From contig JAICJC010000015.1 of the NCBI GenBank assembly GCA_025928655.1, forward strand, positions 1 through 41,065: a stretch of DNA of 41,065 nucleotides, in the 5' to 3' direction. Numbering within the stretch: the stretch's first letter is position 1; each line of letters opens with the position of its first letter. The stretch is from Thermoleophilia bacterium. GTDB taxonomy: Bacteria > Actinomycetota > Thermoleophilia > Gaiellales > JAICJC01. The position numbers and the translations under genes were made by a program. Positions 1 through 41,065 of this stretch are shown one piece after another. A model generated the notes under the pieces. The model did not search any database. It was not told the origin of the DNA and saw only the letters and a program-made list of their open reading frames with translations.

Positions 1-616
1 AGCCGGCGACGGCGCCGAGGCCGACCATGCCCGCGCCGAAGACAACGCAGAACGAGCCGGCCTCGACCTTGGCGGTGTTCATCGCCGCTCCGAGGCCGGT
101 CGAGAGCCCGCACGCGAACAGGCAGGCGCGGTCGAGCGGCGCCTCCCGGTTGATCTTCGCGAGCGCGATCTCGGGCATGACCGTGTACTCCGCGAACGTC
201 GACGTGCCCATGAAGTGGCGGATGGGCTCGCCGTCGCGTGCGAGCCGGGTCGTGCCGTCGGGCAGGTACCCCTTTCCCTGCATGTCGCGGATCGCAAGGC
301 ACAGGTTCGTGCGCGGGCTGAGGCAGTGGATGCACTTGCCGCACTGGGGTGAGAACAGCGTCACGACATGGTCGCCCGCCGCGACCATCGTGACGCCCTC
401 GCCGACGCGCTCGACGACGCCCGCGCCCTCGTGCCCGAGCACCGTGGGCGCGTAGCCGGAGGGGTCCGCGCCGGACGCCGTGTAGAGGTCGGTGTGGCAG
501 ACGCCGCACGCCTCCAGCCGGACCAGCACCTCGCCCGGGCCGGGGTCGGCGAGATCGACCTCCTGGACGACGAGCGGTGCGCCGAACTCCTCCAACACCG
601 CTGCCTGCATCTTCAT
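1..616 (-). CDS. Zn-dependent alcohol dehydrogenase, class III type (3' part outside window)
   Basis: Medium-chain Zn-dependent dehydrogenase oxidising an alcohol or thiol-adduct with NAD(P); cytosolic. The 205 codons present hold the N-terminal GroES-like domain: the catalytic-zinc CGVCHTD motif near residue 40, GHEGAG, and the structural-zinc cluster CGKCIHC...NLC of class III enzymes. The third zinc cysteine (FACGLSTG) follows, then the start of the Rossmann fold (FGAGMVGLG). The C-terminal half lies left of position 1. I chose the ATG at 614-616; the second Met codon (608-610) is an alternative. A TACACT box (625-630) lies 8 bases before the ATG, so the mRNA may be nearly leaderless. Family members include S-(hydroxymethyl)glutathione and mycothiol dehydrogenases; the substrate cannot be fixed from this fragment. 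Confidence 0.9.
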   Translation of the reverse strand, partial: MKMQAAVLEEFGAPLVVQEVDLADPGPGEVLVRLEACGVCHTDLYTASGADPSGYAPTVLGHEGAGVVERVGEGVTMVAAGDHVVTLFSPQCGKCIHCLSPRTNLCLAIRDMQGKGYLPDGTTRLARDGEPIRHFMGTSTFAEYTVMPEIALAKINREAPLDRACLFACGLSTGLGAAMNTAKVEAGSFCVVFGAGMVGLGAVAG

Positions 617-624
617 ACGGCGCG

Positions 625-634
625 AGTGTACCCT
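625..634. promoter_or_regulatory. Compact divergent promoter between alcohol dehydrogenase and nucleotidyltransferase
   Basis: Only 31 bp separate the two divergent start codons. The minus strand reads TACACT (625-630), 8 bases before the dehydrogenase ATG. The plus strand reads TACCCT (629-634), 13 bases before the GTG at 648. The two boxes overlap by two bases. No clear -35 elements were seen. Confidence 0.4.
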
Positions 635-647
635 GTCCGCCGACAAC

Positions 648-1397
648 GTGGCCGACACGACCCCGAACGCCGACATCGTGCTCGAGGCCGACCGCCTCCT
701 CGGGGCTGCGGCCGCGGCCGACGTGCCGGTTCGGCTGGTGGGCGGGCTGGCCGTCCGGGCGCACCTGCCGGCGGGGACACAGCCCGTCATCACCCGCGAG
801 TACAAGGACATCGACCTCGTGACGCTGAAGGGGCGCGGGCGGGCCGTCTCGGCGTTCATGGCCGAGCAGGGATACGAGGCCGACCGCGTGTTCAACACGA
901 CCAACGGGCACCGGCGGCTGCTCTACTACGACGTCCCCCACCAGCGTCAGGTGGACGTGTTCGTCGGCGCGTTCGAGATGTGCCACTCGATCCCGATCAC
1001 CGAGCGGATCGAGCTCCACCCCACCGCGGTGCCGCTGGCCGAGCTGCTGCTCACGAAGATGCAGATCGTCGAGCTGAACGCGAAGGACCAGTCCGACATC
1101 GTCACGATGCTCTACCACTACGACGTGAACGACGCCGACGACGGGAGCATCAACGCGAAGCGGGTGGCCGCGCTGTGCGCCGCCGACTGGGGCCTGTGGC
1201 GGACGACGAAGATGAACACGGAGCGCACGCGCGAGGCCCTGAAGGCCGGCGCGCCCGAGGTGCGCGAGGTCGCCGAGCCGCGCCTGGAGCGGCTGTGGCA
1301 GGCGATCGAGGACGCGCCCAAGTCGGGCCGCTGGAAGATGCGCAACCGCGTGGGCGACAAGGTGCGCTGGTACGAGGAGCCGGAGGAAGTCGGCTAG
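648..1397 (+). CDS. Nucleotidyltransferase-fold protein (AbiEii-like)
   Basis: A 249-residue protein resembling minimal nucleotidyltransferases. It has the GG turn (LVGGLAV, about residue 30), a following D-I-D pair (KDIDL) and a later third acidic position (VDVFVG), the usual layout of metal-binding acids in the NTase fold. A helical region with LLLTKMQI and KDQSD follows, as in the AbiEii/DUF1814-type group. An open frame extends back to 492, but that part overlaps the divergent dehydrogenase and is low-complexity, so I start at the GTG at 648. No antitoxin partner (AbiEi-like) is adjacent, so a toxin-antitoxin role is not supported. It ends in convergence with the PucR-type gene across a perfect palindrome. 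The substrate is unknown. Confidence 0.7.
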   Translation: MADTTPNADIVLEADRLLGAAAAADVPVRLVGGLAVRAHLPAGTQPVITREYKDIDLVTLKGRGRAVSAFMAEQGYEADRVFNTTNGHRRLLYYDVPHQRQVDVFVGAFEMCHSIPITERIELHPTAVPLAELLLTKMQIVELNAKDQSDIVTMLYHYDVNDADDGSINAKRVAALCAADWGLWRTTKMNTERTREALKAGAPEVREVAEPRLERLWQAIEDAPKSGRWKMRNRVGDKVRWYEEPEEVG

Positions 1398-1406
1398 CCG
1401 ACCCCC

Positions 1407-1436
1407 GGGGACAGTCCCCGTATGGGGACTGTCCCC
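1407..1436. repeat. REP-like palindrome, GGGGACWGTCCCC family
   Basis: Two 13-base arms, GGGGACAGTCCCC (1407-1419) and GGGGACTGTCCCC (1424-1436), are exact inverted copies around the 4-base loop GTAT. Each arm is itself palindromic around its central base. It lies between two convergent stop codons (1397 and 1440), so it could act as a bidirectional terminator. A second copy with a different loop lies at 40265-40296. Confidence 0.85.
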
Positions 1437-1439
1437 ACA

Positions 1440-2927
1440 TCACGGCCGCGAGCGCAGCGCGATGTAGAGGTCGACCCGATCCTCCATCGAGCTCAGGTCG
1501 CGCCCCGTGAGCTGCTCGACCCGGTCGAGCCGGTGGCGCAGCGTGTTGACGTGCACGTGCAGGGCGCCGGCCGTCTCCTGCCAGCGACAGCCGGAGGAGA
1601 GGAAGCGGTCGAGCGTCTCGACCAGGCGCGACCGGCGGCGGGCGTCGTGCTCCTCGAGCGGGCGCAGGAGCGCCCGCCGAAACGCCGCCAGCACCTCCTC
1701 GTCCTGCAGCGCCAGGAGGAGCAGGTGCGAGCCGACCTGGTCGTGGGTGGCCCAGCCGGCGTCGCGGCGCAGACGGGCGAAGCGGCAGGCGTGGCGGGCC
1801 TCGACCACGGCCGTCCTCAGGGCCGACGAGTCGGCGGCGAGCCCGCCCACGCCGACCGGCTCCTCCATGCGCTCGTGCAGGCGGGCTGCGATCGCGGCCA
1901 GGCCGCTCTCGGCGCCCGGCCAGCCGACCACGGCGACGAGCTCGCGCGTCTTCACGGCCGCGACGGAGGTGACCTCGATGTCCGCCAGCGCGCTCTCGAG
2001 CCTGTCGAGGCCGACGTCGCCGTCCTCGCACTCGCACACGACCGCCGCCAGCGGCGCCGAGGCGTCGAGCCCGAACGTCGCCAGGCGGGCCGCGGTCGTC
2101 CGCGCCTGCGCCGGCCCGGCCATGATCAGGTCGACCAGCTCCGCCGCCAGCCGGCGCTCGGTCTCGCGCAGGACCTGGAGCCGGGCCAGCTCGAGCCCGA
2201 GGAACGGGAGCGCCTGGTCGACCGCCGCCCGGTCGTCGTCGTTCAGGCCGGACGCGCCGGCCGACACGACCAGGTGCGCCTCGGTACGGCCGACGGCCAC
2301 GATCGCGAACGCCATCCACCCGTTCGCCGTCACGGGCTGCGGCTGGGCGAGCGCGGTACGGGCGGCGCACACGCACGCGACGTCGTCGGGGGTGGCGGAG
2401 CCGGCGATGACGTGGCGGCCGCGGCCGAGCAGCCATGGCCGCAGCCGGGTGCCGAGCACGTCGAGGATGCCGTTCAGCCCCCCGCCGTGGCCGGCCGCGT
2501 GCGCGAGCCGGTCGTTGCGCAGCACCCGCTCGCGCAGGGCCTCCTCGCGCTGCCCGTAGACGCGGTCGACGAACGCCCGCGAGACGGCGATGAACGGCAC
2601 GTCGAAGGGGACCGTGAAGAGCGGGAGACGGGCCGCCCGGCAGGCTTCGATCAGGTCTGGCGGGAGCACGGCGTCGGGCTGTGGCAGGCCGTAGCCGAGC
2701 GCGGCGACGTCGCTGCGCTCGAGCGGCGCGACGAACCCGGCGCTGGTCGTGCCGGCGTCGCGCCAGACGCCGGTCGTCAGGATCACCTCCCCGCCCTGCA
2801 GGTAGCGGGTCGGGTCGGCCAGCTCCGTCGTGTGCACCCACCGGATGACGCGCTCGAGGTCGCCGCCGACCACGACCTCGAGGTCGAGCCCGGGTATCGC
2901 GATCAGCTCGTTGACCCGCATCGCCAT
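1440..2927 (-). CDS. PucR-family transcriptional regulator
   Basis: A 495-residue cytosolic regulator. The N-terminal part (about 5-125) matches the PucR ligand-sensing domain: it opens with a VNELIAIPGL-type start, GGDLERVIRWVH, and TTGVW. The C-terminal 60 residues carry the PucR-type helix-turn-helix, with SGCRWQETAGALHVHVNTLR followed by RLDRVEQLTGRDL. Family members control purine, allantoin, polyamine or amino-acid catabolism. It is divergent from the hydrolase-permease-ureohydrolase operon that begins at 3011, the expected place for a pathway-specific regulator, but that link is inference. A GAGG ribosome-binding site precedes the ATG at 2927; the ATG at 2921 is an alternative. Confidence 0.9.
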   Translation of the reverse strand: MAMRVNELIAIPGLDLEVVVGGDLERVIRWVHTTELADPTRYLQGGEVILTTGVWRDAGTTSAGFVAPLERSDVAALGYGLPQPDAVLPPDLIEACRAARLPLFTVPFDVPFIAVSRAFVDRVYGQREEALRERVLRNDRLAHAAGHGGGLNGILDVLGTRLRPWLLGRGRHVIAGSATPDDVACVCAARTALAQPQPVTANGWMAFAIVAVGRTEAHLVVSAGASGLNDDDRAAVDQALPFLGLELARLQVLRETERRLAAELVDLIMAGPAQARTTAARLATFGLDASAPLAAVVCECEDGDVGLDRLESALADIEVTSVAAVKTRELVAVVGWPGAESGLAAIAARLHERMEEPVGVGGLAADSSALRTAVVEARHACRFARLRRDAGWATHDQVGSHLLLLALQDEEVLAAFRRALLRPLEEHDARRRSRLVETLDRFLSSGCRWQETAGALHVHVNTLRHRLDRVEQLTGRDLSSMEDRVDLYIALRSRP

Positions 2928-2951
2928 TGGATGATCCTCTAACCGCGATCG

Positions 2952-2963
2952 TACAACGTTGCA
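2952..2963. promoter_or_regulatory. Possible operator between the PucR-type gene and the catabolic operon
   Basis: The divergent region contains TACAACGTTGCA, a near-perfect palindrome with the symmetric core CAACGTTG at 2954-2961. Read on the minus strand, TACGAT overlaps its flank and could be the -10 of the regulator. A regulator site here is plausible, but a single copy cannot prove it. Confidence 0.3.
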
Positions 2964-3010
2964 GGGTTCGACCCTTGCGAGGCACCGCTCGATCCGTGAG
3001 ACTCGCGCCG

Positions 3011-3889
3011 ATGGGGGGGTTCACCTGGCCCGGTGATCACCGCGCCGCCCTGGCGCTCACCTTCGACGTCGATGCCGAGTCTGCCATCGTGGCCGTCGAC
3101 CCGAAGTACGCCCGCCGCCTGACGACGATGAGCCACCAGGCCTACGGGCCAAGGGTGGGCGTGCCCCGCATCCTGCGGATGCTGGAGCGAAACGGCGTCA
3201 CCGGCAGCTTCTTCGTCCCGGGCCTGACCGCCGACCGCTACCCCGGCACCGTCGAGGCGATCGTCGCCGCCGGCCACGACCTGGGCCACCACGGGTACTC
3301 GCACGTCCCCTATCACGACCTCTCGGACGACGGCCGGCGGGCGGACGTCGAGCGCGCCCTGGCGAGCCTCGAGCGCATCACGGGCCGCCGGCCCGAGGGG
3401 TGCCGGGCGCCGTGGTGGGAGCTGACCGACTCCACGCCCGCCCTGCTGGCGGAGTACGGCTTCCGGTGGGACTCGAGCATGATGGACGACGACCGTCCGT
3501 ACCTGCTCGACACCGGCCGGGGCATCCTGGCCGAGCTGCCCGTGCACTGGATGCTGGACGACTGGGAGCAGTACGCCTTCCTGCCCGAGCCGAACGTGGG
3601 CTCCGTGATCGAGTCGCCCGCCAAGGTGCTCGACCTGTGGACGGGCGAGCTCGACGCCCTCGCCGCCGAGGGCGGGCTGATGATCCTGACGAGCCACCCC
3701 TTCCTGTCCGGCCGGGCCTCGCGGGTCGCGACCCTGGAGCAGGTCGTCGAGCACGCCCGCGCGGCCGGCGGGATCTGGATCGCGCCGTTGAGCGAGATCG
3801 CCGCACACACGCGGTCGGTCATACCTGACACCGACGCCCGGCCGGTGCCGAGCGTCTACATCGAGGAGGGGATCTATGAGCGCCGCTGA
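3011..3889 (+). CDS. Polysaccharide deacetylase-family hydrolase (PuuE/HpPgdA-like)
   Basis: A 292-residue NodB-fold metal hydrolase. From the ATG at 3011, the catalytic acid motif is TFDVD (D19, D21) and the metal-binding histidines are H94 and H98 in HHGYSH. Further family motifs are GCRAPWW and the late TSHPF. There is no signal peptide, so it acts in the cytosol. That fits the subgroup that hydrolyses small amides or ring ureides (allantoinase PuuE, cyclic imidases) better than secreted chitin or peptidoglycan deacetylases. Downstream are a permease and a ureohydrolase, and upstream a PucR regulator, so a nitrogen-compound substrate is inferred. GTG 2996 is an alternative start; frames open further upstream reach into the regulator's promoter. 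Confidence 0.8.
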   Translation: MGGFTWPGDHRAALALTFDVDAESAIVAVDPKYARRLTTMSHQAYGPRVGVPRILRMLERNGVTGSFFVPGLTADRYPGTVEAIVAAGHDLGHHGYSHVPYHDLSDDGRRADVERALASLERITGRRPEGCRAPWWELTDSTPALLAEYGFRWDSSMMDDDRPYLLDTGRGILAELPVHWMLDDWEQYAFLPEPNVGSVIESPAKVLDLWTGELDALAAEGGLMILTSHPFLSGRASRVATLEQVVEHARAAGGIWIAPLSEIAAHTRSVIPDTDARPVPSVYIEEGIYERR

Positions 3890-5474
3890 GCCGGGCGCGC
3901 CGCGCGCCTTCGAGCGCCAGGCCACCGGCCTCGTCCGCGAGGCCGCCTGGTGGGACGTCCTGATCTACAACGTCAACTTCATCTCGATCGGGTTGATGGC
4001 GGCGTTCCTCTTCAACACCACCATCCCGTTCTACCCGGGCGTCAACGTGTACCTGAACGAGCTGGTCGCGTTCGCCCTCGTGATCCCGCTCTCGCTCGTG
4101 TTCGCGATGTTCGCGGCGGCGATGCCGCGCTCGGGCGGCGACTACGTGTACGTCTCGCGCACGCTGCACCCGGCGCTCGGGATGATGTCGTCCTGGAACA
4201 ACACGGTCTGGTGGTTCATCTACGGCGGCGTCCCGTCGGCGTTCTTCGCCCGCTACGGCCTGGGGCCGTTCCTGCGCACGGTGGGCGACATGTCCGGCTC
4301 CGGGACGCTGAGCGACTGGGGCAACACGCTGGTCGGCAAGACCGGCACCGTGATCGCCGGGACGATCCTGATCGTCGTCCTGTGCGCGATCTTCTCCCGC
4401 TCGCTGCGCCTCTACTTCCGGCTCCAGAACACGCTCTTCGTGCTGGCGATGGGCAGCATCGTGATCTCGATCGTCGTCTTCCTCGCCAAGGGGCACGGCG
4501 ATGTGGTGGCGGCGATCAACTCGACCTTCGGATCGGGCAGCGTCAAGGGCGCGCTCAAGTCCGGCTCGCCGCAGGGTGCGCTCGACGTGCGCAACACGAT
4601 CCTGCCGATGACGTGGCTCTACCTGGAGCTCGTCTTCAACCAGTCCTCGGCCTACATCGGCGGCGAGGTGCGGCGGGCGTCGCGCGTGCAGCTGTGGTCG
4701 ATGCCGGCCGCGGCCGTCGTCGCCATCGGCGTGCTCATGCTGCTCACCTGGTCGGCCCTGCACTCGATCGGGTTCACGCTCTGGAGCGGCCTCGGGAACG
4801 ATTTCGGGGCCAGCCTCGGCCTCTCCTCGACGCCCGTCTACAGCGAGATCGCGGCGGCCGCGAGCGGCTACACCATCGTCGGGATCCTGATCCTGGCCGG
4901 GTTCGTGTTCTGGAGCTACACCTGGCTTCCGGGCCAGATCCTGAACGCGTCGCGCAACCTGGTCGCCTACGCAATTGACGGTGTCATGCCGCGCCAACTG
5001 GCGTACGTGAGCGACGGCACCCACGCGCCGCTTGCCGCCATCTGGACCGTCGGCGCCGGGTCGATCGTGTTCCTCTTCCTCTACGTCTACACGAAGATCT
5101 TCCCGACCCTCACGGGCATCTTCGGGTTCATCCTCGGCTTCTGTCTGGTGTCGATCGCGGCCATCATGTTCCCGTTCCGGCTGCGCGAGGTGTTCGAGTC
5201 CTCGCCGGTGCGGTGGCGGGTCGCGGGCGTCCCGGTGATGAGCATCGTCGGGTTCATCTCGCTCGCCGCCTGCGTCGCCGCGCTCGTGATCTTCTGGAAG
5301 GACCCGTACGCAGGCCTGCGCAACCTGAACGACGGCTCCCGCTACTGGTGGGGCGTCGCCTACAACGTCGGCATCTTCCTGTCGGGCTTCGTCATCTACT
5401 TCGTCGCCCGAGCGCTCAACCGCGCCCGCGGCGTCGACATCAGCAAGCGTTTCCAGGAGATCCCGATTGAGTAG
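3876..5474 (+). CDS. APC-family amino acid/amine permease
   Basis: A 532-residue integral membrane protein of the amino acid-polyamine-organocation superfamily, probably importing an amino acid or amine. About 12 hydrophobic segments are visible. The first begins near residue 28 (DVLIYNVNFISIGLMAAF), and an AAMPRSGGDYVYVSR motif follows TM2, as in APC transporters. It starts at an ATG inside the last codons of the deacetylase gene (14-base overlap) with a strong GAGGAGGGG site, so the two are translationally coupled. Neighbouring ureohydrolase and regulator suggest a guanidino, ureido or polyamine-type substrate; this is inferred. Confidence 0.9.
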   Translation: MSAAEPGAPRAFERQATGLVREAAWWDVLIYNVNFISIGLMAAFLFNTTIPFYPGVNVYLNELVAFALVIPLSLVFAMFAAAMPRSGGDYVYVSRTLHPALGMMSSWNNTVWWFIYGGVPSAFFARYGLGPFLRTVGDMSGSGTLSDWGNTLVGKTGTVIAGTILIVVLCAIFSRSLRLYFRLQNTLFVLAMGSIVISIVVFLAKGHGDVVAAINSTFGSGSVKGALKSGSPQGALDVRNTILPMTWLYLELVFNQSSAYIGGEVRRASRVQLWSMPAAAVVAIGVLMLLTWSALHSIGFTLWSGLGNDFGASLGLSSTPVYSEIAAAASGYTIVGILILAGFVFWSYTWLPGQILNASRNLVAYAIDGVMPRQLAYVSDGTHAPLAAIWTVGAGSIVFLFLYVYTKIFPTLTGIFGFILGFCLVSIAAIMFPFRLREVFESSPVRWRVAGVPVMSIVGFISLAACVAALVIFWKDPYAGLRNLNDGSRYWWGVAYNVGIFLSGFVIYFVARALNRARGVDISKRFQEIPIE

Positions 5475-5544
5475 GCCGGTCGCCCACGTCATCGAGACGC
5501 CGATCACCGGCCAGATTGTCCCCATCGCGGGAGGTGCCCTGTGA
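5467..5544 (+). CDS. Candidate 25-codon ORF between permease and ureohydrolase genes
   Basis: A TTG codon at 5467 is preceded 7 bases upstream by AGGAG (5455-5459). It opens a 25-codon frame ending at TGA 5542-5544. The start overlaps the permease stop (5472-5474) and the stop overlaps the GTG of the ureohydrolase, so the ORF exactly bridges the gap. The peptide begins SRPVAHVIETPITG and has no recognised motif. It may be a real small protein, a coupling ORF that carries ribosomes onto the next gene, or chance. Confidence 0.3.
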   Translation: MSRPVAHVIETPITGQIVPIAGGAL

Positions 5545-6512
5545 GCGCAGGCCGTTACATGCCTGCGGACGCGTTCCGCAACCCACGCTTCTCGGGCGTG
5601 CGCACGTACATGCGCCTGCCCCACGTGACCGATCTCGAGGACGTCGACGTCGCCGTCCTCGGCGTGCCGTTCGACACCGCCACGAGCTTCCGCTCCGGCG
5701 CCCGCTTCGGCCCCGAGGCGATCCGCTCGGCGTCCGCGCTCCTGCGCCCCTACAACCCCGAGCAGGCGGTGGCCATCTTCGCCCACGTCTCCGCCGTCGA
5801 CGGCGGCGACCTCGCCGTCGCCCCGGGTGACACGGAGGCCACCTACGCCCTGGTGGAGGAGGGGCTCGCGCCGATCGTGGCCGCCGGCGTCTTCCCGGTC
5901 GTGCTCGGCGGCGACCACTCGATCACCCTGGCGGAGCTGCGCGCCCTGTCGCGCCGGCACGGCCCGCTCGCGCTCGTGCACCTCGACGCCCACGGCGACA
6001 CCTGGCACGAGTATTTCGGCCAGCGCTACTTCCACGGGACGACGTTCCGGCGGGCGGCCGAGGAGGGGGTGATCGATCCGTCCCGGTCGGTGCAGGCGGG
6101 CATGCGGGGGTCGCTGTACGGCCCGGAGGACATCACCGGTGCCCGCGACCTCGGCTTCACCGTCCTCTCGACGCGGGAGCTGCGCGAGCTCGGCCCGGTC
6201 GCGTTCGGCGAGCTCGTGCGCCGCACCGCCGGCGGCCGGCCGGCGTTCCTGTCGTTCGACGTCGACTTCTGCGACCCGGCGTTCGCGCCCGGGACGGGCA
6301 CCCCCGAGATCGGCGGCCCGAGCACCTCGGAGGCGCTCGAGTTCGTGCGGGCGCTGCACGGCGTCCCGCTCGCCGGGTGCGACGTGGTCGAGGTGGCGCC
6401 CGCCTACGACTCGCCCGGCCAGCCGACCGCCCTGCTCGGGGCCACGATCGCCTGGGAGGCGATCTCGCTCCACGCCCGCGCGCGGGCCGCGCTCGGTGAG
6501 GCGACCGTGTGA
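5541..6512 (+). CDS. Ureohydrolase (agmatinase/guanidinobutyrase/guanidine hydrolase family)
   Basis: A 323-residue binuclear Mn (or Ni)-dependent hydrolase that splits a guanidino group to urea plus an amine; cytosolic. The family signatures are complete: GGDHS (H126), LDAHGD (D149, H151, D153) and SFDVDFCDP followed by APGTGTPEIGG (D240, D242). Length is typical. It starts at a GTG with GGGAGG upstream and overlaps the next gene by four bases (GTGA). The family includes agmatinase, guanidinobutyrase, proclavaminate amidinohydrolase and guanidine hydrolase; the exact substrate cannot be read from the sequence. A DUF1989 gene about 4 kb away belongs to a family with guanidine-pathway members, which is suggestive only. 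Confidence 0.9.
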   Translation: MSAGRYMPADAFRNPRFSGVRTYMRLPHVTDLEDVDVAVLGVPFDTATSFRSGARFGPEAIRSASALLRPYNPEQAVAIFAHVSAVDGGDLAVAPGDTEATYALVEEGLAPIVAAGVFPVVLGGDHSITLAELRALSRRHGPLALVHLDAHGDTWHEYFGQRYFHGTTFRRAAEEGVIDPSRSVQAGMRGSLYGPEDITGARDLGFTVLSTRELRELGPVAFGELVRRTAGGRPAFLSFDVDFCDPAFAPGTGTPEIGGPSTSEALEFVRALHGVPLAGCDVVEVAPAYDSPGQPTALLGATIAWEAISLHARARAALGEATV

Positions 6513-7447
6513 GGCTGTACTACGCCGGCGACGTGCACGGCTCGGAGAAGTGCTGGCGCAAGTTCCTCGGCGCCGCCCGCTTCTACGAGGTCGACACGCT
6601 CATCATGGGCGGCGACATCACCGGCAAGCTGATGGTGCCAATCGTCGGGCGCGGCGACGGCCGCCACGAGGCGACCGTGCTCGGCCGGCTCGAGACGGTC
6701 ACGGGCGGCGGCCTCGAGGAGCTCGAGAAGCGTATCCGCTTCAACGGCTTCTATCCCTACCGGTGCGACCGGGCCGAGTACGACCGCCTGAGCGCCGACC
6801 GCGACTACCGCGACCGCGTGTTCACCGACCTCATGGTGGCCGAGGTGCGCCGGTGGATCGAGCTCGCCGAGGAGCGGCTGGCCGGCACCGGCATCCGCTG
6901 CTTCGTCATGCCCGGGAACGACGACGAGTTCGCGATCGACGCCGCCCTCGAGTCGGCCACGGTCGTGAACCCGGACAACCGGGTCGTGCGCGTCGACGCA
7001 GAGACGCAGATGCTGTCCTGCTCGTGGACCAACCCGACGCCCTGGGACAGCCCCCGCGAGGAGCCCGAGGACGAGCTGCTCGAGCGTCTGCATGGGCTGG
7101 CCGCCCAGCTCGAGCCGGGCGTCAACACCATCTTCAACCTGCACTGCCCCCCCCACGACACCAGCCTCGACCGCGCCCCGGAGCTCACGGACGACCTGAA
7201 GGTGGTGCTCGACGGGGGCGAGCCGCGCATCGTGCCCGTGGGCTCGAAGGCCGTCCGGGCGCTGATCGAGGAGCTCCAGCCCGTGCTCTCGCTGCACGGG
7301 CACATCCATGAGTCGAAGGCGATCGCGAAGATCGGCGAGACCACGTGCGTGAACCCCGGGAGCGCCTACTCGGAGGGCGTCATCGACGGGGCGGTGGTCG
7401 AGCTGCGCGGCCGCAGGATCAGATCCTGCCAGCTCGTGACCGGATAA
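6509..7447 (+). CDS. Metallophosphoesterase (calcineurin-like)
   Basis: A 312-residue cytosolic phosphoesterase. All five metal-site blocks are present: GDVHG (D8, H10), GGD (D36), GND (N137, D138), NLHCPP (H212) and GHIHES (H265, H267). A long insertion between blocks 2 and 3 (about 45-130) is rich in charged residues. It begins with GTG overlapping the TGA of the ureohydrolase gene, so it is the last gene of the operon and translationally coupled. Whether it acts on a phosphodiester metabolite, a nucleotide or a protein is unknown; its role in a nitrogen-compound operon is unexplained. Confidence 0.85.
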   Translation: MRLYYAGDVHGSEKCWRKFLGAARFYEVDTLIMGGDITGKLMVPIVGRGDGRHEATVLGRLETVTGGGLEELEKRIRFNGFYPYRCDRAEYDRLSADRDYRDRVFTDLMVAEVRRWIELAEERLAGTGIRCFVMPGNDDEFAIDAALESATVVNPDNRVVRVDAETQMLSCSWTNPTPWDSPREEPEDELLERLHGLAAQLEPGVNTIFNLHCPPHDTSLDRAPELTDDLKVVLDGGEPRIVPVGSKAVRALIEELQPVLSLHGHIHESKAIAKIGETTCVNPGSAYSEGVIDGAVVELRGRRIRSCQLVTG

Positions 7448-7456
7448 GGGCTGCCG

Positions 7457-8053
7457 TCAGGCGACCGCGCCGGTGAGGCGCGCGTCCTGAGCGCGTGCGA
7501 GCGCGAGGACGCGCGCGAGTGGTACGTGGCGGCCGAAGACGGCGACGAGGCCGAGCGCGGTGCCGTGCTGCCAGCCGTAGGCGTAGGCGGGCAGGCCGTC
7601 GAGGGTGCCGGCGAGGATGAGCCGGGGCGTTCCGGGCGCGCCCGGCGGGGCGGCGACGGCGTGGGCGTGCAGCTGCCGGGTGATGTGAGCGACGGCCTGG
7701 GCGTCGCCGATGACGATCCTGGCCGCGCGGGCGTCGCGGTAGAGCAAGACCTGGCTGACGATCCCGACCTGACCGGGACGGGCGAACCCGGCGGAGTACC
7801 CGGCCACGTACGAGTGGACGTCGGCGTCCTGCGCGCGGGCGGACTCGTTCCGGAGCTCGTGGGCGAGCGTGATCGGCTTCGTCGCGCTCGCCTGGGGGAC
7901 ATAGCCCGGCCCCAGGTCGGCCGCGTGCAGCACGAGCGTCCTCGGGCGCGGCAGCTGCCGCGCGCCCGTCGCGGCGGGCCCGCCGGCGCCGCTGCCGCAG
8001 CCGGCGAGGAGCGCGGCGAGGGCGAGCAGGGCGAGAGGTGCGAGGCGCGTCAC
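7457..8053 (-). CDS. Predicted lipoprotein of unknown function
   Basis: A 198-residue exported protein. The N-terminus is a classical lipoprotein signal: a short basic start, a hydrophobic stretch of Leu and Ala, then the lipobox LLAGC with Cys at about residue 19. The following GSGAGGPAATG is a flexible linker. The mature domain includes VLHAADLGPGY, as in several actinobacterial lipoproteins of unknown role. It converges with the metallophosphoesterase gene nine bases away. GTG start at 8053 with a GGGGAG stretch close upstream. No enzymatic motif was recognised. Confidence 0.75.
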   Translation of the reverse strand: MTRLAPLALLALAALLAGCGSGAGGPAATGARQLPRPRTLVLHAADLGPGYVPQASATKPITLAHELRNESARAQDADVHSYVAGYSAGFARPGQVGIVSQVLLYRDARAARIVIGDAQAVAHITRQLHAHAVAAPPGAPGTPRLILAGTLDGLPAYAYGWQHGTALGLVAVFGRHVPLARVLALARAQDARLTGAVA

Positions 8054-8113
8054 CCGCTCCCCATCGGCCTCCGCCGCAGCGGCCTTGAATAGCCGGTGCG
8101 GGGCACCGGCGGT

Positions 8114-8821
8114 TCACGCCGCGTCGTGGAAGATGAGCCCGAGCGTCGTGCGCTCGCCGCCGAGCACCGTCGCGACGCCGTGGCGCATCGCCGCGCGGTA
8201 GAACCCGCGCGAGCCCTGGACGGGGCGGTTGCGGGTGGGGAAGACGAGGAAGGCGCCCGGGTCGAGGTCGATGACGTGCGCGCGGGACTGCTGCCGCGGC
8301 CGGCCCTCCACGAGCACGAACTGGCCGCCGGCGAAGTCGCCGATCGAGCTCAGGAGCGTGACCGCCTGCAGCGGGAAGGCGACGTCGCCGTAGATGTCCT
8401 GGTGCAAGGCGTTGTGGCCGCCCTCGCCGTAGCGCAGGATGAGCGGGGTCGGCCGTTCCTGGCCGGCGCGGTGGCAGCGGTGCAGGAATGCGTCGAGGTC
8501 GGCGGGCAGGTCGGCCGGCTCGCCGAGCCGCTCCGCCCAGCGGTTGGCGGTCTCCGCCAGCGGGGCGTAGAGCGCGCGGCGGGCGGCGGCGATCGGGTCG
8601 GGCAGCGGGTGGTCGAAGTATCGATAGGTGCCCTCCCCGAAGCGGTGCCGGCGCATCTCGATGGTCGAGCGGAATCGCCCGTCGTGGAAGCTCCCGGCCA
8701 GCCCGGCGCGCTCCGGCGCGGTCAGGATCGGTGGTGTCTGCACGAAGCCGTCCTCGTCCAGCCGGGCCTGGAGGGCCGGCCAGTCGAGGGCGGCGATGCG
8801 GTCTGCGATGGTTTGGGTCAT
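8114..8821 (-). CDS. 2OG-Fe(II) oxygenase-type protein
   Basis: A 235-residue protein resembling 2-oxoglutarate/Fe(II)-dependent dioxygenases of the prolyl-hydroxylase-like superfamily. The iron facial triad is visible as H-x-D in ALHQDIYGD and a distal histidine in FYRAAMRHGV. The later arginine (GGERTTLGLIFHDAA) would bind the 2OG carboxylate. An LVEGRPRQQSRAHV segment lies between them. The open frame runs further upstream into the metG coding region, so I start at the ATG at 8821, which gives MTQTIADRIAAL. The substrate is unknown. Confidence 0.8.
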   Translation of the reverse strand: MTQTIADRIAALDWPALQARLDEDGFVQTPPILTAPERAGLAGSFHDGRFRSTIEMRRHRFGEGTYRYFDHPLPDPIAAARRALYAPLAETANRWAERLGEPADLPADLDAFLHRCHRAGQERPTPLILRYGEGGHNALHQDIYGDVAFPLQAVTLLSSIGDFAGGQFVLVEGRPRQQSRAHVIDLDPGAFLVFPTRNRPVQGSRGFYRAAMRHGVATVLGGERTTLGLIFHDAA

Positions 8822-8862
8822 GGTGGATGAACGCGCCGGGGCGGCCGCGCGTGAGATGCCCT

Positions 8863-10341
8863 TTACGCCGCCTTCGGGAAGAGCCGCCGCGCCGCCGCCG
8901 GGTCGCCCGACTCGAGCGCCGCCACGATGCGCTCCGAGCCTCCGGGCAGGAACGGCGCGATCTCGGCGGCGATCGCGGCGCACGCGGCGAGCGCGTCGGC
9001 GAGCACCGCCGCCCGCGCCTCGCCCTCGAGCTGCCACGGCCGCCGGGCCGACACGAACCGGTTCGCCGCCTCGACCGAACCCCAGACCGCATCGGCGGCG
9101 GCGCGCAGGTCGAACCGCCCGAGCGCCGTGTCGATTGACGCCGGCACAGCGTCGATTGCGGCCGCGAGGCCGGGGTCGGCAATCCTGTCAATTGGCACTC
9201 GCGGCGGATGCCAATTGGATGGGGTCGCGCCCGCCCGCGCCGCCAGCGACACCGTCCGGCTGACCAGGTTCCCGAGCCCGTCGGCAAGCTCGTTCGCCCG
9301 CCGCACCAGACCCTCCTCGCGGAAGTCGGCGTCGCCGGAGCGGGGCACGTCGCGGACGACCCACCAGCGCAGCGCGTCGGTTCCGTACCGCTCCGCGAGG
9401 GCGGCCGGGTCGACGGCGTTGCCGAGCGACTTCGAGAGCTTGCGCCCGCGGACCGTCACGTAGTCGTGCACGAGCACCCGGGTCGGCAGCGGCTCGCCGG
9501 CCGAGCGCAGGATCGCCGGCCAGTAGAGCGCGTGGAACCGGGTGATGCCCTTGCCGACGAGGTGGATGCGCTCGCCGCCGTCCGCCCACCAGCGGGCGTA
9601 GTCACCGCCGCCGTTCCCGTAGCCGAGCGCGGTGACGTAGTTCGCGAGCGCGTCGAACCAGACGTAGATCACCTGGCCCGGGTCGCCCGGCACCGGGATC
9701 CCCCAGCCGCCCGCGCGCTCGCGCGGGCGCGAGACGCTGAGGTCGGCGAGGCCGCTTCGCAGCACCGCCAGCACCTCGTTGCGACGGTGCTCCGGCTCGA
9801 TCGCCAGGGCGCCCGACTCGATCGCGTCCGCGAGCGGCCCGGCATGGCGGGAGAGGCGGAAGAACCAGTTGCGCTCCTCGACCGGCTCCGGCGGCGTCCC
9901 GTGCTCCGGGCAGACGCCGTCGCACAGGTCGTCGTCGTCGAGGAACGCCTCGCAACCGCCGCAGTAGCGGCCCGTATACGCGCGCAGCTCGAGGTCGCCG
10001 GCGTCCGCGCAGGCCCGCCACAGCCGCTCCACCCCCGGCCGGTGGCGGGGGTCGGCCGACGTGCGGATGAAGTCGTCGTAGGAGAGCGCCAGCGGATCGC
10101 GCAGCCGCTCGAAGAGGTCGGAGCGGGCGGCCACGAACTCCGCCGCGGCGAGGCCTGCCGCGGCCGCGGCCTGCACGTTCTTGAGCGCGTTCTCGTCGGT
10201 CCCGCTCAGGTAGCGCACGTCGTCGCCGCGCAGCCGCCGGTGGCGGGCGAGCACGTCGGTCTGCACGAACTCGAGCGCGTGCCCGAGATGGGGGTCGCCG
10301 TTCACGTAGGCGATCGCGTTGGTGATGTAGAAGCGGCTCAT
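8863..10341 (-). CDS. metG: Methionine-tRNA ligase
   Basis: Class I aminoacyl-tRNA synthetase that charges tRNA-Met; cytosolic. A 492-residue short form. HLGH (residues 18-21) is the HIGH motif and KLSKS (about 305) the KMSKS motif. A zinc knuckle with CGGC and CDGVC sits near residues 128-145, and an all-helical anticodon-binding region containing RRPWQL follows. It lacks the C-terminal EMAP/Trbp111 dimerisation domain of longer forms. The ATG at 10341 has a strong AAGGGAGAT site (10345-10353). A structured leader with a possible Met-containing uORF lies upstream, see 10356-10503. This may be one of two MetRS copies in the genome; that cannot be judged here. Confidence 0.95.
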   Translation of the reverse strand: MSRFYITNAIAYVNGDPHLGHALEFVQTDVLARHRRLRGDDVRYLSGTDENALKNVQAAAAAGLAAAEFVAARSDLFERLRDPLALSYDDFIRTSADPRHRPGVERLWRACADAGDLELRAYTGRYCGGCEAFLDDDDLCDGVCPEHGTPPEPVEERNWFFRLSRHAGPLADAIESGALAIEPEHRRNEVLAVLRSGLADLSVSRPRERAGGWGIPVPGDPGQVIYVWFDALANYVTALGYGNGGGDYARWWADGGERIHLVGKGITRFHALYWPAILRSAGEPLPTRVLVHDYVTVRGRKLSKSLGNAVDPAALAERYGTDALRWWVVRDVPRSGDADFREEGLVRRANELADGLGNLVSRTVSLAARAGATPSNWHPPRVPIDRIADPGLAAAIDAVPASIDTALGRFDLRAAADAVWGSVEAANRFVSARRPWQLEGEARAAVLADALAACAAIAAEIAPFLPGGSERIVAALESGDPAAARRLFPKAA

Positions 10342-10355
10342 CGGATCTCCCTTCG

Positions 10356-10462
10356 CGGCCCCGCGGGACCGACGGATCGCCGATGAGCGGCGTCTTGCGG
10401 CCCCATCGGGGGCCGGTCGTCGTGGCTACGCGCGCACGCGGACGGGCCCCTGCGGCGGGGCC
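10356..10462 (-). promoter_or_regulatory. Candidate ribosome-controlled attenuator in the metG leader
   Basis: Reading along the mRNA: hairpin 1, GGCCCC/GGGGCC (10445-10462), lies inside the uORF directly after its tandem Met codons. Hairpin 2, CGGCCCC/GGGGCCG with loop CGAT, is at 10398-10415. A smaller CGCCG/CGGCG hairpin is at 10378-10392. Hairpin 3, CGGUCCC/GGGGCCG with one G-U pair, is at 10356-10371 just before the Shine-Dalgarno sequence. All GGCCCC and GGGGCC arms can pair with one another in alternative ways, as in classical attenuators. There is no U-run, so control would be translational or Rho-type. Function is inferred from the layout. Confidence 0.45.
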
Positions 10463-10491
10463 ATCATCCGGAAGTGACTCGTGCGCGTCAT
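10426..10491 (-). CDS. Putative metG leader peptide (21 codons)
   Basis: A 21-codon ORF from ATG 10491 to TAG 10426-10428. The peptide begins MTRTSHFRMMAPP and ends PVRVRA. Codons 9 and 10 are both ATG and sit immediately before the first strong hairpin of the leader. It has no Shine-Dalgarno sequence; instead TATCCT (10498-10503) lies 6 bases upstream, which would put the transcription start at the A of the ATG (leaderless translation). Ribosome slowing at the Met codons when charged tRNA-Met is scarce would free the downstream arms to re-pair. This is inference, with no independent support in the window. Confidence 0.45.
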   Translation of the reverse strand: MTRTSHFRMMAPPQGPVRVRA

Positions 10492-10497
10492 GCCCGG

Positions 10498-10526
10498 AGG
10501 ATAGCCGCGCCCCGGCCCGGAATCAC
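10498..10526 (-). promoter_or_regulatory. Putative promoter of metG and its leader
   Basis: TATCCT (10498-10503, minus strand) fits TANNNT. With 17-bp spacing the -35 region would be GTGATT at 10521-10526, which keeps only the TGA core. The start site would fall on the leader-peptide ATG. Confidence 0.4.
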
Positions 10527-10555
10527 GCCCCATGGCGAGGTGGGAGACGAGCCCG

Positions 10556-11158
10556 CTAGCCCCGGCTGATCTCGAGCTCGATCTCGGTCGGGTCGCCCGA
10601 GTTGATCGGCACGAGATCCTGGGGGCAGGCGGAGACGGCCACGATGATGTCCATCTCCGCCCGCAGCGTGACCGAGTCGCCCGCGGCGGTCGGCGCGGGC
10701 TCCCAGCCGATCGCGCCCCCTTCGCCCACCGGAATGTTCATGAACAGGTTGATCGGCTGCGGGATCACGATGCCCTCGTGCCCGAGCGCGGCCATCGCCT
10801 TCTGCAGATTCTCCTCGCACGAGGCGTGCCAGCCCTCGGCGCCGAGGAGGGCGTAACGGGCCGGGTCGCAGGCGGCGCAGAGCATGTCGTGGATGCCGGG
10901 CGAGGTGTCCTCCTCGAGCGTCAGGATCGGGCGGCGGTGGTTCGTCACGAACTGCTCGCCCACCGCCGGGAAGAGCTTCCCCACCCACACGCGCGTGTGC
11001 TGCGCGCTTGCGTACTCGCTCACGTCGTCGGCGCAGAACGCGAACACGTCGGCCACCTGGCCGCCGCGCGGATCGATCACCCGGATGCGGTCGCCGCGCC
11101 GAAGCTCGACCGCGCGGCCCTCGCGGGCAGGGACGGTGACGGTGGCGGGGTCGGGCAC
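10556..11158 (-). CDS. DUF1989 / urea carboxylase-associated family protein
   Basis: A 200-residue cytosolic protein of the DUF1989 family. It has the typical N-terminal RIRVIDPRGGQVADVFAF segment, an HTRVW motif, Cys-bearing metal-site-like segments (MLCAACDP, HASCEENL) and the family signature PINLFMNIPV. Members occur beside urea carboxylases, and some are known as the carboxyguanidine deiminase subunits CgdA/CgdB; others are uncharacterised. No urea or guanidine carboxylase gene is in the window, so its reaction is open. GTG start at 11158 without an obvious ribosome-binding site. It precedes metG, but metG has its own predicted promoter. Confidence 0.8.
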   Translation of the reverse strand: MPDPATVTVPAREGRAVELRRGDRIRVIDPRGGQVADVFAFCADDVSEYASAQHTRVWVGKLFPAVGEQFVTNHRRPILTLEEDTSPGIHDMLCAACDPARYALLGAEGWHASCEENLQKAMAALGHEGIVIPQPINLFMNIPVGEGGAIGWEPAPTAAGDSVTLRAEMDIIVAVSACPQDLVPINSGDPTEIELEISRG

Positions 11159-11179
11159 GTGGCGTGGGGAGCGGTCGGT

Positions 11180-11358
11180 CCAGAAATTCGCCGTCGTGGC
11201 TGGCCTTTCGTCCCCCGGCCGAAAGAGCTTTCGAGTTGCCTCTACGACTCCTCCGTCCGGCTTCGACCTACTCGGCTGCCCGCGACGGCGCAGTGATCAA
11301 GCTACGGCACCCGGGGTCGGTCTGCAACCCGAAAGTTCACGCAGTTTGCGAGGTTCGG
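11180..11358. repeat. Tandem repeat copy 1 (179 bp, period 207)
   Basis: First of two directly repeated copies; the second is exactly 207 bases downstream with no insertions or deletions. It contains CGAAAGAGCTTTCG (a hairpin), an overlapping alternative hairpin CTTTCG...CGAAAG, and ends with CCGAA...TTCGG around CGCAGTTTGCG. No gene was recognised in it. Confidence 0.9.
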
Positions 11359-11386
11359 CGGCCCGGCCGGCCGGGATTTCCCCGGA

Positions 11387-11565
11387 CCAGAGATTCGCCG
11401 TCGTGGCTGGCCTTTCGTCCCCCGGCCGAAAGAGCTTTCGAGTCACCTCTACAGCTCCTCCGTCCGGCTTCGACCTACTCGGCTGCCCTCGACGGCGCAG
11501 GAGTGAAGGTACGGCACCGGGGGACGGCTTGCAACCCGAAAGTTCACGCACTTTGCGAGGTTCGG
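11387..11565. repeat. Tandem repeat copy 2
   Basis: Second copy, differing from copy 1 at about 16 of 179 positions by eye. The hairpin-forming segments are fully kept, and changes cluster between them. It ends 21 bases before the TAGAGT -10 box of the M55 peptidase gene, so it lies upstream of, not inside, that transcript if the gene is leaderless. Together with copy 1 it fills the 440-base gap between the DUF1989 gene and the peptidase gene. Confidence 0.9.
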
Positions 11566-11586
11566 GGCACACCACTTCGCATCATC

Positions 11587-11592
11587 TAGAGT
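11587..11592 (+). promoter_or_regulatory. -10 box, M55 peptidase operon
   Basis: TAGAGT lies 8 bases before ATG 11601, predicting a leaderless mRNA. No ribosome-binding site is present. Confidence 0.5.
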
Positions 11593-11600
11593 TGCCGCCC

Positions 11601-12428
11601 ATGCGCGTCTTCATCGTCAGCGACATGGAGGGCGTCGCCGGCATAACGAACTGGAGCGGGGTCGGCGCCGGTGATCCGCTGTACGAGGAGGGCCGCACCC
11701 TCTACACCGAGGAGATCAACGCGGCCGTCCGCGGCGCGCGGGCCGGAGGGGCGACCGAGGTCGTCGTCATGGACTGCCACGGCGCCGGGGGCGACCTGTC
11801 GTTCAACTCGCTTCGGCCCGACCTGCTGGACGACGGCTGCGAGTTCGTCGTCCAGCGCGAGTGGACCGAGTACACCGGCGCGCTCGAGGACGGCTGCGAC
11901 GCGGCCCTCTTCATCGGCATGCACGCGATGGCGGGCACCGGCGACGGGGGGATGAGCCATACCGTCTCGGGCACCCAGTGGCACGGCCTCTCCTTCAACG
12001 GCCGCGAGGTGGGCGAGACCGGGATCAACGCCGCGCTGTGCGGGGCGTGGGGCTGCCCGGTGCTGCTCGTGACCGGGGATCAGGCCGCCTGCCGTGAGGG
12101 CCGGGAGCTGCTCGGCGACGGACTCCAGACGGTGCAGGTGAAGACGTCGCTCGGCCGGTTCAGCGCCCGCCACAAGACGCCCAACGTGGCCCGCGCGATG
12201 ATCGAGGAGGGCGCGAAGCGCGCGCTCGCCGACGTCAGGGCGGTCGCGCCCTACGACCCGGGCAGGCCGTGCGAGATCCGGGTCGAGTTCGCGAGCCCCG
12301 ACCACACCGAGCAGTTTCGCCACCACCCCGCGGTCGAGATCACCGACCCGCGCACGATCGTGAGCGCGGGCCCCGACTGGTGGACGGCCTGGCGCCAGTT
12401 CTACTTCTCGTTCCGGTGGCCGGACTGA
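11601..12428 (+). CDS. M55-family D-aminopeptidase (DppA-like)
   Basis: A 275-residue zinc aminopeptidase of the DppA family, which releases N-terminal D-amino acids from peptides, for example in cell-wall peptide recycling. The binuclear zinc site is complete: SDMEG (D8, E10), DCHG (H60), GMHA (H108) and GETGINA (E139). The C-terminal region has the usual RVEFASPDH segment. An open frame continues upstream through the tandem repeats, but the ATG at 11601 matches the family N-terminus (MRVFIVSDMEG) and has a -10 box 8 bases away. Its stop overlaps the next ATG by one base. Confidence 0.9.
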   Translation: MRVFIVSDMEGVAGITNWSGVGAGDPLYEEGRTLYTEEINAAVRGARAGGATEVVVMDCHGAGGDLSFNSLRPDLLDDGCEFVVQREWTEYTGALEDGCDAALFIGMHAMAGTGDGGMSHTVSGTQWHGLSFNGREVGETGINAALCGAWGCPVLLVTGDQAACREGRELLGDGLQTVQVKTSLGRFSARHKTPNVARAMIEEGAKRALADVRAVAPYDPGRPCEIRVEFASPDHTEQFRHHPAVEITDPRTIVSAGPDWWTAWRQFYFSFRWPD

Positions 12429-13816
12429 TGGCGCGCGAGTACCCGACCATCCTCGACCTGATCGGCGGCACGCCGCTCGTGCGGCTGGAGCGGGTGGCGC
12501 GCGACGTCGAGCCGACCGTGCTCGCGAAGGTCGAGTGGATGAACCCCGGCGGCTCGGTGAAGGACCGGATCGGCCTGCGCATGATCGAGGCGGCGGAGCG
12601 CGAGGGCCTGCTGCGGCCCGGCGGGACGATCGTCGAGCCGACCTCCGGCAACACCGGGGTGGGCCTGGCGATGGTCGCCGCCCGCCGCGGCTACCGGATG
12701 ATCTTCGTCATGCCCGACAAGATGAGCCAGGAGAAGATCTCGCTCCTGCGCGCCTTCGGGGCCGAGGTGATCGTGTGCCCGACGGCCGTCGACGCCGATT
12801 CGCCGGAGAGCTACTACTCGGTGTCCGACCGGCTGGCCGAGGAGATCCCGGGCGCCTTCAAGCCCAACCAGTACGCGAATGCCGCCAACCCCAAGGCCCA
12901 CTACGACACCACCGGCCCGGAGATCTGGGAGGGGACGGGCGGCGAGATCGACGCGCTCGTGATCGCCGTCGGCACCGGCGGCACCATCTCCGGCTCGGCC
13001 CGGTACCTGAAGGAGCGCAAGCCGGATCTGCTCGTCGTCGGCGCCGACCCGGAGGGCTCGATCTACTCCTCCGAGACGATGCACCCGTACCTGGTCGAGG
13101 GCATCGGCGAGGACTTCTGGCCGCAGACGTTCGACCCGACGCTGGTCGATGAGTACGTGACCGTGTCCGACCGCGACTCGTTCCTGACGGCCCGCCGCAT
13201 GGCCCGCGAGGAGGGCATGCTCGTCGGCGGCTCGGCCGGGACGGCGATCCACGCGGCGCTCGAGGTGGCCGGCCGCTTCGGCCGCGACGCCACCATCGTC
13301 ACGCTGATCCCCGACGGCGGCCGCGCCTACCTGAGCAAGTTCCTGAACGACAACTACATGCTCGAGTACGGGTTCCTCGAGCGCTCGACGCCGGTGCCCA
13401 CGGTCGAGCAGGTGGCCCAGGCCAAGCACGGCGCCGAGCTGCCGGAGCTGGTCACGATCGAGGCCCACCACAAGGTGGGCGAGGCGATCGAGCTCATGCA
13501 GCGCTACTCGATCTCGCAGCTCCCGGTGGTGCGGACACAGCCGCCCGAGTCGCTGGCGGACGTGGTCGGGTCGCTGCAGGACCGCAGCCTGCTCGACCGC
13601 GTCTTCAAGAACCCGGACGCGCTCCAGGACAACGTCGCCGAGGCGATGGGGCCACCGCTCGCCGCCGTCGACGCCGCCGACTCGCTCGACCGCGTCTTCG
13701 CCGACCTCACCGCCGGCAGCCCCGCCGTCGTCGTGGTGCGTGACGGCCGGCCGGCGGGGATGCTGAGCCGCTCCGACCTGCTCGAGTACCTGGCCCACCG
13801 GCGAAACGGCGCGTGA
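12428..13816 (+). CDS. cbs: Cystathionine beta-synthase
   Basis: PLP enzyme condensing serine (or O-acetylserine) with homocysteine to cystathionine; 462 residues. The catalytic domain spans about 1-325: PLP lysine K45 in NPGGSVKDR, the PTSGNTG loop near residue 71, and GTGGTISG for the phosphate. Two C-terminal CBS (Bateman) domains span about 335-462 (EAHHKVGEAIELMQRYSISQ; AMGPPLAAVDAADSLDRVF). The heme-binding N-terminus of animal CBS is absent. It overlaps the preceding gene by one base and the next by four. With the gamma-lyase/synthase gene at 14944 it makes a reverse-transsulfuration pair. Confidence 0.92.
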   Translation: MAREYPTILDLIGGTPLVRLERVARDVEPTVLAKVEWMNPGGSVKDRIGLRMIEAAEREGLLRPGGTIVEPTSGNTGVGLAMVAARRGYRMIFVMPDKMSQEKISLLRAFGAEVIVCPTAVDADSPESYYSVSDRLAEEIPGAFKPNQYANAANPKAHYDTTGPEIWEGTGGEIDALVIAVGTGGTISGSARYLKERKPDLLVVGADPEGSIYSSETMHPYLVEGIGEDFWPQTFDPTLVDEYVTVSDRDSFLTARRMAREEGMLVGGSAGTAIHAALEVAGRFGRDATIVTLIPDGGRAYLSKFLNDNYMLEYGFLERSTPVPTVEQVAQAKHGAELPELVTIEAHHKVGEAIELMQRYSISQLPVVRTQPPESLADVVGSLQDRSLLDRVFKNPDALQDNVAEAMGPPLAAVDAADSLDRVFADLTAGSPAVVVVRDGRPAGMLSRSDLLEYLAHRRNGA

Positions 13817-14934
13817 CGCCGCTCTCCGCGGCGTCGCTGCGCCGGCACGTCGTCGCCGCCCAGGGCTACTCGACCCGGCCCCGGCGCGGCACCGCCGCCG
13901 ACGTCGAGGCCACGGTCGCGCGCCTGGGGTGCGTCCAGCTCGACTCGATCTCGACCGTCGCCCGCAGCCACCGGCTGACGCTGCTCTCGCGGATCGGCAC
14001 CTACCCGACGGGCACCGTGTCGAAGCTCCTGCGCAGCGGGCGCCTGTTCGAGTACTGGGCCCATGAGGCATGCCTGCTGCCGATCGAGCTCTGGCCGCTC
14101 ATGCGCAGCTTCATGCGCGACCGCACCCACCCCTGGTGGGGCCCGATCATCGAGCGCGAGCCGGCGCTGGCCGATCACGTCATGGGCGCGATCCGGGAGC
14201 GCGGCCCGCTCGGCTCCCGCGACTTCGAGGGGGAGCGCTCGGGCGGCATGTGGAACCTGAAGCCGGCCAAGCGGATGCTGGAGGCGCTGTGGAGCGCGGG
14301 TGACCTCGTGATCGCCGGCCGCCAGGGCTTCCAGCGGATGTACGACCTGCCCGAGCGGGTGGTCCCCGACGACGTCCTCGGCGCGCCGGTCCCCGGCGAC
14401 GACGAGGTGTTGCGGCGGCTGATCGTGCTCGCCGTGCGCGGCCGCGGCGCGCTGACCGAGGCGGGCGTCGTCGAGCACTGGCGGCTGCGCGGCGGGACGG
14501 CCCGGATCCGCCCGCACGTCGCCGACGTCGTCGCCGCGGGCGAGCTGCGCCGGGCCGAGGTGGCCGACGGCGGGGCGCCGGCCCTCATCGCCGCCGACGC
14601 CGATCCCGGGGCCGCCCGCCCGGCGGGCGCCGTCCTGCTCTCCCCGTTCGACAACCTGCTCTGGGACCGCCCCTTCGCCGAGCGGGTGCTCGGCTTCAGG
14701 CACCTGATCGAGGTCTACAAGCCGGCGCCGGAGCGGCGCTACGGCTACTACGTGCTGCCGCTCCTGTCCGGCGACCGGATCGTCGGCCGCGCCGACGTCA
14801 AGGCCGACCGGGCGGCGAGGACGCTCACGGCGAAGGCCTGGCATCCGGAGGGCCGCTTCCGCAGCACGGCGCCGCTCGAGCGGGCGCTGGCCCGGCTGGC
14901 CCGCCAGCTCGGCCTCCGGCCGGTGCACGGGTAG
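13813..14934 (+). CDS. AlkZ/YcaQ-like DNA glycosylase (HTH_42 family)
   Basis: A 373-residue winged-helix protein of the YcaQ/AlkZ/AlkX family, DNA glycosylases for bulky N-alkyl lesions and interstrand cross-links. The catalytic QxD motif is present as VQLDSISTVARSH (Q42, D44). Other family marks are EYWAHEACLLP, SPFDNLLWDR and the C-terminal YYVLPLLSGDRIVGRADVK. GTG start overlapping the CBS stop (GTGA), so it is translationally coupled. Its place between the two transsulfuration genes is odd; a link between cysteine or thiol supply and alkylation repair is conceivable but only inferred. Confidence 0.85.
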   Translation: MTPLSAASLRRHVVAAQGYSTRPRRGTAADVEATVARLGCVQLDSISTVARSHRLTLLSRIGTYPTGTVSKLLRSGRLFEYWAHEACLLPIELWPLMRSFMRDRTHPWWGPIIEREPALADHVMGAIRERGPLGSRDFEGERSGGMWNLKPAKRMLEALWSAGDLVIAGRQGFQRMYDLPERVVPDDVLGAPVPGDDEVLRRLIVLAVRGRGALTEAGVVEHWRLRGGTARIRPHVADVVAAGELRRAEVADGGAPALIAADADPGAARPAGAVLLSPFDNLLWDRPFAERVLGFRHLIEVYKPAPERRYGYYVLPLLSGDRIVGRADVKADRAARTLTAKAWHPEGRFRSTAPLERALARLARQLGLRPVHG

Positions 14935-14939
14935 ATTCC
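14934..14939 (+). promoter_or_regulatory. Internal -10 box before the cystathionine gamma-lyase gene
   Basis: TAGATT begins at the last base region of the glycosylase stop codon and lies about 6 bases before ATG 14944. It predicts an internal leaderless transcript in addition to read-through from the operon. Confidence 0.4.
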
Positions 14940-14943
14940 CGCC

Positions 14944-16071
14944 ATGGACTTCGAGACCCGCGCCATCCACGCCGGCCAGGAGCCCGATCCGCGCACGGGC
15001 GCCGTGGCCGTCCCGATCTATCAGACCTCGACCTACGCCCAGCGGGCCGTCGGCGAGTACGAGTACGACTACTCGCGCACGCGCAACCCCACCCGCGACG
15101 CGCTCGAGGAGTGCCTGGCGTCACTCGAGGGCGCCGCCCACGGCCTCGCCTTCGCGTCCGGCATGGCGGCCGCGACGACGGTGATGCACCTGGTCGACCC
15201 GTCCCGGCGCGTGGTCTCGGTGAACGACGTCTACGGCGGCACCTACCGGCTGTTCTCGAAGGTGTACGAGCCGAAGGGCTACCGCTTCTCCTACCTGTCG
15301 GCCGAGCAGTGCAACACCGAGCTCGCCGACCACCTCGGCGACGACACGGCGCTCGTGTGGCTGGAGACGCCGACGAACCCGCTCCTCAACGTGGTCGACC
15401 TGCGCGCCGCCGCCGACGCCGCGCACGCGGCCAGCGCCCTCGTCGTCGTGGACAACACCTTCGCGTCGCCCTACCTGCAGCGGCCGATCGAACACGGGGC
15501 CGACATCGTCGTCCACTCGACGACGAAGTACCTGGGCGGCCACTCCGATCTCATCGGCGGCTTCGCAGCCACCGGCGACGCCGGCCTCGCCGAGCGGCTG
15601 GCGTTCCTGCAGAACTCGCTCGGCGGCGTGCCGGGGCCGCTGGACGCGTGGCTCGTGCTGCGGGGGCTGAAGACGCTCGGCGTGCGCATGCGGGCGCACT
15701 GCGAGAACGCGGCCGCGATCGTGGAGTTCCTGCAGGGCCACGACCGGGTCGAGCGGGTGCTCTACCCGGGCATCGGCGAGCACCCGGGGCACGACATCGC
15801 CCGCCGCCAGATGGACGGCTTCGGGGGCATGGTGTCGTTCCTGGCCGCCTCCGAGGACGAGGCGGTGGCGCTCGCCGCCCGCACGAAGATCTGGACGCTC
15901 GCCGAGAGCCTCGGGGGAGTGGAGAGCCTGATCGAGCACCCCGGCCGCATGACCCACGCCTCGACGGCGGACTCCCCCTTCGCGACGCCCGGCACGCTCG
16001 TGCGGCTCTCGGTCGGGATCGAGTCGGCCGCCGACCTGATCGCCGACCTCGACCAGGCCCTGCGCGGCTAG
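14944..16071 (+). CDS. Cystathionine gamma-lyase / gamma-synthase family PLP enzyme
   Basis: A 375-residue Cys/Met-metabolism PLP enzyme. It has the family opening (TRAIHAGQEPD), YSRTRNPTRDALE, the SGMAA phosphate loop near 72-76, ETPTNP, and the PLP lysine K195 in HSTTKYLGGHSD. The late SLGGVESLIEHP motif is typical of MetB/CGL. Paired with cystathionine beta-synthase, cystathionine gamma-lyase (making cysteine) is the most likely role, though gamma-synthase cannot be excluded by motif. The stop runs directly into a two-level palindrome (16071-16109) shared with the convergent GNAT gene. Confidence 0.9.
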   Translation: MDFETRAIHAGQEPDPRTGAVAVPIYQTSTYAQRAVGEYEYDYSRTRNPTRDALEECLASLEGAAHGLAFASGMAAATTVMHLVDPSRRVVSVNDVYGGTYRLFSKVYEPKGYRFSYLSAEQCNTELADHLGDDTALVWLETPTNPLLNVVDLRAAADAAHAASALVVVDNTFASPYLQRPIEHGADIVVHSTTKYLGGHSDLIGGFAATGDAGLAERLAFLQNSLGGVPGPLDAWLVLRGLKTLGVRMRAHCENAAAIVEFLQGHDRVERVLYPGIGEHPGHDIARRQMDGFGGMVSFLAASEDEAVALAARTKIWTLAESLGGVESLIEHPGRMTHASTADSPFATPGTLVRLSVGIESAADLIADLDQALRG

Positions 16072-16109
16072 GACCCGCCAAACGGGGTCAGACCCCTCCT
16101 GGCGGGTCC
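16071..16109. repeat. Nested REP-like palindrome, GGGGTCWGACCCC family, likely terminator
   Basis: Outer arms GGACCCGCCA (16071-16080) and TGGCGGGTCC (16100-16109) are perfect inverted repeats. They enclose the inner palindrome GGGGTC-A-GACCCC (16084-16096), with 3-base spacers on each side. It lies between convergent genes and probably ends both transcripts. An almost identical copy is at 32216-32254. Confidence 0.85.
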
Positions 16110-16675
16110 CCCGGGATCAGCGAGTACACGTACGCGTCGCCGCGGCGGCCGCCGTCGGCGAGATCGAGAAGGTCGCGCAGGAGCCCCTCGCGGCGGAAGC
16201 TGCAGCGCTCGAGCACGCGCAGGGACGCCCGGTTGCCCGGCTCGACGAGGGCCTCGATCCGCCGCATCCCGGCCTCGGTGATCGCCCACCGGGTCAGCAG
16301 CCGGACCGCGGCCGTCGCCAGGCCGCGGCGCCGCGCCCGGGCGAGCACCCAGTAGCCGATGCCGGCAGCGCCCGCCTGGGCCTCGAACGCGAGCCACCCG
16401 TCCGCCGGCCCGCCCACGGGGGCGACGCCCGGCCGGGGACGGGCGTTCAGCGAGATGCAGCCGAGCGCCTCGCCGGTGCCCGCGGCGGCGATCGCGAGCG
16501 AGAGGCCGGCCCCGTCGGCCTGGCGCCGCATCTGCATCTCGATCCACGCGAGCGCGCCCGCCTCGTCGGTGCCCTTCCCCTCGGCGGCGCAACCAACGTC
16601 GGCGCGCTCCCACCGGCGCAGCAGGACCCCGCCGTCGGTGAGCGCAGGATCGGGATAGGGCAGCCGCGCCGTCAG
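16088..16675 (-). CDS. GNAT-family N-acetyltransferase (RimJ/RimL-like)
   Basis: About 195 residues. The acetyl-CoA-binding motif is in GIGYWVLARARRRGLATAAV, and family blocks RIEALVEPGNRASLRVLERCSFRREGLLRD follow, as in ribosomal-protein-type N-acetyltransferases (Pfam Acetyltransf_3). The start is uncertain: there is no ATG, GTG or TTG near the expected N-terminus. The best-placed codon is CTG at 16675, overlapping the TGA of the upstream small-membrane-protein gene (CTGA), so coupled initiation at a rare start is possible. The substrate is unknown. Confidence 0.75.
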   Translation of the reverse strand: MTARLPYPDPALTDGGVLLRRWERADVGCAAEGKGTDEAGALAWIEMQMRRQADGAGLSLAIAAAGTGEALGCISLNARPRPGVAPVGGPADGWLAFEAQAGAAGIGYWVLARARRRGLATAAVRLLTRWAITEAGMRRIEALVEPGNRASLRVLERCSFRREGLLRDLLDLADGGRRGDAYVYSLIPGDPPGGV

Positions 16676-16833
16676 GCCGCCAGGTGCTCGTCCGTCCGGG
16701 CCTGTCCCTCCTCCTCGACGCGGCGGATCTCCGCCTCCACGGCGCGGCGGCTGACGCCGAACATCGCTGCGGCGATGAGGACGAGGAAGATGCCGGCAAC
16801 TGCGGCGGCGACGATCAGGAAGACCTCGGACAC
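16672..16833 (-). CDS. Small single-pass membrane protein
   Basis: A 53-residue protein. Residues 3-26 form one hydrophobic helix (EVFLIVAAAVAGIFLVLIAA), followed by a charged, probably helical tail (RRAVEAEIRRVEEEGQ). GTG start at 16833; the frame is open further upstream without a plausible start. It is upstream of and overlaps the GNAT gene. Function is unknown. A broadly similar small one-helix protein, apparently frameshifted, lies at 25360-25532. Confidence 0.6.
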   Translation of the reverse strand: MSEVFLIVAAAVAGIFLVLIAAAMFGVSRRAVEAEIRRVEEEGQARTDEHLAA

Positions 16834-16878
16834 GGTACTGGCCTGCCCTTCGCGCTCGCCGCCGAAACCCCTTCCGGC

Positions 16879-17079
16879 GATGATTGGTGGGTGAGTCCCG
16901 TGATGTCCTGGGCGGCTGCGAACCGAGCAGCGCAAGGACGCAGGGAGCAGCCATAGTCGGCCTATGGACGTGACCGAGGACGCGGCGATGCGAAGGTTCG
17001 CAGCCGCAGCGCCACCAGCATCACGTCCGTTCCAAACCGGTGTGCGTCCAGGCGCGCGAGGACTCACCGACCAATCATC
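16879..17079. mobile_element. MITE-like nested inverted-repeat element (201 bp)
   Basis: Terminal inverted repeats GATGATTGGTGGGTGAGTCC (16879-16898) and its complement at 17060-17079 match at 19 of 20 positions. Inside, in proper nested order, are CGTGATG (16899-16905) with CATCACG (17019-17025), GCGGCTGCGAACC (16912-16924) with GGTTCGCAGCCGC (16995-17007), and CCATAG (16951-16956) with CTATGG (16962-16967). No transposase or clear target duplication is visible. The right end abuts the -10 box of the selenoprotein operon. Alternatively, the ends could be paired regulator sites for the two divergent genes. Confidence 0.6.
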
Positions 17080-17085
17080 TACGTT
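17080..17085 (+). promoter_or_regulatory. -10 box of the UGSC selenoprotein operon
   Basis: TACGTT directly follows the end of the inverted-repeat element and lies 6 bases before ATG 17092, predicting a leaderless mRNA. Any -35 contact would then lie inside the element's right terminal repeat. Confidence 0.5.
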
Positions 17086-17091
17086 CCGGGT

Positions 17092-18573
17092 ATGCCGCCC
17101 GTGGCCGACATGCCCGCACCGGGCTTCACGCTGCCGAGCACGACCGGCGCGCCGGTCGGCCTTTCCGAGCTGCTGGCGGGCGGCCCCGCGGTCGTCATGT
17201 TCGTGACCGACGACTGCCCCACCTGCGAGCTCACGCTGCGCCGGCTCGGCGCCGTCGGCGCCGACGTGACCGTCGTGTGCGAGGCGCCCCCGGCGGCCGC
17301 CTCCCGGCTTGCCGCCCGCACCGGCTTCGGCGGCCGGATGCTGTCCGAGCCGGCCCCGTACGACACGTCGCGCGCCTACGGGCTCGACGCGGTGCCGACG
17401 ACGATCGCGATCGCCCCGGGCGGGGTGGTGGCCGGGACGGTCGTCGGCTGGGACGCCGCAGCGCTCTCGGCACTGGTCGGCCTCGACCTCGGCCCCGAAC
17501 CGCCTGCGCGCAAGCCGGGCTGCGCCGCCAAGTCGACCTACGACGCCGCCCAGCTCGCCGCCGACGGTGGGACGGGCGACGACGACCCGGAGGCGATGTT
17601 CGAGCTCGGCTGGACCGACGGCCTGCCGACGATCGCGCCGACACCCGAGCGCGTGGCCGCGATGCTCGCCGGCCGTGATCCCGCCGCGTCGCTGGGCCCG
17701 GTCGCGCCGGGCATGGGCGAGGCGACGCTCGAGCGGGTGGCCGCATGCGCCGTCCTGGCCGGCTGCCGGCCCGGGCACTTCCCGATCGTCGAGGCGGCCG
17801 TGCGCGCGATGCTCGAGCCCGCCTTCAACCTGCACGGCCAGGCGGTCACGACCCAGCCGGCCGGCCAGATCGCCGTGGTGAACGGGCCGATCCGGCGGTC
17901 GGCCGGCCTGAACGCGGGCATGGGTGCGCTCGGCCCCGGGGCGCGGGCGAACGCCACCATCGGCCGGGCGCTGCGCCTCGTCGTCGCGCTCACCGGCGAG
18001 GGCATGCCGGGCCGGCTCGACCGCTCGACGCTCGGGCAGCCGGGCAAGGTCGGCACCTGCCTGGCCGAGGACGAGGAGCGCAGCCCGTGGCCGCCGCTTC
18101 ACACCGAGCGCGGGCTCGACGCGGATCAGTCCGCCGTCACGCTGCTCGCGGGCGACGCCCCGCTCTCGATCTCTGAGCACCGCAGCAGGACGCCCGAGGA
18201 GCTGGCCGCGGCGCTCGGCTGGGCGGCCGCGACGCTGTGGGCCCCCAACTGGTGGCCGATCGGTGCCGCGACGCTCTTCGTCATCTGCCCCGAGCACGCC
18301 GACACGCTCGCGGTGGGCGGGTGGAGCAAGGACGACGTGCGCCGCGCGATCTGGGAGGCGGTGCAGCGGCCGGCCGGCGAGCTGCGCCATGGCGAGTTCA
18401 CGGCCCGGGTCGCGAACGCGCCCGACGCCGAGCTCGTGCCCAAGTGGGACGCGCCCGGCGACATCCTGCTCGTCGTCGCGGGCGGCGAGGCGGGCCGCTT
18501 CTCCGCCGTCTTCGGCCCGTGCGTCGGCATGGACTGGATCCCCATCACCCAGGAGGTGCGATGCGATACGTGA
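17092..18573 (+). CDS. Thioredoxin-like protein with a large UGSC-associated C-terminal domain
   Basis: A 493-residue protein. Residues about 8-140 look like a peroxiredoxin/thioredoxin-fold domain (PAPGFTLPSTTG; CxxC in DDCPTCE, C42 and C45; cis-Pro region AVPTTIAI). A long C-terminal part (about 160-490) follows, with GWTDGLPTIAPTPERVAAML, a Gly-rich NGPIRRSAGLNAGMGALGPG segment and KVGTCLAEDEE. I do not recognise an enzyme in it, though similar sequences occur beside UGSC proteins as far as I recall. There is no signal peptide. Its end overlaps the selenoprotein start by 13 bases, so the two products probably work together, perhaps with the CxxC domain as reductant. The function is not established. 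Confidence 0.7.
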   Translation: MPPVADMPAPGFTLPSTTGAPVGLSELLAGGPAVVMFVTDDCPTCELTLRRLGAVGADVTVVCEAPPAAASRLAARTGFGGRMLSEPAPYDTSRAYGLDAVPTTIAIAPGGVVAGTVVGWDAAALSALVGLDLGPEPPARKPGCAAKSTYDAAQLAADGGTGDDDPEAMFELGWTDGLPTIAPTPERVAAMLAGRDPAASLGPVAPGMGEATLERVAACAVLAGCRPGHFPIVEAAVRAMLEPAFNLHGQAVTTQPAGQIAVVNGPIRRSAGLNAGMGALGPGARANATIGRALRLVVALTGEGMPGRLDRSTLGQPGKVGTCLAEDEERSPWPPLHTERGLDADQSAVTLLAGDAPLSISEHRSRTPEELAAALGWAAATLWAPNWWPIGAATLFVICPEHADTLAVGGWSKDDVRRAIWEAVQRPAGELRHGEFTARVANAPDAELVPKWDAPGDILLVVAGGEAGRFSAVFGPCVGMDWIPITQEVRCDT

Positions 18574-19097
18574 GCCCCTACGACCCCGGCGCCCGCACGC
18601 CGGTCACGCCCGCGCCGCGGCCCGACGCGCTCGCCGGGCGCACCGTCGCCCTGCTCGACATTTCGAAGAACCGGGGCGCCGAGTTCCTCGACCGGGTCGA
18701 GCGGAACCTCCGCGACCGCGGCGCCGCGGTCGAGCGGTTCGCCAAGCCGCTCTTCTCCCGCCCTGCGGCCGGCGAGCTGATCGAGCGGATCGCCGCCCGC
18801 GCCGACGTCGCCGTCGAGGGCCTCGCCGATTGAGGCTCGTGCGTGTCGTGCAGTGTGCACGACCTGGTGCGGCTGGAGCGGCTCGGCGTGGCCACCGCGG
18901 GCGTGGGCACGGAGCCGTTCGCCGACGAGGCGCTCGAGCAGGCGGCGCTCCTCGGCATGCCCGGATACCGGATGGTGTGGGTGCCACATCCGGTGCAGCT
19001 CCTGACCGCGGAGGAGCTCGACGCGCGCGCGGACGCCGCCATGGCGCCCATCCTCGCGCGGTTGCTGGCGAATAGTTCGACTGCTAACCTTTCGTGA
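18561..19097 (+). CDS. UGSC-family selenoprotein (in-frame UGA = Sec91)
   Basis: A 178-residue protein read through TGA at 18831-18833. The frame before the TGA (ending VAVEGLAD) and after it (GSCVSCSVHDLVRLERLG) together give the signature U-G-S-C, with Sec at residue 91, Cys94 and Cys97 (UxxCxxC). Both halves lie in the same frame with no other stop. A hairpin suited to a bacterial SECIS starts 12 bases after the TGA. UGSC proteins were described from marine metagenomes as predicted redox selenoproteins; their reaction is unknown. ATG 18561 has AGGAGG four bases upstream. A plain reading would call two short genes or a pseudogene. Confidence 0.8.
18831..18863 (+). promoter_or_regulatory. 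Bacterial SECIS candidate
   Basis: TGA (18831-18833) is followed by the perfect 8-bp stem GTCGTGCA (18845-18852) and TGCACGAC (18856-18863) closing a GTG loop. The loop G is 22 bases after the start of the UGA, within the 16-37 base range usual for bacterial SECIS elements. The stem is in the coding sequence, as in all bacterial SECIS. SelB recognition is inferred. Confidence 0.65.
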
Positions 19098-19101
19098 TCG
19101 A

Positions 19102-19566
19102 ATGAATTCGCCCGCCCTCCCCGCCGACCCCCAGTCCGTCCGCCACGCGGTGCTGCGCGACGTCCGTCGTGTGAACCGGCTGGCCCAGGCCCACGGCGAC
19201 CGCATCGCCCGCCGTCACGGCATGACGATGGGGCAGTGGGAGCTGCTCCGGCGCCTGCGATGCTGCGCGGGCCCGGCCGACCAGCGCGAGCTGTGCTGTG
19301 CGTTCGGCGTCAGGCCGCCGACGCTCACCGCGCTGATCGACTCGGCCGAGGAGCGAGGCTGGATCCGCCGCAGCCCGCACCCCGACGACCGCCGTCGGCG
19401 CCGCATCGAGCTGACGGACGCCGGCGCCGAGGCGATCGCGGCCCTGCCGCACCTGGGGCGCGAGGTCGACGACGCGATGACGGAGGGCTTCTCCGAGCGC
19501 GAGCTCGAACGCATGGCGGCGCTCCTGCGGCGGGCGGCCGAGAACCTGCGCGGGGCGGCTCGGTGA
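19102..19566 (+). CDS. MarR-family transcriptional regulator
   Basis: A 154-residue winged-helix regulator. The DNA-binding block is LCCAFGVRPPTLTALIDSAEERGWIRRS, followed by the wing DDRRRRRIELTDAG typical of MarR. The dimerisation helices flank it (RVNRLAQAHGDRIARRHG; ERMAALLRRAAENL). It contains three Cys near the first helices (RCCAG, ELCC), possibly redox-sensing, which would suit its place behind a selenoprotein; this is inference. It starts four bases after the selenoprotein stop and overlaps the ABC exporter gene by four. A TAACCT box at 19085-19090 may add an internal promoter. Confidence 0.88.
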   Translation: MNSPALPADPQSVRHAVLRDVRRVNRLAQAHGDRIARRHGMTMGQWELLRRLRCCAGPADQRELCCAFGVRPPTLTALIDSAEERGWIRRSPHPDDRRRRRIELTDAGAEAIAALPHLGREVDDAMTEGFSERELERMAALLRRAAENLRGAAR

Positions 19567-21323
19567 ACGGGGGCAACGGCCGGCGCATCATCCGGCTCTT
19601 CCGCCCCTACCGCCTCCGGCTCTCCTGGCTCCTCACGATGATCCTGTTCTCGGCGGCGCTCGGCGTCGTGCCGCCGTTCCTGCTGCGCGACCTGCTGAAC
19701 AACGTGCTCACGCGCGGCCCGGCGCTCGACACCGACCGGCTGGCGATCCTCGTCGCCGGCATGGTGGCGATCCCGATCGTCACCCAGGCCATCGGCGTCG
19801 CCCAGACCTGGCAGTCGAACCTGGTCGGCCAGCAGGTCATGCACGATCTGCGCGCCGCGGTCTACCGCCACCTGCAGCGGCTGTCGCTCGCCTTCTTCAC
19901 CCGCACGCGCACGGGCGAGGTGCAGTCGAGGATCGCGAACGACATCGGCGGCGTGCAGACGGTCGTGACGACCACCGCGACCTCCGTCGTCTCGAACGTG
20001 ACCACGGTCGTGACGACGTCGATCGCCATGGTCCTGCTCGACTGGCGGCTGGCCGTCGCGGCCTTCGCGCTGCTGCCGGTGTTCGTGTTCATGACGCGCC
20101 GGATCGGGCAGAAGCGGCGCGCGCTGACCGCGACGATGCAGGGCACGCTGGCCGACATCTCGACCCTCGTCGAGGAGTCGCTCTCGGTGTCGGGCGTCCT
20201 GCTCGCGAAGACGATGGGCCAGACTGACGAGCTCACCGACCGCTTCGTCGCCGAGAGCCGGGTGCTGGCCGACCTGGAGCAGCGCTCGCGCATGGCCGGC
20301 CGGTGGGTGATGGGATCGATCCAGGCCACGTTCGCCGTCATGCCCGCGCTGATGTACGGCGTCGCCGGCTACCTGCTCTCGACCGGCGGCCCGACGATCT
20401 CGATCGGCACCCTGGTCGCCTTCACCACCCTGCAGACGCGGCTCTTCTTCCCGGTGTCGTCGCTGCTCTCGGTGCAGACCGACGTCCAGTCGTCGCTGGC
20501 CCTGTTCGACCGCGTGTTCGAGTACCTCGACCTGCCGGTCGACATCGACGAGCGGCCGGATGCCGTCGCGCTCGACCGGGCGGACGTGCGCGGGCGGGTC
20601 GAGTTCGACGACGTCGGCTTCGGCTACGACCCCGACGCCGCGCCGATCCTCGAGGGCATCTCCTTCGTCGCCGAGCCGGGCAGCAAGATCGCCGTGGTGG
20701 GCGAGACCGGGTCGGGCAAGACGACGCTGGGCTACCTGGTCGCGCGCCTCTACGACGTCGGCTCGGGCGCGGTGCGGATCGAGGGCACCGACGTGCGCGA
20801 CCTGACCTTCGACTCGCTGCGCAGCATCGTCGGCGTCGTGTCGCAGGAGACCTACCTGTTCCACGGCACGGTGCGCGAGAACCTGGCCTTCGCCCGTCCG
20901 GGCGCGACGGACGCCGAGATCGAGGCGGCGGCCCGCGCGGCCCAGATCGACGACCACCTGCGCTCGCTGCCCGAGGGCTACGACACGGTGGTCGGCGAGC
21001 GCGGCTACCGCTTCTCCGGCGGCGAGAAGCAGCGCCTCGCGATCGCCCGCGCGGTGCTGCGCGACCCGGCCGTGCTCGTCCTGGACGAGGCCACGAGCTC
21101 GCTCGACGTCGAGACCGAGCGGCTGGTGCAGGACGCGCTCGACGACCTCAGCCAGGGCCGCACCAGCATCGTGATCGCCCACCGCCTCTCGACGGTGCGC
21201 GACGCCGACCTGATCCTCGTGCTCGACCGCGGCCGGATCGTCGAGCGGGGGACGCACGCCGACCTGGTGGCGCTCGGCGGCCGCTACGCGGCGCTGGTCG
21301 AGCGCGACGCCGTCGTCGCGTAG
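19563..21323 (+). CDS. ABC transporter, exporter type (membrane + ATPase)
   Basis: A 586-residue half-transporter of the MsbA/multidrug type that works as a dimer in the inner membrane. The N-terminal six-helix domain spans about 15-310, beginning IRLFRPYRLRLSWLLTMILF. The ATPase domain holds Walker A GETGSGKTT (about 382), Q-loop VSQETYLF, signature FSGGEKQR, Walker B VLVLDEATSS and the H-loop IAHRLS. GTG start overlapping the MarR stop. A MarR plus exporter pair normally gives substrate-induced efflux; the substrate is unknown. Its 3' end overlaps the convergent MFS gene by 40 bases. Confidence 0.92.
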   Translation: MNGGNGRRIIRLFRPYRLRLSWLLTMILFSAALGVVPPFLLRDLLNNVLTRGPALDTDRLAILVAGMVAIPIVTQAIGVAQTWQSNLVGQQVMHDLRAAVYRHLQRLSLAFFTRTRTGEVQSRIANDIGGVQTVVTTTATSVVSNVTTVVTTSIAMVLLDWRLAVAAFALLPVFVFMTRRIGQKRRALTATMQGTLADISTLVEESLSVSGVLLAKTMGQTDELTDRFVAESRVLADLEQRSRMAGRWVMGSIQATFAVMPALMYGVAGYLLSTGGPTISIGTLVAFTTLQTRLFFPVSSLLSVQTDVQSSLALFDRVFEYLDLPVDIDERPDAVALDRADVRGRVEFDDVGFGYDPDAAPILEGISFVAEPGSKIAVVGETGSGKTTLGYLVARLYDVGSGAVRIEGTDVRDLTFDSLRSIVGVVSQETYLFHGTVRENLAFARPGATDAEIEAAARAAQIDDHLRSLPEGYDTVVGERGYRFSGGEKQRLAIARAVLRDPAVLVLDEATSSLDVETERLVQDALDDLSQGRTSIVIAHRLSTVRDADLILVLDRGRIVERGTHADLVALGGRYAALVERDAVVA

Positions 21324-22507
21324 CGCGGCCGCGACGCGGGGCTCAGCATGAGCGCCGACGCGAGCGCCCCGAGGACGACGCAGCCGCCCCACAGCACGTC
21401 CGGGCTGGCGGCGTAGAGCGACGTGCCGGCCGCCGGGCCGACGATCTGCGCGAGGCTGAACGACATCCCGAACGCGCCCGCGTACCGGCCGCGCATGTGC
21501 GGCGGCGAGATGTCGGCGACATAGGCCGAGGAGACCGGCGCGGCGGTGATTTCGCCCAGCGTCCATACGACCACCGTCGCCGCGAGCGCCGGTGCCGACG
21601 TCGCGAGCGCGGTGGTGCCGAAGCCGATCCCGGTGAGCAGGACGCCGGTCGCGATCACCCGCCGCGGCGGCAGCCGCCGGGTGAGGGTGGTCAGCGGCAG
21701 CTCGAGCAGGATCACGACCAGCCCGTTCAGTGAGATCAGGGCTCCGTAGACGGCGGTCGAGTGCCCGTCGGCGATCACCTGCAGCGGCAGGGCGGCCTCC
21801 TGCTGGAAGTAGATCACGCCGATGATCACGCTCGTCGCGAGCAGGGCCAGGAACGCCCGGTCGGCGAGGATCGTGCGCACGGCGCCGGCGGAGCCGGGCG
21901 GCGTCTCGTGGTGGGTCTCCGGCCGGGAGGGGAGCAGGAGCACCGCGAGCGTCCCGAAGATCGCCGACGTGGCCGCGTCGCCCACGAAGACGCCGAGGAA
22001 CGAGCGCTCGGCGAGGAGCCCCGCGACGGCCGGCCCGGCCGCGAAGCCGAGGTTGATCGCGAGCCGGTACGCGGCGAACGCGGTCACCCGCCGGCCCTGC
22101 GGCACCAGGTCGGCGAGGAGCGCGCTCGACGCCGGGCGGTACGACTCCGCCGCCAGGCCGGCGAGCGCCGTGAGCGGGACGACGGCCGCCAGGCTCCCGG
22201 CCCGGGACAGCGCCAGCATCACGATCGCCGACGAGTACATCGAGAGCGCGATCGTCGCCCGCCGGCCGAGGTGATCGGCGAGCACGCCGCCGGCCGCGGC
22301 GGCCGAGGCGCTGCCGACCCCGTACGCCGACAGGGCGAGGCCGGCCTGCGCTGCCGTGTAGCCGCGGTGGTGGGTGAGGTAGAGCACGAGGAACGGGAGC
22401 ACGAAGCTCCCGAACCGGTTGACGAACGACCCGGCCAGCAGGAACCAGACCGGACGGGGCAGCGCCCGCAGGTCGGTGCGGAGGCTCGTGGTGCCCGGAT
22501 CCGTCAC
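21284..22507 (-). CDS. MFS transporter
   Basis: A 407-residue major facilitator with about 12 hydrophobic segments. It begins VTDPGTTSLRTDLRALPRP, then TM1 (VWFLLAGSFVNRFGSFVLPFLVLYL). Loop 2-3 has the motif-A-like GGVLADHLGRR. Drug- or metabolite-exporter subgroups look like this; the substrate is unknown. I start at the GTG at 22507, preceded by TAGCAT 7 bases upstream, which shares bases with the -10 of the divergent formamidase gene. Being back-to-back with kynurenine-pathway genes, it may move a tryptophan metabolite; this is inference. Confidence 0.88.
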   Translation of the reverse strand: MTDPGTTSLRTDLRALPRPVWFLLAGSFVNRFGSFVLPFLVLYLTHHRGYTAAQAGLALSAYGVGSASAAAAGGVLADHLGRRATIALSMYSSAIVMLALSRAGSLAAVVPLTALAGLAAESYRPASSALLADLVPQGRRVTAFAAYRLAINLGFAAGPAVAGLLAERSFLGVFVGDAATSAIFGTLAVLLLPSRPETHHETPPGSAGAVRTILADRAFLALLATSVIIGVIYFQQEAALPLQVIADGHSTAVYGALISLNGLVVILLELPLTTLTRRLPPRRVIATGVLLTGIGFGTTALATSAPALAATVVVWTLGEITAAPVSSAYVADISPPHMRGRYAGAFGMSFSLAQIVGPAAGTSLYAASPDVLWGGCVVLGALASALMLSPASRPRYATTASRSTSAA

Positions 22508-22513
22508 GGTTGC

Positions 22514-22520
22514 GATGCTA
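22514..22520. promoter_or_regulatory. Overlapping divergent -10 boxes (MFS / kynurenine formamidase)
   Basis: Only 18 bp separate the two GTG starts (22507 minus, 22526 plus). The minus strand reads TAGCAT (22515-22520), 7 bases before its GTG. The plus strand reads GATGCT (22514-22519), 6 bases before its GTG. Both mRNAs would be leaderless and RNA polymerase could not occupy both sites at once. Confidence 0.5.
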
Positions 22521-22525
22521 TTGGA

Positions 22526-23263
22526 GTGCCAGCCGTCCACCGTTACGGCACCGATCCGAGCCAGGTCGCCGACCTGCACGTGCCCGACGGTGGCGGGCCG
22601 TGGCCGGTCGCCGTGGTCATCCACGGCGGCTACTGGCGCGAGCGCTACGACAGGTCGCTGATGGACGCGGTGTGCGCCGACCTGGCGGAGCGCGGCTGGG
22701 CGGCGTGGAACCTCGAGTACCGCCGCATCGCCGGCGGCCGCGGCGGCTGGCCCGCCACGTTCGACGACGTCTCGTCCGGAATCGAGTTCCTGGCCGATCT
22801 GCAGGCGGCCGGCGCGCCGATCGACATCCGGCGCGTCGTGACGATCGGCCACTCGGCCGGCGGCCACCTCGCCCTCTGGGCGGCAACCCGCGACCGCCCC
22901 CGGGTGCGCGTGAGAGCCGCGGTCGGCCAGGCGGCCGTGACCGACCTCGCCCGCGCGTCGCGGCTGGGCCTCTCCGGCGGCGCCGCGGACGAGCTGATGG
23001 GCGGGCCGCCCGACCGCGTGCCGGAGCGCTACGCGGCGGGGTCGCCGAGCGAGCGGCTGCCCCTGGGCGTCCCGAGCCTGCTCGTGCACGGCAGCCGCGA
23101 CGACACCGTCCCGGTCGAGCTCAGCCGCGACCTGCATGCGGCGGCGGTCGCGGCCGGCGACGATTGCGACCTCGTCGTCATCGAGGGCGACGGCCACTTC
23201 GAGCACCTCGATCCGGCGACGGCGGCGTGGGGTACGGTGAGGCGGTGGACGGCGGCCCTCTGA
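22526..23263 (+). CDS. Kynurenine formamidase-like alpha/beta hydrolase
   Basis: A 245-residue serine hydrolase. HGGYW (H33-W37) is the oxyanion-hole motif of AFMID-type arylformamidases. The nucleophile is S110 in GHSAGGH; the Asp is in VHGSRDDTVPVE and the His in GDGHFEHLD. It would hydrolyse N-formylkynurenine to kynurenine and formate in the cytosol. The next gene, overlapping by 19 bases, encodes kynureninase, which strongly supports the assignment. This alpha/beta-hydrolase form differs from the metal-dependent bacterial KynB. The frame is open far upstream, but a GTG right after the shared promoter gives the natural N-terminus. Confidence 0.85.
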   Translation: MPAVHRYGTDPSQVADLHVPDGGGPWPVAVVIHGGYWRERYDRSLMDAVCADLAERGWAAWNLEYRRIAGGRGGWPATFDDVSSGIEFLADLQAAGAPIDIRRVVTIGHSAGGHLALWAATRDRPRVRVRAAVGQAAVTDLARASRLGLSGGAADELMGGPPDRVPERYAAGSPSERLPLGVPSLLVHGSRDDTVPVELSRDLHAAAVAAGDDCDLVVIEGDGHFEHLDPATAAWGTVRRWTAAL

Positions 23264-24498
23264 CCCGGGCGCATGCGGTCGAGCTCGACCGGGCCGATCC
23301 GCTCGCCGGGTACCGCGAGCGGTTCGAGCTCGGCGACGGCGACCGCCTCTACGTCGACGGGAACTCGCTCGGACGGCTCTCGCACGACGCCCGCGCCGCG
23401 CTCACGGGGATCGTCGACGAGTGGGGCGCCCGCCTCGTCACCGGCTGGCACGACTGGGTCGACCTGGCTGGGCGGACGGGCGATGCGCTGGGCGCGGCCG
23501 CGCTCGGGGCCGCCCCCGGCCAGGCCCTCGCGTGCGACTCGACGACGGTCAACCTGTACAAGCTGGCGGGTGCCGTGCTCGCGGCGCGCGACGGCGCCGT
23601 CGTCGTCCCCGCCGACGACTTCCCCACCGACCGCTACGTGCTCGAGGGCCTCGCGGCCGCGCACGGGCGCGGGCTGCGCCTGCTCGAGGGCGACCCCGTC
23701 GCCCCGCCCGGCGTGGACGCCGTCGCCGCCGCGGCGGAGGGGGCAGCGCTCGTCGTCCTCTCGCATGTGAACTACCGCTCCGGCGCTCGCGCGGACATGG
23801 CCGCGATCACGGCCGCCGTTCACGCGGCCGGGGCGCTCGTCCTGTGGGATCTGTGCCACTCGGCGGGCGCCGTCGACCTCCCCCTCGATGCCGCCGGCGC
23901 CGACCTGGCCGTGGGCTGCACCTACAAGTACCTGAACGCCGGCCCGGGCTCGCCCGCCTTCCTGTACGTGGCCGCGCGCCACCAGGAGCTGCTGCGCTCG
24001 CCCATCCAGGGCTGGTTCTCGCAGGCCGACCAGTTCGCGATGGGGCCGCGGTACGCACCGGTCGCCGGCATCGGCCGGTTCCTGGCCGGGACGCCGCCGG
24101 TGGTGGGCCTGGCGGCGGTCATGGCGGGGGCGGAGATGCTCGCCGAGGCCGGGATCGAGGCGATCGGCCGCAAGGCGGCCGCGCTCACGACCCTGGCGGT
24201 CGACCTCCACGACGAGCGGCTGGCAGGCCTCGGGTTCTCGCTGGGGACGCCTCGCGACCCGGCCGACCGGGGCGCGCACGTCTCGCTGCGCCATCCCGAC
24301 GCGTGGCGCGTCTGCCGGGCGCTGATCGAGTACGCGAACGTGATCCCCGACTTCCGCCATCCCGACAGCATCCGCTTCGGCCTGCCGCCGCTCTACACCC
24401 GCTTCGCCGACGTGTGGGACGCCGTCGACCGCCTGGCGGGGCTGGTCGAGGGCGGCGTCCACGAGCGCATGTCCGCCGAGGCGGCGCGCGTCACCTGA
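23245..24498 (+). CDS. kynU: Kynureninase
   Basis: PLP enzyme splitting kynurenine (or 3-hydroxykynurenine) to anthranilate (or 3-hydroxyanthranilate) and alanine; 417 residues, the usual length. The signature LYVDGNSLGRL is near residue 30. Other marks are DSTTVNLYKL, ADDFPTDRYV, SHVNYRSG, and the PLP lysine in CTYKYLNAGPGSPAFLYV, then QGWFSQADQFAMGPRYAPVAGIGRFLAGTP. I start at GTG 23245; GTG 23227 is in frame as well. TACGGT lies 6 bases upstream, and GAGG could also guide ribosomes. No tryptophan dioxygenase is in the window. Confidence 0.92.
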   Translation: MDGGPLTRAHAVELDRADPLAGYRERFELGDGDRLYVDGNSLGRLSHDARAALTGIVDEWGARLVTGWHDWVDLAGRTGDALGAAALGAAPGQALACDSTTVNLYKLAGAVLAARDGAVVVPADDFPTDRYVLEGLAAAHGRGLRLLEGDPVAPPGVDAVAAAAEGAALVVLSHVNYRSGARADMAAITAAVHAAGALVLWDLCHSAGAVDLPLDAAGADLAVGCTYKYLNAGPGSPAFLYVAARHQELLRSPIQGWFSQADQFAMGPRYAPVAGIGRFLAGTPPVVGLAAVMAGAEMLAEAGIEAIGRKAAALTTLAVDLHDERLAGLGFSLGTPRDPADRGAHVSLRHPDAWRVCRALIEYANVIPDFRHPDSIRFGLPPLYTRFADVWDAVDRLAGLVEGGVHERMSAEAARVT

Positions 24499-24501
24499 GA
24501 A

Positions 24502-24519
24502 TTTCGGCCGGGGCCGAAA
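24502..24519. promoter_or_regulatory. Palindromic operator of the ArsR-type gene
   Basis: TTTCGGCC and GGCCGAAA form an 8-bp perfect inverted repeat around two bases. It covers the -35 position of the promoter whose -10 is TAGGGT (24531-24536). Occupation by the downstream winged-helix regulator would block transcription, a standard autoregulation layout. Confidence 0.55.
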
Positions 24520-24530
24520 CGTCCCCGGTC

Positions 24531-24536
24531 TAGGGT
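24531..24536 (+). promoter_or_regulatory. -10 box of the ArsR-type regulator gene
   Basis: TAGGGT, 6 bases before ATG 24543; predicts a leaderless mRNA. Confidence 0.5.
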
Positions 24537-24542
24537 GCGCAC

Positions 24543-25322
24543 ATGCCCGGAGACGCAGACATCGCCGCCGTCGGGGCGCTCCTCGGGGACCGCGCGCGGA
24601 CGCGGATCCTCAGCGCCCTGAGCGACGGCCGGGCGCTCGCTGCAAGCGTGCTCGCGGTCGAGGCGGGAGTCGCCGCCTCGACCGCCAGCGAGCACCTCGC
24701 CAGGCTGGTCGGCGGCGGCCTGCTCGCGTGCGAGCGCCACGGCCGCCACCGCTACTACCGGCTGGCCGGCCCGGATGTCGCGCGGCTGCTCGAGGCGATG
24801 GCGCGACTGGCCCCGCCGGAGCCCGTGACGTCGCTGCGCCAGGGCACGCGGGCGCACGCGCTGCGCGTGGCCCGATCCTGCTACGACCACCTTGCCGGCC
24901 AGGTCGGCACCGGCCTGATGGCGGCGATGATCGACGGCGGGCTGATCGAGGGCGGCGACGGCGTCTACCGCCCCCGGGCGGCAGGCCGCGACCGCCTCTC
25001 CGCCGCCGGACGCGACGTCGACTACGTCCTCACCGGCCGCGGCGCGGATGTCCTCTCCGGCCTCGGCGTCGACCTGGACGGTGCGGCCGCCTCGCGGCGG
25101 GCGTTCGTGCGCTACTGCGTCGATTGGAGCGAGCAGCGCCACCACCTCGCGGGCGCGCTCGGCGCCGCCCTCCACGACCGGCTGCTGGAGCTCGGCTGGG
25201 TCCGGCGCCAGCCCCGGGGCCGGGCCGTCTGGCTGACGCCCGCGGGCGCGGGCGGCCTGGAGCGGACGTTCGGCCTCGTGGCCGACGCTGCCTGGGTGCA
25301 CCGACCGGCCCGCGTCGCGTAG
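24543..25322 (+). CDS. ArsR-family winged-helix regulator with long C-terminal domain
   Basis: A 259-residue regulator. Residues about 5-85 form the ArsR-type DNA-binding domain (LLGDRARTRILSALSDGRALAASVLAVEAGVAASTASEHLARL, then wing ERHGRHRYYRLAG). The C-terminal 165 residues have two winged-helix-like or degenerate segments (RSCYDHLAGQVGTGL; FVRYCVDWSEQRHHLAGALG), as in the long ArsR group found beside metabolite transporters. No ArsR-type metal Cys motif (CVC) is present, so metal sensing is unlikely. It follows kynureninase in the same direction but with its own operator-promoter. A tryptophan-metabolite ligand is a guess from context. Confidence 0.85.
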   Translation: MPGDADIAAVGALLGDRARTRILSALSDGRALAASVLAVEAGVAASTASEHLARLVGGGLLACERHGRHRYYRLAGPDVARLLEAMARLAPPEPVTSLRQGTRAHALRVARSCYDHLAGQVGTGLMAAMIDGGLIEGGDGVYRPRAAGRDRLSAAGRDVDYVLTGRGADVLSGLGVDLDGAAASRRAFVRYCVDWSEQRHHLAGALGAALHDRLLELGWVRRQPRGRAVWLTPAGAGGLERTFGLVADAAWVHRPARVA

Positions 25323-25359
25323 GGCTCGTCGAGGCCGGCGATCCCGGTAGAACCGAAGC

Positions 25360-25532
25360 ATGGCGGACGATCCACGCGGGCTGGTCGCACGGCAAATGAG
25401 CGGATCGCCGCGGTCGCCGGGGCGATCTTCGGGGCGGCGCTGCTCCTCGCCCTCATCGCTGTCATCCGCCTGCTCCAGGCCATCGAGCGCAACACCGGCC
25501 CGGCCGGCGAGCAGACCGCGAACGGCAGCTAG
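25360..25532 (+). pseudogene. Small membrane protein gene with apparent one-base frameshift
   Basis: ATG 25360 has TAGAAC six bases upstream, like the other leaderless genes here, and opens MADDPRGLVARQ. From 25398 the frame two bases ahead reads ERIAAVAGAIFGAALLLALI, a convincing transmembrane helix, then a short polar tail ending at TAG 25530-25532. Neither frame alone gives a sensible protein: the first has no helix and the second has no start. A single missing base near 25388-25397 would join them into about 57 residues. A sequencing or assembly error is as likely as a real mutation. Confidence 0.4.
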
Positions 25533-28045
25533 GCGGCGTCGGCCAGGCCGCGCAAGAGCCGCTCGACGACCTCGGCCGGGGCGGGCTTGCTGAAGAGGTA
25601 GCCCTGGCCCAGCGGGCAGCCCTGCTCGAGCAGGAACGCGCGCTGCTCCTCGGTCTCGATCCCCTCGGCGAGCGGCTGCAGGCCGAGGCCCTCGGCCATC
25701 TGGATCATCGCCGAGACGAGCGCGCCGGCGTTGTCCTCCGACAGGTCGGCGACGAACGAGCGGTCGATCTTGAGCGTGGTGGCCGGCATCTGGGTCAGGC
25801 GGCTGAGCGAGGAATAGCCGGTGCCGAAGTCGTCGATCGCCAGGCGCAGGCCGCGGCCGTGGATCTCGGCCAGCACGGGCTCGTTGCGGTGCGGCGCGTT
25901 CATGAACGCCGACTCCGTGATCTCGATCATCATCCGGTCGAGCGGCAGCCCGTAGGACTCGATCGTCTCGACGACCTCGCCCATCGCGGCCGGCTCCCAG
26001 AAGGTCGGAGGCAGGTTCACCGACACATACAGATCGATCCCGGCGTCGCGCCACGCCCGGTTCTGGCGGCAGGCCTCGGCGATCACCCACTTCGAGATCG
26101 GCCCGATCAGACCCGTGCGCTCGGCCAGCGGGATGAAGTCCCCCGGCATGACGAGACGCGGCCCGTCCTGCCAGCGCACGAGCGCCTCGACGCCGACGAT
26201 CTCCCGGGTCTCGAGGTCGACCAGCGGCTGGTAGTGCAGCACGAGCCGGCCGTCCTCGATCGCGCGCCGCAGCCGCCCGGTCATCGCCAGCTGCTCGAGG
26301 GCGTCGGCGGAGGGATGCGTGTAGCGGCTCTGGCCGTCGCGGCCGGCGGCCTTGGCCTGGAAGAGGGCGGTGTCGGCGTGCTTCAGCAGGGTGGCCGGGT
26401 CGGCGGCGTCCTCCGGGTACAGGCTGATGCCAACGCTCGCGGGGCAGTAGATCTCGGTGCCGTCGATCTCCGCCGGCGCCCGCAGCGCCGCCCGCACCCG
26501 CCCGGCCATGGCGTCGGCCGCGAGGCCGGTGCCGCTGCCGCCGCGCCCGGGGTCGAGGTCGGCCAGGAGGACGGCGAACTCGTCTCCGCCGAGCCTGGAC
26601 ACGGCGCCCGCGTCCTCGACGGCCTCCACGAGCCGGCGCCCCGCCTCGACCACGAGCGCGTCGCCCGCGGCGTGGCCGAAGCTGTCGTTCACGAGCTTGA
26701 AATCGTCCAGGTCGACGAGCAGCACGGCCGCGCCGCGGCCCGCCGCCTCGGCCCGGTCGACAGCCTCGCCCACCCGCTGCTGGAACATCGCCCAGTTGGG
26801 CAGGCCGGTGAGCGGGTCGTGCTCGGCCACGTGGGCCAGCTCCTCCTCGACCCGGCGGTGGGCGGTCATGTCGAGCAGGTAACCCTGGCGGCACGGCCGG
26901 CCGGCGTCCCCGTCGTGCACGACCGCCGACTCGTCGAGCACCCACACGATGCTCCCGTCGGGGCGCACGATCCGGTACTCCGTCGACACGGGCGCGCCGG
27001 CGGCGGCCGCCGTGGCCAGCTCCGCGAGGACGCGCTCGCGGTCGTCGGGGTGGACGATCTTCGCGAGCAGCCCCGCGTCGGCCGTCCAGTCCTCGGCCGC
27101 GCGGCCCGTGATCGTCTCGGTGGCCGGGCTTCTGTAGAGCGCGGTGCCGGCCTCGTCGAGGTCGTCCACGTAGATCGCGAGCGGTAGCTGCTCGACGAGC
27201 GTGCGATAACGCGCCTCGGCCGCCCGCAGCCGGGCCTCGGAGCCGACCAGGGCCTGCTCGGCGGCCTTGCGGTCGGTGATGTCGTGGATCACGCCCTGGA
27301 TCTCCATCGGCGCCCCCTGCTCGTCGCGGACGACCACGGTGCGATCGTGGAACCAGCGCTCGTTCCCCTCGGCGTCCAGCAGCCGGTACTCGTCCCGGTA
27401 GGGCGTCCCGGACGACACCGCCTCGCGATACCGCTCGACGGCGCGTTCCCGGTCGTCGGGGTGGACGCGCTCCGACCAGCCGTCGCTGCCGTCGTACCAT
27501 TGCTCGACGGCGACGCCGGAGAGCGCCTCGAGCTGCGGGCTCACGTAGATCGGATCGCCCGATCCCGCCCGGTCGACGTAGGTGATGGCGGGCATCTGCT
27601 CGACCAGCGCGCGGAACCGGCGCAGCTCCTCCTGGATGGCGCGATGGCGCTCGGCGTTGCGCACCGCCTCGCCCACGAGCCCTCCCAGCCCGCGCCAGAA
27701 CTGCATCCCGCCGGAGGCCAGGTCGGAGACCGACGCCCCCGAGATCTCGATCAGCCCCAGGGCGCCTTCGTCGCACGCCAGCGGAACGAGGAAGGCCGAC
27801 CCGGCCTCCTGCGGGCGGCCGCTTGCGAGCGCCCCGCGCCAGGCCGGGTCCACGGGCCGCGTCCGGGCCGGCTCCCCCAGCCGCCGCATGCCGTCCGTCC
27901 CGTCCAGCAGCCAGACGCGCGCCTCCCCGCCGATCAGGTCGGGGACATTCGCGTCGAATCGGCGTGCGACCTCGTCGGGGTCGAGCGTCGAGAGCAATGC
28001 GCGGGCGAGCGCGAACAGCGCGTGTTGACGGGCGGGGGGCGCCAC
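25529..28045 (-). CDS. GAF-PAS-PAS-GGDEF-EAL cyclic-di-GMP enzyme
   Basis: An 838-residue signalling protein. Order: GAF-like domain (about 1-135), PAS 1 (about 145-265), PAS 2 (about 280-400), diguanylate cyclase domain (about 405-575) with intact GGDEF in SRLGGDEFAVLL, then EAL phosphodiesterase domain (about 590-830). The EAL catalytic residues are visible: EALVRW, SVNLPPTFW, EITES, IDDFGTGYSS, TLKIDRSF and EGIET. Both enzyme halves look active; the RxxD inhibitory site before GGDEF is absent. No transmembrane segment, so it is cytosolic. GTG start at 28045. It may use the PAS/GAF parts to sense small molecules or redox state; ligands are unknown. Confidence 0.92.
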   Translation of the reverse strand: MAPPARQHALFALARALLSTLDPDEVARRFDANVPDLIGGEARVWLLDGTDGMRRLGEPARTRPVDPAWRGALASGRPQEAGSAFLVPLACDEGALGLIEISGASVSDLASGGMQFWRGLGGLVGEAVRNAERHRAIQEELRRFRALVEQMPAITYVDRAGSGDPIYVSPQLEALSGVAVEQWYDGSDGWSERVHPDDRERAVERYREAVSSGTPYRDEYRLLDAEGNERWFHDRTVVVRDEQGAPMEIQGVIHDITDRKAAEQALVGSEARLRAAEARYRTLVEQLPLAIYVDDLDEAGTALYRSPATETITGRAAEDWTADAGLLAKIVHPDDRERVLAELATAAAAGAPVSTEYRIVRPDGSIVWVLDESAVVHDGDAGRPCRQGYLLDMTAHRRVEEELAHVAEHDPLTGLPNWAMFQQRVGEAVDRAEAAGRGAAVLLVDLDDFKLVNDSFGHAAGDALVVEAGRRLVEAVEDAGAVSRLGGDEFAVLLADLDPGRGGSGTGLAADAMAGRVRAALRAPAEIDGTEIYCPASVGISLYPEDAADPATLLKHADTALFQAKAAGRDGQSRYTHPSADALEQLAMTGRLRRAIEDGRLVLHYQPLVDLETREIVGVEALVRWQDGPRLVMPGDFIPLAERTGLIGPISKWVIAEACRQNRAWRDAGIDLYVSVNLPPTFWEPAAMGEVVETIESYGLPLDRMMIEITESAFMNAPHRNEPVLAEIHGRGLRLAIDDFGTGYSSLSRLTQMPATTLKIDRSFVADLSEDNAGALVSAMIQMAEGLGLQPLAEGIETEEQRAFLLEQGCPLGQGYLFSKPAPAEVVERLLRGLADAA

Positions 28046-28084
28046 CGCCCGGTCATCGGCCGCCGGACGGCCTGATTGAGCGGA

Positions 28085-28297
28085 TTACGCCTCCAGATTC
28101 GCCCGGTCGAGATCGAGCACGAGCGGCCGCCCGGGCGTCGGATACCAGTCGGTGCCGCGGCACATCGGGCACGTCGGCAGCTGCCGGCGCACGCTGATGC
28201 CGTACCCGCACCCGCCGCAGTGGAACTCACCCCGCGCGGCCGCGCCGGCAGCAAAGCCGGACTGCGCCGACGCCGAATCGACGATGGCAATACCCAT
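28085..28297 (-). CDS. Small zinc-ribbon protein
   Basis: A 70-residue protein with two Cys pairs, FHCGGCGYG and LPTCPMC, about 18 residues apart: a rubredoxin/zinc-ribbon knuckle. The C-terminus ends with RPLVLDLDRANLEA. The ATG at 28297 is preceded by a strong GGGGGG stretch; a longer frame from 28354 lacks such support. It lies between the GGDEF-EAL gene and the NfuA-like gene. Function is unknown; metal binding is inferred from the Cys pattern. Confidence 0.65.
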   Translation of the reverse strand: MGIAIVDSASAQSGFAAGAAARGEFHCGGCGYGISVRRQLPTCPMCRGTDWYPTPGRPLVLDLDRANLEA

Positions 28298-28403
28298 GGA
28301 AACCCCCCGTGGAACGGCCCCGGACCGCCGGGAGGCGATCCGCTTTCGGCTCACCGTACCGGCGCCCCCGGCCGCGCGCCTACCCCACGCGGGGGTTTCG
28401 CGG

Positions 28404-29024
28404 CTACTTCTTGGCGGGCTCGTAGTAGGGGTTCGTCCCGGAGGCGTGGTCGGTCACGTCGATGACCCGCGTGATGACCGGCACCGCCTCGCGCAGCGCG
28501 ACCTCGATGCCCTGCCGCAGCGTGACCGAGACCATCCCGCAGCCGACGCAGCCCCCGCCCAGGCGCAGGTAGGCGGTGTCGTCCTCCACCGCGACCAGCT
28601 CGGCGCTGCCGCCGTGGGAGGCGATCGCGGGGTTGACCTGCTGGTCGAGCACCTGGATCAGCCGCCGGGCGATGTCGCCGCTCAGGTCGGCGGTCGCGGG
28701 GACGCCGGTCGCGGGGCTCGGCGGCGGGCGGTTGTGGATGACGAGCCCGCCGGTGGCGAGGTCGCCCTGGCGGTCGAGCGTCGCACCGCGCAGGAGCTCG
28801 ACGCTGCTCGCCCGGATGACCAGCGAGATCCGGCCGAGGTCGGCCACGTGGGCGCCGGCGGGCGCCTCCTCGAGCGGCTGCAACGAGAGGTCGTAGGTGA
28901 ACTCGCCGCCCTGGACGCCGACCACCTCGACCCACAGCGCGTAGCGCTCCGGGTCGGTCTCGCGGGCGCGCACCAGCACGGCCTTCTCGATCGCCGCGTC
29001 GGTCACGGTCATCACAGTCTCCAC
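28404..29024 (-). CDS. NfuA-like Fe-S carrier (A-type domain + NifU C-terminal domain)
   Basis: A 206-residue Fe-S cluster carrier. The N-terminal part (about 5-95) resembles an A-type (HesB/IscA) domain but lacks its cysteines, as in NfuA. The C-terminal part (about 115-190) is the NifU-like scaffold with the cluster-binding CxxC in GGGCVGCGMVSVTLRQGIE. A Gly/Ser-rich HGGSAELV segment precedes it. It delivers 4Fe-4S clusters to client enzymes. GTG 29024 is chosen because TACCCT lies 7 bases upstream; ATG 29012, with GGAG six bases upstream, is a strong alternative. Confidence 0.88.
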   Translation of the reverse strand: METVMTVTDAAIEKAVLVRARETDPERYALWVEVVGVQGGEFTYDLSLQPLEEAPAGAHVADLGRISLVIRASSVELLRGATLDRQGDLATGGLVIHNRPPPSPATGVPATADLSGDIARRLIQVLDQQVNPAIASHGGSAELVAVEDDTAYLRLGGGCVGCGMVSVTLRQGIEVALREAVPVITRVIDVTDHASGTNPYYEPAKK

Positions 29025-29030
29025 CCCACG

Positions 29031-29037
29031 TAGGGTA
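29031..29037. promoter_or_regulatory. Symmetric bidirectional promoter (NfuA-like / ATP-grasp)
   Basis: TAGGGTA at 29031-29037 gives TAGGGT on the plus strand (29031-29036) and TACCCT on the minus strand (29032-29037). Each -10 lies exactly 7 bases from a GTG start (29044 plus, 29024 minus). The two leaderless genes are thus served by two -10 boxes offset by one base. Confidence 0.55.
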
Positions 29038-29043
29038 CCGCCC

Positions 29044-30249
29044 GTGGCCCGCGTGCTCCTCCTCCTGCCGACGGCGACCTACCGGGCCGAGGACTTCCTC
29101 GCGGCCGCCGAGGCCGTCGGCGCGGAGGTGGTCATCGCGTCCGAGCGGCGGCAGGCGCTGGGCGGGGCGATGGGCGACCGGGCGCTGCGCGTCGACCTGC
29201 GGCGGCCGGAGCGGGCGGCCGCCGCGGTGGTGGAGCTGTCCGAGCGGGTCGGGCTGGACGCCGTCGTGGCGGTCGACGACGGCGGCGTCGCCACGGCGGC
29301 CCTGGCGGGCGAGCGGCTGGGCCTCCCGCACAACTCGCCCGCGGCGGTGGCGGCGACTCGCGACAAGGCGGCGATGCGCCGCGCCTTCGCCGCCGCCGGC
29401 ATTCCGCAGCCGGGGTTCCGCCTCCTTCTGCCCGGCGATGATGCCGGCGCGGTCGAGCTCCCGACGGTGCTCAAGCCGGTTGCGCTCTCGGCCAGCAGGG
29501 GCGTGATCCGCGCCGACGACCCGGCCGCCGCGGCGGCCGCCGAGGCCCGGATCCGGGCGATCCTGGCGGACGCGGGCGAGGATCCCGGCGGCCCGATCCT
29601 GGCGGAGACCTACGCGCCCGGCGCCGAGGTGGCGGTCGAGGCGCTCCTGCGCGGGGGCGAGCTCGAGGTGCTGGCCGTGTTCGACAAGCCCGACCCGCTG
29701 GAGGGGCCGTACTTCGAGGAGACCATCTACGTGACGCCCTCCCGGCTCCCGGCCGAGGCGCAACGGCGGGTCGAGGAGACGGCGGCCGCCGCCGCAGCCG
29801 CGCTCGGCCTGCGCGAGGGCCCGGTGCACGCGGAGCTGCGGGTCGACGGAGACCGCATTCGCGTGCTCGAGCTGGCGGCCCGCTCCATCGGCGGGCTGTG
29901 CTCGCGGTCGCTGCGCTTCGGGGCCGGCATCAGCCTGGAGGAAGTCATCCTGCGGCACGCGCTCGGCCTCCCGCTGGGCGACCACGCCCGCGAGCGCGCC
30001 GCGTCCGGCGTCATGATGCTCCCGATCCGGCGGGCGGGCACCCTGCGGGAGGTGGGCGGGCTCGACGCCGCCCGCGCCGTCCCCGGCGTCTCGGACGTGC
30101 GGATCACGATCGCGCCCGGCCGTCCGGTCGTCCCGCTGCCCGAGGGCGACCGCTATCTCGGGTTCGCGTTCGCGCGCGGGGAGACGCCCGCCGAGGTCGA
30201 GGCGGCCCTGCGCGCGGCGGATGCCGCGCTCGACGTCGTGCTCGACTGA
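29044..30249 (+). CDS. ATP-grasp domain protein
   Basis: A 401-residue ATP-dependent carboxylate-amine/thiol ligase-type enzyme. The N-terminal pre-ATP-grasp Rossmann-like domain starts ARVLLLLPTATYRAEDFLAAA. The ATP-grasp fold follows, with RDKAAMRRAFAAAGIPQPGF, the nucleotide-binding VLKPVALSASRGV, and the metal/phosphate segment ELRVDGDRIRVLELAARSIGG. Similar proteins join an amino acid or acid to an amine; the substrate cannot be told. GTG start at 29044 from the shared promoter. The S9 peptidase gene follows 17 bases later. Confidence 0.85.
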   Translation: MARVLLLLPTATYRAEDFLAAAEAVGAEVVIASERRQALGGAMGDRALRVDLRRPERAAAAVVELSERVGLDAVVAVDDGGVATAALAGERLGLPHNSPAAVAATRDKAAMRRAFAAAGIPQPGFRLLLPGDDAGAVELPTVLKPVALSASRGVIRADDPAAAAAAEARIRAILADAGEDPGGPILAETYAPGAEVAVEALLRGGELEVLAVFDKPDPLEGPYFEETIYVTPSRLPAEAQRRVEETAAAAAAALGLREGPVHAELRVDGDRIRVLELAARSIGGLCSRSLRFGAGISLEEVILRHALGLPLGDHARERAASGVMMLPIRRAGTLREVGGLDAARAVPGVSDVRITIAPGRPVVPLPEGDRYLGFAFARGETPAEVEAALRAADAALDVVLD

Positions 30250-30250
30250 G

Positions 30251-30256
30251 TATCCT
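30251..30256 (+). promoter_or_regulatory. -10 box before the S9 peptidase gene
   Basis: TATCCT, 10 bases before ATG 30267; a second promoter inside the ATP-grasp/peptidase pair with a very short or no leader. Confidence 0.35.
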
Positions 30257-30266
30257 GCCGGCGCCC

Positions 30267-32198
30267 ATGCCCGCCCTGTCCCCCGAGATCATCCGCCGCC
30301 AGGCCGCCGTCGGCGCGGTTGCGCTCTCGCCCGACGGCACGACGGTGGCGTACACGCGCCGGACGGTCGCGGGCGACCGCTACCGGAGCGACCTGTGGCT
30401 CGTTCCGTACCGGGGCGGCCGCTCCCGGCCCCTGACGACCGGCGCCTGGAGCGACTCGGCGCCCGCGTGGTCGCCCGACGGCGAGGTGATCGCCTTCGCG
30501 AGCGACCGGGGCGGCGAGGACGCCAGGGCCGCCCTCTACCTCATCCGCCCCGACGGCGGCGAGGCCCAGCGCGTGTGCGGCGCGCCGCACGGGGGCGTCG
30601 GCGCGCCCGTGTGGTCGCCGGACGGGCGCCGGATCGCCTTCACCGCCGAGGCCGGCCCGGCCCGCTTCTGGACCGGCGACCCCGGGCGGCGCACGGCGCG
30701 CGTCATCCGCACCGTCGACTGGCGCAGCGACGACGGCGAGCGCGAGTACCGCACCCACCTCTTCGTGGTCGCCGCCCGGCCGGGCGCGCGCCCGGTGCAG
30801 GTGACGAAGGGCGACTTCGACGTGGCCGAGCCGGCCTGGCACCCGGACGGCCGCCGGATCGCCTTCGCCGCCCGGATGGGGGCCGACGCCGATCTCGACC
30901 CGAAGCCGCGCATCTATTCCGTCCGGGCCGCGGCCGGCGCGCGCCCCAGGGAGCTGGTCGGCCTGGGCGGGCTCGCGCACCTGCCGTCGTGGTCGCCGGA
31001 CGGCCGCACGCTGGCGTTCCTGGGCACGGACGTCGCCGGCGCGCCCGATCACGCCGAGGTCGAGCTCTTCATCTGGGACGGCGGCGAGCCGCGCAGCCTG
31101 ACGGCCGCCCTCGACCTTCCCGTCACCATCGCGTTCGGCTCCGACCTGCACGACTGGATGGGGCCCGAGATGCCGGCGCCCGCCTGGGACGGCGCAGCGC
31201 TCGTCGTGCCGATCAACCGCCGCGGTCGCGACGAGGTGTGGCGCGTCCCGCTCGACGGCGACCCGGCCCCGCTCAGCTCGGGCGAGACCACCCTGTCGGC
31301 CGTCGCCGTCGCGGGCGGCCGCGTCGTCGCGACCCTGACCGACGACGCCTACCCGCCCGAGGTGTGCGCCGTCGAGGACGGCCGGGTGCGCCGGCTCACC
31401 CGTCACGGCGGGGCCTGGCTGCGGCGGCACCGGGCGCCGACGGTGCGCGAGGTGGATGCCGACGGCGTGCCCGCGTTCCTGTTCGAGCCGGCGGGCGCGA
31501 ACGGGCGCTCGGCGCTCGTCCTCACGCCGCACGGCGGCCCCTACGGCGCGCACGCCCCGACGCCCGAGCTGGACACGTGGGCGCTGGTGTCGCGCGGCTA
31601 CCGCGTGCTCGCTCCGAACATCCGCGGCTCGTGCGGCTACGGCCGCGACTGGGTGGAGGCGATCCAGGGCAAGTGGGGCGGCCCGGACGCCGACGATCTG
31701 ATGACGAGCGTCAAGTGGGCAGTGCGGCGGCGGCTCGCCGACCCCAGGCGGATCGCGGTCATGGGGCTCTCCTACGGCGGCTGGGCGGCGAACTGGCTGG
31801 CCGGGACGAGCGACCGGTTCGCGTGCGTCATCTCCGAGAACGGCGTGGCCAGCATGGTGTCCGCGCACGCGGTGTCGGCCATCGGCCCGTCGTACGACCG
31901 CGACATCGGCTACGGACCGATCCACGAGCACCAGGATGCGCTGGCGGCGTCCTCGCCCATCCGCCACGTCGAGCGGATGACCGCGCCGATGCTGATGCTC
32001 CAGGGCGAGGCCGACCGGGTTTGCCCGCTCGACGACAACTGGCAGCTGTTCGTGGCGCTCCGCGAGCTCGGCCGCGACGTCGAGATGGTGCTCTACCCCG
32101 ACGAGCACCACGTGATGATGGCGACCGCCCGCCCCGACCGCCGCATCGACCGCCTGGAGCGCGTGATCGCCTTCCTGGCGAAGCACTGCCCGCCGTGA
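30267..32198 (+). CDS. S9-family serine peptidase (acylaminoacyl/dipeptidyl peptidase type)
   Basis: A 643-residue cytosolic oligopeptidase. The N-terminal half is a beta-propeller with repeated WSPDG-type blades (APAWSPDG, VWSPDGRRIAF, AWHPDGRRIAF, SWSPDGRTLAF). The C-terminal alpha/beta hydrolase domain has HGGPYG, the nucleophile Ser in GLSYGGW, the Asp in GEADRVCPLDDN and the His in DEHHVM. No signal peptide. It would trim short peptides. It forms an operon with the ATP-grasp gene, which may make a peptide-like bond, but a joint role is speculative. Confidence 0.92.
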   Translation: MPALSPEIIRRQAAVGAVALSPDGTTVAYTRRTVAGDRYRSDLWLVPYRGGRSRPLTTGAWSDSAPAWSPDGEVIAFASDRGGEDARAALYLIRPDGGEAQRVCGAPHGGVGAPVWSPDGRRIAFTAEAGPARFWTGDPGRRTARVIRTVDWRSDDGEREYRTHLFVVAARPGARPVQVTKGDFDVAEPAWHPDGRRIAFAARMGADADLDPKPRIYSVRAAAGARPRELVGLGGLAHLPSWSPDGRTLAFLGTDVAGAPDHAEVELFIWDGGEPRSLTAALDLPVTIAFGSDLHDWMGPEMPAPAWDGAALVVPINRRGRDEVWRVPLDGDPAPLSSGETTLSAVAVAGGRVVATLTDDAYPPEVCAVEDGRVRRLTRHGGAWLRRHRAPTVREVDADGVPAFLFEPAGANGRSALVLTPHGGPYGAHAPTPELDTWALVSRGYRVLAPNIRGSCGYGRDWVEAIQGKWGGPDADDLMTSVKWAVRRRLADPRRIAVMGLSYGGWAANWLAGTSDRFACVISENGVASMVSAHAVSAIGPSYDRDIGYGPIHEHQDALAASSPIRHVERMTAPMLMLQGEADRVCPLDDNWQLFVALRELGRDVEMVLYPDEHHVMMATARPDRRIDRLERVIAFLAKHCPP

Positions 32199-32350
32199 GC
32201 GCACCAAACGGGTCGGGACCCGCCAAGCGGGGTCTGACCCCTTCTGGCGGGTCCCCCGCAGCGTGTGGCTGAATGCAGGTGCCAGGCACCGGTTATGCAC
32301 CAAACGGGGTCTGACCCCTTCCGGTGCGCGGGGGCGGTCTGGACTTCTCA
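32199..32350. repeat. Cluster of REP-like palindromes
   Basis: Between convergent genes. Full copies: 32216-32254 (outer GGACCCGCCA/TGGCGGGTCC, inner GGGGTC-T-GACCCC), 32278-32290 (GGTGCC-A-GGCACC) and 32297-32327 (outer GCACC/GGTGC, inner GGGGTC-T-GACCCC). A partial copy (CACCAAACGGGTC) lies at about 32201-32214. Another fragment (CAGGTGCC) lies near 32366. Spacers of the two GGGGTC copies differ from 16071-16109 only slightly. The cluster probably also ends transcription from both sides. Confidence 0.8.
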
Positions 32351-32385
32351 AGCGGGGGCTGAATGCCAGGTGCCGCGTCTGAGGG

Positions 32386-33348
32386 CTATTCGGCCCTGAC
32401 CAGCAGCGAGGCGCCGATCGCGCCGCCCAGGTCGCCGAGCTCGGCCACGTGCACCGCGGGCGGGCGGGCGTCGACGAACAGGTGCGGGCCCATCTCCTTC
32501 TCGATGCGCGCCACGTAGGGCTTGCCCAGGCGGGTGCCGAGTCCGCCGCCGATCACGACCGCCTCGACGTCCAGCAGGTTCACGGCCGAGGCGATGCCGG
32601 CGCCGAGGGCGGCGACGGCCCGGTCGATCAGGTCGGTGGCGAGGTCGTCGTGGTGCTCGAGCGCCTCGGCCCACACCCCGCTCGTGAGCGCGGTGCGGTT
32701 CTTCCGCTCCATGATCTTGAAGAGGTGGGTCTTCTCGCCGTGCTTCATCCGCCGCCGGGCCTCGAGCTCCATCGCCCTCCGCCCGGAGTACGCCTCCATG
32801 CAGCCGTCGCGGCCGCACGTGCACCTGGCCCCATTGCGGCGGACGACCATGTGGCCGATCTCGCCGGCGGCGCCGCGGCCCCGCCACGGCCGGCCGTCCA
32901 GGATGATGCCGCCGCCGACGCCGGTGCCCCAGAACACGCCCAGGATCGAGCGGTACGGCTTGCCGGCGCCGAGCTCGAACTCGGCCGTGGTCGCCACCCG
33001 GACGTCGTTGCCGAGCCCGATCCGGGTGCCGAGGTCCTGCGCCAGGATGCCGCCGACCTCGATCGTGCGGTTCCAGTCGGGCACCACGTTGTAGGCGTTC
33101 GTGACCGTGCCCGCATCCGGGTTGACCTCACCGGGCGAACCGATCCCGACGCCGTCGAGCGCCGAGGTCTCGACCTTCGCCTCCTGCGCAGCCGTCCGCA
33201 CCGCGCTCGCCATGGCGGCGATCACGCCGTCGGGGCCGCCGTCCTTCGGCGTCGGCAGCCGGGCCTGGCCGCGCACGTCGTTGTCGTCGCCGACGACGAC
33301 CGCCTGGATCTTCGTGCCGCCGAGATCGATGCCGCCCCGAACTCCCAT
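32386..33348 (-). CDS. ROK-family sugar kinase (glucokinase-like)
   Basis: A 320-residue cytosolic kinase. It has the phosphate-1 motif GGIDLGGTKIQ, the ROK sugar-binding segment GTGVGGGIILDGRPWRGRGAAGEIGH, and the zinc motif CTCGRDGCMEAY (C-x-C-x4-C type). The late adenosine block is VIGGGLGTR. Glucose is the commonest substrate, but N-acetylmannosamine and other sugars occur in the family. ATG 33348 is preceded by GATAGT 7 bases upstream, another likely leaderless start. It converges with the S9 peptidase gene over the palindrome cluster and diverges from the ligase operon. Confidence 0.92.
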   Translation of the reverse strand: MGVRGGIDLGGTKIQAVVVGDDNDVRGQARLPTPKDGGPDGVIAAMASAVRTAAQEAKVETSALDGVGIGSPGEVNPDAGTVTNAYNVVPDWNRTIEVGGILAQDLGTRIGLGNDVRVATTAEFELGAGKPYRSILGVFWGTGVGGGIILDGRPWRGRGAAGEIGHMVVRRNGARCTCGRDGCMEAYSGRRAMELEARRRMKHGEKTHLFKIMERKNRTALTSGVWAEALEHHDDLATDLIDRAVAALGAGIASAVNLLDVEAVVIGGGLGTRLGKPYVARIEKEMGPHLFVDARPPAVHVAELGDLGGAIGASLLVRAE

Positions 33349-33391
33349 CGGGCCTACTATCGCGCATCGCGCTGCGGCCGTGGGCGCTCGG

Positions 33392-33397
33392 TACGAT
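33392..33397 (+). promoter_or_regulatory. -10 box of the FluG-like operon
   Basis: TACGAT, 6 bases before ATG 33404; leaderless start predicted. Confidence 0.5.
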
Positions 33398-33403
33398 TGC
33401 GCG

Positions 33404-34750
33404 ATGACCACGGCCGCCGAAGTCGTCCGCGCGTTCGACGACCACGACCTGCACCTCACCCGCTTCCTCTACTGCGACAACGGCGGCACCATCCGGGGCA
33501 AAGCGTCGAGCCGCCACGGCCTCGCGGGCCGCATCGAGAGCGGGATCGGGCTGACGGTCGCCATGCAGGCGATGAACAGCCTCGACCAGCTCCAGCCCGT
33601 CCCCGACATGGGGCCGGTCGGGGAGGTGCGGCTCGTGCCCGATCCGGCGACCTTCCGGGTGCTCCCCTACGCGCCCCACCTGGGGGCGATGTTCGTCGAC
33701 ATGATCGGCCTCGACGGGAAGCCGGCCCCGGTCTGCCAGCGCTCGTTCCTGAAGCGCATGTGCGAGCGGCTGGCCGAGCGCGGCCTGCGCATCGAGATCT
33801 CGTTCGAGAACGAGTTCTCGCTCGCGCGGGCCGTCGGGGGCGAGTACGAGCCGGTCGACTCGAGCCTCTGCTTCTCGACGATCGGGATGACGGCCGTCCA
33901 GGACGTGATCGACGACCTCGTGACCGCGCTCGACGCGCAGGCCATCGTGCTCGAGCAGTACTACTCCGAGCTCGGCCACGGCCAGCACGAGATCGCGACC
34001 GGCCATGCCCCAGCCGTGACTGCCGTGGACAACCAGATCTTCACGCGCGAGACCATCCGCGGCGTCGCGACCGCGCACGGCCTGGTCGCGTCGCTCGCGC
34101 CGAAGCCGTGGCCCGGGAACGCCGGCAACGGCTGCCACATCCATTTCTCCCTGTGGGAAGGCGGCCGCAATCGTTTCCACGATCCAGGCGGCCCGGGGCA
34201 GCTGTCCGCCGAGGCGCGCTCGTTCATCGCCGGCCTGCTCGAGCACCTGCCGGGCCTGTGCGGCCTGACCGCGCCGAGCTTCAACTCCTACCACCGCATC
34301 GTCCCCCACTACTGGGCCGGCGCCTTCACCTGCTGGGGCCTCGACAACCGCGAGGCGCCAGTGCGGGTGCCGTCGCTCTACGCCGGCCGGGAGGAGGCGT
34401 CGACGAACGCGGAGCTGAAGGCGGCCGACGCGAGCTGCAACCCCTACCTCGCGGTCGGCGGCCTGATCGCGGCCGGCCTGGACGGGATGGAGCGCGGGCT
34501 CGAGCCGCCCGAGCCGGTGCAGGTCGACCCGGGCACGCTGCCGGAGGCGGAGCGCGAGGCGCGGGGGATCCGGCCGCTGCCGGTCAGCCAGCGCGAGGCG
34601 CTCGACGCCCTGGCCGCGGACGACGTGCTCACCGGGGCGATGGGCGGCGTCCTGGCCGGCTCCTACCTGGCGGTGCGGCGGTCGGAGTGGGAGTCCTACT
34701 CTTCGTCCGACGCGGCCTTCGAGCAGCAGGGCCACTTCGAGAAGTACTGA
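33404..34750 (+). CDS. Glutamine synthetase-family ligase (gamma-glutamylamide/polyamine type or FluG C-half)
   Basis: A 448-residue member of the glutamine synthetase superfamily. It keeps the catalytic and ATP motifs in altered form: ISFENEFSLA, KPWPGNAGNGCHIHFSLW, and DNREAPVRVPS for the substrate arginines. The N-terminal beta-grasp begins HDLHLTRFLYCDNGGTIRGK. The adenylylation-loop tyrosine of true GlnA is not evident. Together with the operon's amidohydrolase it corresponds to the C-terminal half of fungal FluG. Related bacterial enzymes glutamylate polyamines, ethanolamine or methylamine. The amine substrate is not identifiable. Confidence 0.85.
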   Translation: MTTAAEVVRAFDDHDLHLTRFLYCDNGGTIRGKASSRHGLAGRIESGIGLTVAMQAMNSLDQLQPVPDMGPVGEVRLVPDPATFRVLPYAPHLGAMFVDMIGLDGKPAPVCQRSFLKRMCERLAERGLRIEISFENEFSLARAVGGEYEPVDSSLCFSTIGMTAVQDVIDDLVTALDAQAIVLEQYYSELGHGQHEIATGHAPAVTAVDNQIFTRETIRGVATAHGLVASLAPKPWPGNAGNGCHIHFSLWEGGRNRFHDPGGPGQLSAEARSFIAGLLEHLPGLCGLTAPSFNSYHRIVPHYWAGAFTCWGLDNREAPVRVPSLYAGREEASTNAELKAADASCNPYLAVGGLIAAGLDGMERGLEPPEPVQVDPGTLPEAEREARGIRPLPVSQREALDALAADDVLTGAMGGVLAGSYLAVRRSEWESYSSSDAAFEQQGHFEKY

Positions 34751-34765
34751 CCCCGGAGGCGGGAT

Positions 34766-35611
34766 GTGGCGACGATGACGAGGCGCGCGCTGGTCGGCGG
34801 CGGCGCCGCGGCGGTCGTCGGCGCCGGCGCGGTCGCGTCGGGTGCCGTCCCGGGCCGGACGTGGCTGCACGGTGAGCTGCGCGACCGGTACCACGAGTGG
34901 TTCGGCCCGCAGGCGCACATCCCGTCCGCGCCCGAGGGCCGGATCCGGCTCGAGCAGGTGCGCTCGCGGGCGCGCGGCACGACGGTCGACCTCTTCACCG
35001 CCGTCCCGCACGGCCACGGCGACGGCGCCGGCCTGCCGGTTTGCGTCATCCTGCACGGCGTCACGGGCCGGCCGAGCGACTACCAGGGCTTCGGCCTTGG
35101 CCGCTTCCTGACCGACGCGGTCCAGCGGGGCGCGCCGCCCTTCGTGCTCGCCGGCGCCGACGGCGGGGTCCTGTACTGGGAGCCCGACCCGGCCGGCGGC
35201 GACGACCCGCAGCGGATGATGACCGACGAGATGCCGCGGTGGCTCGCCGCGCGCGGGTACGACGCGAGCCGGATCGCCGGCTGGGGCTGGTCGATGGGCG
35301 GCTACGGCGTGCTACGGCTGGGCGAGGTCAGGCCCGGCTGGCTGCGGGCGGTGGCGGCGTTCAGCCCCGACGTCACCCACAGCCCGGCCGTCACGACCGA
35401 CGACGGGGTCTATCGCACGACCCCGCTCGGGATCTGGTGCGGGCGCAGCGACCCGCTGTACGAGGACGTGCGCGGGTTCGTCCGCGAGCTCCCGCGCCGC
35501 CCGCAGGTGCGCTCCTACGGCGACGGCGCCCACACGCGCGCCTACTGGGACAGCGTCACCGTGCCGGCGTTCGCGTTCCTGGGCGGCGAGCTCGGAACGG
35601 CGGCCGCGTGA
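34766..35611 (+). CDS. Tat-exported alpha/beta hydrolase (esterase D/antigen 85-like)
   Basis: A 281-residue secreted hydrolase. MTRRALVGGGAAAVVGAGAVASGA at the N-terminus carries the twin-arginine pair followed by a hydrophobic stretch; the mature part begins near residue 30. The nucleophile is in GWGWSMGGYG, after LPVCVILHGVTGRPSDYQG. The acid is probably in WCGRSDPLYEDV and the His in GDGAHTRAYWDS. GGAGG (34755-34759) six bases before GTG 34766 favours that start over ATG 34775. It overlaps the amidohydrolase gene by four bases. Export seems at odds with two cytosolic partners; it may free a substrate outside. Confidence 0.8.
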   Translation: MATMTRRALVGGGAAAVVGAGAVASGAVPGRTWLHGELRDRYHEWFGPQAHIPSAPEGRIRLEQVRSRARGTTVDLFTAVPHGHGDGAGLPVCVILHGVTGRPSDYQGFGLGRFLTDAVQRGAPPFVLAGADGGVLYWEPDPAGGDDPQRMMTDEMPRWLAARGYDASRIAGWGWSMGGYGVLRLGEVRPGWLRAVAAFSPDVTHSPAVTTDDGVYRTTPLGIWCGRSDPLYEDVRGFVRELPRRPQVRSYGDGAHTRAYWDSVTVPAFAFLGGELGTAAA

Positions 35612-36699
35612 GCGCGCCGGCCGGGCTCGCCGACGCGCTGTGGGAGATCCCCGCCGTCGACCACCACGCTCACGGCGTCGTCGCCTTCGAGCCGACGCTC
35701 GACGAGTTCCGGGGCATGTTCTCGGAGAGCCCCGACCCGGCCCAGTGGCCGCACATCCCGACCGCGCTCACCTACCGCCGCGCGATGGCGGAGCTGGCGG
35801 CCTTCCTGGGCTGCGACCCGGGCGAGGAGGGCGTCTACGCGCACAGACTCGCCTCCGACTTCGACGCGTACACCGCGGGCCTGCTGCGCGCATCGGGCAC
35901 GGGGCTGCTCCTGATCGACGACGGCTACCCACCCGTCGGCGAGGGCTACGGCTGGGAGCGGATGGGCGAGCTCGCGGGCTGCCCCGCGCGGCCCGTGATG
36001 CGGATCGAGCGGGTGGCCGAGGAGGCGCTCGGCGGCGGCTTCGACGGGTTCCGCGAGCGGGTGCGCTCGGAGGTCTCCTCGGCGCGGGAGCGCGGATTCG
36101 TGGGCCTGAAGACGATCGCCGCCTACCGCACGGGCCTCGACGTGGGCCCCGCCGACGTCGACGCCGCGCGCGAGGCGTTCCGGGCCGGGGGCAGCCGCCT
36201 GAGCGCCAAGCCGCTGCTCGAGCTGGCGCTCTGGGACGCGCTCGAGGCCAACGCCGCCGACCCGCTGCCGCTCCAGGTGCACTGCGGCTTCGGCGACTCC
36301 GACCTGCTCCTGCCCCGGGCCGATCCCACCTGGCTGAAGCCCGCCATCGAGCGTTATCCCTCGACGCCGTTCGTGCTCCTGCACTGCTACCCGTTCGTGC
36401 GCGAGGCGGGCTGGCTCGCCCACGTCTACGGCAATGTCTGGTTCGACCTGTCGCTGACGATCCCGCACGTCTCCCGGCCGGCCGAGATGGTGCGCCAGGC
36501 GCTCGAGCTCGCGCCGGCGTCCAAGCTGCTCTACGCGAGCGACGCCGCCCGCACGCCCGAGCTCTACCTGCTGGCCGCGCGGTGGTGGCGGGCCGCCCTC
36601 GCCGAGGTGCTGGGTGCCGAGTTCCCGGCGGCCGAAGCCAAGCGGGTGGGGGCGATGATCCTGCGCGAGAACGCGCGCCGGGTGTACCGCCTCGCGTAA
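35608..36699 (+). CDS. Amidohydrolase, FluG N-half type
   Basis: A 363-residue metal-dependent hydrolase of the amidohydrolase_2 family. VDHHAHG near residue 18 supplies the H-x-H metal ligands; LQVHCGFGDSD and LLHCYPFV give the later histidines, and YASDAARTPELY the final Asp. This order matches the N-terminal part of FluG proteins, in which amidohydrolase and glutamine-synthetase-like parts are fused. Here the two parts are separate genes in one operon. GTG start overlapping the esterase stop (GTGA). It would hydrolyse an amide or ring compound, perhaps the ligase's product. Confidence 0.85.
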   Translation: MSAPAGLADALWEIPAVDHHAHGVVAFEPTLDEFRGMFSESPDPAQWPHIPTALTYRRAMAELAAFLGCDPGEEGVYAHRLASDFDAYTAGLLRASGTGLLLIDDGYPPVGEGYGWERMGELAGCPARPVMRIERVAEEALGGGFDGFRERVRSEVSSARERGFVGLKTIAAYRTGLDVGPADVDAAREAFRAGGSRLSAKPLLELALWDALEANAADPLPLQVHCGFGDSDLLLPRADPTWLKPAIERYPSTPFVLLHCYPFVREAGWLAHVYGNVWFDLSLTIPHVSRPAEMVRQALELAPASKLLYASDAARTPELYLLAARWWRAALAEVLGAEFPAAEAKRVGAMILRENARRVYRLA

Positions 36700-36702
36700 C
36701 GA

Positions 36703-36738
36703 AATTGCTGCAATTCCCCAAAGCGGGAGTTGCACTCC
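36703..36738. promoter_or_regulatory. Two short inverted repeats before the membrane-anchored protein gene
   Basis: AATTGC-T-GCAATT (36703-36715) and GGAGT-TGC-ACTCC (36726-36738) lie in the 67-base gap after the amidohydrolase gene. They could be a weak terminator of the upstream operon or operators for the next gene. CAGAAT (36753-36758), 8 bases before GTG 36767, is a possible -10. Confidence 0.3.
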
Positions 36739-36766
36739 GGCCCGCCTGCGGCCAGAATCGCCTTAA

Positions 36767-37372
36767 GTGAACGAGGTGCCACACCCGCGCGTCCGGATTT
36801 ACCGCTACGGCGTGCGCCTGCTCGCCGCCGGGATGCTGGTCGCGAGCGTCGCCGCGGTGGCCTCCGTGATCAGGAACGTGCCCTTCGGCGACTCGAGCTC
36901 GTCGCCTCCGCCGACGTCCGTGAGACCCGGCCCGTGGGGCGTCAGCCAGCCGGGCTACCACCGCATCTCCGCCCCGCTGCCCAAGGCGCTCCGCGCCCTG
37001 CCCGTCCGGGTGCGCCTGCCCCGCTCGGCCGGCGTGCCCGCCGGCGTCTACCGCGGAGCCGGGAGCGCCCGGGTGCGCTACACCGGCACCTCGCGCTACG
37101 GCCTCTACCTGGTCACGGTGTGGCCGGCGTCGCGCGGGGTCAAGCCGAGCGGCATCCGCGCGCTCGCCAAGGGCTGTCACGTGTGCACGCGCAACCGGCT
37201 CATCGGCCTCGTGCCGGGCGTGCGGGCCGCGATCGCCGTCGGCGGGGGTCACGCCAGCACGATCACCTGGCGCCAGGGCAGCCGCACCTTCCAGGTGCGC
37301 GGGCCGGCCGCGTCCTTCACGAGCACGAAGGCCGTCGCCGCCGCGAAGGCGATCGCCCGCGCCAACCGCTAG
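36767..37372 (+). CDS. Membrane-anchored secreted protein of unknown function
   Basis: A 201-residue protein. After a basic N-terminus (RVRIYRYGVRLL) comes one hydrophobic helix (about 17-36, LLAAGMLVASVAAVASVI). A Ser/Pro linker (DSSSSPPPTSVRPG) leads into a soluble domain outside the membrane. That domain includes PAGVYRGAGSARVRYTG and two Cys in GCHVCTR, which could form a disulfide or CxxC-like pair. No catalytic motif was recognised. GTG 36767. It is the last plus-strand gene before a minus block. Confidence 0.65.
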   Translation: MNEVPHPRVRIYRYGVRLLAAGMLVASVAAVASVIRNVPFGDSSSSPPPTSVRPGPWGVSQPGYHRISAPLPKALRALPVRVRLPRSAGVPAGVYRGAGSARVRYTGTSRYGLYLVTVWPASRGVKPSGIRALAKGCHVCTRNRLIGLVPGVRAAIAVGGGHASTITWRQGSRTFQVRGPAASFTSTKAVAAAKAIARANR

Positions 37373-37412
37373 AGCACGAACGGGCTGACGACCAGGCGCG
37401 CGGCGGTCCCGG

Positions 37413-37778
37413 TCACCCATCCCCAACCTCCGCCAGCCCGATCTCGTTGCCCTCGGGATCTGTGAGCACGAGTTTGCGCCCGGCCGGGACCGTCTCGATC
37501 CGCACGGGGTCGATTCCGCGAGCCGCCAGGTCGGAGAGCCAGAGGTCGAGGCGCTCGACGGCCAGCGTCAGGTGGCCGTGCCCGGCGCGGTCGGGCCGGC
37601 GCACGAGGTAGACCGAGGCCGAGCGGGTCGCCCCCCACATCGCCTCGTCCTCGTTCGGGAGGATGTCGGGCGGGCGCCCGAAGAGGCGCGAGAACCATTC
37701 GACTTCGGCGGCCAGGTCGGCCACCGCGATGCCGGCGAACAGGTAGCCGAAGGGCGGCGGCGCGGACACCGTCGGCAT
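37413..37778 (-). CDS. VOC-family (glyoxalase/bleomycin-resistance-like) protein
   Basis: A 121-residue single-module VOC protein. The beta-alpha-beta-beta-beta fold is suggested by FAGIAVADLAAEVEWFSRLFG and, in the second half, HGHLTLAVERLDLWLSDLAARG and LTDPEGNEIGLAEV. The metal-ligand pattern (H-E-H-E type) is only partly visible. Such proteins act as small dioxygenases, isomerases or antibiotic-binding proteins; the role is unknown. ATG 37778; a longer reading frame upstream belongs to another gene's shadow. No clear ribosome-binding site. Confidence 0.75.
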   Translation of the reverse strand: MPTVSAPPPFGYLFAGIAVADLAAEVEWFSRLFGRPPDILPNEDEAMWGATRSASVYLVRRPDRAGHGHLTLAVERLDLWLSDLAARGIDPVRIETVPAGRKLVLTDPEGNEIGLAEVGDG

Positions 37779-37801
37779 CCTACGCCGCCGCCCAGGGCCG
37801 T

Positions 37802-38569
37802 CTACGAGATCGTGACCGCCGTCGTGCGGGTCTTCGACAGCGGGATGCCGTAGTTCGAGTCGGTCGCGGAGGCAGCCGTGGCGAGCGTCGCCGCCCCGGC
37901 GTGGAACGTGCCTCCGACCGGCTTGACGAGCGCCTTCCACGACGCCGTGCCGGCGCTCGGGCAGGGGAGCTGCAGGTCGATCGAGCCGGTCACCCCGCCC
38001 TGGCTGAGCGTGCCGGTGACCGTGAGCGGCGTGCCGTATCCGCAGATGTACGTGCCGTGCAGGGTGACGTTCCCGCGCGACCCGACGTGGGCGGTCGCGG
38101 CCGGGCGCAGGGCGATGCGCGGCGGCGTCGGCCACTGCGCGTCGTCGACCGCGATCGAGTCCGTCAGGGACGGCTGCACGCCTTCGCAGCTCTGCGAGAA
38201 GGTGGCGTGGAAGTTCTGCACGTACCCGTAGGGCCCGAATGCGAGCTCGGTCACCGTGAAGCTCCCGGCCTCCGAGCCGCAGCCGCGGCCCTCCCCGGAG
38301 ATCGAGATCCCCGGCTGCTTGCCCGTCCGGCTGAGCACGCCGACGGCACCCGAGTAGGTCGTGCCGGCCTTGAGCTGCTTCCCTAGCGGGGCGGCGAACT
38401 CGAGCGTCCAGAAGTTCCCGTCGGCGGCGGTCACGCCCACGGTGACAGTGTTCTCGTCGGAACGGCTGACGAACGCGTCGGTCGGTGTCGGCTCCGAGTA
38501 CGTCTTGCCCTCCCCGATGTAGTCGCCGGCCGGGCTCTGCATCTGCAGGGTCGCTTTCTGGGCGCTCAC
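37802..38569 (-). CDS. Hypothetical beta-rich protein, N-terminus unclear
   Basis: A 255-residue frame rich in Thr, Gly, Ser and Val with several Cys (GRGCGSEAG, FSQSCEG, TYICGYG, QLPCPSAG). This looks like a secreted beta-sandwich protein with disulfides. Yet the first usable start (GTG 38569) gives VSAQKATLQMQSPAGD with no signal peptide. The frame stays open upstream without a start codon until it runs into the arylamine N-acetyltransferase gene. Either the signal-bearing start was lost or shifted out of frame, or the true start is a rare codon. I know no family. Confidence 0.55.
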   Translation of the reverse strand: MSAQKATLQMQSPAGDYIGEGKTYSEPTPTDAFVSRSDENTVTVGVTAADGNFWTLEFAAPLGKQLKAGTTYSGAVGVLSRTGKQPGISISGEGRGCGSEAGSFTVTELAFGPYGYVQNFHATFSQSCEGVQPSLTDSIAVDDAQWPTPPRIALRPAATAHVGSRGNVTLHGTYICGYGTPLTVTGTLSQGGVTGSIDLQLPCPSAGTASWKALVKPVGGTFHAGAATLATAASATDSNYGIPLSKTRTTAVTIS

Positions 38570-38630
38570 CCAGATCGGGCTCGCCCGTGAGAGCGGATAG
38601 AAGTAGACACAGGCCGGCGCGGCGATCCGC

Positions 38631-39401
38631 CTACCGGCCGCCGGGCCCGCGGGTGAGCGGCGCGCCGCCCAGGTCGACGCCGAAGGTCTCCCGCAGGACG
38701 GCGGCCCGCTCCGCCTCGTCGGCGAGCTCCCGCTCGATCGGGCCTGCGGGTGTCGTCGTGATGAGGCGCATGTCCGCCAGGCTGACCCGGCCCTCGTCGG
38801 TGAGGCGGGAGCAGATCGGCCCGTCGGTGAAGTGCCTGGGCGGCGTCTGGAGGGCGTCGCACATGCGCTGGAACTGGGGCATGCGGCGCGGTGTGAGCGT
38901 GAAGGCGTACTGGGGGCTGCCCTCCTGCAGGAGGGTCACCCGCCCGCCTCCGCGCTCGAGCCGGTAGGCCTTGCCGGCGCGGAGCTGGTCGCCGTCGTCC
39001 TCCAGCCGCAGCGGCTCCGTGAAGCTGTCGCCGAAGCCGACGTCGGCGAGCCACGGCTCGTCGATGTCGACCCGCAGCGTGAGGTGGGCGAAGTCGGGCA
39101 TCGGCGGCTCGTCGCTCCGTACGACTCCGGCCGCGCACCGGGCGACCCGGTACCCGAGGTGCTCGAGGAGCAGGGCGAAGAGCCCGTTCACCTCGAAGCA
39201 CCACCCGCCCCGGCGCCGGCGGACGACCTTGTCGAAGACGTGCTCGAAATCGAGCACGTTGCGCACGCCGAGGTGGATGTCGAGGTTCTCGAACGGCACC
39301 GCCAGCATGTGGGCGCGATGCAGCGCCGCGAGCGTCCCGGCCGTCGGCTCCACCGGGCCGGTGTAGCCGATCCGGTCGAGGTACGCGTCGGCGTCAAACA
39401 C
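38631..39401 (-). CDS. nat: Arylamine N-acetyltransferase
   Basis: A 256-residue cytosolic enzyme transferring acetyl from acetyl-CoA to aromatic amines or hydrazines. The catalytic triad is complete: Cys in RRRRGGWCFEVNGL, His in PDFAHLTLRVDI, Asp in WLADVGFGDSF. The PFENLDIHLG motif near residue 36 is also conserved. GTG 39401 has TAGCCT 7 bases upstream (39409-39414), giving a leaderless start inside the LLM gene's stop region; the two genes nearly touch. Actinobacterial NATs often sit in aromatic or steroid catabolism clusters, but nothing of that kind is adjacent. Confidence 0.92.
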   Translation of the reverse strand: MFDADAYLDRIGYTGPVEPTAGTLAALHRAHMLAVPFENLDIHLGVRNVLDFEHVFDKVVRRRRGGWCFEVNGLFALLLEHLGYRVARCAAGVVRSDEPPMPDFAHLTLRVDIDEPWLADVGFGDSFTEPLRLEDDGDQLRAGKAYRLERGGGRVTLLQEGSPQYAFTLTPRRMPQFQRMCDALQTPPRHFTDGPICSRLTDEGRVSLADMRLITTTPAGPIERELADEAERAAVLRETFGVDLGGAPLTRGPGGR

Positions 39402-39411
39402 GCCCTGAAGG

Positions 39412-40251
39412 CTACAGAGGGGGCGGTCCCGCCCTGAGGCGCTCGAGCGCTGCCGCCCGCACCCGGCCGGGCTCCATGTCCGACCAGTCCGCGTCGATCC
39501 ACCAGGTGGCGCCGGCCTCCGCCCAGGGCCGCACGATCTCGGCGGCGGCGGCCCGGTCGGCCGGCGTGGTGCCCTCGGCCACGACGTCGTAGCCCTCCAT
39601 CGAGAGCCCCTCCGAGGCGCGCCGCTCGCGCAGCCAGCCGATGCCCTCGCCGAGCAGCTCCGGCGTGAGCTCCCGGTGACCCTCGTCGCGGGGCATGTAG
39701 GCCGGCAGCCAGCCGTCGAGCCGCGCGGCCCGCCGCATCGACTTCGGCCGCGGCCAGGCGCCGACGACCCAGATCGGGACGCGCGGCCGCTGCAGCGGCC
39801 GCGGCGGCGCCATGATCTCCGCCGGCCGGGCGCGGTAGTGCGCCCCCTCGTACGTGACCGGCTCGCCGCTCCAGAGCGCCTGGATCAGCTCGAGCGCCTC
39901 GTCCATCTGCTCCGCCCGCACCCGCCGACCGGGGTCGTCCTCGAAGAGCCACCAGCGGTCGTCCGTGGCGCCGAGGCCGACGGGGAGGATCACCCGCCCG
40001 TCCGAGAGGTTGTCGAGGGTCGCCACCTGGCCGGCGAGCTCCCACGGCAGCCGCCGCGGAAGCGGCGTCAGCATCGTGCCCATCCGGATCCGCTCCGTCC
40101 GCATCGCGACCGCGGCCAGCGACACCCACGGGTCGATGGCCCACACGCCCTCCCAGACGAAGAACCCGTCCCAGCCGTGCTCCTCGGCGACGGCGGCCAG
40201 CTCGGCCGCCGTGCGCGCGTCGCCGTAGGGAAGCACCCAGCCGAAGCGCAT
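39412..40251 (-). CDS. LLM-class flavin-dependent oxidoreductase
   Basis: A 279-residue bacterial-luciferase-like TIM-barrel oxidoreductase (FMN or F420). The N-terminus MRFGWVLPYGDARTAAELAAVAEEHGWDGFFVWE is typical. PWVSLAAVAMRTERIRMGTMLTPLPRRLPWELAGQVATLDNLSDGR and GLGATDDRW follow the family pattern; the segment VPIWVVGAWPRPKSMRRAARLDGWLP is near residue 160. F420 use would be likely in an actinobacterium but is not proven. ATG 40251 is preceded by TAGGCT 7 bases upstream (40259-40264), directly next to a perfect palindrome. Confidence 0.88.
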   Translation of the reverse strand: MRFGWVLPYGDARTAAELAAVAEEHGWDGFFVWEGVWAIDPWVSLAAVAMRTERIRMGTMLTPLPRRLPWELAGQVATLDNLSDGRVILPVGLGATDDRWWLFEDDPGRRVRAEQMDEALELIQALWSGEPVTYEGAHYRARPAEIMAPPRPLQRPRVPIWVVGAWPRPKSMRRAARLDGWLPAYMPRDEGHRELTPELLGEGIGWLRERRASEGLSMEGYDVVAEGTTPADRAAAAEIVRPWAEAGATWWIDADWSDMEPGRVRAAALERLRAGPPPL

Positions 40252-40264
40252 GGATGGGAGCCTA

Positions 40265-40296
40265 GGGGACAGTCCCCGCTCGCGGGGACTGTCCCC
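40265..40296. repeat. REP-like palindrome, GGGGACWGTCCCC family, copy 2
   Basis: Arms GGGGACAGTCCCC (40265-40277) and GGGGACTGTCCCC (40284-40296) flank a GCTCGC loop. The arms equal those at 1407-1436; only the loop differs. It lies after the lon stop and before the LLM gene promoter, so it could end lon transcription and would occupy the LLM -35 region. Confidence 0.85.
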
Positions 40297-40303
40297 ACCT
40301 TCG

Positions 40304-41065
40304 TCAGGCGGCGGAGGTCACGGGCGCCGGCTCCAGCGCGGTCCGCAGCACCTCGTCGACGCTCATCACCGGGTGGAACGTCATCTGGTCGCGCACGTCC
40401 TGGGGCACCTCGTCCAGATCGCCCCGGTTCCGCTCGGGCAGGATCACGTCGGTGAGCCCGGCCGCGTGGGCGGCCAGCACCTTCTGCTTCAGCCCGCCGA
40501 TCGGGAGCACCCGCCCCTGCAGGGTGACCTCGCCGGTCATGCCGACCGTGTGCTTCACGGGCCGCCCCGTCAGGAGCGACGCGATCGCGGTCGTCATCGC
40601 GATGCCGGCGGACGGGCCGTCCTTCGGGATCGCCCCGGCGGGCACGTGCACGTGGAACTCGTTGTCCTCGAAGTCGGCGCGGTCGATCCCCAGCTCCTCC
40701 GCGTGGCTGCGGACGAACGAGAGCGCGATCCGGGCCGACTCCTTCATCACGTCACCCAGCTGTCCGGTCAGAGTCAGGCCGTCCTTGCCGGGCATCCGGG
40801 TCGCCTCGATGAAGAGGACGTCGCCGCCCGTGCCCGTGACCGCGAGGCCGGTGGACACGCCCGGCACCGCCGTGCGCACCGCGGACTCCTGGAAGAACTT
40901 CTGCCGTCCCAGGGCGTCGCGCACTGCCGCCAGATCGATCGTGACCCGCGGCTCGGCCGTGCCGGAGGCGATCCGGGTGGCCGTCTTGCGCAGCACCGTC
41001 CCGAGCTCGCGCTCGAGCTGGCGCACGCCCGCCTCGCGGGTGTACTCGGTGATGATCGTCCCGAC
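40304..41065 (-). CDS. lon: Lon protease, C-terminal part (5' part outside window)
   Basis: The last 254 residues of the ATP-dependent Lon protease. The segment IITEYTREAGVRQLEREL is the end of the AAA+ module. The proteolytic domain carries the catalytic Ser in PKDGPSAGIAMTTA and the catalytic Lys in GGLKQKVLAAHAAGL. Conserved TGEVTLQGRVLPIGG lies between them. Lon degrades damaged and short-lived regulatory proteins. The ATPase and N-terminal domains lie beyond 41065. Confidence 0.93.
   Translation of the reverse strand, partial: VGTIITEYTREAGVRQLERELGTVLRKTATRIASGTAEPRVTIDLAAVRDALGRQKFFQESAVRTAVPGVSTGLAVTGTGGDVLFIEATRMPGKDGLTLTGQLGDVMKESARIALSFVRSHAEELGIDRADFEDNEFHVHVPAGAIPKDGPSAGIAMTTAIASLLTGRPVKHTVGMTGEVTLQGRVLPIGGLKQKVLAAHAAGLTDVILPERNRGDLDEVPQDVRDQMTFHPVMSVDEVLRTALEPAPVTSAA

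What the first reader, a model, noticed from the sequence alone, without database searches (positions are those of the whole stretch)
10356..10503. Possible Met-responsive uORF attenuator ahead of metG
A 21-codon ORF with tandem ATG codons (9 and 10) sits immediately before a GGCCCC/GGGGCC hairpin. Two further hairpins with the same complementary arms follow, the last next to the metG Shine-Dalgarno site. This is the layout of a classical ribosome-mediated attenuator, but for a tRNA synthetase and with a leaderless uORF (TATCCT 6 bases before the ATG). I know of no described system of this exact type for metG.
Basis: partly seen in the sequence, partly recalled or inferred. Interest (0 to 1): 0.72.

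Follow-up and report, generated by a model that had tools for sequence, protein, structure and literature searches.

The report
Methionine-sensing attenuator of a spare metG
A short upstream reading frame with tandem methionine codons, followed by switchable RNA hairpins, very probably turns on a second, spare methionyl-tRNA synthetase gene when charged methionine-tRNA runs short; the same device travels with this gene across Actinomycetota and onto rhizobial plasmids, and no description of it was found.

Summary
On the minus strand a 21-codon uORF (10491-10426, MTRTSHFRMMAPPQGPVRVRA) starts 6 nt after a TATCCT box and precedes three GGCCCC/GGGGCC hairpins; the last sequesters the metG start codon. 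This metG is not the housekeeping gene: the genome has a second MetRS. The auxiliary MetRS forms one clade. Of 43 members examined (Thermoleophilia, other actinomycetes, plasmids of Embleya, Streptomyces and Rhizobiaceae), 37 carry a uORF with MM or MMM, 2 MxM, 3 a single internal Met, 1 none. None of 26 housekeeping actinobacterial metG genes has such a uORF. A covariance model built from four distant leaders finds the window's leader (E=1.9e-8); the hairpins covary and alternative pairings are kept. Output differs by lineage: start-codon sequestration in Thermoleophilia and Micromonosporaceae, terminator-like hairpins in Rhizobiaceae, Jiangella, Oerskovia. Best reading: a leaderless ribosome-mediated Met attenuator of an auxiliary, horizontally spread MetRS, analogous to Streptomyces trpRS1. 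Regulation itself is untested; equilibrium folding alone does not show the window's switch, co-transcriptional folding does. New variant of a known kind; no earlier description found in the papers held or in Rfam.

The parts
10498..10503 (-). -10-like box TATCCT, 6 nt before the uORF ATG
   Evidence: Sequence. TANNNT lies at this distance in all 10 Thermoleophilia leaders and in 27 of 42 leaders listed. Conservation between pairs of relatives begins near this box.
10426..10491 (-). uORF / leader peptide MTRTSHFRMMAPPQGPVRVRA, predicted leaderless
   Evidence: start, stop and frame kept in relatives.
10462..10467 (-). Tandem ATG codons 9 and 10: putative Met-tRNA sensor
   Evidence: MM/MMM in 37 of 43, MxM in 2 of 43 auxiliary MetRS leaders.
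10445..10462 (-). Hairpin 1 (arms A1 10462-10457, A2 10450-10445), immediately after the Met codons
   Evidence: covariation, helices 1 and 2.
10398..10415 (-). Hairpin 2 (arms B1 10415-10409, B2 10404-10398); B1 can instead pair with A2
   Evidence: Covariation helix 3; alternative A2:B1 82.8% of cells paired. Corresponds in position to the terminator of Jiangella and Rhizobiaceae leaders.
10356..10371 (-). Hairpin 3 (arms C1 10371-10365, C2 10362-10356); C1 can instead pair with B2
   Evidence: Covariation helix 5; alternative B2:C1 97.4% of cells paired.
10337..10387 (-). Start-codon sequestering helix D: CTCATCGG 10387-10380 with CCGATGAG 10344-10337, closing hairpin 3 and burying the metG ATG
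   Evidence: 98.8% of cells paired in 10 leaders with two pairs changed on both sides; start codon unpaired probability 0.02 in the ribosome-free window leader.
10347..10353 (-). metG Shine-Dalgarno AAGGGAG
   Evidence: Sequence.
8863..10341 (-). metG-aux: second, auxiliary methionyl-tRNA synthetase (492 aa, HLGH and KLSKS motifs kept)
   Evidence: TIGR00398 above cut-off; second MetRS at G000:C138:2956-4356, 46% identical; clade; motifs.

Best explanation
The leader is a ribosome-mediated, methionine-specific attenuator of an auxiliary methionyl-tRNA synthetase. Transcription starts at or next to the uORF ATG and the uORF is translated leaderless (inferred from the box and the conservation edge). 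When Met-tRNA is charged, the ribosome reads through the MM codons and leaves; hairpins 1, 2 and 3 form, and helix D with hairpin 3 buries the Shine-Dalgarno region and AUG of metG-aux, which stays off. When charged Met-tRNA is scarce (methionine starvation, or failure or inhibition of the housekeeping MetRS), the ribosome stalls at codons 9-10 and covers arm A1. The freed A2 pairs with B1, the freed B2 pairs with C1 before C2 and the start codon are transcribed, and metG-aux is translated. In other lineages the same sensor drives a terminator instead of a sequestering hairpin. Shown: architecture, conservation, covariation, auxiliary status of the gene. Inferred: leaderless transcription, stalling, switching, and the physiological role as an inducible spare enzyme, possibly one that resists a MetRS inhibitor.
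For: Tandem in-frame Met codons in 37 of 43 auxiliary MetRS leaders, 2 more with MxM. Variants ATGATG, ATGATGATG, ATGCGAATG and ATGGCGATG keep Met codons in frame while the DNA word changes, so the codons themselves look selected. Internal Met is 12% of leader residues against 1% in MetRS proteins. A covariance model from four other leaders finds the window leader at E 1.9e-8; over the whole order (129 genomes) its strong hits are only the six genomes with this gene, all just upstream of it. Structure: 94.2% of cells paired versus 32-47% when slid, 11 pairs changed on both sides, 0 of 500 shuffles. Alternative pairs 91.2% versus 28-63% slid. Window, transcript cut after C1: stalled ribosome gives A2:B1 0.85 and B2:C1 0.91; no ribosome gives B1:B2 0.85 and B2:C1 0.01. 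Second MetRS in 18 of 18 genomes and 11 of 12 more. No such uORF at 26 actinobacterial housekeeping metG genes. Rhizobiaceae plasmid copies have MMM plus a terminator hairpin, with a clear U-tract in four of the six leaders, and an antiterminator.
Against: No expression data of any kind. At equilibrium the full-length window leader keeps the metG start paired even with a stalled ribosome (P unpaired 0.00), so the switch must be kinetic. The truncated-transcript calculation clearly supports switching in only 4 of 10 Thermoleophilia leaders, and with a ribosome parked at the stop codon the window also favours B2:C1 (0.8). Because the three hairpins have near-identical arms, part of the alternative pairing is expected anyway; its covariation is weak (5-51 of 500 shuffles reach it). 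Three members have one internal Met and one (L179) has no leader.
Confidence: 0.85

Rival explanations
1. Same Met sensor, but the output in this genome is transcription termination (intrinsic at hairpin 2, or Rho-dependent) rather than start-codon sequestration.
For: Orthologous leaders in Rhizobiaceae, Jiangella, Oerskovia, L178 and L121 have a hairpin followed by a U-rich stretch. Some actinobacterial leaders lack obvious terminators and Rho was proposed for the cys leaders (PMC1262725).
Against: The window's hairpin 2 has no T run, and helix D over the metG start is conserved with compensatory changes in Thermoleophilia.
Confidence: 0.25
2. The uORF acts through constitutive translation, coupling or a functional small peptide, not through Met-codon stalling.
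For: The C-terminal peptide (GPVxVR, GLLGVR) is partly conserved.
Against: Peptides from different families share little except the Met codons and the residue context forced by the hairpin; the Met codons are kept as MM, MMM or MxM at codons 5-14, and the structure is conserved.
Confidence: 0.07
3. A drug-dependent or nascent-chain arrest leader (erm type) in which the Met residues are an arrest motif rather than a charged-tRNA sensor.
For: The hairpin chain that frees a ribosome-binding site resembles translational attenuators of resistance genes (own knowledge of ermC).
Against: The controlled gene is the cognate synthetase for the repeated codon, and flanking residues vary widely (A, R, P, S, L, I after MM), unlike a peptide arrest motif.
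Confidence: 0.04
4. Chance: short ORFs with MM and GC-rich hairpins are common in high-GC DNA.
For: GC-rich leaders fold strongly by default (shuffle mean -87.6 against -100.6 kcal/mol).
Against: 37 of 43 against 0 of 26 housekeeping controls and 2 of 64 other metG loci; covariation; model hit from training sequences that exclude the window.
Confidence: 0.01

Closest known systems
Streptomyces coelicolor trpRS1: auxiliary, indolmycin-resistant TrpRS under ribosome-mediated transcriptional attenuation (Vecchione and Sello 2010, J Bacteriol 192:3565; paper not held, title seen in the reference list of PMC4787780; resistance in PMC9437257)
   Same: Second copy of a synthetase gene controlled by a leader peptide with the cognate codon, in an actinomycete.
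   Different: Met codons and MetRS; start-codon sequestration in the window's lineage; found across two phyla and on plasmids; inhibitor resistance not known.
Actinobacterial leader-peptide attenuators of leuS, trpS, ilvB, leuA, cys (PMC1262725) and of thrS, alaS, metNIQ in S. lividans (PMC8079986)
   Same: Short, often leaderless ORF with cognate codons ahead of synthetase or biosynthesis genes, hairpins after it.
   Different: None of these is metG; PMC1262725 states that no conserved RNA structure was seen ahead of methionine operons; metL of S. lividans (metNIQ) has scattered Met codons and no clear terminator.
E. coli pheST attenuator (pheM leader)
   Same: Ribosome-mediated attenuation of a synthetase gene by its cognate codon.
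   Different: Housekeeping gene, SD-led leader, terminator output, Phe codons (own knowledge; pheST is named in PMC1262725).
T-box leaders of MetRS genes in Firmicutes
   Same: Sense Met-tRNA charging and control MetRS.
   Different: Direct tRNA binding, no uORF; no Rfam T-box match here.
Second MetRS of Streptococcus pneumoniae insensitive to MetRS inhibitors (Gentry 2003, cited in PMC8165550)
   Same: Extra MetRS beside the resident one.
   Different: Different kind of MetRS; no Met-codon leader described to my knowledge.

Membership tests
Ribosome-mediated (leader-peptide) attenuators | Short leader ORF with tandem codons for the amino acid of the controlled gene | tested here: met
   MM/MMM in 37 of 43, MxM in 2 of 43.
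Ribosome-mediated (leader-peptide) attenuators | First hairpin arm starts at or just after the regulatory codons | tested here: met
   Arm A1 begins within the second ATG in the window; similar in other families.
Ribosome-mediated (leader-peptide) attenuators | Mutually exclusive pairings (1:2, 3:4 against 2:3) | tested here: met
   Main helices covary; alternatives kept at 91%; antiterminator in stalled, truncated Rhizobiaceae transcripts. Energetic support is mixed.
Ribosome-mediated (leader-peptide) attenuators | Output element: terminator or sequestered ribosome-binding site | tested here: met
   Start codon sequestered in 13 of 13 Thermoleophilia and Micromonosporaceae leaders; U-rich terminator-like hairpins elsewhere.
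Ribosome-mediated (leader-peptide) attenuators | Leader is transcribed and translated; expression rises when the amino acid or its charged tRNA is limiting | not testable with these tools
   No expression data available.
Auxiliary-synthetase attenuators (trpRS1 type) | Controlled gene is an extra copy beside a housekeeping synthetase | tested here: met
   18 of 18 genomes, 11 of 12 more, window genome.
Auxiliary-synthetase attenuators (trpRS1 type) | The extra enzyme resists an inhibitor of the housekeeping enzyme | not testable with these tools
   No inhibitor data.
T-box riboswitches | Match to T-box covariance models | tested here: not met
   No Rfam match at gathering score in the window or in 12 relatives, nor any T-box at E up to 5 in the leader.
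SAM riboswitches and actinobacterial met RNA motifs (S-box, SAM-IV, metH, metK) | Match to the Rfam model | tested here: not met
   No match.

The most novel reading that the evidence does not exclude
An old, horizontally mobile cassette, auxiliary MetRS plus its own Met-codon attenuator, that moves between Actinomycetota and Alphaproteobacteria, on plasmids too, and changes only its output module (start-codon sequestration or terminator) while keeping the same codon sensor; it acts as an inducible bypass of a poisoned housekeeping MetRS and so points to an undiscovered natural MetRS inhibitor.
Probability: 0.3. Interest if true: 0.8.

Novelty: new variant of a known kind. Interest (0 to 1): 0.66.

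Why it matters
Methionine was a gap in leader-peptide control: the 2005 actinobacterial survey saw no RNA element ahead of methionine operons (PMC1262725), and no metG attenuator turned up in the papers searched. A Met sensor of this kind is odd because every leader ORF needs initiator Met-tRNA, charged by the same enzyme, to be translated at all. The strict link to a second MetRS gives an immediate, testable idea: the spare enzyme is switched on when the resident one fails. That could lead to natural MetRS inhibitors and offers a portable Met-tRNA biosensor. The family also shows one sensor combined with translational and transcriptional outputs within one gene lineage.

Tried and rejected
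Rfam scans of the window and of 12 relatives: no known element. Sigma-70 and U-tract terminator scans of the window: none found, so the TATCCT box rests on position and conservation only. Full-length equilibrium folding with a blocked ribosome footprint: does not open the window start codon; kept as evidence against. MAFFT alignments of divergent leaders misplaced hairpin 2, so a covariance model from four leaders that align almost without gaps was used instead. The idea that all actinobacterial metG genes have the leader was rejected: none of 26 housekeeping genes does. Phage MetRS genes are distant (under 40% identical) and were not pursued. Literature searches for a metG or methionine attenuator found nothing relevant.

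Full report
What is there. All features lie on the minus strand. The intergenic stretch between a urea-amidolyase-associated (UAAP-type) gene (11158-10556) and metG (10341-8863) holds a TATCCT box, a 21-codon ORF that starts 6 nt later, ATG codons 9 and 10, and three GC-rich hairpins with GGCCCC/GGGGCC-type arms. No Rfam family matches.

The gene is not the housekeeping metG. The genome has another MetRS, 46% identical, on another contig. Relatives of the window's MetRS are patchy: 9 of 399 class genomes, 4 of 396 phylum genomes, 9 of 298 in the order of a Planosporangium genome. Every one of the 18 carrier genomes first checked has a second MetRS, and so do 11 of 12 further carriers. In a tree of 68 MetRS proteins the auxiliary sequences form one group (27 actinobacterial rows at 99% support; 34 rows, including rhizobial plasmid copies, at 81%), apart from the housekeeping enzymes and nearest to MetRS of CPR bacteria and DPANN archaea.

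The leader travels with this gene. In the nearest relatives (86% and 64% identical proteins) the flanking DNA is unrelated but the leader is kept. Pairwise conservation starts about 10 to 60 nt upstream of the uORF ATG, that is at or just before the -10 box. Across 43 auxiliary MetRS genes, 37 have MM or MMM in a short upstream ORF, 2 have MxM, 3 have single rather than tandem internal Met (L048, L181, L191) and 1 has none (L179). The Met codons start at codon 5 to 12 and are always in frame. Members include Gaiella, Solirubrobacteraceae, Planosporangium, Actinoplanes, Jiangella, Oerskovia, plasmids of Embleya and Streptomyces, and plasmids of Rhizobium, Sinorhizobium and Agrobacterium, one of them typed as conjugative. 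Controls: 0 of 17 housekeeping genes in the same genomes, 0 of 9 further actinomycete ones, and 2 of 64 other metG loci, both Ktedonobacter. The near relative L183, which has no leader, is the only MetRS found in its genome.

Structure. A covariance model built from four Thermoleophilaceae/Solirubrobacteraceae leaders, the window not included, finds the window leader at E 1.9e-8 and two Micromonosporaceae leaders at E 6e-5 and 4e-4. Searched over all 129 genomes of the order, its strong hits (E below 1e-6) are exactly the six genomes with the auxiliary gene, directly upstream of it; four weak hits (E 0.002-0.009) were treated as chance. On ten leaders the named structure pairs in 94.2% of cells against 32-47% for slid versions, with 11 pairs changed on both sides and no shuffle of 500 reaching that. 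The alignment was fitted to this structure, which favours it somewhat; six of the ten sequences were not used in building the model. The alternative helices A2:B1 and B2:C1 pair in 91.2% of cells (B2:C1 97.4%) against 28-63% slid; their covariation signal is weaker, as expected where arms are repeated.

How it probably works. In the ribosome-free leader the metG start codon is buried in all 13 Thermoleophilia and Micromonosporaceae leaders (P unpaired at most 0.2). With a ribosome stalled at the Met codons, full-length equilibrium folding leaves it buried in the window. If the transcript is cut just after C1, as it would be during transcription, the stalled state of the window shows A2:B1 0.85 and B2:C1 0.91 against B1:B2 0.85 and B2:C1 0.01 without a ribosome. 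B2:C1 traps the D1 strand in its loop and leaves the metG start free. This works clearly in 4 of 10 leaders, so the kinetic step is an inference. In Rhizobiaceae the layout is the textbook four-arm attenuator: ATGATGATG-CCGCGC, GCGTGGCGG, ACCGCC, GGCGGTTTTT, with arm 2 pairing arm 3 in the stalled, truncated transcript; L164 and L165 have only a weak U-tract, and the arms hardly vary, so covariation could not be tested there. Jiangella, Oerskovia, L178 and L121 also carry T-runs after a hairpin. One sensor thus seems to drive two kinds of output.

What it is like and whether it is known. Ribosome-mediated attenuation of synthetase genes is known (pheST; actinobacterial leuS and trpS, PMC1262725; thrS and alaS, PMC8079986), and an auxiliary synthetase under such control is known for TrpRS1 of Streptomyces coelicolor (title in the reference list of PMC4787780; the paper itself is not held). 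Actinobacterial leader ORFs are often leaderless (PMC8079986). For Met and metG nothing was found in the papers held, and PMC1262725 reports no RNA element at methionine operons. It is therefore a new variant of a known kind; only open-access papers could be searched, so an unseen description remains possible.

Limits. No transcription, translation or induction data exist here. Leaderless transcription, ribosome stalling, and the role as a spare or resistant enzyme are inferences. The enzyme keeps the HLGH and KLSKS motifs, so it is probably active.

Noticed in passing
L095 and L099, about 120-290 nt upstream of metG: Ktedonobacter racemifer and K. robiniae: a Met-rich uORF (...MDQMSMMMASGRVSLFLSTPDYAQTC) and a very long hairpin precede a metG that is again one of two MetRS genes in the genome. 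It lies outside the auxiliary clade and may be an independent Met attenuator; the two sequences are nearly identical, so conservation could not be judged.
   Followed up: partly
L035 and L039 (genome G237): One Thermoleophilaceae genome carries two copies of the auxiliary metG, each with its own intact leader, besides the housekeeping gene.
   Followed up: no
L038, leader end at 3052: In this leader the sequestered ATG lies about 86 nt upstream of the ATG homologous to the metG start and in another frame, so it may begin another ORF, or the contig may hold a frameshift.
   Followed up: no
L178 (genome G793): Only one MetRS, the auxiliary one with an MM leader, was found in this 3.0-Mb genome; it may be an incomplete genome or a real replacement.
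   Followed up: no
window 11164-11575: The translated ORFs show an imperfect repeat (FAVVAGLSSPGRKSFRV.STTPPSGFDLLGCPRRR, twice) in what looks like non-coding DNA.
   Followed up: no
window 12269-16071, + strand: Cystathionine beta-synthase-like and cystathionine gamma-synthase/lyase-like reading frames lie near the auxiliary metG (judged from the translations only). The DNA just upstream of the 86% identical copy in G002 is unrelated, so the neighbourhood may be coincidence.
   Followed up: no
L173 (Agrobacterium vaccinii plasmid): Only about half of the rhizobial-type auxiliary MetRS (query residues 260-512) matches, suggesting a decayed copy on a plasmid typed as conjugative.
   Followed up: no

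Follow-up and report, generated by a model that had tools for sequence, protein, structure and literature searches.

A UGSC-family selenoprotein gene in a Thermoleophilia genome, its constant partner and its probable remote kinship with the Sec-bearing part of GrdB/PrdB

The window analyzed here, a stretch of 41,065 nucleotides from a Thermoleophilia bacterium, contains a further member of the published predicted selenoprotein family UGSC (Table 1), and comparison with its homologues indicates that the UGA inside this gene is almost certainly decoded as selenocysteine. Our overall reading, which we hold to be reasonably probable, is that the Sec-decoded UGSC protein would be the catalytic subunit, and the protein encoded upstream the other subunit, of a thiol-driven reductase in which UGSC is a Rossmann-like relative of GrdB/PrdB.

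Table 1. Positions in the window of the UGSC gene, its partner and associated elements.
Feature	Position	Strand	Description and evidence
Partner gene	17092..18573	+	493 aa; N-terminal thioredoxin-fold/redoxin domain (CPTC) followed by a ~320-aa domain; Pfam Redoxin, Foldseek
Conserved ~320-aa partner domain	17581..18528	+	Adjoins UGSC in 39/39 loci
Ribosome-binding site AGGAGG of the UGSC gene	18551..18556	+	Within the 3' end of the partner gene, before the UGSC ATG; read from the sequence
UGSC selenoprotein gene	18561..19097	+	178 aa, predicted Sec at residue 91; translation, PF24696, NF041046, alignment
In-frame TGA, almost certainly read as selenocysteine	18831..18833	+	Homologue column TGA 35/39, Cys codon 4/39
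Bacterial SECIS-type hairpin	18845..18863	+	8-bp stem, GUG loop at +20 after the UGA; conservation and covariation

The preliminary description had joined the codons on either side of the TGA into one continuous 178-residue protein bearing a U-G-S-C signature, and translation of 18561-19097 bears this out. With the internal TGA as U, the frame runs to a terminal TGA at codon 179, and residues 91-94 read UGSC in the context ...GLADUGSCVSCSVHD..., i.e., the [U/C]-G-S-C motif of the family. The read-through protein exceeds the curated cut-offs of both Pfam UGSC (PF24696; 155.8 bits, cut-off 25) and NF041046 (137.5 bits, cut-off 125), and as both matches span the TGA, reading across it amounts to more than chance. 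The longer UxxCxxC pattern claimed earlier holds for this protein, which does have Cys97, but not for the family, in which the alignment shows only U/C91 and C94 to be conserved. That UGSC is a predicted selenoprotein family of uncharacterized function was likewise correct and already on record: the 2008 GOS survey described it as a major selenoprotein family of aquatic metagenomes (PMC2398784), and a 2026 review still lists it among families with largely uncharacterized biological functions (PMC13188914). The first 13 bases of the gene (18561-18573) overlap the upstream partner gene.

It is very probable that UGSC and this partner are functionally paired. UGSC loci were taken from relatives as well as from a sampling of the phylum Actinomycetota, giving 39 homologues that were aligned, and in all 39 loci the ~320-residue partner domain lies adjacent to UGSC, mostly upstream and sometimes downstream. 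UGSC scored over the cut-off in 27 of 396 genomes of the phylum, each of which also has the partner (27/27), and two genomes among the 396 have the partner without UGSC (i.e., UGSC is present in 27 of 29 partner genomes). Natural fusion also speaks for the pairing: a protein of genome G195, described below, contains both domains, and a UGSC/Unknown_1 fusion was reported in the GOS survey (PMC2398784), whose Unknown_1 may be the same domain as our partner. The N-terminal domain of the window's partner matches Pfam Redoxin and, by Foldseek, ResA/TlpA-like structures; a thioredoxin-fold domain with CxxC or CxxS occupies this position on 20 of 38 partners (window copy included) and is absent from the other 18. 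For the partner core, neither Pfam nor NCBIfam yielded a family and no solved structure matched, PF09338 (GrdE/PrdA) did not match the partner domain, and sequence searches of the PDB with the UGSC and partner profiles gave nothing significant. At one locus (L161, genome G241), two proteins at 183-2277 (-) and 222-2067 (+) carry two tandem partner domains each, with no UGSC detectable nearby.

Pairing of this kind could also arise if the partner domain were the enzyme and UGSC a dedicated redox regulator or reductase that reactivates the partner's invariant cysteines instead of attacking a substrate. The alignment of the partner core offers suitable residues, C225 (MAGC) being invariant and C323 nearly so, and both the strict pairing with UGSC and the tandem partner domains of G241 would be consistent with such a division of labor. 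Against it, the partner is hardly ever seen apart from UGSC, and a relationship to GrdB/PrdB favors a Sec that acts on a small molecule; we consider this division of labor unlikely.

The predicted structure of UGSC (pLDDT 93.8) has five strands alternating with helices and places Sec where the helix following strand 3 begins. Foldseek searches with this model returned generic Rossmann/flavodoxin-type matches, the best with a TM of about 0.5 and none of them a close solved structure; no thioredoxin was among the best 50 matches, and the order of strands and helices in the model is not that of the thioredoxin fold. The model thus points to a Rossmann-like alpha/beta fold, contrary to the thioredoxin-like fold suggested in 2008 (PMC2398784).

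As the UGSC motif together with an E..GIPT...HP pattern resembled GrdB/PrdB, we gathered the PF07355 proteins of the phylum for comparison; all 27 for which a read-through was obtained have U at the motif. When the UGSC profile was aligned by hhalign with that of the PF07355 set, the probability was 95.2% (E 2.6e-8, counted as one comparison) and the Sec columns fell in register, and unrelated controls made from neighboring-gene profiles reached at most 1.8%. Two further frames in the control list (99.9 and 100%) proved to be the UGSC gene and do not count toward this maximum. An ordinary profile scan with PF07355 found no match in the 39 UGSC members up to an E of 5, which makes UGSC a relative of that family and not a member of it. 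Given this and the lack of a close structure in Foldseek, the link to GrdB/PrdB rests on the profile-profile comparison, over ~70 columns. We regard it as likely from these sequence profiles that UGSC belongs to the GrdB/PrdB superfamily, as a remote relative of its Sec-bearing part. Our literature search, which stopped short of subscription papers and InterPro, found no paper that ties UGSC to GrdB/PrdB or names the partner. GrdB/PrdB-type PF07355 proteins with an in-frame TGA, at UGTG or UPxC, are themselves common in Actinomycetota (L121-L150), and gene callers would truncate them at Sec.

The GOS survey had assumed a thioredoxin-like thiol-disulphide oxidoreductase, which would act on protein disulphides or peroxides. 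The UxxC motif and the thioredoxin-fold domain often borne by the partner are what speak for this assumption, but a confident model of five alternating beta-alpha units, Rossmann/flavodoxin-like Foldseek matches and a GrdB/PrdB profile match in register make it quite improbable for UGSC itself.

For the reading of the TGA, the residue-91 column of the alignment is the most direct evidence. The preliminary description had proposed that homologues should align Sec or Cys here, and so they do in all 39 (TGA in 35, a Cys codon in 4, no other state), the only exception being a very distant fusion protein with Met; two more Cys-form UGSC genes were found in the same order besides the 39 aligned. Across the genomes compared, 30 of the 34 with a TGA-containing UGSC gene have selA vs. 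one of the six without such a gene (Fisher p 0.001), and of the four TGA-UGSC genomes that lack SelA three are 81-86% complete and one 94%. Compared with the copy of congener G002, whose UGSC protein is 89% identical, the codons 3' of the TGA comprise 11 synonymous differences, 5 non-synonymous differences and 62 identities (5' of the TGA: 22, 13 and 55, respectively); as the differences after the TGA are mostly synonymous, the downstream part appears to be maintained as protein. The fusion protein (L162 in genome G195, 2474-4025) joins a UGSC-like to a partner domain in a single chain, has Met in place of Sec/Cys (GDMGTSSAT) and comes from a genome without SelA; it represents a Sec-less, Cys-less branch of the UGSC family. 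A search of IMG/VR viral contigs found no UGSC.

The second line of evidence is a hairpin, GUCGUGCA-GUG-UGCACGAC, in which 18845-18852 pair with 18856-18863 around a loop at 18853-18855. The perfect 8-bp stem with a GTG loop, 12 bases after the TGA, is directly visible in the sequence as had been described, and it has the arrangement looked for in a bacterial selenoprotein gene, with a hairpin just 3' of the UGA and a G in the apical loop. In 22 of the 35 Sec forms the longest stem has at least 8 pairs and carries its loop at +18 to +20. AGT encodes the loop Ser in 32 of the 35, compared with 80 of the 940 Ser codons of the same genes, and pairing in the stem stands at 95%, three pairs showing compensatory changes, a level reached by no or few shuffles; since these stem, loop-codon and covariation tests count related sequences as independent, their p-values are too small and overstate the case, though the direction is clear. 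In the Cys forms the loop codon is TCG, TGT (Cys) or AGC and the canonical hairpin is absent; two recent Cys forms from the same order have AGC at the loop Ser codon. Folding energy carried no such signal: the hairpin region has an ordinary value (z -0.89), and local energy under synonymous-codon randomization gave a mean z of -0.36 for the 35 Sec forms and -0.48 for the 4 Cys forms. The case for the hairpin is made by its conservation, its covariation and the choice of loop codon, global folding energy having failed as evidence. An alternative, uninterrupted 10-pair stem with its loop at +14 also exists in the window, and the energy model prefers the 8-bp stem.

The host assembly is a draft (82% complete, 193 contigs), and a check for selenocysteine machinery, as the preliminary description had advised, succeeded in part. 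Specifically, selD is full (381 bits) and selA is present (440 bits) but breaks off at model position 341, where the contig ends, whereas selB and tRNA-Sec were not found in this 82% complete draft. The best selB-like match in the genome is, judged from its sequence, an IF-2-like protein, and the best tRNA-Sec-like match is tRNA-Ser. Both missing components occur in a genome of the same genus (G001), which has adjacent selA and selB genes and a tRNA-Sec with a TCA anticodon, and selA and selB are also adjacent in G002; as SelB directly follows SelA in these two genomes, it would lie past the contig end in the host assembly. The host presumably has the complete machinery. Four related genomes (G020, G017, G011, and G014) have SelD genes with an in-frame TGA (Sec-SelD), which the SelD gene of the host genome lacks. 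That the TGA is instead a true stop or a sequencing error, so that the locus would hold either a 90-residue truncated protein followed by a pseudogene tail or a pair of distinct genes, would suit the missing selB and tRNA-Sec and an internal GTG that could start an 84-aa ORF at 18843, but can hardly be right when TGA is kept in 35 homologues of many families with Cys in the rest, when the region 3' of it is under purifying selection, and when the hairpin is conserved and covarying.

Genes beyond the partner vary widely and are not conserved across clades, so that they indicate no substrate. Of the relatives checked, G002 alone shares those of the window, MarR (downstream) and an ABC transporter, and they give no substrate clue. 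Neighbors in other clades include CoA-transferase III, acyl-CoA dehydrogenase, TRAP transporters, dehydrogenases and, once, a thioredoxin-reductase-like protein; these neighborhoods point weakly to organic-acid metabolism. The most informative operon context that we saw is L087, where 6108-10845 encodes, all in one direction, UGSC, the partner, a 274-aa protein, a downstream thioredoxin-reductase-like flavoprotein and CoA-transferase III. Just upstream of the locus, the window holds a transsulphuration cluster at 12269-16071 (cystathionine beta-synthase, an AlkZ-like protein and cystathionine gamma-synthase/lyase, one after another). A 514-aa ORF at 10884-12425 has an M55 D-aminopeptidase domain in its C-terminal half.

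In the mechanism that we propose, the UGSC product would be the catalytic subunit of a two-component enzyme, in complex with the upstream-encoded protein. The selenolate of U91 would attack a substrate held together with the partner domain, the resulting Se adduct would be resolved by Cys94 through formation of a selenenyl-sulphide, and re-reduction would fall to the partner's fused thioredoxin-fold domain or to free thioredoxin, for a net thiol-dependent reductive cleavage in organic-acid metabolism. We lean slightly toward thioredoxin as the source of reducing power for UGSC, whereas cleavage of a carbon-heteroatom bond by this system is possible but somewhat doubtful. More broadly, and tentatively, UGSC and its partner might form an unrecognized class of thiol-driven selenoenzyme—a slimmed-down distant cousin of GrdB/PrdB in which the pyruvoyl subunit GrdE/PrdA has been swapped for a different partner fold—for the reductive cleavage of an organic substrate by free-living bacteria that in many cases are probably aerobic. 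The partner, the predicted fold and the active-site relationship to GrdB/PrdB turn a "function unknown" into a testable two-subunit system with a predicted type of reaction, and the resemblance of the UGSC active site to those of glycine and proline reductases suggests which reaction to test. For the specialist, the interest lies in the partner and in the GrdB/PrdB link, both of which were absent from the earlier reading of the locus.

Set beside the published UGSC family (PF24696, NF041046), the window copy is alike in its UxxC motif, in a family whose members mostly have Sec and occasionally Cys, and shows no difference in kind, being here from an actinobacterium. The N-terminal domain of the partner, with its CPTC motif, resembles ResA/TlpA-type reductants in its Redoxin and ResA structure matches; unlike these, it is fused to an unnamed domain, and about half of the loci lack it. 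GrdB and PrdB (PF07355; glycine/betaine/sarcosine and D-proline reductase), which cleave C-N bonds using Sec and dithiols (PMC10298544), share with UGSC a Sec that falls at the corresponding point of a homologous stretch, the UxxC/UxxxxxC motif, the E..GIPT and HP/P.P motifs and, if UGSC does form the complex that we propose, work within a multi-protein complex. Unlike them, UGSC is shorter, has no PF07355 match and is accompanied by an unnamed partner domain instead of GrdE/PrdA, with no pyruvoyl proprotein detected. FarB, a GrdB homologue proposed to cleave C-F bonds in monofluoroacetate dehalorespiration (PMC10838667), forms with FarE a two-gene unit built around a Sec protein of the GrdB superfamily, to which UGSC and its partner can be likened by description. 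FarB and FarE are, unlike our pair, direct homologues of GrdB and GrdE, and they would provide an example of how reactions in this superfamily have widened beyond C-N bonds.

What the first reader, a model, noticed from the sequence alone, without database searches (positions are those of the whole stretch)
29024..29044. One symmetric TAGGGTA serving two leaderless divergent genes
Start codons of the NfuA-like and ATP-grasp genes are 19 bp apart. TAGGGT (plus) and TACCCT (minus) overlap with a one-base offset, and each is exactly 7 bases from a GTG. Transcription of the two genes must be mutually exclusive at any instant, which links their expression directly.
Basis: seen in the sequence. Interest (0 to 1): 0.55.

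Follow-up and report, generated by a model that had tools for sequence, protein, structure and literature searches.

The report
Shared two-way promoter, leaderless gene pair
Two genes that point away from each other appear to share one seven-letter RNA-polymerase start signal lying between their start codons, and relatives mostly keep this symmetric signal where the two genes stay paired, so it is probably a real two-way promoter of a known general kind in an unusually compact form.

Summary
TAGGGTA (29031-29037) holds TAGGGT on + and TACCCT on -, one base apart, each 7 nt from a GTG (29044; 29024).

An NfuA-like gene lies divergently upstream of the ATP-grasp gene in 64 of 80 named relatives. 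In 71 paired loci a -10-like hexamer sits 5-9 nt before the ATP-grasp start in 69. The extra base that makes it symmetric (A7) is present in 59 of 69, against 9 of 138 other leaderless-type promoters. In the window's class the heptamer is TAnnnTA in 15 of 15 scorable paired loci, but in 1 of 6 scored unpaired NfuA genes. NfuA also looks leaderless on the same heptamer in 17 of 71 loci. GTG 29024 is supported over ATG 29012 by a same-genus orthologue.

This fits the known bidirectional promoters (shared symmetric -10, start sites about 18 bp apart), in a compact form where both start codons sit at the predicted start sites. Similar sites recur in relatives: 26 of 32 examined sites of the 7/7 geometry open long frames both ways.

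Mutual exclusion is plausible. That it links expression is not shown; published E. coli work found no competition at basal activity. There are no RNA data here.

The parts
29031..29037 (.). TAGGGTA, symmetric heptamer: the proposed shared -10 element
29031..29036 (+). TAGGGT, -10 hexamer for the ATP-grasp gene, 7 nt before GTG 29044
   Evidence: hexamer 5-9 nt before the ATP-grasp start in 69 of 71 paired loci
29032..29037 (-). TACCCT, -10 hexamer for the NfuA-like gene, 7 nt before GTG 29024
   Evidence: TACCCT or TATCCT 6-7 nt before the aligned start in G001, G003 and G004
29044..30249 (+). ATP-grasp ligase gene (P0002), GTG start at 29044, no Shine-Dalgarno-like stretch before it
28404..29024 (-). 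NfuA-like gene (P0001), GTG start at 29024
   Evidence: start aligned with GTG in G002 and ATG in G001
29010..29012 (-).
   Evidence: ATC at this codon in G001

Best explanation
TAGGGTA is a bidirectional core promoter. A housekeeping-type RNA polymerase can bind the same -10 in either orientation, because the key bases (-11A and -7T) of one strand are paired to those of the other, and T1/A7 supply -12T on each side. Predicted start sites are about 18-20 bp apart and lie at the two GTG codons, so both mRNAs begin at or next to their start codon and the 19-bp gap is essentially the promoter core. Only one orientation can be occupied at a time. Shown: sequence geometry, conservation, association of the symmetric base with the partner gene, a genome-wide leaderless-type signal. 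Inferred: actual start sites, sigma factor, steric exclusion. Open: whether the exclusion has any regulatory consequence.
For: Spacer histogram of TAnnnT before starts peaks at 6-8 nt in this genus. Hexamer 5-9 nt before the ATP-grasp start in 69 of 71 paired loci, A7 in 59 of 69, against A7 in 5 of 87 (this pair removed) and 4 of 51 other leaderless-type promoters. Middle bases change at least 23 times on the protein tree, A7 at least 7. In the class TAnnnTA in 15 of 15 scorable paired loci against 1 of 6 scored unpaired NfuA genes. Loci without A7 have longer gaps; 20 of 21 loci with gaps up to 60 bp carry A7. NfuA start also 5-8 nt from the same heptamer in 17 of 71 loci, 8 of them with start codons exactly 18 bp apart, the usual distance at such promoters.
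Against: No transcript data. The conserved motif could in part reflect one direction only; in most loci outside the class base 1 is C, a weaker -12 for the ATP-grasp side, and NfuA has a longer predicted leader in 54 of 71. G001 keeps TACCCTA although the ATP-grasp gene is absent; unscored L182, a further copy without this ATP-grasp partner, also holds TATCGTA. The Fisher and rank tests ignore relatedness.
Confidence: 0.82

Rival explanations
1. Only one direction is a promoter here; the other gene uses a start site elsewhere, NfuA starting at ATG 29012 with its GGTGGAG site or being transcribed from inside the ATP-grasp gene.
For: GGTGGAG does precede ATG 29012; in many relatives NfuA has a leader with a purine-rich stretch.
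Against: ATG 29012 is ATC in G001 and the aligned start there is ATG with TACCCT 6 nt before it; the symmetric base is kept in paired loci and mostly lost in unpaired ones.
Confidence: 0.12
2. The conserved heptamer is mainly a regulator-binding palindrome, not a shared -10.
For: It is nearly palindromic and conserved, CYATSATA.
Against: Only about 8 bp are conserved upstream of the start codon, short for an operator; its distance to the ATP-grasp start, 6-7 nt in 61 of 69, is that of leaderless promoters in the same genomes.
Confidence: 0.04
3. The symmetry is a chance by-product of one or two ordinary -10 elements.
For: Given a TAnnnT only one further base (A) is needed, since -11A and -7T are symmetric by nature; the bare hexamer is common.
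Against: A7 in 59 of 69 against 9 of 138; five of six scored unpaired relatives lack it.
Confidence: 0.02

Closest known systems
Bidirectional promoters with a symmetric -10 element (Warman, Grainger and co-workers; PMC12825309 Introduction and one Results section read, PMC10268837 passages read)
   Same: Shared -10 in which -7T and -11A of the two strands coincide; start sites typically 18 bp apart; polymerases exclude each other; often between divergent, functionally linked genes.
   Different: Here both genes look leaderless, so the start codons themselves sit at the predicted start sites and the gap is 19 bp; in the passages read, leaderless genes are not mentioned (0 hits in PMC10268837). 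Start sites are predicted, not mapped.
Leaderless TANNNT promoters of actinobacteria (M. tuberculosis start-site map, PMC3898074, passages read)
   Same: TANNNT -10 a few bases before the start and no -35 motif; the paper also shows a divergent pair whose mRNAs are both leaderless (PrpD Rv1130 / Rv1129c) and calls closely juxtaposed divergent promoters common.
   Different: Those passages do not describe a single -10 shared by both genes.

Membership tests
symmetric -10 bidirectional promoter | -11A and -7T of one strand coincide with -7T and -11A of the other (one-base offset of hexamers) | tested here: met
   TAGGGTA at 29031-29037; definition from PMC10268837
symmetric -10 bidirectional promoter | start sites on opposite strands, usually 18 bp apart | not testable with these tools
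   no RNA data; predicted start codons 20 bp apart here, exactly 18 in 8 of 17 doubly leaderless relatives
symmetric -10 bidirectional promoter | polymerase transcribes both directions from the isolated sequence | not testable with these tools
   needs in vitro transcription
leaderless actinobacterial promoter | TANNNT 6-8 nt before the start codon | tested here: met
   7 nt on both sides; genome-wide peak at 6-8 nt
leaderless actinobacterial promoter | transcript begins at the start codon | not testable with these tools
   no start-site data
NfuA (NCBIfam TIGR03341, PRK11190) | score above the curated equivalog cut-off | tested here: not met
   99 bits against 269.35 and 73.3 against 268; hence 'NfuA-like', with a NifU domain (PF01106)

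The most novel reading that the evidence does not exclude
Doubly leaderless bidirectional promoters are a recurrent, selected architecture in Thermoleophilia and related actinobacteria: one symmetric TAnnnTA fills a near-fixed gap of 17-19 bp between two start codons, is kept for the same gene pairs over long times, and its obligatory either/or occupancy balances the two products or lowers their noise.
Probability: 0.35. Interest if true: 0.7.

Novelty: new variant of a known kind. Interest (0 to 1): 0.5.

Why it matters
It would be a minimal case of two genes sharing one polymerase-binding element with no leader on either side, so that promoter and start codons constrain each other. Because the symmetric base is a single position (A7), its presence can be scored from sequence alone. 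That makes the question 'is promoter bidirectionality selected or incidental?' testable by comparison, and gives simple single-base mutants for testing competition between polymerases.

Tried and rejected
Rejected: ATG 29012 as NfuA start. Chance symmetry. A longer operator: no strongly conserved bases upstream of the start codon outside positions 0-7.

Raw genome-wide counts are a weak argument. In 61 genomes the 7/7 pattern has 58 sites and 27 for the pattern read backwards, but a control with AT in place of TA has 44. 6/6 has 92 against 30 backwards. What differs is the share with frames of at least 70 codons on both sides among the loci looked at: 26 of 32 (7/7), 15 of 30 (6/6), 10 of 30 (AT control; five of these ten hold a TAnnnTA one base off). 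I examined 32 of 58, 30 of 92 and 30 of 44 sites, those for which loci were delivered. 10 of the 26 are one orthologous pair of one genus; about 14 gene pairs are distinct by my reading of the translations. In the 6/6 set 10 of 30 are one orthologous group with no long partner frame. In the own genome 6/6 has no site and 6/7 one site without convincing genes.

My simple gene caller misplaced the second own-genome 7/7 pair, so counts resting on it are rough. Rows dropped: L085 (no start found near residue 1); L161-L165 (cut off by contig ends); L152-L155, L029 and L030 left out of the tree as repeats of named loci; L169, L176, L182 and L183 not scored in the unpaired set.

The function of the pair was not resolved. 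Paper searches in the held library (listings only) showed no title on a shared -10 for two leaderless genes; this is a limited search. Warman 2021 itself was not held and is known here only through the papers that cite it.

Full report
Observation. The sequence is as described. TAGGGTA at 29031-29037 reads TAGGGT on + and TACCCT on -, offset by one base, each seven bases from a GTG; 19 bp separate the start codons. The minus gene is NfuA-like with a NifU domain, below the curated NfuA cut-off. The plus gene is an ATP-grasp ligase with a LAL_C2 domain. The genome is a 3.69-Mb, 193-contig assembly, 72% G+C in the sampled part. Some genomes that the tool calls same-class carry loci whose upstream sequences match those of named records titled Solirubrobacterales and Thermoleophilaceae, and Solirubrobacterales lies in Thermoleophilia, so the class is Thermoleophilia by inference.

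Leaderless background. With a simple gene caller on 292 kb of this genome and 343 kb of a same-genus genome, TAnnnT before candidate starts peaks sharply at spacers of 6-8 nt. Leaderless-type promoters are thus common here. At such promoters the base after TAnnnT is A in 9 of 91, four of which are this pair itself, leaving 5 of 87; in flanking genes of 56 relatives' loci it is A in 4 of 51.

The pair is old. Of 80 named loci with ATP-grasp relatives, 64 have an NfuA-like gene divergently upstream within 600 bp, in records titled Actinobacteria, Solirubrobacterales, Acidimicrobiia, Chloroflexi and others. In several proteobacterial records an NfuA-like gene is nearby on the same strand. In 31 of 54 loci a gene family that includes a B12-binding radical-SAM protein (domains checked on one example) follows the ATP-grasp gene. 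This suggests, without proof, an iron-sulfur-dependent biosynthetic module. In the window the next gene is an S9 peptidase instead.

The element is conserved as a symmetric one. In 71 paired loci (65, including this genome and G002, plus six) a nAnnnT hexamer lies 5-9 nt before the ATP-grasp start in 69 (spacer 6 in 50, 7 in 11); the seventh base is A in 59 of 69. Note that A2 and T6 are fixed by the way the hexamer was picked. The consensus upstream of the start is CYATSATA with little else conserved (63 loci). The middle bases change at least 23 times on the protein tree, base 1 at least 14 and A7 at least 7 times (many forks of this quick tree are weak). Base 1 is C in 33 and T in 29 of 69, so outside the window's class the NfuA-direction hexamer is usually the better one.

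Natural experiments. In the class, 15 of 15 scorable paired loci are TAnnnTA. Six scored unpaired NfuA genes read TATCCTT (G003, G004), TATCGTC (L172, L175), TATCCTC (L174) and TACCCTA (G001). These six are only about three lineages. G001 goes against a simple rule: its divergent neighbour is 67% identical to the S9 peptidase that follows the ATP-grasp gene in the window, so the ATP-grasp gene seems to be missing there, yet the heptamer is intact. L182, not scored because no clear start was found, also holds TATCGTA. One unpaired ATP-grasp locus, L073, reads TACGATC. Loci without A7 have longer gaps (uncorrected for relatedness).

Start codon of NfuA. G000 and G002 have GTG at the same place, G001 an ATG aligned to it, and codon ATG 29012 is ATC in G001. 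This favours the GTG.

Double leaderlessness. By sequence, 17 of 71 loci place both starts 5-8 nt from the same heptamer (the ATP-grasp spacer 6-8, the NfuA spacer 5-8; the ambiguous L038 not counted). In 8 of the 17 both spacers are 6, giving start codons exactly 18 bp apart, the usual start-site distance at bidirectional promoters. On the tree this state changes at least 9 times, so NfuA seems to gain and lose a leader while the shared element stays.

A wider class. The 7/7 geometry occurs twice in the whole assembly. The second site, on contig 47, lies between a trehalose-phosphatase gene and a TauE/SafE-like gene. Across 61 genomes, 26 of 32 examined 7/7 sites open frames of at least 70 codons both ways, against 10 of 30 for an AT-swapped control. 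Pfam found domains in both proteins of five pairs: trehalose-phosphatase/TauE, response regulator/histidine kinase, formiminotransferase/methyltransferase, GCV_T-type protein/molybdopterin oxidoreductase, and an AP-endonuclease-2-type protein/class-I E-Q tRNA synthetase (the last is a 6/6 site). Site counts alone are not strongly above controls (58 against 27 and 44).

Mechanism and limits. The best reading is a bidirectional core promoter of the Warman-Grainger kind, here in a compact doubly leaderless form. Steric exclusion follows from published work (PMC12825309, Introduction and one Results section read). The same work found no competition at basal activity, so direct linkage of expression is unproven. 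No transcript data were available.

Noticed in passing
G000:C47:26880-26904 (L184 1501-1525): Second own-genome 7/7 site, CACGGGGCCTACAATACCCGCCGTG, between a trehalose-phosphatase gene (-) and a TauE/SafE-like gene (+). A near-identical 25-mer lies in G002 (C16:11305-11329), and a translation in L265 suggests the same pair with 6/6 geometry in another family.
   Followed up: partly
L188-L191, L193, L194, L196-L200: In one genus (g6) a TAGCCTA heptamer with 7/7 spacing sits between the same two divergent genes, by translation both membrane-protein-like, in 11 genomes.
   Followed up: partly
L247-L249, L251-L253, L255-L257, L259: A conserved TATCGTA/TACGATA site of genus g6 has start codons on both sides, but one side has only a 14-19 codon frame; possibly a short leader peptide or an antisense start.
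   Followed up: no
downstream of the ATP-grasp gene in 31 of 54 paired loci, e.g. L032 5269-6669: A gene of a B12-binding radical-SAM family usually follows the ATP-grasp gene; it is not next to it in the window.
   Followed up: partly
L003 (G001), compared with window 30267-32198: In G001 the NfuA-like gene is directly divergent from an S9-peptidase gene that in the window follows the ATP-grasp gene (67% identity), as if the ATP-grasp gene had dropped out.
   Followed up: partly
window 23207-23226: Another close divergent pair in the window, 20 bp apart by my gene calls, with TACGGT 8 nt before GTG 23227 on + but G, not A, as seventh base.
   Followed up: no
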